37,815 nt of DNA from a virus: IMG/VR virus record IMGVR_UViG_3300017917_000811, positions 1-37,815 of that record. One strand, given 5' to 3'. The first letter of the stretch is position 1; the number at the start of each line of letters is the position of its first letter. This document shows positions 1 through 37,815 of this stretch, piece after piece. Under the pieces are notes generated by a model, which did not search any database, was not told the origin of the DNA, and saw nothing but the letters and a program-made list of their open reading frames with translations. A program made the position numbers and the translations under genes.

Positions 1-555
1 ATCAGTAACAGCATACAGTTGGCTACTATCGTGAGGGTGAGTAAAGTGATTGCGTCCGTCAGATACGAGATTCTCATAGGCGCCATTGCGCTTAATATCG
101 CGTACCCAGGCTGTACTGAAAGCAGGGTTACAATAGCTACAAGCAAACTGACAAGTTCTGTCGAATGCGATTTCAAGCGTTTGTAGATTAACATCATCTT
201 GATAATTAGTTTGATAAGCAAGATCTAAATCCTCGTCATTGTAGATAATTGTTTTGTAAATACGGTCACTTGATGCGCCCGCATCTTCTAACTTCCAGCA
301 ATACTCACAGCCCGCTGGTCGCTCACCCGCCTGCATCTGACGGCGCTGTTCTTTCTTTTCCTTGGTGTTGTGTATGGCTTTAGGATTAAAAGTAATTTCT
401 TGTGGATTAATAGCGTGTGGCAAGGGATGGTGACAGCTGGTAGTTTGTCCGCTGCCCAACCATATAGTAGCGTTATACCATTTGGCCGCACAGAAGCTAC
501 TACTCTTAGTGTCTATCACACGTTCTTTATATTCTATTAATGACTCGTTAGGCAT
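1..555 (-). CDS. Radical SAM protein, partial (first of two tandem paralogues, 3' end beyond window)
   Basis: The first 185 codons are present with no stop before the window edge. They carry a radical SAM cluster motif, CQFACSYC (CX3CX2C, residues 135-142), which in this superfamily binds the [4Fe-4S] cluster that cleaves S-adenosylmethionine. The N-terminal 100 residues align without gaps to the protein encoded at 548-1957: both have C22, C41, C83 and C86, the stretch FNPxAIHNT, GERP, a CxYCW motif and EDAG. The ATG lies at 553-555 and overlaps the end of the upstream gene by 8 bases (ATGCCTAA), which suggests translational coupling. The substrate is unknown. Similar proteins in marine T4-like phages are labelled twitch-domain radical SAM proteins. 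The GGEP-type motif and the C-terminal half lie outside the window. Confidence 0.85.
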   Translation of the reverse strand, partial: MPNESLIEYKERVIDTKSSSFCAAKWYNATIWLGSGQTTSCHHPLPHAINPQEITFNPKAIHNTKEKKEQRRQMQAGERPAGCEYCWKLEDAGASSDRIYKTIIYNDEDLDLAYQTNYQDDVNLQTLEIAFDRTCQFACSYCNPAFSTAWVRDIKRNGAYENLVSDGRNHFTHPHDSSQLYAVTD

Positions 556-1957
556 TTTCGGCATGCCACTTGCACTCCTGCCAAAATTCTTTCATCTGCG
601 GAAATATTTCTTCAAACCCTTTGGCTTCTTCGTTTACAGCACTGCGACGTTTGTCATATTCATTAAAGAATCTATAAAAGTCAGCACGCTGATCGTGTAT
701 GTACTTGTCTCCCAATTTCTTACCATTCTTCATCCAAGTAAGATCGCGTTCCATACGCTGTATTTCGTAGTCTTTAAACCCATCAAATCTAGTCTCGCCT
801 TCTTTGATCATATTCTGTTTCATAAACTTAATTGCATCTTCAAGTAACACTGTGTAACTTGTAGGAAGTATCTGTAGGCTTTGCCATTGTGGAGTACGCA
901 ACACCGGAGTATCAAACCATACACGCTGGTAAGTAGTACTGTACAATTTACGCAATTCAAGAATATGATTAAGCATCTGTTTTAGTCCAGGTAAACTTAA
1001 ATTATTCATAGTTATAATGTAAGTCAAACTGTTACGGTATGGTACCTCTGTTAGGTAACGATGCACGTATGCTTGATTGCGTTGAAAGTTTAATCCTCTA
1101 CGAATGTATTCGGCATGTTCTGCATTACCTGTGTCCAGACTTACGTACTGCATAAAGTGTTCAATGCGTTCACCTTTACATAATTCTTTTACTTTTTCTA
1201 AGTAGTTATCAAACAGTTTTTCTTCAACACTGAAGTTACTAGTAACATCAACATGTAGATCACTCTTAGGAAAACTAAGAATATAATCAAACACACGGCG
1301 TGTGTTCTTATCCATTAAGGGCTCGCCGCCTGTCATACGAAAATGCTTTAGACTACCATACAAGTCAGGCCACCATCGCCAAAACGCATCTACATAGGGA
1401 TTGTTTTCACGTACAGGAATGGGCTGACGACGACCTTTAAAATGTGTAGGGTCATTGTGTGGAGTCTTAGTGGGATATGCACCCCACTTGTCGATATCTT
1501 TCTGCCATTCAGTACTAAACTGTGGACTACAGTACGAGCAAGATAAATTACAGCCGTGACTGAAGTTTACTTCTACATAACTTGGTGTTACATCTGCGTC
1601 CCAAGGCATATTCTTAATAGCATCGTAGTGTTCTGCGGCCCACGGCTCGCCTGAACGATAGTGTCGGTCACTCAAATGTCCTGCATCTTCCATGTGCCAG
1701 CAGTAGTTACATTCTTTAGGACGTTCACCTTCCAGCATTTTCTTACGCTGTTCTTTTTTGTGTTGTGTATTATGTATAGCACTAGGATTAAACTCAATAA
1801 CCTGTGCGTCCATTTCATGTAAGGGCGGATGATAACAACTATTGTTTAATCCTGTAGGCAAGTGTAGGCTTACCTGTTGCCATTTAGCCAAGCATAGACT
1901 AGGGCCTAGCTTGTCCTTCATTTCTTCTGCCGCGTTCATAAATTTACTTTTAGCCAT
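548..1957 (-). CDS. Radical SAM (twitch-type) protein, full-length paralogue
   Basis: The product has 469 residues. The radical SAM motif CNLSCSYC (CX3CX2C) is at residues 136-143, followed by FRMTGGEPLM near residue 212, the GGEP element that contacts the SAM amino group. Four further cysteines lie N-terminal to the motif (C22, C41, C83, C86, the last two as CNYCW). All are conserved in the adjacent paralogue and may hold an auxiliary iron-sulfur cluster; that last point is inference. No signal peptide or membrane segment is apparent, so a cytoplasmic enzyme is expected. The gene overlaps its upstream neighbour by 8 bases (1950-1957) and its downstream neighbour by 8 bases. It belongs to a cassette with putative glycosyltransferases. 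The reaction and substrate cannot be deduced. Confidence 0.9.
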   Translation of the reverse strand: MAKSKFMNAAEEMKDKLGPSLCLAKWQQVSLHLPTGLNNSCYHPPLHEMDAQVIEFNPSAIHNTQHKKEQRKKMLEGERPKECNYCWHMEDAGHLSDRHYRSGEPWAAEHYDAIKNMPWDADVTPSYVEVNFSHGCNLSCSYCSPQFSTEWQKDIDKWGAYPTKTPHNDPTHFKGRRQPIPVRENNPYVDAFWRWWPDLYGSLKHFRMTGGEPLMDKNTRRVFDYILSFPKSDLHVDVTSNFSVEEKLFDNYLEKVKELCKGERIEHFMQYVSLDTGNAEHAEYIRRGLNFQRNQAYVHRYLTEVPYRNSLTYIITMNNLSLPGLKQMLNHILELRKLYSTTYQRVWFDTPVLRTPQWQSLQILPTSYTVLLEDAIKFMKQNMIKEGETRFDGFKDYEIQRMERDLTWMKNGKKLGDKYIHDQRADFYRFFNEYDKRRSAVNEEAKGFEEIFPQMKEFWQECKWHAENA

Positions 1958-3023
1958 TTATGTATTCCAATATTTTTTGATAGTTGTGTGAATTTTTATT
2001 TTCACAGTGTTCTGATAGTCCGTTATAAAAATAATCTATATTATAGTCGGCAATATTTTGTAATTCATTTACGTTATCGTACAAAAACTCTTTGCTACAC
2101 TTGCTCATTAGCTCTAAAATTTTTTCAATTCTTTCAGCCGATGAAATGTTTACATCAAAATCAATTTCAAATATATCTCTGTATGTGTTAATTCCTAGGC
2201 TTTCTAATCTCTCATATACATAAGGTTGTCCTAAAACTACAAAAGGAGTTCCTGACACAATAGGTTTAATGGTCTTTTCTGTAATATAGGCTAACGGTTC
2301 ATTATCAGATGAGGTAAACACAGATTCATTTACCCAGTGTAGTAAAACGTCCTGATATGCTAAATTATTTATAGACCACTGATGCCCTTGCAAAACTTTT
2401 GCTGGCTCAGTAAGAACTTTTTGTACTTTTTGACGGATACTAAGGTCTCGCAATTCGTAATTATGATAATTTTTTAAAAACTTTACAAAGTCTTTTTCTA
2501 GATCGGCATTAGCGAAAAAATTTACAAAACTGTAGATCACTTTATCATAATACGATAATAGTGCAGCAATGAATAACACACGTTGAACTTCAGTGCGCCT
2601 TGACAATATACTATGCAGGTTGTTTCTGTCTTTTAATGAAACTGTGTCTTTTCTTGGAAAGTATCTAAAAAGTTTATGGATGTGCTCGATTTGATACACT
2701 TGAAAATGTTCTAGATAACCGTCTAGTATGTATTGCGAGCTCAAACATATTAATTTTTTGTTAGGTAAATGTTGTTCTATTTCTTTAAGAAATTGAAGAT
2801 TACCAAATTCACCAAAAAATCCTACAATATAGGACTCAAAATTTTGTGGCGGCATTTCATAGTTAAAATCTAAACTATCTATTAAATAAACTTCGTCCGG
2901 ATTCGTGACTTCGCGTAAAAAATCTAATAGATTATCAAATTCAGAACTAGCGTAGTGATACTTGCTTAAAGAACCTTTATAGGTCGTAGTATATGGGTTA
3001 AGAATTGGTCTTTCAATCAACAT
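1950..3023 (-). CDS. Putative glycosyltransferase (GT10/fucosyltransferase-like pattern)
   Basis: The product has 357 residues with no N-terminal signal. The C-terminal third has ITEKTIKPIVSGTPFVVLG followed by a YERLESLGINTY segment. This resembles the donor-binding (S/T)EKT-KP-PF-G-LxxLGF-TF pattern of GT10/fucosyltransferase-like and related phage glycosyltransferases. An SRRTEVQRVLFIAALL segment further upstream resembles the N-R-x-x-x-(H/Q)-R element of the same proteins. The resemblance is from memory of the family pattern, not from an alignment. The start ATG overlaps the upstream stop by 7 bases (ATGTTGA). The neighbours, three other glycosyltransferase-like proteins and two radical SAM proteins, fit a biosynthetic or modification role. 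Codon use is AT-richer than in the structural genes, a possible sign of separate acquisition. It could also be a related GT-B protein of another family. Confidence 0.5.
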   Translation of the reverse strand: MLIERPILNPYTTTYKGSLSKYHYASSEFDNLLDFLREVTNPDEVYLIDSLDFNYEMPPQNFESYIVGFFGEFGNLQFLKEIEQHLPNKKLICLSSQYILDGYLEHFQVYQIEHIHKLFRYFPRKDTVSLKDRNNLHSILSRRTEVQRVLFIAALLSYYDKVIYSFVNFFANADLEKDFVKFLKNYHNYELRDLSIRQKVQKVLTEPAKVLQGHQWSINNLAYQDVLLHWVNESVFTSSDNEPLAYITEKTIKPIVSGTPFVVLGQPYVYERLESLGINTYRDIFEIDFDVNISSAERIEKILELMSKCSKEFLYDNVNELQNIADYNIDYFYNGLSEHCENKNSHNYQKILEYING

Positions 3024-3925
3024 TCTTTTATCATCGGTCCTAGATTCTTAAAGTTGCTCTTGTAGTGATGTTTGAAAAAACGACTTTCATCTGGGTCCAT
3101 GTCTACAATAGGTAAACCTAAACGTGTGCGTAGTGTTTCGCCTAACTCTCGACAGTATTCTACTGGATCAGGGTAGTCTTTTACACCGTCAAATAACTCT
3201 GCTAGTTTGTCAAAGTCTTGCACATCCTTGTAGTCCCACCAATCATTTAACATAGTGTGAGCTGTGCCACTACGTGCGCCAAATATAGCCCAAAAACCAT
3301 TTTCTACATCTGCACCTACGGTCTGCCATATGCACAAATGATCATAGTTGCGACTGTGTACACGTTCATTAAATTCTTCAATACTAGGCTTTACTCCGCG
3401 GTCTAGGCACATCTTAACGCCTTCGCGGAACCCTGCTCGCCAGGCTTGGAAAGGACTCTGATTAGGATATGTTGTTGAGTAACAGTCGTGCATGGCCCAG
3501 TAGTCTGGATAGAAACAAAATTCTACATCGTTAGCAGCACTACCATCACTGGCTTCATGTGTCTTCATGTTATAGACAAATTCTTTAGTCCAACAGCTCA
3601 TTCCTCCGTTTCCGTATTGGAGTCCGTTAATCTCGTTCCGCGCCTTCCAACGAAAAACTTTAGTACGATTGCTATCATCAAGATGAAGTTGAAGGTTAAA
3701 AAATTCAGGATTTGGCAGATTATCACCGTCAATAAGTATGAAACGCTCTGTGTCGCTTGCGTCAGCCGCCGCTTTATGTGCTGCATCACTGCCTTTTACT
3801 CCGTCTACACGTTTAGCCCAAGGTACCATATTTTGAATCTTAATCCAAAACTCTTCTTTCTTGGGTTCATCATAGCTTAGATATATGCAATCTAAGTCTG
3901 CTACATCAACTATTTCTACGCTCAT
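3017..3925 (-). CDS. Putative GT-A-type glycosyltransferase-like protein
   Basis: The product has 302 residues from the start preferred here. RFILIDGDNLPNPEFF contains a DxD-type element (DGDN) after a hydrophobic strand, as in GT-A nucleotide-sugar transferases, where the acidic pair binds the metal and sugar nucleotide. A downstream INGLQYGNGGMSCW stretch could be part of the acceptor site. The family is not firmly recognised. An in-frame ATG nine codons upstream (3952) exists, but the ATG at 3923-3925 has a good ribosome binding site (GGAG, 4 bases upstream) and gives a shorter overlap with the preceding gene, so it is preferred. The 3' end overlaps the next gene by 7 bases. No membrane segment is seen. 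Confidence 0.6.
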   Translation of the reverse strand: MSVEIVDVADLDCIYLSYDEPKKEEFWIKIQNMVPWAKRVDGVKGSDAAHKAAADASDTERFILIDGDNLPNPEFFNLQLHLDDSNRTKVFRWKARNEINGLQYGNGGMSCWTKEFVYNMKTHEASDGSAANDVEFCFYPDYWAMHDCYSTTYPNQSPFQAWRAGFREGVKMCLDRGVKPSIEEFNERVHSRNYDHLCIWQTVGADVENGFWAIFGARSGTAHTMLNDWWDYKDVQDFDKLAELFDGVKDYPDPVEYCRELGETLRTRLGLPIVDMDPDESRFFKHHYKSNFKNLGPMIKEC

Positions 3926-4274
3926 AATACTCCACTTCTTGACACTCTTCATGAGGTTCTACCACAACACTAGCATGGTATTTTACTACTTTAACACCTT
4001 TATCGCTAGGTGTCAACGGAAAATAGTAGTTATAATTAGGTCGACGTTCAACAATTTTACCATCTACTACCCATAACCACTGCCAATCATGTGTTTCGTA
4101 CAGTAGTCTATCTATAGCGATCCACTGATCACCTTGCGGATAACTGCTGGCAGCAAAAGTCCAGATCTTACCTTCAGCATCGTAGTAGGCACGTAGATCA
4201 TCTATATGCTCAACTACTTCTATATTCTCAAATGCTTTGAGAAATTCTTGTTCAGCCGAGGAAAGATTTTTCAT
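3906..4274 (-). CDS. Hypothetical protein, 122 aa
   Basis: I do not recognise this protein. It is a small, acidic, aromatic-rich soluble protein with a Trp/Tyr-rich centre (WIAIDRLLYETHDWQWLWVV) and no signal peptide, transmembrane helix or cysteine cluster. It sits between two DxD-type glycosyltransferase-like genes, overlapping the upstream one by 23 bases and the downstream one by 20 bases (using the start at 3925). This tight packing in the same frame direction is the main evidence that it is a real gene. No clear Shine-Dalgarno sequence precedes its ATG, so translation may depend on coupling to the gene before it. A role accessory to the neighbouring transferases is only a guess from position. 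Confidence 0.7.
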   Translation of the reverse strand: MKNLSSAEQEFLKAFENIEVVEHIDDLRAYYDAEGKIWTFAASSYPQGDQWIAIDRLLYETHDWQWLWVVDGKIVERRPNYNYYFPLTPSDKGVKVVKYHASVVVEPHEECQEVEYYERRNS

Positions 4275-5055
4275 AATAGTGTACAGGTTGATATTGGTTT
4301 AGGTTATTAATACGTAGCACATCATTGTGTTCTACATTTACATAGTCCGTCCATGGCTGACGGTCACTCCACCCTTGTATACCAGACTTCATATGCGCAA
4401 AGTTAAAGAAATCTAATGTAGGTACCGTACACAGTTCTTCACCTAATATTTTTACAGCCAGGGCAAACACTACGTCTGTACTAGGTTGACTGTCGCACTG
4501 TACTAAATTGTACTGTACTGTGTCCCAGTTAGTGTAGATGCTACGGGCTATGCGAAATAGGTCTGTGGCTGTACGTGTATAGCGGAAGTAGTACATGCCT
4601 GTGTATATGTCTGGCAGATTGTTTTTTCTAAATAAGTTTCTATAGGGACTGTCAGTTACCAGGTTGCCTTGGTAGTCTCGACAGTGTAGACTAAAACAAA
4701 CTTCACGTAAACGTAGTGCAGGTAACCAATGACTAACATCTCTTGTGAATAATAAATCGCTTTCTACTTTTATAGTTTCTTTAAACGGAGTAAGCCCAAA
4801 TACCTGCCATTCGTTGCTTTGCTTCCATGTTTCGTTGACCGCCATGTCTACAGGCAAGGTTATAACATAATCAAACACCTGTTTGTGCTCGTCAGTAATT
4901 AACTGTGCTGTGGCTTCGTCAACAATAACTGCGTAACTGTTCAGTCGTTGTGTAGATTTAATATTCTGTGCCTGTAGATATGCCAGGTGTAGATAATCTA
5001 CATCTGTATTTTGTGCTATGGTCGCCCAACCAAATTGTTCCTTAAATTCACGCAC
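4252..5055 (-). CDS. Putative GT-A-type glycosyltransferase-like protein (GTG start)
   Basis: The product has 267 residues from a GTG at 5053-5055. The pattern KVESDLLFTRDVSHW (an acidic ESD element after a strand) and the preceding Rossmann-like segments, such as YAVIVDEATAQLI, are compatible with a GT-A nucleotide-sugar transferase with a DxD-like metal site, perhaps GT8-like. It resembles its upstream neighbour in overall plan but is clearly diverged. A GTG 12 codons further upstream (5091) is possible. The chosen GTG has AAGGA 8 bases before it and forms an 8-base GTGCGTGA overlap with the upstream stop, the same overlap length seen at two other junctions in this cassette. Donor and acceptor are unknown. 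Confidence 0.55.
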   Translation of the reverse strand: MREFKEQFGWATIAQNTDVDYLHLAYLQAQNIKSTQRLNSYAVIVDEATAQLITDEHKQVFDYVITLPVDMAVNETWKQSNEWQVFGLTPFKETIKVESDLLFTRDVSHWLPALRLREVCFSLHCRDYQGNLVTDSPYRNLFRKNNLPDIYTGMYYFRYTRTATDLFRIARSIYTNWDTVQYNLVQCDSQPSTDVVFALAVKILGEELCTVPTLDFFNFAHMKSGIQGWSDRQPWTDYVNVEHNDVLRINNLNQYQPVHYYEKSFLG

Positions 5056-5827
5056 CAACAGTATCCTTGATAAACTGTTCGAACTGGTCACTTTGTAACC
5101 AAGCCTTGCTCATAATGTGTAGACTCTGTCGAGGTAAGACCCAAGCACGACCTCTTGATTTGATTACGATTTGATTGTCCTGTAACGCTAAACTGTCAAT
5201 GGTATTGCTGACACTCAACATAGTCCATGGTATATAGTTTTGACTGTCTTGTGTGTGGCCGTTCAAGGCAAGATCTGCGATAGTAAAAGCATAATCGTTT
5301 CTAAAATTTGTCGCAGTAATGTTATATAGTTGTCGGTAGTAGGCATAGTTACGCTCAATTCGGCCTACAAAATCAAACAACATTTGACTTTTAGGAGAGC
5401 GATCAAATGCTACCACTGTGGCCCACAGGTATGGTATGCTGTATTTACCCATTGAGTGTACAGCACTACCATCCAGATATTGATTGTGTCTGATGATTTT
5501 GTAATCTTGTAGTGTGTCTAACACCTTTAACAAACTATCGTCCAGCACAAGATAGTCACTGTCTAACAATATAGTTTGGTCGTAAGGACTTAGCTCGTAA
5601 GCCATGTAACGTTGTTGATTATTCCATCCCTCAAATTTACCTGTGTCTGTATTGTATCTAGAGTTTTTCTTTGTGCTTTCTGTAGACAATATTGTAACAG
5701 GTAGCTGTAGATAGTGCTCAATTAATTGCCGACTGCGCTGAGCTATAGACTCGTAGTCTACAGTTTCTGTGTTGTTAGCAAACAGTACAACGCCTCTAGA
5801 CTTTACGGATACGTTTGAGTTTTTCAT
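5048..5827 (-). CDS. Putative GT-A-type glycosyltransferase with DxD motif
   Basis: The product has 259 residues. It starts with a VVLFANNTETVDY strand and continues to QTILLDSDYLVLDD, a textbook hydrophobic-strand plus DxD element (LDSD) of GT-A fold transferases, at about residues 84-97. Later come RHNQYLDGS and an IPYLWATVVAFDRS segment, resembling the mid-domain of GT-A proteins that handle a sugar nucleotide. No signal peptide or membrane anchor is visible, so cytoplasmic action is expected. The gene overlaps the previous one by 32 bases and the next by 8. A terminal sugar modification of virion or host glycans is plausible from context, but the substrate cannot be named. Confidence 0.6.
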   Translation of the reverse strand: MKNSNVSVKSRGVVLFANNTETVDYESIAQRSRQLIEHYLQLPVTILSTESTKKNSRYNTDTGKFEGWNNQQRYMAYELSPYDQTILLDSDYLVLDDSLLKVLDTLQDYKIIRHNQYLDGSAVHSMGKYSIPYLWATVVAFDRSPKSQMLFDFVGRIERNYAYYRQLYNITATNFRNDYAFTIADLALNGHTQDSQNYIPWTMLSVSNTIDSLALQDNQIVIKSRGRAWVLPRQSLHIMSKAWLQSDQFEQFIKDTVGA

Positions 5828-6107
5828 GTTCTATGTGCCAACTATTCATTACAGTGTAGTATTGTTCCCTTGCTTGTGTGAGAAATTCGTCACGTTGTAC
5901 AGGTATAGGATTACCGTAGACATCTTCTAAAAATAAATCTTGATCAGGCCATGTTGTAACAAAAGCTATCAGAGCAGGAGTCAATAGAAACAGTCCACCG
6001 TTATAGGTAAGATGTAGATCTGTTGTGATCTTTTCTTTAAGTAAGCGTTTGTTTGTTTGATAGTCTGTAGCAGATTTAATTTCTGCTGTTAGTTGATCAG
6101 GCGTCAT
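5796..6107 (-). CDS. Small hypothetical protein, 103 aa
   Basis: This is a small soluble protein with a central GGLFLLTPALIAFVTTW stretch, then YGNPIPV and a basic amphipathic C-terminal helix ending KLKRIRKV. Proteins of this look occur among T4-like marine phages next to structural genes, as far as I recall, but no function is known to me. The hydrophobic stretch is short and interrupted, so it is more likely a buried helix than a membrane anchor. It is the first gene after the terminator-like hairpin at 6137-6165, and the gene after it overlaps it by 32 bases. Its ATG has only a weak ribosome binding site, and no convincing promoter was found in the 80 bases upstream. Confidence 0.7.
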   Translation of the reverse strand: MTPDQLTAEIKSATDYQTNKRLLKEKITTDLHLTYNGGLFLLTPALIAFVTTWPDQDLFLEDVYGNPIPVQRDEFLTQAREQYYTVMNSWHIEHEKLKRIRKV

Positions 6108-6136
6108 ATAAGTAATTATCTTTGTACTGTAAGGTC

Positions 6137-6165
6137 AAAATAAAAGCACCAATGGTGCCTTTATT
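6137..6165 (-). terminator. Rho-independent terminator-like hairpin
   Basis: Read on the minus strand, a GCACC / ATT / GGTGC stem-loop (6146-6158) is followed by TTTTATTTT. It lies 27 bases or more after the stop of the last structural gene (6192) and before the small gene at 6107. An A-rich run on the other side of the stem means it could also work on the plus strand. It would separate the tail-fibre operon from the radical SAM/glycosyltransferase cassette, completely or partly. Confidence 0.65.
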
Positions 6166-6191
6166 ATATATTCAACCGTATTTTTAGTCAA

Positions 6192-7136
6192 CTAGTTAGT
6201 AGTAGATGCTACGGTTACCGAACCTACTACATCTGTTAGGTTTACTGTTTCCGGTTTGTAAATATCAACCTGGCAGTTAATAGTTAAGTTTACACTGTCG
6301 TTAAACTCATCAGCCGCGCCATCATTATAGTTTACTGTAAAAATAACCTGTGTGCCTAAACCACCGTTAGATCCTGCAGATCCTGCTACTTTACATAAGA
6401 TATCAAGATAGTTAGCGGTGTAAGGAGCAGTGTCTTCTGTTAAACGTATAAGTGTTTGGTCTAAGGTAGTTAAATCCCAATATCCAATAGCACTACCATC
6501 TGTAGTTAATGTTGCTCCTGTGCCTGTACGACCGCTGGTTGTAAAATCTAAGTTCATAGCTGCAAGGTTTGTGTTAATTAATGTGATCCAATTAGATTCT
6601 TTTGTTGTGCCAGCAGTGCCTGAAGCTGACAATTTTAACTGTAGGCGACCACCAGCATTAAAAAAGTAACGAGCTGTGTCAGCACTAGTAAAAGTTACTG
6701 TACGTACTTGCTGGAATGTTGTAGGACTAGCTGCGTTCCATGTGCCGTTACGTGTGCTATCGCTGGTTACTGTGCTACGTGTGTTGTTAAAATTAGCACG
6801 ATTATTGTAAGCTGTGGTTACATTACCACTCAAACTTGTAATAGCAGCAATAACATTACCTGCTACTGGGCTTGTAATACCACTGCCCGAACCACTTTGA
6901 TGAGTTAATATACTATTTAAACGTGCGATTAGAGTTGACCATTGTGTAGCTGTAACAGTGTCACCTGCTGTAACTGCGGTTAATGTAGTTGATTGACCAT
7001 ATCCTTTGTCGCCATTGCCTACTCCCCAAATTGAGTTAATATTGGCTACTGCATGATTAGCTGTACCAGTCGCGCTACCTGTTGCGAAGGTATTGTATTC
7101 ATCATCTAAAATTAAATCACCTGCTTGATAAGCCAT
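6192..7136 (-). CDS. Virion structural protein (tail-fibre associated, putative)
   Basis: The product has 314 residues and is rich in Thr, Asn, Ala and Gly, with few charged residues, typical of phage fibre or tail decoration proteins. The N-terminal part (AGDLILDDEYNTFATG, then GDKGYGQS and ATQWSTLIARLNSI) resembles a conserved virion protein of cyanophages and other marine T4-likes, in which a GYGQ and a W-containing helix recur. The C-terminal half is predicted beta-rich by eye (alternating VIFTVNYND, SVNLTINCQVDI). The start is supported by AAGGA 6 bases upstream. It follows the previous gene by 9 bases and is the last gene before the terminator-like hairpin. Its precise place in the particle is unknown. 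Confidence 0.7.
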   Translation of the reverse strand: MAYQAGDLILDDEYNTFATGSATGTANHAVANINSIWGVGNGDKGYGQSTTLTAVTAGDTVTATQWSTLIARLNSILTHQSGSGSGITSPVAGNVIAAITSLSGNVTTAYNNRANFNNTRSTVTSDSTRNGTWNAASPTTFQQVRTVTFTSADTARYFFNAGGRLQLKLSASGTAGTTKESNWITLINTNLAAMNLDFTTSGRTGTGATLTTDGSAIGYWDLTTLDQTLIRLTEDTAPYTANYLDILCKVAGSAGSNGGLGTQVIFTVNYNDGAADEFNDSVNLTINCQVDIYKPETVNLTDVVGSVTVASTTN

Positions 7137-7145
7137 TTTCTTTCC

Positions 7146-8654
7146 TTAACTATTCAATTTTACGATCGCTTCAACTAAACCTTCTTCTACCGTAGGTTTA
7201 TCTGCAAGAGCACGACCAATTACGTTAAATGCTGTATATTCACCTGATTTTGCTGCACGGGCTAAACCATTACCTGCCGAAACTAGTCGATCACCTTTAC
7301 GTACAGTTCCTACTACACGTACAGGTACACGACCGTTTACCGCTACTGCTGGGTGAGTAGCGTCACTACCTGCACCTGCATTCATTAGATATGCCGCTGC
7401 TGTACTTATTACTCCAAACACCTTGTCGCTTAGGTCTTGAACTACAGCAGTAATTTCTTTCAAACCACCAATTTCAACAACTGTACCTGGTTCATATACA
7501 TCATCTGCTGCAAAACGTTCTGCCAAGTCAGCGTATAGTGCTGAGCTTGATGTACCGTATACATTACCTACAAATCCTGCGGCAACGACGTTGCTAGTAA
7601 AACTTGCAGTAGTAGCAATAACATTAGCAAATCTTGCTGCACTTGCTCCGATGTCAATAGTGCCTGTGGCATTAGGTTGAATTCTGTTGCTGACTGTGGT
7701 GATGCCTGTAACTGCAAGTGTAGAACTTAGTGATGCAGCGCCAGTTAGAGTTGTAGCACCGCCCACGCTTAGTGCACCAAATAAACTCACAGCCGCGGTG
7801 TTTCCTGTAATACCTATAGCACGTGTACTACCGCCTGTGCTTCTGTTAACATAAAAGTTAAGATCTTTACCTACTGTACCGTTAGTTAATGAAACTTCTG
7901 TACCACTGCTGGTAGCTACTGTTAAGTCACTGCCTACAACTAAACCACCACCTGCTGTTAATTGATAGTTGGTACTTGTATTTTGATCGCTACGTAAGAA
8001 TTGGTTTGCGGCCACCCCTTGAAGTGTTAGCGCATTACTTACATCACCTGTGAATTGTGCACCTGACAGTGTACCAGAGCTGATTAAGTTAAAGCCTGGT
8101 TTAACTGTGGCAAAACCAGCAATACTGGACTGAGGAGTAAATGTTGCATCTCTGCTTAGGATACCTATAACAGTGTTACTAATGTAGAATTTTACAACCA
8201 CATGAGGATTGCTAGTACTGTCATTGATAGTTTCAACTACAGCACCGCTGGTGCCTGAAGTTGTTGTATATGCAGGACCAACCACAATCCATGCTGCGCC
8301 ACTCCACACGTTTAATTGTGCGTTAGCACTGTCCCACCACAAGTCGCCTGTGATTGGGTTAGCTGGTTGTGTAGCGCCACTTGCTGAGCTTGAAATAGGT
8401 TTCCATGCACTACCGTCATATACTTTTAATAAGCTGTTTGTAGCATCGTACCATAGCTGACCTGGAAGAGGTGCTGTTGGTGCTGTACTGTTATAAAAGT
8501 TTTCTAATAGTTTAACATAGTTTTGGTTTAAGAAAATACCGTACCCAGCATAGTTCTTACCTATAAGTGTTAAACTTGAGCTGGTAGTATTTACTGTACC
8601 GTCTGCGACTGTTGCTAGTGTTACACCAGCAGTTGTAGTTATTGTATATGACAT
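7146..8654 (-). CDS. Tail fibre/adaptor-like structural protein (paralogue 1)
   Basis: The product has 502 residues. Residues 1-130 (SYTITTTAGVTLATVADGT, IGKNYAGYG, PGQLWYD, GDLWWDS) match the N-terminus of the next gene upstream, so this is a shared attachment module. Two copies of the short G(Q/D)LW(Y/W)D plus (V/N)(Y/W)(D/S)G(S/A)AW element are present. The middle is a repetitive beta-rich shaft (GGATTLTGAASLSSTLAVTG). The C-terminal 130 residues start with LYADLAERFAADDVYEPGTV, a conserved end domain of many phage fibre-like proteins that I know by its DLAERF signature but cannot assign a biochemical role. A late promoter-like GATAAATA lies 27 bases before its ATG. Most likely it forms part of a fibre or collar of the virion. 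Confidence 0.75.
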   Translation of the reverse strand: MSYTITTTAGVTLATVADGTVNTTSSSLTLIGKNYAGYGIFLNQNYVKLLENFYNSTAPTAPLPGQLWYDATNSLLKVYDGSAWKPISSSASGATQPANPITGDLWWDSANAQLNVWSGAAWIVVGPAYTTTSGTSGAVVETINDSTSNPHVVVKFYISNTVIGILSRDATFTPQSSIAGFATVKPGFNLISSGTLSGAQFTGDVSNALTLQGVAANQFLRSDQNTSTNYQLTAGGGLVVGSDLTVATSSGTEVSLTNGTVGKDLNFYVNRSTGGSTRAIGITGNTAAVSLFGALSVGGATTLTGAASLSSTLAVTGITTVSNRIQPNATGTIDIGASAARFANVIATTASFTSNVVAAGFVGNVYGTSSSALYADLAERFAADDVYEPGTVVEIGGLKEITAVVQDLSDKVFGVISTAAAYLMNAGAGSDATHPAVAVNGRVPVRVVGTVRKGDRLVSAGNGLARAAKSGEYTAFNVIGRALADKPTVEEGLVEAIVKLNS

Positions 8655-8680
8655 ATTTCTAACCTATTTAAGTATATGTT

Positions 8681-8688
8681 TATTTATC
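8681..8688 (-). promoter_or_regulatory. T4-type late promoter, GATAAATA
   Basis: The minus strand reads GATAAATA in the short intergenic region 27 bases upstream of the ATG at 8654. It matches the T4-type late promoter core (TATAAATA, NATAAATA in relatives) recognised by gp55-bearing RNA polymerase. It lies between two structural genes and would give the downstream fibre genes their own late transcript. Confidence 0.7.
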
Positions 8689-8694
8689 TTATTT

Positions 8695-10077
8695 TTAAGT
8701 CTGGTATTGGAACCAGAAATCTCCATCGTTACTACCAATATCGTTTACACCTGGATTTGGTGGATTAACGCTGACAAACTTAGCACTGCCACCCCACCAC
8801 TGTCCAGCTGTTCTCACATACTGTGTAGTAGCCACTGCGGCATTACCTGCGCTGGTATATGTTTGTGGTTGTGTTGCAGCAGTAGCACCAGAAGATAAGT
8901 TAAGTCCACTGCTTGTGCCAGTTGCAAGAGTAGCGCCATCTACAACTACACTTAGAACGCCTGTACCGGTATCAATGATTTCAACATAGCTGTTACCTTG
9001 ATAAATTTTGTTTAAATTTAAAGAATTATTTACAAAGGCTGTAGTAGCTAATTGTGTTGTGTTTGTACCTGGCGCCGCTGTAGGTGCAGTAGGTACTCCT
9101 GTTAATTCTGTATCTACAAACTTATCATCTACATATTTCTTTGTAGCAATACCATAGTTTGTAGTCGGGTTATCATAAACTGTAATTAATCCTGTTGCGC
9201 CATCTATAACTAATGCGTTGCGAAGAACACCACTCACGTTAGCTACGAATGTGGTATCACCGTTGTTAATTCTATTGGTAAGATTTACTTGACCACTTGA
9301 AGGTATTGTTACTGAGAAATCTAAATTACTACCTACAGTAATACCGTTATTATTTGTAATACGTAGGTTACCTTGGGCTACGTTGTTTATATCAGCACGT
9401 AGATAGTTGTCTGATATAACATTACCTAAGTAATTGGCATTATTAGCAGTGATGTAGTAGTTGCCACCTGCGATACTTGTATTAGCAGTATGACCTCTGT
9501 AGATAACACTGAATCCTGTTATAGAAGGAATTGGAACAAAGTTAGCATCTTTGCTTAGAACTGCGTGTCTTGCACCGTCTAAGTATAAACTCAGTACGGG
9601 ATGATCTACTGTACCATCACTAATGGTTTCCCAAATAGCACCACTCTTACCTCTGGTTTTCTTGTAAGGAGGACCTACTAAAATCCAACCTAATACAGTA
9701 TAGGGATTAGTGCCGTTGTAAACATATAGTTGTTCTTCTGTTTCGTCCCACCAAAGGTCACCACCTACTGTGGTAACTGGTGCTGTAGATTGACTTAGGC
9801 AACTACTGATAACTTTGAACTGTGTACCTGTGTAGACACGCATACGTTGATCAGTAGTGTTCCACCATAATTGGCCAGCAAGTGGATTAGGCGGTTCGTT
9901 AGCAGTTGTGTTAGCAAAGTTTTCTAACAATGACACAAGATTATTGGCCATTAATTGACCGTAGTTACTGTAGTTACGACCTATTAAAACTAAACTGGTC
10001 TTAGACTTATTGTCTATGGTGCCGTCAGCAATAGTTCCTAACGAAACTCCATTTGTTTTTAATATTGTATATGCCAT
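8695..10077 (-). CDS. Tail fibre/adaptor-like structural protein (paralogue 2)
   Basis: The product has 460 residues. The N-terminus (AYTILKTNGVSLGTIADGT, IGRNYSNYG, AGQLWWNT, GGDLWWDE) is paralogous to the next gene downstream. The C-terminal part differs: it has LTGVPTAPTAAPGTNTTQLA followed by TTAFV, a repeat typical of phage tail fibres, and a second weaker copy around ATTQYV. It ends in a short GDFWFQYQT tail and lacks the DLAERF domain of its paralogue. The start has an AGGA ribosome binding site. It lies 12 bases after the 228-residue gene. A fibre or fibre-connector role is likely, with the shared N-terminus as the particle attachment module and different distal ends. Confidence 0.75.
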   Translation of the reverse strand: MAYTILKTNGVSLGTIADGTIDNKSKTSLVLIGRNYSNYGQLMANNLVSLLENFANTTANEPPNPLAGQLWWNTTDQRMRVYTGTQFKVISSCLSQSTAPVTTVGGDLWWDETEEQLYVYNGTNPYTVLGWILVGPPYKKTRGKSGAIWETISDGTVDHPVLSLYLDGARHAVLSKDANFVPIPSITGFSVIYRGHTANTSIAGGNYYITANNANYLGNVISDNYLRADINNVAQGNLRITNNNGITVGSNLDFSVTIPSSGQVNLTNRINNGDTTFVANVSGVLRNALVIDGATGLITVYDNPTTNYGIATKKYVDDKFVDTELTGVPTAPTAAPGTNTTQLATTAFVNNSLNLNKIYQGNSYVEIIDTGTGVLSVVVDGATLATGTSSGLNLSSGATAATQPQTYTSAGNAAVATTQYVRTAGQWWGGSAKFVSVNPPNPGVNDIGSNDGDFWFQYQT

Positions 10078-10089
10078 TGTCTTTTCCTA

Positions 10090-10776
10090 TTACGCATTAG
10101 TGCTTAAATTTGTTAGAGTTTGTATACGCACTGTGTAGTCAATTTGAATCAAACGATTCAATGATTTTTGCACTGGACTAAAAATTACATGCGTTAATAA
10201 TTTGCCAGTACCAGCACCGTCTGTGCTGAAACCTTTAAGGCCGAGTTCGTCAAACACAAACTGACCGTTTAAATCTTGGCTGTTATCAAACACTGCTTGA
10301 CCCTGTGGCTCACCGTAGTCTAACAAGCAGTTTACAACTATATCTGTATAGATCAATCCTGGGGTATGTGTTACTACAATCTTATTACGCAACGGATCAA
10401 TATTAGCCGCATTAGTATCATCTACAATTTTATAATATTGCGGACTGTATAAATCAGCGTTTTGTACATTAGTGTTAGTTGGCAAGTATGTAATAACCCC
10501 TGTAGGGTCGACTGTGGTACCACCATTACCAAAGTGCATTTCACTGATAAAGTTAGTGCCTTTGTTAGCCAGACTTAGAGCAATAGCTTCACTCATATTT
10601 TCATAGTGAATAGCATTACGTTTGTTAACAAATACTTCACCTGATTCAGGGTCAAATATTTTTATGTGGCCTTGGACATGTACGCCACCGCGTTCATCAG
10701 GTTGCTTTTTCTGTAGATCCATAGATTTCTCTTCAGTTTTCTTATCCATATTGTTATTTATCGCGTCTTCTGCCAT
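10090..10776 (-). CDS. Virion structural protein, 228 aa (T4-like marine phage type)
   Basis: The first 30 residues are charged and apparently disordered (DKKTEEKSMDLQKKQPDERG). They are followed by a compact domain beginning HVQGHIKIFDPESGEVF with KRNAIHYENM and FGNGGTTVDPTGVITYLP. This pattern I recall in conserved structural proteins of marine T4-like phages. The ATG at 10774-10776 has AAGGT 6 bases upstream. A late promoter-like GATAAATA lies inside codons 5-8, which raises the possibility of a second start at the in-frame ATG of residue 19 (10722). It follows the repeat-containing fibre gene by 8 bases. The domain probably sits at the fibre attachment site, but this is inferred from position only. 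Confidence 0.7.
   Translation of the reverse strand: MAEDAINNNMDKKTEEKSMDLQKKQPDERGGVHVQGHIKIFDPESGEVFVNKRNAIHYENMSEAIALSLANKGTNFISEMHFGNGGTTVDPTGVITYLPTNTNVQNADLYSPQYYKIVDDTNAANIDPLRNKIVVTHTPGLIYTDIVVNCLLDYGEPQGQAVFDNSQDLNGQFVFDELGLKGFSTDGAGTGKLLTHVIFSPVQKSLNRLIQIDYTVRIQTLTNLSTNA
10755..10762 (-). promoter_or_regulatory. Intragenic late promoter-like GATAAATA
   Basis: GATAAATA on the minus strand lies within codons 5-8 of the 228-residue structural gene. Its 20-base context (10755-10774) is 18/20 identical to that at 12445-12464. It is 33 bases ahead of the in-frame ATG at 10722. It may drive a transcript for an N-terminally shorter form and for the fibre genes downstream, or it may be a coincidence of the shared EDAIN coding sequence. 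Confidence 0.4.
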
Positions 10777-10784
10777 GGTTTACC

Positions 10785-12401
10785 TTATGGATTTTCTATA
10801 TTATAAATGCGTTCTGCTAATTGATTTAAGGCATCGTTAATGGTGCTAACATTACTTGTCCAGTGTTGGAAGTTAGCCATAGTAAACGCAACATTGCCTT
10901 GTAATACTGTAATTTCTCCTGCTTGTACAGCAGCATTTGAAATTAAACTATTTAACGTAGTTTGTTGTGCAGCCGCATTACCTGTTAATGATCCAACTGC
11001 TGATTGTAGCACAGCAATATTACCTGCTTGTACAGCGGCATTACTTGTCAGTGTAGCAACATTTGCTTCTACGTTGGCGATTCTAGTTGTTAATGTAATA
11101 CTAAGGTTTGCGTCACTGCCTAGAGCTGTAGCTAATTCATTTAGTGTATCTAGTGTGCTTGGTGCTCCGCCTACTAGAGCAGCAATATTTGCAGTAATTT
11201 TACTGTCAACATATCCTTTCATAGCAGTGTTAGCTGTTGTAACATTTGCGGATACGTTTGCTAACTCACTGGTTAGTGTGGCAATATTGCCAGCTTGTAT
11301 AGCGGCATTTGAGAACAATGTTATAACGTTAGCTTGTAGGGAAGATATGTTACTAGAGTGAGCCGCATCGTTAGCAGATAAGTTTGCGCCAGACGAACCT
11401 ATAGCTACTATGGTTGTTTCGATTGAACTAACATTAGACTGCAATATAGCAACGTTAGATTCTAATCCAGAGATATTTCCAAGACTACTTATGAGACCTG
11501 CCTGCACAGCGGCATTGGCTGTTAGAGTAGCGATCTGGCCTGCCTGCACAGCGGCATTACTTTCTAAATCGCTTATCTGTCCAGTGTGTACACCTACTGC
11601 TGACAGTAAAATTTCTATGTTTGCTTCGATACCACTGGCGTCACCTAATATAGCAACGTTGGCTTCCAAGCCTGCAATTAGTCCTGCTTGTACAGCGGCA
11701 TTGGCTTCTAACGAACTGATACTACCTGCTTGCGCTCCTGCGTTAGATATTAAATTTGCTACATCAGATTGTAGTATAGCTATATTACTGCTTTGTGTTC
11801 CTGCGTTGGCCAACAGTGTGGCTATCTCACCTGCTTGCACTGCGGCATTGGCTGTGAGTGTTGCTAATTCACCTGCTTGTACAGCGGCGTTAGCTGTTAG
11901 TGTTGCTAAGGTTCCTGCCTGACTTGCGGCATTACTTGTAAGAGTAGCTAACTCGCCCGCCTGTACTGCGGCATTACTTGTAAGGGTAGCCAACTCGCCT
12001 GCTTGTGCGGCAGCATTTGATGTTAAGGTAGCAAGGCTACCTGACTGTGCACCTGCGTTAGCAGTTAATGTTGCTAATTCGCCTGCCTGGCTTGCGGCAT
12101 TGGCTGTGAGTGTTACGATGTTAGCTTCTATGGCTGCAACATTGCCTTGAAGAGTGGCGATCAATCCTGCTTGTACAGCAGCATTACTAGTCAATGTAGC
12201 AAGGCTACCTGCCTGGGCACCTGCATTAGCTGTTAGGTTAGCTACATCTGTAGTTAAGGTACCTAAGATGTATGTTTTAAATTGATCTACATTACCAGCC
12301 ACTGTAGTCAGTGTTCCCGCCACATTACTTACCGCAGGTATTAGAACATTGCCAAGTACCACCGGTAAACTGGGAAAACTGCTAATCTTAATTGTTGCCA
12401 T
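10785..12401 (-). CDS. Repeat-rich coiled-coil tail fibre protein
   Basis: The product has 538 residues, almost entirely built of a 14-residue repeat of the type LATLTSNAAVQAGE. Seven exact-register copies lie at residues 109-206, with degenerate or interrupted copies before and after. Hydrophobic residues at positions 1, 4 and 8 with Gln at 11 give two heptads per unit, which suggests a long trimeric or dimeric coiled-coil shaft. The N-terminus (MATIKISSFPSLPVV) would be the attachment end. The C-terminus (LNQLAERIYNIENP) is another short helix. The ATG has GAGGA upstream and lies 2 bases after the giant gene. A late promoter-like GATAAATA is 44 bases upstream, inside the end of that gene. 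It probably forms a slender fibre or whisker; no receptor-binding tip is visible. Confidence 0.8.
   Translation of the reverse strand: MATIKISSFPSLPVVLGNVLIPAVSNVAGTLTTVAGNVDQFKTYILGTLTTDVANLTANAGAQAGSLATLTSNAAVQAGLIATLQGNVAAIEANIVTLTANAASQAGELATLTANAGAQSGSLATLTSNAAAQAGELATLTSNAAVQAGELATLTSNAASQAGTLATLTANAAVQAGELATLTANAAVQAGEIATLLANAGTQSSNIAILQSDVANLISNAGAQAGSISSLEANAAVQAGLIAGLEANVAILGDASGIEANIEILLSAVGVHTGQISDLESNAAVQAGQIATLTANAAVQAGLISSLGNISGLESNVAILQSNVSSIETTIVAIGSSGANLSANDAAHSSNISSLQANVITLFSNAAIQAGNIATLTSELANVSANVTTANTAMKGYVDSKITANIAALVGGAPSTLDTLNELATALGSDANLSITLTTRIANVEANVATLTSNAAVQAGNIAVLQSAVGSLTGNAAAQQTTLNSLISNAAVQAGEITVLQGNVAFTMANFQHWTSNVSTINDALNQLAERIYNIENP
11784..12077 (-). repeat. 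Seven tandem 42-bp coding repeats
   Basis: Seven consecutive 42-base units encode the 14-residue repeat LxxLxxNAxxQ(A/S)Gx, residues 109-206 of the coiled-coil fibre. The units differ by mostly silent and a few conservative changes. Less regular units continue on both sides (about 10890-12260). Confidence 0.85.
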
Positions 12402-12403
12402 TT

Positions 12404-15400
12404 TTATTCCTCAATGATTATATCGCCACTTTCTGTCGTTATCGTATTTATCGCATCTTCTGTCACTAAATTATCTGCTACCGCGCCTACTACAATATTA
12501 CCGGCAGTTGCATCTTTCAAGAACAATACCTGTGCAGTTGTGGCCGCATCAAATCCTAAACCATCTGTGGCAGTGCCTGTGCCTAAGTTGTACCATGACT
12601 GTGTCTGTTGATAAACGGTACCACTGCCAAATGTAACTTCGCCTGTTGATGTTACATTACCAATCATAGTTGAACTGTATGGATAAACATTAACATCATG
12701 AGTGCCATTAATAGCCAAGTTGCTTGTGGTAAGCCCAATAGTGCCGCTGTTTCTTACATATACGTTTGAACTCAACCAACTATCGTTTAGTTGAATGTAG
12801 TCAAATGTGCTAGATAGCAGTGCCACAGAATTGTATCTTGCTAAAATGTTAGCACTGGATGTGTAGCTCTGTACCACAGTTAAGTTTGCACCTGTTGCAG
12901 GTTGGCTAATGAAGTCGCCTACGTTAGCTCTAATGTTACCGCTTAACTGTACACTGACGTTAGCAAAGTCAAATTCTGCAGAGTTATTGTAGTTAATTAA
13001 TACTACACTGGTTCTTAGATCAGTTCCAACCACAAGAGCATTGGCACCACTGGTTGCCTGTGTAATAATGTCACCTACGTTGGCCTGTATTGCTGTGTTT
13101 AATCTCAATTGGTAAGTAACTGACTCTGTTACAGTGTAAGTGTTAGAACTAGTGTAAGAGATGTTGGCCAGGCTAACGTTAGGAACAACCTGTAATAGAC
13201 TTGCATCAACAACAAGAGTACCGCCACCATAGTAGGATTGTACGGCTGTACCTTGTGTACCTCTACGAATTTGTCCTAAAGTACCTGCAGCAACATTAGC
13301 TGTCCAGTAGGTAATGCGCTCACTACCAATAAAGATAATACCTGGAATTTCTTGACTTGGTGTTGGTGTTGCTAAGGCAGCAACGTTAGCCACATGTATT
13401 TCTGTGTCATCCAAGGCCAACGGTTGTGTTAAGGTTGTACTGTAACGGTCAGCTATACGTAGGAACTCGGTATTGTTTACCATGTTCTTGAATATACGGT
13501 AACCTACTACATCAACGTTGCCATTGATCTTAGTATAGACTTTCATGTCTAAGGTATCGTACATGATACCTGGTACTAATTCTTCTGGAGCATGACTAGA
13601 ATAAGTGTCTACGTATGCACCACCATCTACGTTAATGTCTTCAGGACGGGTACCCAAAGTACTGTCAATAAATTCGCTACGTATAACTGTATCTAACGCA
13701 CTTTCACTAAGTAAAGGACTACCATCCTCGTCATACTCTACGTTGTCAAAATCTCCGCTGTCAAACGGATTAATATCATTGTTACTGATATAGTCTAAAT
13801 CTGTAACATGCACGTTGCTTAGATACACACCGTCAAGCGTAACATTACCAAATGTTATAGCACTGTTACCTAATACCCAGTCAACTGAGTTATTAAGTTT
13901 AACCTGTAGTTTGTTGCTTGTCCAAACACGAGTCACTGTGGCGCTAGCATCTTCCAGAGGTATTTCTACGTAGTTTGATAGACCTACTGTGGTAATTGTT
14001 GGGCGAATACCAACGTTTGACCAACCCCACGGAGCAACGTTACTTGTGGCACCAGTTACTGGATCCACCACTACATTACCGTAGATACTGCGTACCGCTG
14101 CTGTACCGTTTACAATTAGGTTAGCTGTTGCTTCAACAAAAGGTATGTTATTTTGTTTTACTAAAACAATTTCATCACCAGCTACAACACTTCTGTATAC
14201 ACGAGCATTAGCTGTAATTGATACGTTCCCAGCACCTAAATAAGTTTGTGTAACAAACTCGCCAACATTTGCAGAAATAGGTAATGATACTCCTAAAGCT
14301 ATGCTTGCTTCTGGTTGAGTAATTAGATTACCAGTCATACCTACCGTTAATCCAGTGCTACCACTGAATGTGATGTTGGCATAAGCAGTGCCTGGGAACC
14401 CTGGTTGTTGACTAAAGTCAAGACCCTGTATCTGTACACCTGGGTATTCTATACCGTAGACTAATTGTTTAAGATCCTTAGCAGGCATGTTAGCGCCAGG
14501 CACATAGTAGGCCATTATACGATCGTTGGCGTTGCTAAACTCACCCGAATTATATAATTCGTAGTTGATTGGATTAAACGTAGCGCCTGTAGTAACATTA
14601 GCAACTACTCTATAACCTTGACCATTATAACTTACAATAGTATTAGCTGTATAGAATGTATTAGCTGACCACTCTTGTACCGTTGTGTTGTAATTAACAC
14701 GATCAAATTTAAGTGTAGTATTTAACGAACGTAGTTGATTGTTGGTCAGCACTGCGTAGGCTTTAGCTGTAGACTGGGAGCCACCGTTGACCGTAACTGT
14801 TGGAGTAGTAGTATACCCAGAACCTGTGCTTGTTACTGTTATTTCAATCAGTCGACCAGTGTCACCGTCTATGGCAGCCACTGCTGATGCACCACTACCG
14901 CCGCCTCCTGATATTATAATTTCAGGAGTGCTAGTATAACCTAAACCAGGATCTGTGATAATGATAGATTCGATACTGTAGGTTCTGTGATTATACCACT
15001 GTGGATAATCTTGGTTGATTACCTGTCCGGTAGTTGTTAGAATTCCAGTAGACCATAGTTGTTCGTCTATGGCTACGTAGTTACCTTCTCCATTTGGACT
15101 ACGGAATATATCATTTTCTGCATCGTAGTACGGTGGTAGATCAAAGTCAGTAATGCTGCCCTGGAACTCATCTGATCCCGTATATGAAGTTAAGTATTCT
15201 CTTATTTTTGTAACATAAGGTTTTACTTCCTTGATGTATTCTTCATAATAGGTTTGATTATCTTTGATATAATTAGCAGGTTGATCTAAAGATCTCAAAT
15301 TGTGTGTAACAGAAATAAAACTAGTTTTGAATATCCAGTCTACAAATTTTTGCTCATTAAACAGATAGTTTACCATCACAAAGAATAGACGGTTAAACTC

Positions 15401-18400
15401 ACCTTCTAACTCGCCTGTAAATATACTGTCGCGTAGAGCTTCAATTATATTACGTATTTCTTGGTTAGGGTTTTGATCAAATCGACTGGTTTCGTAACCT
15501 TGATTGCCAAAGCCTATTCCGTTGTTAGCAAAGTCGCTAAGATCAGATTTAAGTTGAATTGTACCGTTTTGTATACCTACTACTTGGAACGTCCCGTCAG
15601 GTAATACAGTTAATAGATTCCAGCCGCCTTGTGCTGTGTTATTAACTTTAACTAATATTTCGTCGCCGGTAGCTGCAGGTAATTTCAATGCATCTACTAA
15701 GGTATCTACTACAAACTCAATAGCTTCGTTAGCATTATATCCCAATGCGTACCAATCAACATAATCCCAATAGAGATCAGTGCGGAAACTCTGAACACGT
15801 ACTATAGACCAAGATTTATCAGTTTGTAACTCGTAAATTGTCCATAGATTATCCTGTGTAGTATCTTGACGCACTAATACTTTGTAGCCTACTGGCAGTA
15901 AATTAGTATCTAAGTAATCTAGTTCAACTTGTGTTTCTACTGCACTATTCCATTGTCCCTCGGTTGGATTTTGATCGAAGCTGTAAGGAATAGGTTCCCC
16001 AGACAGTAGTTGATCAAAATTGTATTGACGAGCAATAGGTTTTTGAATTAAGATTCCATTTACATAATCAATTAAATCGTTCAAAGCACGTAGTCTATCA
16101 ATAAACATGCTCTGTCTTGGTCGTGTACTGATACCGTACCTGTCAGCAACACTCAACGATTGATCTGGCACAACAGCACCTTGAGCATCTATACCAGCCA
16201 AACTATCAATCATTTTATTTGATATTTTTTCAGGTATTATGCTAAATTTATTACCGCTTTGCAATAATTCATATTCGCTGTGTATTAGATTGCTGTTTCT
16301 TACAAGTTCATAATCTAAATGTAATACTGTGTTGTTGGCTGAAAGGAAACCACCAACATTGTACAATATAAATGCGTTAGACTTGATAATAGCACCGTAG
16401 GCAATACCCTGACTCTTTGGATTACTAATAAGATTAGATATGATCGATACTGGTAATGTTCTACCTGTATTAACTCCTGTAATACTAGATTTATTTTTGA
16501 CCCAGAAGTAGTACTTGCTGGTAATAATATTAGTTGTAGGATCTACATAAGTTATTTCCACGTAGGCACTGTCATCAGCATACTTAGGTTCGCCATCAAA
16601 GCCTGCCGCAATATACTGACTTGGTAGCACTGTTGATTCTACCCACTCGCAGACTTCTACAGTACTGCCGGGGAATAATCTACCCCAGTTCACCGCACGG
16701 TAGGCAAGACTACCTTGTTCATAGTCAATGAAACGAACTTGTCCTAGATTCCACCATACTTGATTAACTTGATTGTCACCCCAGTATGTTTCAGTGTTTA
16801 ACAATATGCGTGTGCTGTCACCTCTGTTGTAGATAGCAGGGTCGTATTCTGTCTTATAAGTGATATCTTGTTCTGCGGCACCTAGTATTTTACCTTTTGC
16901 AGGGTCAATAAACTCTAAATTGGTTAAAATAGTATTGGTCTGATTATCAAACAAATACATGCGATTTACAGTATCAGGGTCAACTTGTGGTTCTTGATAT
17001 CTAATTAGGTTCCAACCACGTTTTAGCGTAGGATTAGTGAACAAATATAGTTTACCTGCGTTAGGTGAAGCATCATCATTATTGGGTGCGCTAACGATAA
17101 TCATACCATTGATAATATCTATATCTGTACCAAAGCTGTCCCCGCTGGCTAGATCACCTGGATCTAGTTGTTGACAGTAAGCATATCGTCCTGGATGTTC
17201 TACTTCATCACGAGGATCATCGTATAATTCGTAAATATATACACTACCACTGCCTGGCATGTCATCAGTGAACACGGTGCTGTCATCATCAAAGACTAGT
17301 TCATCGTTGTCAAAGGTGGTTTCATACTGTGTAGTACCACGTTCACTAGCAATAACTAACATATATGCGTTACGTGCTAAAATAACTTTGTTACCAAAGT
17401 ATTCGCCAGGACGGCCGAATGGATTAATAATAATCTGCATGAACGCAAACACCGCCATACCTGCCGCAGTATAAACATTACTTGCGCCCGGATCTCCGTT
17501 GGCATTTCTACCAGACAATGTACGTAGTAGATTTTTAGCAACAGTTCTATCTGACAGTAATCTTAAATAACCGTTTTGATTTACAGCACTAACACCTAAT
17601 ATGCCTGCATCATTAACGTCTTTAACAAAACTATCTAAGCTGGCCATTGGATGTACTTCAACGTTAGACCATGTGGCAGTCATAGTTGAATAGTTGTTAC
17701 TAATATACGTAGCATCGTTAATTAATAAATTACCAGAACCAAACGTAAACCCAGTTGTACTTGCTGTGGTTTGATTAATAATGTATGAATTTGCCGCAGG
17801 GTATGCGCCGTTGATCAGTACAGGAGCCACATAATCAGTTGTAGAAATAACCTGTACATTAGATGCAAAATAAACCCCGTTTAATCGAATGTTAGCAGAA
17901 TTACCGATTACATTACCAGTAATAGGTGTAACATTTACTGTTGAGCTACTAAACACATTACCAACTACTCTTGCGTTTGCAGTCACAGCACCAATAGTTT
18001 GAGTAATGTACTCACCTACGTTGGCACGAATTGCTCCGCTTAAACTTAATTGTGTGATGGCCGGTGTAAAGTCTACATTGTTGACTGGTCTTATAGTCAC
18101 AGTAGCCACGTTCGAATTAGCATAAACCATTGCGTTAGCAATAACACCGTCTATAACCTGTGTTATGTAATCGCCTTTGGTAACAGTAATAGGTTTAGTC
18201 AAAGACAAAGTAACATTAGTATTATAGGAAGTGCTGACTGTGATTGTTTTACTACCTGTGTTGCCTGTATTTGCTAACACTGTTACATTAGCGCCAGTAC
18301 TCGGCTGTGTAATGTAATCACCCACATTGGCACGTATTGTGCCACTCACAGCAAGTACATTTGCTGGTGTACCGTCACCCAATGTAGTGGGCATCATACG

Positions 18401-21400
18401 ACCTGATACAAATACTTCAAAGTTGTCAAGACGTATACTGTCTCCCGGAGTAAACACTGGGTTAAAACCAAATCCAGTATTGATACCGTATAAGCGACCT
18501 TTGTTATGGAACTTCCAAACAGCACCTTGATTATATAGACTATTGGCTGTGTATTTTGGCGCACCAATATAGATAGCGCAGTTATTACTACAGATTGTTA
18601 AGCTGGTACCAAATCGTGAACCATCCTGAATAGCACCTGTTCCGCCTTGCAGACTGTCAATACCTACTAATAATTCAAGTAGATTAAATTTATTTGTTTC
18701 AACGAAAATTAATTTACCCACACCCGGCGGGTTTACAAATCTTAAAGTATTAGGATCTGCTATGACATATTCAGAATCATCTATTTCTATGTCATCTATA
18801 GTTACTCGGTACACTAACCCAATGGTACCTGTGGTAGCGTAGTCCTGGCCGTTAGTTCCCACTATAGCATCTTCCATGCTATTAAAGGCTTCAATGACTC
18901 GATCGTATACATAGACAGCACCAGCGCCTATCTTCCAGGTGCCGTTAACCATAACATTGGCATTAGGTGCGCCAACTGCCAATTGTGCGCCATCTTCTGA
19001 GCTGTCTAAGTCATACCCAAACTCACTGTTATCAGGGCCTACTAATTCTTCACCTACTTGTGAGAAGTAAGGTTGTTGAACAATAGTTACTGTTGTGGCA
19101 GGAACATTAGCTGTAAACACCAGTGTGTCGCCTATCAATGTGTAGTCAACATCTGGGATGTATGTTCTGTCACTTATAGTTACTAACAAACTAGCAGCAA
19201 CGTTTGCCACATCGGGCGTAAAGTTTAGTTTAATATTTGCTGATGAGCCGCTGGCTGAATATACATATTCTTTGCGAGTAACATGTGTGTTAAGTCCGTA
19301 GACATACACACGGTCTTCTGCTGGTGCGCCTATATATAACCAACGACCGCTATAGTCAAACGATGTACTGCTACCGAATCGTCCAGTAGCGCCTATGTTA
19401 CCAACTATTACCTGTGCTCGTTGATACTGAGTAGTGCCAACTGGTCTATTATACACAAAGGCCATACCAGTATTACCGTAGCTACCTGGTGCACCTACTA
19501 CCATTTTCTCTACAGCTAAGTCTACACTGTATCCATATTCAGATACTTGAACATTAGCGTTACCAGCATCCGCCGCAAGGTTAAATCCTTGTATAAACTC
19601 ACCAGCATAATTTTTATCGTATGAGAATAGTCTACCTGTGGTTACTTCTGTTGCACTCCAGGTAGGTGTAGTGTTAGCATAAGGACTGCCTGCTACTACA
19701 ATCAGCCCATCGTAACTCATTCTGATACTAGTACCAAATCCGCTGTTAGATTGATAGTCTAATTCAAACTTATCTAAAGTTTGACCGTAGCTCCAAGGAA
19801 TAGTTTTTTCGTATACCTTCCAAGTTTTACTTGGCGTTTCAAACGGTTGCCCTTGCACAAAGCTGGTGGCTGCATCATCGTCAATCCAGATCTTGTCACC
19901 TACCTTCCAATTACGTATAGGATTAGTCAAGCCATATACACGAGCATCTTCCATGTACAAGAAACGCATACTATCTAAGCGCATCAGTATACCGTTACCT
20001 GTAAGAGTAGTCAATCCATCTAAGTTACTTGGATTTTTATAGTAAACCACAGCAACAGTGTTTAGATCTACAACATTGAATACTTGATAGAAACCGTCAT
20101 ATACTGCATCAAATTTACGCATTAAGAAAATTTCATTTTCTTGTAGTCCATGTGGACGTTCTGTTCTAAATGTAATTACACCGTCTAATACATTATTAAT
20201 CTCAACTACAAAATTATTTGTTTCTGTAACACGATATACGTTCCAATCCTGTGTAAAGTCTTTTGCTACCCATATTTTATATCCTGTGCCTATGTTATCT
20301 AAATCATTGTTTAGTTCTTGGTAATTAGCAAGATCAAAAATAGTTGCATCTACGTCATCAATGTTTACATAACCTGCGGTAGGAATGTCGCTGTTGTACA
20401 GACTGCTGTCATCTCTGTTGAGAGCAATATTACCTGTGAATTCGTTAGTTGATCTGTACAGTTGGAAACGATTGAATACTGTGATGCCGTCGGCTTCATT
20501 AGCACGACTATCAGGCACGAACTCAGCAGTAGTAGGGTTAGCACTGAACGCTGTTTCATCTAAGTTTACTTCAATGTACGGGTTACTGTCTAATGCACCG
20601 TATTCTCCTACACGCACTGCCCATTCTTCAAAGTAGTTAATGTCAGATTTAAGATTGTTGAACTCTGCTCTGGTTAATTCATTAACTGCATTAGCACTGC
20701 CTTTTTCTCTAATATAACCTTTGTAAAATTCAATCTGTGTAGCATCTGTTAGGCCAAGGTCAACCAAATATTGGCGAGGTTTGAATCCGATAAGTCCATG
20801 ACTGTATCTAACAATATCTTCATCGTCAAAGTCACTGTAGCTATCATAGTATGACTGTGATTTTACAGCAATAGTGCTCCAGTTTGGCAGTAGTCCTGAT
20901 TTAATTTCTGTTTGACTTAGTTGTTTCCACTGACTAAAGTCAAATTCTGCTGTGCCTGGTACTAACTGTAGGGCTACGTAAAACAAGTTTTTAAACTGTA
21001 CAAGCTCGCCTTTTAAGTAGTCTCTACCAGGTTGCCACTCTTGAACAGTGCTAGAGTTGTATACGAAACCAGGAGCATATAGACTACCGTCCCAATTAGC
21101 AGTCTTTTGTCCTACAACTTTCAATCGATACTGTCTGTTACCTAATTCTGGTCTGTAAATTACATCATCAAACACTGTGGTATTGTCAAATATTAATACG
21201 TGTTCGTACTGTACTAGATTTAGTTCGGCAAAGGCCAAGACATTTTGATCTTGTAGTTGGACTGTAAACGTATTAGCTGATCTTGTTACATTGTAGTCGG
21301 TATTCTTAACAAGGGTGTAATTTTGATCTAATATTCTCGAGCCATATTGACTGTCAGACACTCCATCTACTATACTACCGATAGTAGCCAGCTTAAGATA

Positions 21401-24400
21401 ATTTGCCACTGGGTTAAGGATTAACAGACTACCTACTGCCCATCCTTGCTGTGCCCAGAACAGGAATTCTTTTGAGCTTAACTTCCAGTTACGAGTTTCT
21501 TTTAACTCTGTGTCATAATCATTGAACTGGAAGCCTTGTGCTACCAAATAGCGTTCATAACTGATCAGGAAGTCTACTACCTGTTGACGTGATTTGAATT
21601 CGTAGCCATATGGTACTGTTAACTTGATGCTCTGATAGTCTCTATAAACAACACCTTCTGCATTCAGTACTGTGATCTTGTAGGCGTTGGTGTTAACTAT
21701 ACTTGGAATTATAGTAAAGTAAGGATTATTGAGGTCATACCCTCTTACTGAAAAACCGTTAGAAGTTTTTTCTACGATCACACCGCTGTAAGCCACACGA
21801 TTTACTGGGGTTGATTTGTATAGATATACTTCGTAGTTTTCATCTGGTATCAACACGCTTTCATTGGTGCTGGTAGGACTGCTTTGTTCTGCCAATACAC
21901 GTAAGAATTTTTTATCCGTAAAACCTGCTATCTTGTAGGCAAGATTTACACGATAATTTTTCAGCATTGTTGTAATTTTAGTGCTTGGATTAATACTCTT
22001 GCTGACTAAGTAATCTGCTATCCAGTTTAGGTAACCACTGTGTCTTGACACGGTGCCTGAACTTATGTCTCCATTGAACCCTATATTATCTTGTGTTAGA
22101 TGTTGGTTTTGGCTGTCTAAATACTGTGTTAATTCTGTGTTTAGTTTGTAAGAAGATCTATCAATGTACAAACCGAAATATTTGGCTGGCTTAGCCAAGG
22201 CCAAAGCAATCTGTAGAGAATAAGCGTAGTCACTGCTACGACGCCATGCGGTTTCTACAGGACCCCATTGTCCTACTGCCCATGCTGTGGCTGCTTTGGT
22301 TGCATTAAATCCTGCAGTCATCATTGCCGCTGGACTTAATAGATATCCGTTTTCGTCAACCGGGATAACTTTGCTAAGTCCTGGACGAGCAAAAAGACTA
22401 TCGTAACCTTGGCGATCACCTTCAACGATAAATCCTTGCTCTAAATGATCCCACAAGAGTTTATTAGTACCTGCGTATGGTGCAGGTCCATAGTAGCCTT
22501 CCCACCAATCTGGTTTGACAGCAAACCCTAACATTTCCCACGGACGTAGATGAGGAACATCGGTATCGTAAAAATACTGATAACATGCACGCCAACTACC
22601 TGGTAGGAACTCACCATCAACTCGGTCAACAAAATTACTGTAGTTCCAGGTAAATGGATTGTTATTTTGGAATGATGTGTTTGAGGAATAATCTAATTTA
22701 TTATTACCTACCCAGTTTAAGAAACCTTTACTGATAATTCTATTAACTTCACTTAGTGAATAATCATTATCTCTAAACTTACCAGGTAATACTGCATACA
22801 TTTCCCACTGTGCAGTTTTAGCTGGTAATTTAATATTGTTATAGATACGGCGTTCTAATTCAAGTATGAAACTGTCGCGATAGTCATCAAATGCAGGAGT
22901 TAGGCTTCCGTCATGTCCACGTATTACATTACTTGGATTTACATAGGTATCATCTAAAAACTTCTCCGGTACAAACTTAGGATACAATCCTAATTTACTT
23001 GGGGTTTCAGGGATAAAACTACCATTAGTGTTAGGATATTCTACAAAAGTAAGTTTGTCATCTATGTCTAATGTTACAGATGCCTTGATCTCTATTGCTG
23101 GTCTGTCTGTTGAAAACACATAATCCACTTCAAAAGTTAGTTGTTGGTTATTTAGATATACCAGTACTGCTGAACCACTTATTTGATAAGGATCAAACGC
23201 ATTTGTAATTTCATAACTACGTTGTAGCGGATCAAAGATTGTATAATCAATTGTAGTTTTAACCGCACCGTAAGGAACCATGTCACTGTAGAACCAAGGA
23301 AATGTGCTTGTTTTATTTTTATTAATTTCAGTTAAAATTAAATCCACACTAGTTACAGGGTCTAAAGGATCTACACCTGGCAGACTCGCAGCCATTTCTA
23401 AGAATTTATTCTTAAATTTTGCGTATTCTCGCTGTGCATATCGTACTGCATCTACAAAATTAGCCTGATCGTCTAACAAGAATAAGCTAGCATAAGGCGT
23501 GGGCGCACTGTGTTGTAGAATCGTACCACCTTGATTTTTAATTTCAAGGTCACGTAAATTGCTACTACCTAATATATCACCCTCAACAATAAAATTGTTC
23601 TGATTTAATTCTACCAAATGATTTCTCATTTGGCCTAGGGTTAGAGTTTCTAAGTTAATACCTTGTGCATTAAGGTCTAAGTTAATAGGTACTTGATAGT
23701 GACCTAGTTTGCTTATGTCTTTACTGTATACTTGTATGTCTACTTTGTCGCCAACAGTCAAAGGATAAGTGTTAAAAATGTGTACTCCGTTTTTGCGATT
23801 ATATGGATCGTTTGCATCCGCTAGCACCAAATCCCAAAATTCTTTTTTAACTAATCTGTTGTTTACAAATACTTTTAGATATGGTATAGTACTTTCTGTT
23901 TCAGGTAACACGTCAATAAAGAATTTTTGATCGTCGTTAGGGGTACCAATATTTTTACCAATTTGATTATTACCATCATACACTGTGTTAATAATTTGAT
24001 ATTGGCGGCTAGATTCTACTACAGTGCGCCAAGTATTGTAGTGCGATACTACATATCTACTGGTAGTTTTTTGTAAGAATCCTGTGTTAATTGGCTGCGT
24101 TAACTGTTGACTATCTACAACATAGCTAAAAGTATCTGCGCTGTAGTAATTGAAGAATTGTATGTCACCTTGTGTGATAAAGTTTTTATAAGTTAAAGGA
24201 AACCCTAACACAGCATCATCAGTTCCGGCACTGTTACGTTGATATCCAAACACAGGTGATCCCACAAATGACGAACGTGGGTACTTGGTTGCATCACTGA
24301 AACTTGTACCGGTACTGTCAAATAAGTCAAATAGCGGATCTTGTTGTAGTATTGTTTTTTGTTGGCTTTCTAACCAACGGTCACCATCATACCACCATTG

Positions 24401-26413
24401 ACTACCTTTGAATCTACCATCTTTTACTACCACAGTATCGTAGGGCTCGCTGTTGCCATCTTCTGCAATAGTTAAATTGATACGGAAATCTCCTGTTGGT
24501 AGTCCAGTTACTGGATCAGCATCATATTGAACTAAATTTAAGGTATAAATTTTATCTCTGACCAGAGGGTCAGCTGCCGCACCAAACAATACTCGCATAC
24601 CATTGTATAGTGTTACACCAAATGCTGACGATAAAACTTTACCTTCCAATGTGTTAAACGGGTCAACAGTGTCTATGTCTAAAATGTCAATTGCAGGCTT
24701 GCCTATACGACCATTGTTAAACAATCTGAAGTCACCTTCGAACTGTATGATAGGACGTTGAGCTCGCAGGCGTTGATTGAATGTAGGTTGAACTCTGTTA
24801 TATTCAGCAGTCTTAATAATAACGTCAATATGGAACCAACGATTATTACGAGACCAAGGATTTAAATCAAGTGCATCTCGTTTAATTGTTATGTACTCGG
24901 GAAAAACTTGATCAGGATAGTTAACTGCTAACTCAGTATTGTATGCTTCAGGCGTTACTAATAGTGTTGTATCGATTAATCTAATACTGTCGCCTACATT
25001 CTCTACGTAGTATTCTTTGTTTTGATATTTTTCTGGGGTAACATCTGTTTCAAATCTGACTTTAAGACCGCTGGTGAAATCTACACCATTAGGACTTGTG
25101 TAGTATGGTTGACTTAGAATATCATTCTCAACGTCAATAGCAAAGTTTGTAGATTCTACAAGTTTAATAGTTGTGTAGATACCTGGCGCTGTGCCGTCTT
25201 GGATATATAATGTATCTTTAGGTGCAGTGATTAAAGGAACTTTATAGAACAGACCGTTAGATTCTTTATAGTATTCTTTGTTAGCATTAGCTAGGCCATA
25301 TTTGATGTATACTTTTTCATCTACAGCAACGTCTTGAACGTATACTAATCTGATCAAAGGATCATCAGTACCACCATCAGTATACAGTACCTGCCATACA
25401 CCATAACGTTGATTTTCGGGAACTAATGTACCTGCATCGTAACCTTCTAACTCGAGTCCGTCGCGATCAAATACACCTCGTGCTAACCAAGCCTCTTCTC
25501 CGCTTAGTGGCCAGGTATCTGTGTCAACAAAAACTAAAGTTTTACCGTTGAGTTGTCCTGTGATACCTGCATACTGTGGATATTCTTCTAAGAAGTCGCT
25601 TAGTAGTCGGTTATGTAAATTAGCATAAGGTAAAGGTGTAGCGTAGTCTACGTTATAGACTGTGTTCATCAAGGTAAAACGATCTTGTGCATCAGATTGA
25701 GGAACGTTGAATATTACTTCGCCGGTGTCGGCACCATTGTTAATTACACCCAATACATCTCTTGTGCTCAGAGTAGGAGTTGCGTTGATTAAGCCATCTA
25801 TGCCCAACTCTGACTGTATCCAGAACTTATGTCCTGGCTGATTTACTACGAAAGTATAACTACCACCACGTGCCAAAGTTATTGTATTATTAACCGTGCC
25901 GCCTGTGCTGAAATCATATCTTGATACTGTAGTGTTACGTGTTACATCGATTTGTTTAACTAATTCTACGCCTGTAGTGTTTACTAAAACACTGTCAGGG
26001 CCGTTAGGTAACCAATAATATTGACCAAAGTTAACTAACTTGTCGAGACTGATGCCTGGATCAAAAGAGTAGTAATCATTTTCAAAAAGTCTACTATGGT
26101 CGTCTATTATGCCGCCATAATATTTGACCTTGTTTAGGAAATCTATATAGCTGGCAAAAAATACAGTTTCGTTAGATTCATTTTTTATTAGTACACCAGG
26201 TTCTAACTGATAGTTTTGTCTATCTTGATTGTTTTCTATCAAGTAACTATCTGTACTTTTATATGTAGGTGCAAATTTACGACCAATATATCCGTTGATA
26301 TTTTGCAGTGATGGTTCGCTGATTAACTGATCTATCGTTGCTGATAAAAACTTATCGTTGATATCAGTTTGAAATATCTGTGGCAGTAAATTTAAACTTT
26401 TTCTTTGAGCCAT
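12404..26413 (-). CDS. Giant virion structural protein, 4669 aa
   Basis: A single uninterrupted frame of 14 kb. The N-terminus (LLPQIFQTDINDKFLSATID, then NGYIGRKFAPTY, YQLEPGVLIK, YYSFDP and YYWLPNGP) matches from memory a conserved large virion protein of marine T4-like phages. The body is a string of beta-rich segments. At about 17050-19770 there are six FG-GAP-like repeats of the integrin alpha type (for example FGTSIRMSYDGLIVVAGSP and YGYSVDLAVEKMVVGAPGS). There are also six copies of an ANVGDYITQ-type element and two GLGYTSTPEIIISGG-type repeats near 14790-14960. No enzyme motif or signal was recognised. It lies between gp6 and the fibre gene, 2 bases before the latter. It is probably a tail or baseplate appendage such as a long fibre; this is inferred from context. 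A weak late promoter precedes it. Confidence 0.85.
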   Translation of the reverse strand: MAQRKSLNLLPQIFQTDINDKFLSATIDQLISEPSLQNINGYIGRKFAPTYKSTDSYLIENNQDRQNYQLEPGVLIKNESNETVFFASYIDFLNKVKYYGGIIDDHSRLFENDYYSFDPGISLDKLVNFGQYYWLPNGPDSVLVNTTGVELVKQIDVTRNTTVSRYDFSTGGTVNNTITLARGGSYTFVVNQPGHKFWIQSELGIDGLINATPTLSTRDVLGVINNGADTGEVIFNVPQSDAQDRFTLMNTVYNVDYATPLPYANLHNRLLSDFLEEYPQYAGITGQLNGKTLVFVDTDTWPLSGEEAWLARGVFDRDGLELEGYDAGTLVPENQRYGVWQVLYTDGGTDDPLIRLVYVQDVAVDEKVYIKYGLANANKEYYKESNGLFYKVPLITAPKDTLYIQDGTAPGIYTTIKLVESTNFAIDVENDILSQPYYTSPNGVDFTSGLKVRFETDVTPEKYQNKEYYVENVGDSIRLIDTTLLVTPEAYNTELAVNYPDQVFPEYITIKRDALDLNPWSRNNRWFHIDVIIKTAEYNRVQPTFNQRLRAQRPIIQFEGDFRLFNNGRIGKPAIDILDIDTVDPFNTLEGKVLSSAFGVTLYNGMRVLFGAAADPLVRDKIYTLNLVQYDADPVTGLPTGDFRINLTIAEDGNSEPYDTVVVKDGRFKGSQWWYDGDRWLESQQKTILQQDPLFDLFDSTGTSFSDATKYPRSSFVGSPVFGYQRNSAGTDDAVLGFPLTYKNFITQGDIQFFNYYSADTFSYVVDSQQLTQPINTGFLQKTTSRYVVSHYNTWRTVVESSRQYQIINTVYDGNNQIGKNIGTPNDDQKFFIDVLPETESTIPYLKVFVNNRLVKKEFWDLVLADANDPYNRKNGVHIFNTYPLTVGDKVDIQVYSKDISKLGHYQVPINLDLNAQGINLETLTLGQMRNHLVELNQNNFIVEGDILGSSNLRDLEIKNQGGTILQHSAPTPYASLFLLDDQANFVDAVRYAQREYAKFKNKFLEMAASLPGVDPLDPVTSVDLILTEINKNKTSTFPWFYSDMVPYGAVKTTIDYTIFDPLQRSYEITNAFDPYQISGSAVLVYLNNQQLTFEVDYVFSTDRPAIEIKASVTLDIDDKLTFVEYPNTNGSFIPETPSKLGLYPKFVPEKFLDDTYVNPSNVIRGHDGSLTPAFDDYRDSFILELERRIYNNIKLPAKTAQWEMYAVLPGKFRDNDYSLSEVNRIISKGFLNWVGNNKLDYSSNTSFQNNNPFTWNYSNFVDRVDGEFLPGSWRACYQYFYDTDVPHLRPWEMLGFAVKPDWWEGYYGPAPYAGTNKLLWDHLEQGFIVEGDRQGYDSLFARPGLSKVIPVDENGYLLSPAAMMTAGFNATKAATAWAVGQWGPVETAWRRSSDYAYSLQIALALAKPAKYFGLYIDRSSYKLNTELTQYLDSQNQHLTQDNIGFNGDISSGTVSRHSGYLNWIADYLVSKSINPSTKITTMLKNYRVNLAYKIAGFTDKKFLRVLAEQSSPTSTNESVLIPDENYEVYLYKSTPVNRVAYSGVIVEKTSNGFSVRGYDLNNPYFTIIPSIVNTNAYKITVLNAEGVVYRDYQSIKLTVPYGYEFKSRQQVVDFLISYERYLVAQGFQFNDYDTELKETRNWKLSSKEFLFWAQQGWAVGSLLILNPVANYLKLATIGSIVDGVSDSQYGSRILDQNYTLVKNTDYNVTRSANTFTVQLQDQNVLAFAELNLVQYEHVLIFDNTTVFDDVIYRPELGNRQYRLKVVGQKTANWDGSLYAPGFVYNSSTVQEWQPGRDYLKGELVQFKNLFYVALQLVPGTAEFDFSQWKQLSQTEIKSGLLPNWSTIAVKSQSYYDSYSDFDDEDIVRYSHGLIGFKPRQYLVDLGLTDATQIEFYKGYIREKGSANAVNELTRAEFNNLKSDINYFEEWAVRVGEYGALDSNPYIEVNLDETAFSANPTTAEFVPDSRANEADGITVFNRFQLYRSTNEFTGNIALNRDDSSLYNSDIPTAGYVNIDDVDATIFDLANYQELNNDLDNIGTGYKIWVAKDFTQDWNVYRVTETNNFVVEINNVLDGVITFRTERPHGLQENEIFLMRKFDAVYDGFYQVFNVVDLNTVAVVYYKNPSNLDGLTTLTGNGILMRLDSMRFLYMEDARVYGLTNPIRNWKVGDKIWIDDDAATSFVQGQPFETPSKTWKVYEKTIPWSYGQTLDKFELDYQSNSGFGTSIRMSYDGLIVVAGSPYANTTPTWSATEVTTGRLFSYDKNYAGEFIQGFNLAADAGNANVQVSEYGYSVDLAVEKMVVGAPGSYGNTGMAFVYNRPVGTTQYQRAQVIVGNIGATGRFGSSTSFDYSGRWLYIGAPAEDRVYVYGLNTHVTRKEYVYSASGSSANIKLNFTPDVANVAASLLVTISDRTYIPDVDYTLIGDTLVFTANVPATTVTIVQQPYFSQVGEELVGPDNSEFGYDLDSSEDGAQLAVGAPNANVMVNGTWKIGAGAVYVYDRVIEAFNSMEDAIVGTNGQDYATTGTIGLVYRVTIDDIEIDDSEYVIADPNTLRFVNPPGVGKLIFVETNKFNLLELLVGIDSLQGGTGAIQDGSRFGTSLTICSNNCAIYIGAPKYTANSLYNQGAVWKFHNKGRLYGINTGFGFNPVFTPGDSIRLDNFEVFVSGRMMPTTLGDGTPANVLAVSGTIRANVGDYITQPSTGANVTVLANTGNTGSKTITVSTSYNTNVTLSLTKPITVTKGDYITQVIDGVIANAMVYANSNVATVTIRPVNNVDFTPAITQLSLSGAIRANVGEYITQTIGAVTANARVVGNVFSSSTVNVTPITGNVIGNSANIRLNGVYFASNVQVISTTDYVAPVLINGAYPAANSYIINQTTASTTGFTFGSGNLLINDATYISNNYSTMTATWSNVEVHPMASLDSFVKDVNDAGILGVSAVNQNGYLRLLSDRTVAKNLLRTLSGRNANGDPGASNVYTAAGMAVFAFMQIIINPFGRPGEYFGNKVILARNAYMLVIASERGTTQYETTFDNDELVFDDDSTVFTDDMPGSGSVYIYELYDDPRDEVEHPGRYAYCQQLDPGDLASGDSFGTDIDIINGMIIVSAPNNDDASPNAGKLYLFTNPTLKRGWNLIRYQEPQVDPDTVNRMYLFDNQTNTILTNLEFIDPAKGKILGAAEQDITYKTEYDPAIYNRGDSTRILLNTETYWGDNQVNQVWWNLGQVRFIDYEQGSLAYRAVNWGRLFPGSTVEVCEWVESTVLPSQYIAAGFDGEPKYADDSAYVEITYVDPTTNIITSKYYFWVKNKSSITGVNTGRTLPVSIISNLISNPKSQGIAYGAIIKSNAFILYNVGGFLSANNTVLHLDYELVRNSNLIHSEYELLQSGNKFSIIPEKISNKMIDSLAGIDAQGAVVPDQSLSVADRYGISTRPRQSMFIDRLRALNDLIDYVNGILIQKPIARQYNFDQLLSGEPIPYSFDQNPTEGQWNSAVETQVELDYLDTNLLPVGYKVLVRQDTTQDNLWTIYELQTDKSWSIVRVQSFRTDLYWDYVDWYALGYNANEAIEFVVDTLVDALKLPAATGDEILVKVNNTAQGGWNLLTVLPDGTFQVVGIQNGTIQLKSDLSDFANNGIGFGNQGYETSRFDQNPNQEIRNIIEALRDSIFTGELEGEFNRLFFVMVNYLFNEQKFVDWIFKTSFISVTHNLRSLDQPANYIKDNQTYYEEYIKEVKPYVTKIREYLTSYTGSDEFQGSITDFDLPPYYDAENDIFRSPNGEGNYVAIDEQLWSTGILTTTGQVINQDYPQWYNHRTYSIESIIITDPGLGYTSTPEIIISGGGGSGASAVAAIDGDTGRLIEITVTSTGSGYTTTPTVTVNGGSQSTAKAYAVLTNNQLRSLNTTLKFDRVNYNTTVQEWSANTFYTANTIVSYNGQGYRVVANVTTGATFNPINYELYNSGEFSNANDRIMAYYVPGANMPAKDLKQLVYGIEYPGVQIQGLDFSQQPGFPGTAYANITFSGSTGLTVGMTGNLITQPEASIALGVSLPISANVGEFVTQTYLGAGNVSITANARVYRSVVAGDEIVLVKQNNIPFVEATANLIVNGTAAVRSIYGNVVVDPVTGATSNVAPWGWSNVGIRPTITTVGLSNYVEIPLEDASATVTRVWTSNKLQVKLNNSVDWVLGNSAITFGNVTLDGVYLSNVHVTDLDYISNNDINPFDSGDFDNVEYDEDGSPLLSESALDTVIRSEFIDSTLGTRPEDINVDGGAYVDTYSSHAPEELVPGIMYDTLDMKVYTKINGNVDVVGYRIFKNMVNNTEFLRIADRYSTTLTQPLALDDTEIHVANVAALATPTPSQEIPGIIFIGSERITYWTANVAAGTLGQIRRGTQGTAVQSYYGGGTLVVDASLLQVVPNVSLANISYTSSNTYTVTESVTYQLRLNTAIQANVGDIITQATSGANALVVGTDLRTSVVLINYNNSAEFDFANVSVQLSGNIRANVGDFISQPATGANLTVVQSYTSSANILARYNSVALLSSTFDYIQLNDSWLSSNVYVRNSGTIGLTTSNLAINGTHDVNVYPYSSTMIGNVTSTGEVTFGSGTVYQQTQSWYNLGTGTATDGLGFDAATTAQVLFLKDATAGNIVVGAVADNLVTEDAINTITTESGDIIIEE
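12445..12452 (-). promoter_or_regulatory. Late promoter-like GATAAATA inside the end of the giant gene
   Basis: GATAAATA on the minus strand lies 44 bases before the fibre gene ATG (12401) and within the last codons of the 4669-residue gene (EDAINT). It would give the fibre an independent late transcript. The 20-base context is nearly the same as at 10755-10774. Confidence 0.55.
17050..19770 (-). other. FG-GAP-like beta-propeller region in the giant protein
   Basis: Six repeats with an F/YG..(hydrophobic)..(V/Y)(G/S)(A/S)P pattern are encoded here. They are at approximately 19680-19760, 19490-19560, 19320-19390, 18950-19030, 18540-18620 and 17060-17150, each followed by a tyrosine- or phenylalanine-rich strand such as GAVYVYDR. 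Spacing between the last two is larger and holds the ANVGDYITQ-type repeats. They resemble FG-GAP (integrin alpha) blades. Six or seven blades would make a propeller. Boundaries are approximate. Confidence 0.6.
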
Positions 26414-26440
26414 TGTATTAACTTCTCTTTGGTTATTATA

Positions 26441-26448
26441 TATTTAAG
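26441..26448 (-). promoter_or_regulatory. Degenerate late promoter-like CTTAAATA
   Basis: CTTAAATA on the minus strand, one base off NATAAATA, lies in the 41-base gap upstream of the giant gene, 28 bases before its ATG. That spacing is the same as for the better late promoters in this window (21-28 bases). Confidence 0.35.
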
Positions 26449-26454
26449 CGTTTT

Positions 26455-29400
26455 TTAAGCCTGGTTTAACTGTGCAGCAGTGATAGCACTAATAATCTGC
26501 ACGTTGTCTACTGTGGCAGCACTGACAATAATTTCATTGTATTCAGCATTAATTTGTAGTAGCCTACCAAATGTTTCATTTTCGCTTGAGGGGACAATGA
26601 TCACACTGGCTATACTTGGTGCAAGGGTATTATGCAGATATGCACTCAATTCACTGAAGTAGAATGTTTCACCGAAGTCCCAATTAGCAATATCAAAATA
26701 TTGATTGATTGCAGCAATTACACTCACCTTAACATCATTGTCACTGATCACCACGTTTGGATTCTTAACAACCTTAAATGTAGCCTGAAGAGCCGTTGGC
26801 GCTTTGGCACCAAAGATTGGCTTAAACTTAGCAGGATTATAAATTATAGTGTCACTGATACTCTTAAAGTTATTCAATTGGCTAAAGTCTGAATTCAATA
26901 CTTCAGGGGTAGGTGGCTCCGGTTCTGTTAGTTTGCCTGAGGTGTCCTGTAGCCAAGCAACGTAATCTGTTGCGTAGGTTTTAGTTAACACATACAAATC
27001 AATAATATTGTTAGGACTTGGGTCGATACGTCGATTGTTAGGACTGTTATGACGATACTGAAAATAAATGTCTTGTCGACCTACCTTAGCAGTATATCCT
27101 GTAACTAATACTGGAGTATAGGTACTGCCCACCACGCTCAACTGGTAAAATACATCAAGGTCAGGTATGTAAAATAATTGTCCGTCTTTGTACAGAGTTG
27201 CGCTGGCCTGTATTTGAGTTAGGTTACTGTACTGTGTTTCAACTAAACTATTGCTGACTGGTGTTTGTACAACAAAGTTGTCATAACTAAATGTGTCTTG
27301 GAAAAATACATATTTGTTACCTGTGTCAACTTTAGGATTTACGATTAATTCAAACAATTCAGGATTGTCTGGTATACCATCATTGTCGCTGTCAGGGAAT
27401 GTAATTAGAATTTTATTAGGATTCTCATAACCGTCAGATTCAATAATATTTTTATATACATACCAAGTATAATCAATGCCTAACTGTTGTGTGTTGTCAG
27501 GCTGACTGTTAATCTTTAGTACGTTAATTTGATCGTTAAGGGTTAGACCTGTTCTTGGGTCAAATACCTTTACTTTAGGATCATAATAAAAATTAGTTTC
27601 TCTTACGCTTTCAAACGCATAATTAACGCCTCTATACCACACTGTGTAAGTCTGACCTGATGTTTGAAATCTTACAATCCAACTTGCATCATCTGCAGCA
27701 CCGCTGTTTAGCAGACTGAATGTATCTGTGGGATTAAGATTTTCAGGTAGAATAATTTTCCAACTGCTGCTGTCAACATCGTAACGCAGTCCGAAATCTT
27801 GGAATGATTCAATATATTCTGTCATAGTGTTGATCAATGCGTTGGGTAGATCAATATTAAACACAGCAAAAACCTGTACAGCACGTGCACCTGTTGGTAC
27901 AATTTCATTAATCACTACTGGACCACTACCGCTGGCTAAATTTCCTTGTCCGCCGTTGGTACCGTCTGCTAGTACTTCACGAACGCTGGCATAGATGTAA
28001 TACTTGTCACCATTCTTAGTAGGTACACCAGCTTTGATTTGATTACGTGCATTAAAGTAGTTGCCTTCACCTGCTGAAAATTTAACAATAGCATCTTGTT
28101 TGATATATTTTTTACTGCTGGCAACAAAATTACCAATCTGTAAAATTTTGTCTAAACTATCAGTAAAGTAGCCTGTGCTACCATTAGCCAATTCGGTTGA
28201 CTTGTTCCAGAAGCAGTCATCTATTTCAATTAGATCATAGAAAGAATAGAAAAACTGCTGTGTTTCTTTTTCTGCTATGATAGGCTTAACTCTGTTGGTC
28301 AGCACTTTAAAAATGTCGTTACGTGTCAGATAGTCAAAGTTAAATGATTTAACAAAGTCTTCTCTGTACAATAAGCCGTCTTGACAGAATATGTTAGTAG
28401 ATGAATACTTACCTGTGGTATCAATAACATCTAAGTAACGACTTACACCACTGCTGGTACGGTTAACAGCTTTGATCTTTAATATAGTGCTGAACAGTGT
28501 GTAGGGTAAGATATTATAGTCTTCAGCTGTAACCATACGATTTTGAGTGTAGTACTGCTGTGGTGCTTTTTGACGCACATCGTCAATGGACTCGCGTGCA
28601 GTGGCATTGGCTACTGTGTACTGTAGGCTTGCTCTGATTGTCAGTGTTTCCACGCGACCAGTACGGCTAATGTAGTTTAAATTCATTGTAATGCCGCGTA
28701 GTTCGTCTGGTGTTATCTTATATTCTAAACCGTTGCTGACACGATAGTAGATACGGAAAGTGCCCTGTGGAATATTAGCAAACGCACCATCACCAAACAC
28801 GATGTCAATTTGATCAGCAGCACGGCTGTTGACTTGGTATACATTTTTATTCACGCTCTTGTTATAGATAACGTTGGTAGTGCCCACAGCAGGAACCTGT
28901 TGCCATAGGGTGCTGATCTGTCCGTTTTGATCTAAGCTGTATACCCAAATATCTGAATTATTAATGTTATTAACGTTGATGCTGTACACACGATTAGGTA
29001 GGCTTTCTGCAAAATTAACATCTACAGATTTTAGTTCGCCCTGTTTGAAATATGTAAAGAAACCAGTGTTGATACTACTGACGCCTAAGTTGTCATTTTT
29101 GTACAGGAAGTTAAAACTTGTGTTAGGTCTTGGACTTACTTCATAGATATAGTTTTGTCCCACAGATGTAGCACTGATCAATTCAAAAGGTGTTTGACTG
29201 CCTTCTATGTCTGTTTGGAAACTGTAGGTAGCCACGGTATTAGGAATAAGATTAACCTGATACTCTTCGGTGTTGATACCGTTGATCAATTGACTGTTGC
29301 TGGGTTTGCCCACAACCTGTGTGCTGACAAAGCTGGCATTTAGTATGGTAACAAACTGCTCGTACCAGTTGTCGTTACCTGCGTCTGCCCAGTTGATCAC

Positions 29401-29820
29401 AAGACTGGCAAGGTTAAGGCCGTTGCTGTCAAACACATTTTCTGTGGTGCTGACGCTGTCAATTTTCAGTAGACCGCTGGCAGGAATATTACGTTTAGGA
29501 TTATAGCTGATTAACTTAGCTAATTTAAGTATACTGTCACGACGTTGTGCTGTGTCAATAAAGTTTTCACGAGCATTTAGGTCGCCGCGGAAGGCTAACG
29601 ATTGCCCTAAGAAAGCGATCAAATCAATCAGTGCGACAAATTCACTGCTTTCAATAAAGTCGTTGAAGTCTTCTGGGTAGTAAAGGCGCAGATAATCAAC
29701 CATTGATTTACGCAGAGTTTCATAGTCATAGCTTTGAAAATCTGCATTACGGAATGTTTGATATAACTTTGTCCAGTCCTCTGCGACTAATAAACTTGTT
29801 TGTCTTGTTGTGGTTGCCAT
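26455..29820 (-). CDS. 6: Baseplate wedge subunit gp6
   Basis: Orthologue of T4 gp6, the dimeric wedge protein that forms the baseplate ring around the hub. The N-terminus (LLVAEDWTKLYQTF, FIESSEFVALIDLIAFLGQ, RGDLNARENFIDTAQRR, SYNPKRNIPASG) is the conserved gp6 signature. With 1121 residues it is much larger than T4 gp6 (660 residues). The extra C-terminal part includes a PDSDNDGIPDNPELF segment (about residue 810) with the DxDxDGxxDxxE spacing of calcium-binding loops. The gene lies after gp25, separated by 51 bases holding a late promoter-like GATAAATA, and its ATG has AGGA upstream. Together with gp25 and gp53 it would assemble six wedges around the central hub. Confidence 0.93.
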   Translation of the reverse strand: MATTTRQTSLLVAEDWTKLYQTFRNADFQSYDYETLRKSMVDYLRLYYPEDFNDFIESSEFVALIDLIAFLGQSLAFRGDLNARENFIDTAQRRDSILKLAKLISYNPKRNIPASGLLKIDSVSTTENVFDSNGLNLASLVINWADAGNDNWYEQFVTILNASFVSTQVVGKPSNSQLINGINTEEYQVNLIPNTVATYSFQTDIEGSQTPFELISATSVGQNYIYEVSPRPNTSFNFLYKNDNLGVSSINTGFFTYFKQGELKSVDVNFAESLPNRVYSINVNNINNSDIWVYSLDQNGQISTLWQQVPAVGTTNVIYNKSVNKNVYQVNSRAADQIDIVFGDGAFANIPQGTFRIYYRVSNGLEYKITPDELRGITMNLNYISRTGRVETLTIRASLQYTVANATARESIDDVRQKAPQQYYTQNRMVTAEDYNILPYTLFSTILKIKAVNRTSSGVSRYLDVIDTTGKYSSTNIFCQDGLLYREDFVKSFNFDYLTRNDIFKVLTNRVKPIIAEKETQQFFYSFYDLIEIDDCFWNKSTELANGSTGYFTDSLDKILQIGNFVASSKKYIKQDAIVKFSAGEGNYFNARNQIKAGVPTKNGDKYYIYASVREVLADGTNGGQGNLASGSGPVVINEIVPTGARAVQVFAVFNIDLPNALINTMTEYIESFQDFGLRYDVDSSSWKIILPENLNPTDTFSLLNSGAADDASWIVRFQTSGQTYTVWYRGVNYAFESVRETNFYYDPKVKVFDPRTGLTLNDQINVLKINSQPDNTQQLGIDYTWYVYKNIIESDGYENPNKILITFPDSDNDGIPDNPELFELIVNPKVDTGNKYVFFQDTFSYDNFVVQTPVSNSLVETQYSNLTQIQASATLYKDGQLFYIPDLDVFYQLSVVGSTYTPVLVTGYTAKVGRQDIYFQYRHNSPNNRRIDPSPNNIIDLYVLTKTYATDYVAWLQDTSGKLTEPEPPTPEVLNSDFSQLNNFKSISDTIIYNPAKFKPIFGAKAPTALQATFKVVKNPNVVISDNDVKVSVIAAINQYFDIANWDFGETFYFSELSAYLHNTLAPSIASVIIVPSSENETFGRLLQINAEYNEIIVSAATVDNVQIISAITAAQLNQA

Positions 29821-29840
29821 ACTGTATTCCTGTTATACAG

Positions 29841-29848
29841 TATTTATC
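29841..29848 (-). promoter_or_regulatory. T4-type late promoter, GATAAATA, for gp6
   Basis: GATAAATA on the minus strand lies in the 51-base gap between gp25 and gp6, 21 bases before the gp6 ATG, with the ribosome binding site (AGGA) between. It matches the NATAAATA late core and has clean promoter-to-start spacing. Confidence 0.75.
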
Positions 29849-29871
29849 GTGATATAAATGTGCGTAGTTAA

Positions 29872-30249
29872 TTATACTACTGTGACGTTGTTGCGTTGAC
29901 TGTCAAAGCGTAAATTCATTACACTGCTTTGATTTGTTTGAATATAGCGTAGTTCTAACTCTACTTGAATGCCGTACTCGTATTCTGTGATGATCACGTT
30001 GTCTATGCCCAGTCTGGGATCGTAGCTGGCAATGGCTTTAATGTCTGATGTTATGACACTGCGCAGGTCATCAGTCAAAGGCTCGTGCAGTACATTCCAT
30101 ATGATTGTACCAAAGTTAGGATTCATAAGTTTCTCGCCCTTGCGAATGTGGAAATGGTTTATCAAGTCTTGCTTGATCAGTTCAAAATCCACAAGGCGAA
30201 ACTTACGTGTTCTGCCAACTGTGCTGAATCCTCTATACATGGTAGCCAT
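29872..30249 (-). CDS. 25: Baseplate wedge subunit gp25 (GPW/gp25 family)
   Basis: The product has 125 residues, close to T4 gp25 (132 residues). It carries the family pattern: a DFELIKQDLINHFHIRKGEK segment, MNPNFGTIIWNVLHEPL and a YDPRLGIDNVIITEYEYG strand pair. The EFGT-like element of GPW/gp25 proteins appears here as NFGT. It is a structural wedge protein joining the sheath-initiation region of the baseplate; family members are lysozyme-related in name but not enzymes in myophage baseplates. Its start lies 9 bases before the gp5 stop. A GATAAATA sits only 6 bases from the ATG, and no good ribosome binding site is visible, so the message might be leaderless. Confidence 0.93.
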   Translation of the reverse strand: MATMYRGFSTVGRTRKFRLVDFELIKQDLINHFHIRKGEKLMNPNFGTIIWNVLHEPLTDDLRSVITSDIKAIASYDPRLGIDNVIITEYEYGIQVELELRYIQTNQSSVMNLRFDSQRNNVTVV

Positions 30250-30254
30250 ACAAA

Positions 30255-30262
30255 TATTTATC
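30255..30262 (-). promoter_or_regulatory. Late promoter-like GATAAATA directly before gp25
   Basis: GATAAATA on the minus strand overlaps the gp5 stop codon and ends 6 bases before the gp25 ATG. With the T4 late promoter geometry (core at -13 to -6), transcription would begin at the A of the ATG. It may be functional or a coincidence. Confidence 0.4.
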
Positions 30263-32342
30263 CAGCGTTGATAGCGGGCATTTTAGGACCCAATACTGCC
30301 ACAGCGTACTTGCCTTTTTGGAAGTAGCTGTCTCCTGTGGTACCGTAGGCATCTGCACCACCTGCACCTGTGCGCCATTTTTTAGCACCACCTGCACCCA
30401 ACAAGTGACTGGTGGCCAACATACCGCCTACTTCTTCCGGAGGCATGTCCTTGGTTATGGCACCGTTCTTGACCATAGCGTTATAGTTGCGCTGTGTGTA
30501 TTCAAACATGGCTTCTTCTTGTACTTGCCCGTTATTAAGCCATGCTGACTTGTCTGATATACCATCTTTACCCGTCCAGCTGTTAGGGTTGTTTAGCTGT
30601 GCATTACTGGTCACGCTGGCTTTGACATAGCCTTGGTCTATCAAGGCCTGATATCCAAATTGATACTTGCCCACAAACCCTATGGTATTTTCTTTGGTGT
30701 AGTCTCCACCGCTTTCGCTCTTGCCTACCTGTGCCATATAGGCCTGTAGTTGATCTTTATCAAGATTACCAATGGTGCCTTTAGGCACGGGCTGTGTGCG
30801 TAAGTCTGTGTCCTTGGCAGGATTTTGGACTCCGCTACCTCGTACATTTTTAATTGCGTCGACACCGCCAGTGTAGGTTTCCTGTGGTGTTAGGCCTGCT
30901 TCCTGTGCCTTGAAGTATTCAACGCTTTCACCGCGATAGTAGGGTTCGTGACTGGGTGCGGCTGTTACTATGGTGTTTAGAGCCTTGGCCTTGTTCAGCC
31001 ATACCCCTAATGAGTTATCAAAACTTGTGTCAGGCAAGTCATAGGTCTGTAAAGGTTTAAGTTTCTTAACATTCACAGTGCCGCCGCTTTGTGTGTAAAA
31101 CTGTCCACCCTGTACAGCAATTAGACCGCCAGCTTGTATGCTGGTTTTCGCACCAACATCTACATTAAAGTTATTGCCTATTTTTAATTCTGTAGTACCT
31201 GCGGTTTCTAAACTGTATTTGTCCTGCAGGAAGTTAGTGGTTGTGCTGTTAACTTGGAATCTATTGGCAGCTCTGAAGTTAATATTGTTTTTACTTTCAA
31301 AGTTAATGCTGGCATCACTATGGAAGTTAATACTACCTTCACTGCGCACATGGAATCCTGCCTTACTATAGGCTTTGATTGCACCTTCAGGAGTAAGTTC
31401 AATCCAGCTGGTACCATCAGCATGGCTGATATACAGAGTACCCGCTGTGTCATGCATCAATATTTGATGACCTTTAGCAGTGCGTAAGCGTACCAATTGG
31501 TCTTGGCCTAACATGGCTCCATCGTCCATGATAAACTGATGCCCGCCTTTGCGGCTTTTTACTTTAAAATATTCTTCGCCAATAGTACCTGCATTGAGTT
31601 TGTTTACATACTGGCCATCGTCAGCGGGGTCGTTCAGTGGTCTACCTGGGGTACTGATACCAAATACTCGGCTGGGAGTTTCACGTTGACTACTGCTGGT
31701 AGTCGCACCCCTGACCGTGTCTCTATCTAACCCTTGACTTTTTAGAATGCCGTATTGTACTGTGTGTACCGGTTTAGGCAGATTATAAAACTGCGGATTG
31801 GTTACATTGTTAGTATTGTTTTCGTTGAATTCTGCAACTGGTGCAGGCACACCTGCTATCAGTGTCTTTTTATCGTTAGGATTAGCTGTTTCAACATCTA
31901 CGTTGGTACTACCTGCCACACCCGGTATCATAAATCTACTTAGGTTACTGTTAACGCAGGCTAACCAATATCCTCTGGTAGGATCGCCAGCTACAAAAAT
32001 TACTAAAACTTCTACACCAATGTCGGGTGGCACTGCCCAGAATCCGTAGCTGTGTGTTACTGTGTCAAAGGCATTTTTTGTTTGATGCGGATCTGTGTTG
32101 CGTTGTTCAGAGCTGGTGTAGCCCATGAAAGGGCTGGCATAACTGACTGTGCGCCAACCTTTTTGATCATCTTCATCGCCGCCTAAGTCAGGAATAAAAA
32201 CCTGTAGTCGTCCTGCACGTGTAGGGTCATAATTATTTTTCACTATGCCTATATAAGGATAGGGATCTACTCGTGTTGATGCAGCATCTTCTCTTCTTAG
32301 ATGCTTGGCAATCTTGGTTCCAATTCTTTGATCTAATGCCAT
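30258..32342 (-). CDS. 5: Baseplate hub/tail-tip protein gp5 with C-terminal lytic transglycosylase-like domain
   Basis: T4 gp5-like central spike protein that pierces the outer envelope and digests peptidoglycan. An OB-fold N-terminus (YIGIVKNNYDPTRAGRLQVF, then WRTVSYASPFMGYT, GVEVLVIFVAGDPTRGYWLA; about residues 28-130) is followed by a beta-helix-like section with repeated INFHSDASINFESKNNINF segments (about residues 330-420). The C-terminal domain (about residues 530-690) has MAQVGKSESGGDYTKEN, a catalytic-glutamate ESGG motif of lytic-transglycosylase-type domains, then GFVGKYQFGYQALIDQGY and HLLGAGGAKKW. In T4 the lysozyme lies between the OB fold and the helix, so the order here differs. 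The ATG has AAGGT upstream. It lies 16 bases after the hub gene. The length is 694 residues (T4: 575). Confidence 0.9.
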   Translation of the reverse strand: MALDQRIGTKIAKHLRREDAASTRVDPYPYIGIVKNNYDPTRAGRLQVFIPDLGGDEDDQKGWRTVSYASPFMGYTSSEQRNTDPHQTKNAFDTVTHSYGFWAVPPDIGVEVLVIFVAGDPTRGYWLACVNSNLSRFMIPGVAGSTNVDVETANPNDKKTLIAGVPAPVAEFNENNTNNVTNPQFYNLPKPVHTVQYGILKSQGLDRDTVRGATTSSSQRETPSRVFGISTPGRPLNDPADDGQYVNKLNAGTIGEEYFKVKSRKGGHQFIMDDGAMLGQDQLVRLRTAKGHQILMHDTAGTLYISHADGTSWIELTPEGAIKAYSKAGFHVRSEGSINFHSDASINFESKNNINFRAANRFQVNSTTTNFLQDKYSLETAGTTELKIGNNFNVDVGAKTSIQAGGLIAVQGGQFYTQSGGTVNVKKLKPLQTYDLPDTSFDNSLGVWLNKAKALNTIVTAAPSHEPYYRGESVEYFKAQEAGLTPQETYTGGVDAIKNVRGSGVQNPAKDTDLRTQPVPKGTIGNLDKDQLQAYMAQVGKSESGGDYTKENTIGFVGKYQFGYQALIDQGYVKASVTSNAQLNNPNSWTGKDGISDKSAWLNNGQVQEEAMFEYTQRNYNAMVKNGAITKDMPPEEVGGMLATSHLLGAGGAKKWRTGAGGADAYGTTGDSYFQKGKYAVAVLGPKMPAINAG

Positions 32343-32358
32343 GTTATTACCTTCTTAA

Positions 32359-35172
32359 TTATGGAATCACAGCCTGTGGCTCTGTTGAGTCTGTGATAGT
32401 TTGTTCTTGACCTGTAGCGGCAATTTCAGCTAAATTAGGATCTATCAACGGTGGTAGATCTTCTTCATCTACAGGAGCAATAGCTGGTAATCCGTCACTG
32501 GCGTCTGAAGTTGTGCCTGTGGTAGTCTGTGTCTGAGGTGCTGGTTGAGGTATGGCCAACTCTTGCGAATCTCTTTGCACTGTGCTTCTGCGAGGAGTAT
32601 TCTTAGAATAGTCATACTTGTCCTGGTGAGGGACACGAACCATTTCTAACGTTTGTAAAAACTGACCTTGACTAAATTCACTGTCTACTTTAAGTACTTT
32701 GTACATACCGCTAAACAAACTGGTATCATACTGACCAAAACGCATGAGTCCTGTAGATTCATCCACGTCCTCAGGAGTACGGAATTTTACCAACACGTAG
32801 ACTTCGCCTTTGTCCATAGCGAGACTTCCGTTGTCTGATACCAAGCGAGGGTCTGCTATAGATCTACCTGCAGTTTCTCCTATCTGAGGAGGATAAAAAA
32901 TATCATCCTGTTTGATGTACTGAGGATCGCCAATTATTTTTAATTTTAACCCTAACATGTCTGCACCATACATGCCGTATAAACTTTGACGAATATCGGC
33001 TACTGCCGCTTGTTTAGCTGTGACTGCACCGCTGTTGGCACGCTCTCTTGCATCAATAACCTGAGGCTTTAGAATTACAGGAATAACGTTATTGTTGTTT
33101 TGTTCTGTGCCAGTGTAGTTGTCGGGATTAGAATATTTGTTTTCTTCGTTAAAATCAGGAGTGTTATAGATAGCTGTTAAGGCATCTCTATACATGGTCA
33201 TAGCGTTGTAAACTAACGCATTGAATTGTATGTCAAAATCTAAAACATCTACGTTTCGCCCTGTGTAGATATAATTGTATTCTTTAACTGGATTCTCTAC
33301 TTTGCCTCCAGGCAATAGATCTCGCAATTTAACATTACGTATTTCATATTTTTGAATATAGTATGTGATGTCACGTGCCCATACTTTACGTATGCTGTCG
33401 TACTCTCTTAATTCAATTGTGGGTATTATACGGAACCAAAACAGTGGATTCTTACTGTCTTCTGCTTTTTTGCGTAGATACGCTTCGGGGTTTTCGCCAT
33501 CAGGTATGTTAACTTGATTCTGTATAAAATCACTTTGAGATATGATTTGATTTAATAATTTGTCAATAGTTGACCCTGCATTGATTTGAAATATTCTTAA
33601 GGTAGGATCGTAATCATCTGTGCCACGCCCAAGGTTAGCCTTTTGAATGCTTATAGGCTTACGAGGATCAACCATGCCAGTGTCTTTAGGTGCCAACACA
33701 TTTTTATTAGTGAACTCGCTGTTGCCTATGTCAGGATCAAATTTAAAAAAGTAGCGATCATTAACACCAATTTTGTTTTTGTTATATAGGTCTTTGTGAT
33801 AGTCATTAATAGCTGCACCGTAGGATTTTACAACCTGTATTTCACGTTGTTGTTTTGGGCCCACCAATGACGGATTAACTGGAGTAAACTGTCCATCAGG
33901 TCCTACAATAGTAGATGAAATCTTTGTTGCTACTACATTTTCTCGAGGCGATGATAAATCTGTTGCGTCACCCTGTGTTTCTATGCTTTGCCAAAACTGG
34001 GCAACAGTTCTGGCCAAAACTTCTATGTTCTTAGGTGTGTCTGCGTAGCTATGATCAAAAGCGCAGTGATTGTACGGGCTGGCTTCAAATTGATATTCTG
34101 CTCCACGGGTACCGACATTGACATCCATTTTTAACAAGCGTATAGGAATACGTTTGGTAGTGTCAGGTATCGCACCAATGATTTCTCCGGCATCATTCAT
34201 AGCAAAAAAGTCTATTTGTAACAGATAGGGCATGTCTAAGTAGTTGTTACACTGCACTTCAGGGTCGTTACATTGGTCGATTAGTCTGTTTATAAAGGTA
34301 AAACCGTAAGGCTCTATCAACTTAAAGTCAACTTTCACTGCATTGGTTTCACGATTACCTTCATTCATACCTATGATAGTTTCAATACGTAGGCCGTCGA
34401 AGTAAAAATCTTCTGCAAAATAAGGACTACGTATAAACTGTGTAGGCCCTGGAGTGTTATTGTATCGACCAGCACTGGATACTAAAACTCGTTTAGGTTT
34501 AAAGTTTTGAGTTTTAACTACTTCTTCATTGTATTCTTTAGCAGTCAACAGATGCAGACTTATACCATAGGTGTAACCTGGATATTCATGTAACACATTA
34601 GGTAAAGGTTCTATAGGAGGCGTAACGTCGACTGCTGGAGCCATTATTGCCCCGGACAAAGCCCCTGATGATTGCGCTTCGCTGGCAGTGGCCACAGGGT
34701 ATCGTTTGCCAGTATCAGGGTCTGTGGCATATTCTCTATTAGGATCTATAGGCTTACCAAACGCATCAACACCTTGAGGCTCGCCTTCTTGCGGATTAGC
34801 GGATGTGTCCAGGTTTTGTTGTTCTGTTGGTGTTAGAGGTTCGCTTGCCGCAGTCGTATTACCTGTTTCGCTTGGAGGGGTTGTTGTAGTTACTGCATCA
34901 GCTGCGGTAACTGTTGATGCCGGTCGTTCGGCGGCACGGTAAGCACTGTTTACTCCGCCATTGGTGGCAGGATCTAATGCTATTCCTCTTACTCTATCAG
35001 CGTATTGTTGTATAGACTGGGAATCCGGATTTTTAAATTCTATAGAATTAGCTGCGTTTAACACAGCCTGAGATGGTGTGCTGCCTGTTGCAGAACCAAA
35101 ATTTGTATCTACTCGCCATTCACCACTGGGTGTTTGTGTAAATGTTAACCCTTGATAAACAATATCTGCCAT
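32359..35172 (-). CDS. Large baseplate hub-like virion protein, 937 aa
   Basis: I recognise this as the large structural protein that sits between gp53 and gp5 in marine T4-like phages. It may be the functional counterpart of the T4 gp27 hub, but this is inferred from position, not from motifs. Residues 1-75 form a small module (IVYQGLTFTQTPSGEWRVDT). A Pro/Thr/Glu-rich linker follows to about residue 185. A folded core begins with YPGYTYGISLHLLTAKEYN and includes YFAEDFYFDGLRIETIIGMN and NRLIDQCNDPEVQCNN. A Pro/Thr/Gln-rich tail (PQPAPQTQTTTGTTSDASDG) closes the protein. The ATG has AGGA upstream and lies 3 bases after gp53. No enzymatic motif is apparent. Confidence 0.75.
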   Translation of the reverse strand: MADIVYQGLTFTQTPSGEWRVDTNFGSATGSTPSQAVLNAANSIEFKNPDSQSIQQYADRVRGIALDPATNGGVNSAYRAAERPASTVTAADAVTTTTPPSETGNTTAASEPLTPTEQQNLDTSANPQEGEPQGVDAFGKPIDPNREYATDPDTGKRYPVATASEAQSSGALSGAIMAPAVDVTPPIEPLPNVLHEYPGYTYGISLHLLTAKEYNEEVVKTQNFKPKRVLVSSAGRYNNTPGPTQFIRSPYFAEDFYFDGLRIETIIGMNEGNRETNAVKVDFKLIEPYGFTFINRLIDQCNDPEVQCNNYLDMPYLLQIDFFAMNDAGEIIGAIPDTTKRIPIRLLKMDVNVGTRGAEYQFEASPYNHCAFDHSYADTPKNIEVLARTVAQFWQSIETQGDATDLSSPRENVVATKISSTIVGPDGQFTPVNPSLVGPKQQREIQVVKSYGAAINDYHKDLYNKNKIGVNDRYFFKFDPDIGNSEFTNKNVLAPKDTGMVDPRKPISIQKANLGRGTDDYDPTLRIFQINAGSTIDKLLNQIISQSDFIQNQVNIPDGENPEAYLRKKAEDSKNPLFWFRIIPTIELREYDSIRKVWARDITYYIQKYEIRNVKLRDLLPGGKVENPVKEYNYIYTGRNVDVLDFDIQFNALVYNAMTMYRDALTAIYNTPDFNEENKYSNPDNYTGTEQNNNNVIPVILKPQVIDARERANSGAVTAKQAAVADIRQSLYGMYGADMLGLKLKIIGDPQYIKQDDIFYPPQIGETAGRSIADPRLVSDNGSLAMDKGEVYVLVKFRTPEDVDESTGLMRFGQYDTSLFSGMYKVLKVDSEFSQGQFLQTLEMVRVPHQDKYDYSKNTPRRSTVQRDSQELAIPQPAPQTQTTTGTTSDASDGLPAIAPVDEEDLPPLIDPNLAEIAATGQEQTITDSTEPQAVIP

Positions 35173-35175
35173 TGA

Positions 35176-35478
35176 TTAGATTCCTAATGCGGCTTGAATA
35201 GTTTCCTTTTTAGGAACGTAGATCACAGTACCAGGAACGAAGTCAAATACTGGGTCCTGTATAGCGTTAGGATTGCGTATAGCAAATACCCACCATAGGG
35301 CTGTGTCACCATATAAGTCATAGGCCAGCAAATCTGGTCTATTTTTGTACACAGCATCAAGCTCGTACAGTACATCGCTGGCATCATACGGTAGCTGTGG
35401 TAAATTTGCAACGTCTAAAAAGAAACTAAATGTCTCTGTGGTTGCGTAAGGACTTGTTCTACTGTAGGCTACAGCCAT
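35176..35478 (-). CDS. 53: Baseplate wedge subunit gp53
   Basis: The product has 100 residues with the gp53 signature YDLYGDTALWWVFAIRNPN followed by FDFVPGTVIYVPKKETIQ, a LysM-like fold segment near the C-terminus. T4 gp53 (196 residues) is about twice as long; the short form is usual in marine T4-likes as far as I recall. In T4 the protein joins wedge units to the hub. The start codon overlaps the stop of the upstream gene by one base (TAATG), with a GGAGGA ribosome binding site inside that gene's end, so the two are translationally coupled. Confidence 0.9.
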   Translation of the reverse strand: MAVAYSRTSPYATTETFSFFLDVANLPQLPYDASDVLYELDAVYKNRPDLLAYDLYGDTALWWVFAIRNPNAIQDPVFDFVPGTVIYVPKKETIQAALGI

Positions 35479-36494
35479 TATAGGAATCCTCCAAAGCCAT
35501 TTTGTTTGTCACCAACAAGTTTGCCCTGTGCAAAATCGTTAAGATTAAATCTCTCATGTAGATTTTTACGGCTGTATACCGGACGCAGTGTGACCGACAC
35601 ACTACTGCTGGTAGGCACACGCGAACTGCTGGTAATTGTTTTAAACTGATATTGTTTAGCCGCGGCAGACTTTTGTGTGCTGGTAAAATCAGGTGCTATT
35701 GCTGTTTGACTTAGCTGACCGTAGCCGTTGTCAAATAAATTAACCTGTCCAATATTAGCGTTGTCGGGCTGTACCGGTGACTCTTCAAGTGATGTGGTCT
35801 GTATCGGAATCTGTAGATAATCTACATCATCTCGCATGGTGTGTGTAAAATTAGTAATTACCACAGGCACGTGTGGGAAGTAATGGCTACCGTAACCGTC
35901 TAAGAATAGTATTGGTGGCGGATTGCCTACGTTCTGTCCTTGACCAAAAAACATTTTAGTAGCAGCACGCAAGAAATAAATCACTGCCATTAGATACTTG
36001 CCTTCGTCAACGCTCTGCACAGTAAATTCACCTGATATGCTGATATCTGCCACATCTGAGTTGTTGTAGAACTGCGCGGAATAATTACTATGTGTAAGCT
36101 GGACAGGATTGTAGTTGGCCACGTGGCTAATACTAACAGCAGGTGTGTAAGGCCAAATGACGCCGTTGGTATCAATCAATGGAGCCATAATAGAATTAGG
36201 TGTAGCAGTAAGATCTTTGTAGAAACTTGTAGATCCGTCTGCTAAACTTAGTCGTACACGCCAATCATCTTCGCCTGCCGCAGTAGCAGTACCTGTGCCC
36301 GCTTGATTTTGGAAACCTATGTTTGGAATCTCTTTAGCACCGCTGGCAAAACCGCCAGGCAGTAATCCACTAATTGCTCTGCGAGCATTGGCAGGATCTA
36401 AAAGGTCAAACACTGTACCGGACGACTTTTTGTTAGCGCCTGTGATTAGTGTACTTGCTGACCGTGCAACTTGTGAATAAAAAGGGAATGCCAT
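35478..36494 (-). CDS. 48: Baseplate tail-tube cap protein, gp48-like
   Basis: The product has 338 residues from the ATG at 36492-36494 (MAFPFYS), close to T4 gp48 (364 residues). Patterns include DWRVRLSLADGSTSFY, GVIWPYTPAVSISHVANYNP, QLTHSNYSAQFYNNSDVADI, YLMAVIYFLRAATKMFFGQ and NPPPILFLDGYGSHYFPHVP. These are the conserved tube-cap segments in marine T4-like phages, which are annotated gp48 or sometimes gp54. The gene probably initiates tail-tube polymerisation on the baseplate. An upstream in-frame ATG at 36566 would need the message to start before the late promoter at 36521-36528, so the shorter protein is chosen. It is the first gene of the late tail operon. Confidence 0.8.
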   Translation of the reverse strand: MAFPFYSQVARSASTLITGANKKSSGTVFDLLDPANARRAISGLLPGGFASGAKEIPNIGFQNQAGTGTATAAGEDDWRVRLSLADGSTSFYKDLTATPNSIMAPLIDTNGVIWPYTPAVSISHVANYNPVQLTHSNYSAQFYNNSDVADISISGEFTVQSVDEGKYLMAVIYFLRAATKMFFGQGQNVGNPPPILFLDGYGSHYFPHVPVVITNFTHTMRDDVDYLQIPIQTTSLEESPVQPDNANIGQVNLFDNGYGQLSQTAIAPDFTSTQKSAAAKQYQFKTITSSSRVPTSSSVSVTLRPVYSRKNLHERFNLNDFAQGKLVGDKQNGFGGFL

Positions 36495-36513
36495 TTTTCC
36501 AATTACCTCTTGC

Positions 36514-36542
36514 TTTACTGTATTTATTGACTGTATTATAGT
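36514..36542 (+). promoter_or_regulatory. Possible sigma70-type promoter for gp55
   Basis: TTTACT (36514-36519) and TATAGT (36537-36542) are 17 bases apart on the plus strand, a plausible host-type -35/-10 pair. They lie upstream of the AAGGA ribosome binding site (36551-36555) and the gp55 ATG at 36569. The element overlaps the divergent late promoter. AT-rich DNA makes chance matches likely. Confidence 0.35.
36521..36528 (-). promoter_or_regulatory. T4-type late promoter, AATAAATA, heading the tail operon
   Basis: AATAAATA on the minus strand lies 27 bases before the gp48-like ATG (36494), in the 74-base divergent region between this gene and gp55. It matches NATAAATA. Transcription would be expected to start about 36515, leaving a leader that holds the AGAGG and GGA ribosome binding elements. 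Confidence 0.75.
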
Positions 36543-36568
36543 AGTATATAAAAGGAATCCTACCAACC

Positions 36569-37450
36569 ATGAGAAAGGTTAACTATCTAAATAACAAAGA
36601 TATACTTAAAGAAATTCACAAAAGCAAACTAACATACTGTAGTTTTAACGACACCAGTGATCGAGACTATGATATGATTGTTGCCAGCGTAGACAAAATC
36701 AACAAAAAGATCATAGCAGAAGCCCGCAAAGCACGTATTGATCGCTTGGGCAAAGAAGCACAGGAAGTTGATCTACTCAATGGTATTAAACGTAAGTTAG
36801 AAGAATATACCACTCCTCTTAAAGATATTCCACAGACAGATGTAGTATTCCGTGTCATGACCTGGGAACACATACCTATTGACGAAGCCAAACAAAAGAA
36901 AGCAGACGCTAAACTTCGTGAAGAATTAGAAGAAGATGACAACTTTGAAACAGAGTATGATGATCCTGATCTACAGATCAAAGCACCCGCAAAATATACT
37001 AAATGTAATTTTCCTCCGTTTCAACACTACCGTGTGGACGCAGAAGGTGCGCCTTACTGTGTAGGTAAAAGTCATTGGAAAGGTGGTTTAGAAAAAGGCC
37101 ACTTCTCAAAAGATCATGGACAGATGACCAACAAATTAGCACACATGTTTATTAAACTATGCGAAAGATACGCTACTCGTAGCAACTGGCGTGGTTACAC
37201 ATACAATGACGAAATGCGCAGTCAAGCACTGCTACAGTTAAGTCAAATTGGCCTACAGTTTGATGAATCAAAATCACAAAATCCTTTTGCCTACTACACC
37301 GCGGCTATTACTAATAGCTTTACACGTGTTCTGAATATCGAAAAGCGCAATCAAAACATTCGCGATGACATTTTAGAAATGAACAACTACACACCTTCAT
37401 ATACTCGTCAAGGAGAGTGGGGTGGTGGCGGTTGGGGTGCTGATGAGTAA
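36569..37450 (+). CDS. 55: Late transcription sigma factor gp55
   Basis: Sigma-like factor that directs host RNA polymerase to late promoters of the NATAAATA type. The core, about residues 170-270, has KSHWKGGLEKGHFSKDHG, then NWRGYTYNDEMRSQALLQLS and IGLQFDESKSQNPFAYYTAA, with TNSFTRVLNIEKRNQNIRDD, the conserved sigma region 2-like segment of phage late sigma factors. At 293 residues it is longer than T4 gp55 (185 residues). The N-terminal half is a charged, probably helical segment with an acidic stretch (LREELEEDDNFETEYDD). The C-terminus is glycine-rich (GGGGWGADE). It is transcribed away from the tail operon that carries its target promoters, and gp47 follows 53 bases downstream on the same strand. 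Confidence 0.93.
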   Translation: MRKVNYLNNKDILKEIHKSKLTYCSFNDTSDRDYDMIVASVDKINKKIIAEARKARIDRLGKEAQEVDLLNGIKRKLEEYTTPLKDIPQTDVVFRVMTWEHIPIDEAKQKKADAKLREELEEDDNFETEYDDPDLQIKAPAKYTKCNFPPFQHYRVDAEGAPYCVGKSHWKGGLEKGHFSKDHGQMTNKLAHMFIKLCERYATRSNWRGYTYNDEMRSQALLQLSQIGLQFDESKSQNPFAYYTAAITNSFTRVLNIEKRNQNIRDDILEMNNYTPSYTRQGEWGGGGWGADE

Positions 37451-37503
37451 TTTGGCTATATTGCCGTAGACTTTATACCTTATTTTCATATACACTATAA
37501 CTT

Positions 37504-37815
37504 ATGGCAAACTTATTTAAGAAAGCGGCTGTGTGTACTGACATACACTTTGGATTAAAATCTAACAGCCAAACACACAACGACGACTGTTTAAACTTCA
37601 TCAAGTGGTTTATTGCTAAGGCCAAAGAAGAAGGCTGTGAAACCTGTTTCTTCCTAGGTGACTGGCATAACAACCGTGCGGCAATTAACATCGTTACACT
37701 CAACTATAGCTTAAGGGCCCTGGAGTTACTAAATGACAGTTTTGAACGGGTTTATTTTATTCCTGGTAATCACGATTTATACTATCGCGATAAACGTGAT
37801 ATACAAAGTGTTGAA
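37504..37815 (+). CDS. 47: Recombination nuclease subunit gp47 (SbcD/Mre11-like), partial
   Basis: The first 104 codons are present with no stop before the window edge. They carry the three conserved phosphoesterase motifs of Mre11/SbcD nucleases: CTDIHFG (D13, H15; motif I), FFLGDWHNN (D53, H55; motif II) and FIPGNHDLY (N89, H90; motif III). The residues bind two catalytic metals. With the gp46 ATPase, T4 gp47 processes double-strand ends for recombination-dependent replication. The start ATG follows an AT-rich 53-base gap after gp55 with no strong ribosome binding site. The family places gp46 downstream in T4, but that is outside the window. Confidence 0.93.
   Translation, partial: MANLFKKAAVCTDIHFGLKSNSQTHNDDCLNFIKWFIAKAKEEGCETCFFLGDWHNNRAAINIVTLNYSLRALELLNDSFERVYFIPGNHDLYYRDKRDIQSVE

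Follow-up and report, generated by a model that had tools for sequence, protein, structure and literature searches.

A predicted integrin-type propeller inserted in a giant baseplate-region protein of an uncultured jumbo-phage-like lineage

The giant gene and its baseplate neighbours

We analysed a stretch of viral DNA of 37,815 nucleotides (IMG/VR record IMGVR_UViG_3300017917_000811, positions 1 to 37,815), referred to here as the window. All features described below lie on its minus strand. The reading frame at 12404-26413 encodes a protein of 4669 residues, the length given in an earlier note on this sequence, and the protein matches the virion structural protein family PHROG 10938 with 1208 bits; an NCBIfam search with it returned no match. 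Directly upstream lies a gene for a gp6-like baseplate wedge protein (26455-29820; PHROG 10646, 1027 bits; PHROG 219, 89 bits), preceded by genes for a gp25-like wedge protein (29872-30249; PHROG 261 and PHROG 43) and a gp5-like baseplate hub subunit/tail lysozyme (30258-32342; PHROG 13211, 157 bits). The order of the gp5-, gp25- and gp6-like genes followed by the giant gene is broadly the same in PA5oct, RaK2 and CBB, and the wedge-gene order of Phosso matches that of the window. By its neighbours, then, the giant gene belongs to a contractile-tail baseplate cluster, which agrees with the phage appendage setting proposed in the earlier note. The PA5oct homologue of the giant protein is annotated as found by ESI-MS/MS. 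The CBB homologue, by number and position, is CBB_236, a protein detected among the CBB virion proteins with 21 peptides (PMC5259590).

The giant gene, placed after the gp6-like gene, recalls by its position T4 gene 7, which comes after the gene for gp6, although the giant protein is 4.5 times longer than gp7. Because profile-profile comparison finds no similarity between the two (probability 0.1-0.3%), we draw the link to gp7 by position alone. Comparisons of the same kind with T4 gp5-gp12, gp53 and wac gave no homology to the giant protein.

Several other products of the structural cluster and parts of the giant protein can be described from their sequences. Directly downstream of the giant gene, a 538-residue protein (10785-12401) has tail-fibre PHROG matches and contains repeated NAxxQAGxxATLxxN-like units. 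Further downstream are two adjoining genes for fibre-like proteins with similar N-termini (7146-8654 and 8695-10077), the first with a weak, below-cut-off match to the Peptidase_G2 autoproteolytic domain at its C-terminus, and a gene for a radical SAM-like protein (548-1957); in Phosso, too, the giant gene is followed a few genes downstream by a radical SAM gene. Within the giant protein are two stretches resembling CBM5/12 (chitin-binding type 3) modules, at residues ~1790-1830 (window ~20924-21046), which was recognised by eye, and ~3912-3950 (~14558-14680), where the best Pfam stretch is 3914-3944. Weaker CBM5/12-like stretches occur in the SCTP-2 and PA5oct homologues.

FG-GAP repeats and their predicted fold

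The earlier note had proposed an integrin-like FG-GAP propeller at window positions 17050-19770, which correspond to residues 2215-3122 of the giant protein. The best Pfam family for the whole protein is indeed FG-GAP_2 (PF14312; E=1.2e-9), with a score of 38.6 bits against a curated cut-off of 23 and the best match at residues 3081-3125; in the genome search the family was scored separately in two stretches, at 38.3 and 20 bits. A regular-expression repeat motif matches eight times in the propeller region, one of these matches being apparently spurious and internal, compared with a mean of 0.31 and a maximum of 4 in 2000 shuffles, and it matches nowhere in the remaining 3729 residues of the protein. 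Alignment with relatives places repeat starts at residues 2226, 2293, 2346, 2465, 2601, 3006 and 3094, with the propeller spanning ~2226-3141. Of 43 non-redundant relatives, 42-43 retain the aromatic-glycine start of any given blade; the exceptions are a relative missing part of blade 5 and another with LG in blade 7. The family score, the conserved starts and the shuffle test together establish that the repeats are real and embedded in the giant protein, as the note had described, but their number is seven rather than six.

The blades resemble one another to differing degrees. In profile-profile comparisons values of 85-97% were reached by almost every pairing within the set of blades 1-4 and 7, with only 8-15% for the pair of blades 1 and 7; blade 5 reached 85% at most and blade 6 57%. 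Control segments gave mostly <2% and at most 12%, setting aside one control that is void as it overlaps blade 7. When compared with PDB sequences, the family profile matched integrin alpha-6 (E=5.9e-8), integrin alpha-4 (E=1.8e-6) and other integrins; the single giant protein found nothing relevant in the same search, so that the matches come from the family profile alone. A search of bacterial and archaeal genomes with the window propeller found no relatives.

An AlphaFold model of the window propeller, made with 40 sequences, has a pLDDT of 66.5. The value is depressed by inserts: blades 1-4 lie mostly at 80-96, blades 5-6 are lower and the blade-5 inserts are very low. The shortest natural relative (L032, 784 residues) was modelled with a pLDDT of 77.7 and a pTM of 0.79, and the strand list of this predicted model falls into seven groups of four, the arrangement of seven four-stranded repeats expected of an FG-GAP propeller. 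In Foldseek searches of the PDB, integrin alpha heads account for all of the first 50 matches listed for the window model and for 49 of the first 50 listed for the L032 model, the latter with target-normalised TM-scores of up to 0.60 over ~725-757 columns and rmsd values of mostly 8-13 Å. The TM-scores and strand counts suggest a closed ring of seven blades, a reading to be taken with those mostly 8-13 Å deviations. Matches among viral models include giant-virus FG-GAP proteins, an FG-GAP protein of an uncultured phage, a virion protein of cyanophage S-TIM5 and an Atu_ph07 'hemagglutinin'. The note's integrin-type reading thus draws support from Pfam, the AlphaFold model, the Foldseek matches and the family profile.

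The whole insertion, with its seven blades and inserted modules, covers residues ~2208-3130 (17024-19792) as judged from Pfam, the alignment and the models. Blade 1 (FGTSIRM..., residues 2226-2280; 19574-19738) and blade 2 (YGYSVDL..., 2293-2337; 19403-19537) were placed by repeat alignment and model, the second also by the Pfam genome search. Whole domains are inserted in blades 3, 4 and 5. Strands 1-3 of blade 3 (FGSSTSF..., 2346-2376; 19286-19378, from alignment and model) are separated from strand 4 (2441-2452; 19058-19093) by an all-beta domain in the model (19094-19285), in a loop whose length ranges from 73 to 242 residues among relatives. Similarly, strands 1-3 of blade 4 (FGYDLDS..., 2465-2511; 18881-19021, from alignment and model) are followed by a modelled beta domain (18716-18880) and strand 4 (2568-2582; 18668-18712). 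By alignment, model and conservation, strands 1-3 of blade 5 (FGTSLTICSNNCAIYIGAP...GAVWKFH; 18506-18613) form the most conserved stretch of the propeller. They are followed by ANVGDYITQ-type modules starting at residues 2689 and 2791 (17654-18349), a low-confidence part of the model found in few relatives, by a small alpha/beta domain (SLDSFVKDVNDAGILGVSAVNQNGYLRL; 17474-17641) found across the lineage, and by the modelled strand 4 (FAFMQIIIN; 17426-17455). Blade 6 (FGNKVIL...GSVYIYELYDDPR, 3006-3082; 17168-17398) was assigned by alignment and model, and blade 7 (FGTDIDI..., 3094-3141; 16991-17134) by Pfam and model. The cysteines of the CSNNC motif in blade 5 (residues 2608 and 2612) are retained in nearly all relatives; the entire 4669-residue protein has only five cysteines.

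The predicted propeller therefore resembles that of integrin alpha subunits in its seven four-stranded blades, its FG..GAP signature and its best PDB matches by fold and by sequence profile, at an identity of only ~12%. It differs in that blades 3, 4 and 5 each contain inserted domains between their third and fourth strands, and in its calcium-loop sequences: the earlier note had suggested looking for DxDxDG-type loops in the blades, and the strict form DxDxDGxxD is present in 0 of 43 relatives, which rules out integrin-type calcium loops. Furthermore, an integrin alpha subunit is a membrane-bound receptor whose propeller is followed by thigh and calf domains, whereas the propeller described here is carried by the PHROG 10938 phage scaffold. 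It represents a relative of the integrin head, in phages, that dispenses with the calcium loops.

The insertion site and its empty counterparts

A beta-hairpin of the scaffold, WKVYEK...WNLIRYQ, carries the propeller at its tip as an insertion. The empty-site alignment places the left strand of the hairpin, KTWKVYEKTIPW, at residues ~2196-2207 (19793-19828) and the right strand, WNLIRYQEPQVD, at residues ~3134-3145 (16979-17014), the latter also serving as the outer strand of blade 7. When residues 2208-3130 are omitted, WKVYEK...WNLIRYQEPQVD aligns with hairpins that run without a break in SCTP-2, Atu_ph07, Phosso and PA5oct, and an environmental relative (L235) has the unbroken hairpin NKWAVYKKGVYSWAQYRTQVDSVDLSKIN. 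These empty-site relatives mark the point of insertion. RaK2 and CBB likewise lack the propeller, with <100 residues where the window protein has ~1000. A laminin-G-like segment seen by eye before the SCTP-2 hairpin was not confirmed by Pfam.

The giant proteins of RaK2-, CBB-, PA5oct- and Atu_ph07-type jumbo phages (PHROG 10938) have the scaffold and gene order in common with the window. The similarity of the isolated jumbo phages to the window protein extends over most of residues 1-2170 and 3134-3770 and does not include the propeller, which they lack. In a survey based on the adjoining scaffold, the propeller was present in 80 of the 80 nearest relatives, a set that includes several near-identical contigs and one fragment (L174), and absent from 43 of 80 relatives on the PA5oct side, these 43 including one fragment and one truncated frame. 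Among 39 propeller-less relatives examined, a short unbroken hairpin was recognised by pattern in 22, and most of the others have short extensions at that site.

Taken together, these comparisons of sequences and predicted models give good support to a seven-bladed propeller of the integrin alpha-head type inserted in a baseplate-region giant of an uncultured jumbo-phage-like lineage. Both FG-GAP propellers and baseplate propellers were already known; what appears to be new is the embedding in a wedge-region giant. An uncultured freshwater phage protein, UFOVP1367_22 (L026), belongs to the same repeat family (PF14312 at 3.8e-26) and is encoded a few genes after a tape-measure gene, but it is a stand-alone protein of 473 residues rather than an internal insertion in one of 4669. 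Phage phiKZ gp131 has a C-terminal seven-bladed propeller at the baseplate periphery for which receptor binding has been suggested, and the phage phi11 receptor-binding protein (RBP) has a five-bladed propeller, also at the baseplate periphery (PMC4901313). These are domains of separate proteins and not inserts in a wedge-region giant, and the first 50 PDB fold matches of the L032 model name neither of them. The titles and abstracts of literature on FG-GAP and phages or tails, a source of incomplete coverage, contain no description of a propeller embedded in a wedge-region giant. Propellers had been known from separate fibre proteins of phages. The present one sits within the scaffold of a baseplate-region giant of jumbo phages, and the RaK2-type giant, so far called no more than a 'virion structural protein', becomes open to domain-by-domain testing.

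Possible roles of the propeller

The likeliest role of the propeller, to which we assign a probability of about 0.6 from its position and conservation, is that of a docking and presentation platform for host contact at the baseplate. The hairpin would hold the propeller outward from the baseplate, with the conserved blades 4-6 packing on another part of the virion, such as a wedge neighbour or a fibre base. The outward-facing parts would be blades 1-2 and the modules within loops, which would present a variable binding surface; integrin-type calcium loops would play no part. The mean pairwise identity is 0.70-0.77 in blades 5-6, 0.69 in the scaffold core and 0.43-0.50 in blades 1-2, and the variable parts of the propeller are blades 1-2 and the loop modules. 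This pattern, with blades 5-6 conserved to the level of the scaffold, suits a platform no less well than a direct receptor binder.

Direct receptor binding, in which the propeller itself would contact a host-surface glycan or protein, is the main and a strong rival, though we consider it clearly less probable. By analogy, receptor binding is a known or suspected function of propellers at phage baseplates, and direct contact with the host surface has been proposed for those of staphylococcal phage RBPs (PMC4901313). Variability in the propeller is greatest in blades 1-2, the 2-3 loops and the inserted modules, and the same giant protein contains the two CBM5/12-like stretches. Against this possibility, not only blades 5-6 but also several loops (TICSNNC, YELYDDPR..VEHPGR) are conserved to the same extent as the scaffold core, and the propeller is retained in all nearest relatives, without swapping among close ones.

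A purely structural or assembly part, serving as a spacer or wedge stabiliser without host contact, would account for the high conservation of blades 4-6 and the strict retention in the lineage. We nevertheless regard this as improbable, given that variable, length-changing modules are present on both faces, which is not expected of an internal spacer, and that isolated relatives assemble without the propeller. A reading as chance repeats, or as some unrelated beta repeat that forms no propeller, is scarcely credible, for although the Pfam match is confined to two stretches and blade 6 is weak (57% at best), the shuffle test, the seven conserved starts, the model and the integrin matches by fold and sequence all argue otherwise.

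Within the platform reading, a more specific and tentative proposal is that one face of the propeller is fixed to the virion while the other displays small beta modules whose kind and position change from relative to relative. If true, such a display would let a jumbo-phage lineage alter its host contact without exchanging fibres. Relatives have ANVGD-type modules added at differing loops. In a divergent clade (L163-L187) the seven blades and the blade-5 domain, recognised by eye in L165 and others, are retained in a propeller of only ~600 residues.

The module starting ANVG(D/E)xxTQ, or a close form of it, occurs in five copies in the giant protein, at residues 2689, 2791, 4042, 4438 and 4490, and its appearance at different loops among relatives gives the impression of a module mobile within the protein. 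One relative (L014, IMGVR_UViG_3300008259_000310) has a shorter frame from which part of blades 4-5 is absent, through either a deletion or an assembly error.
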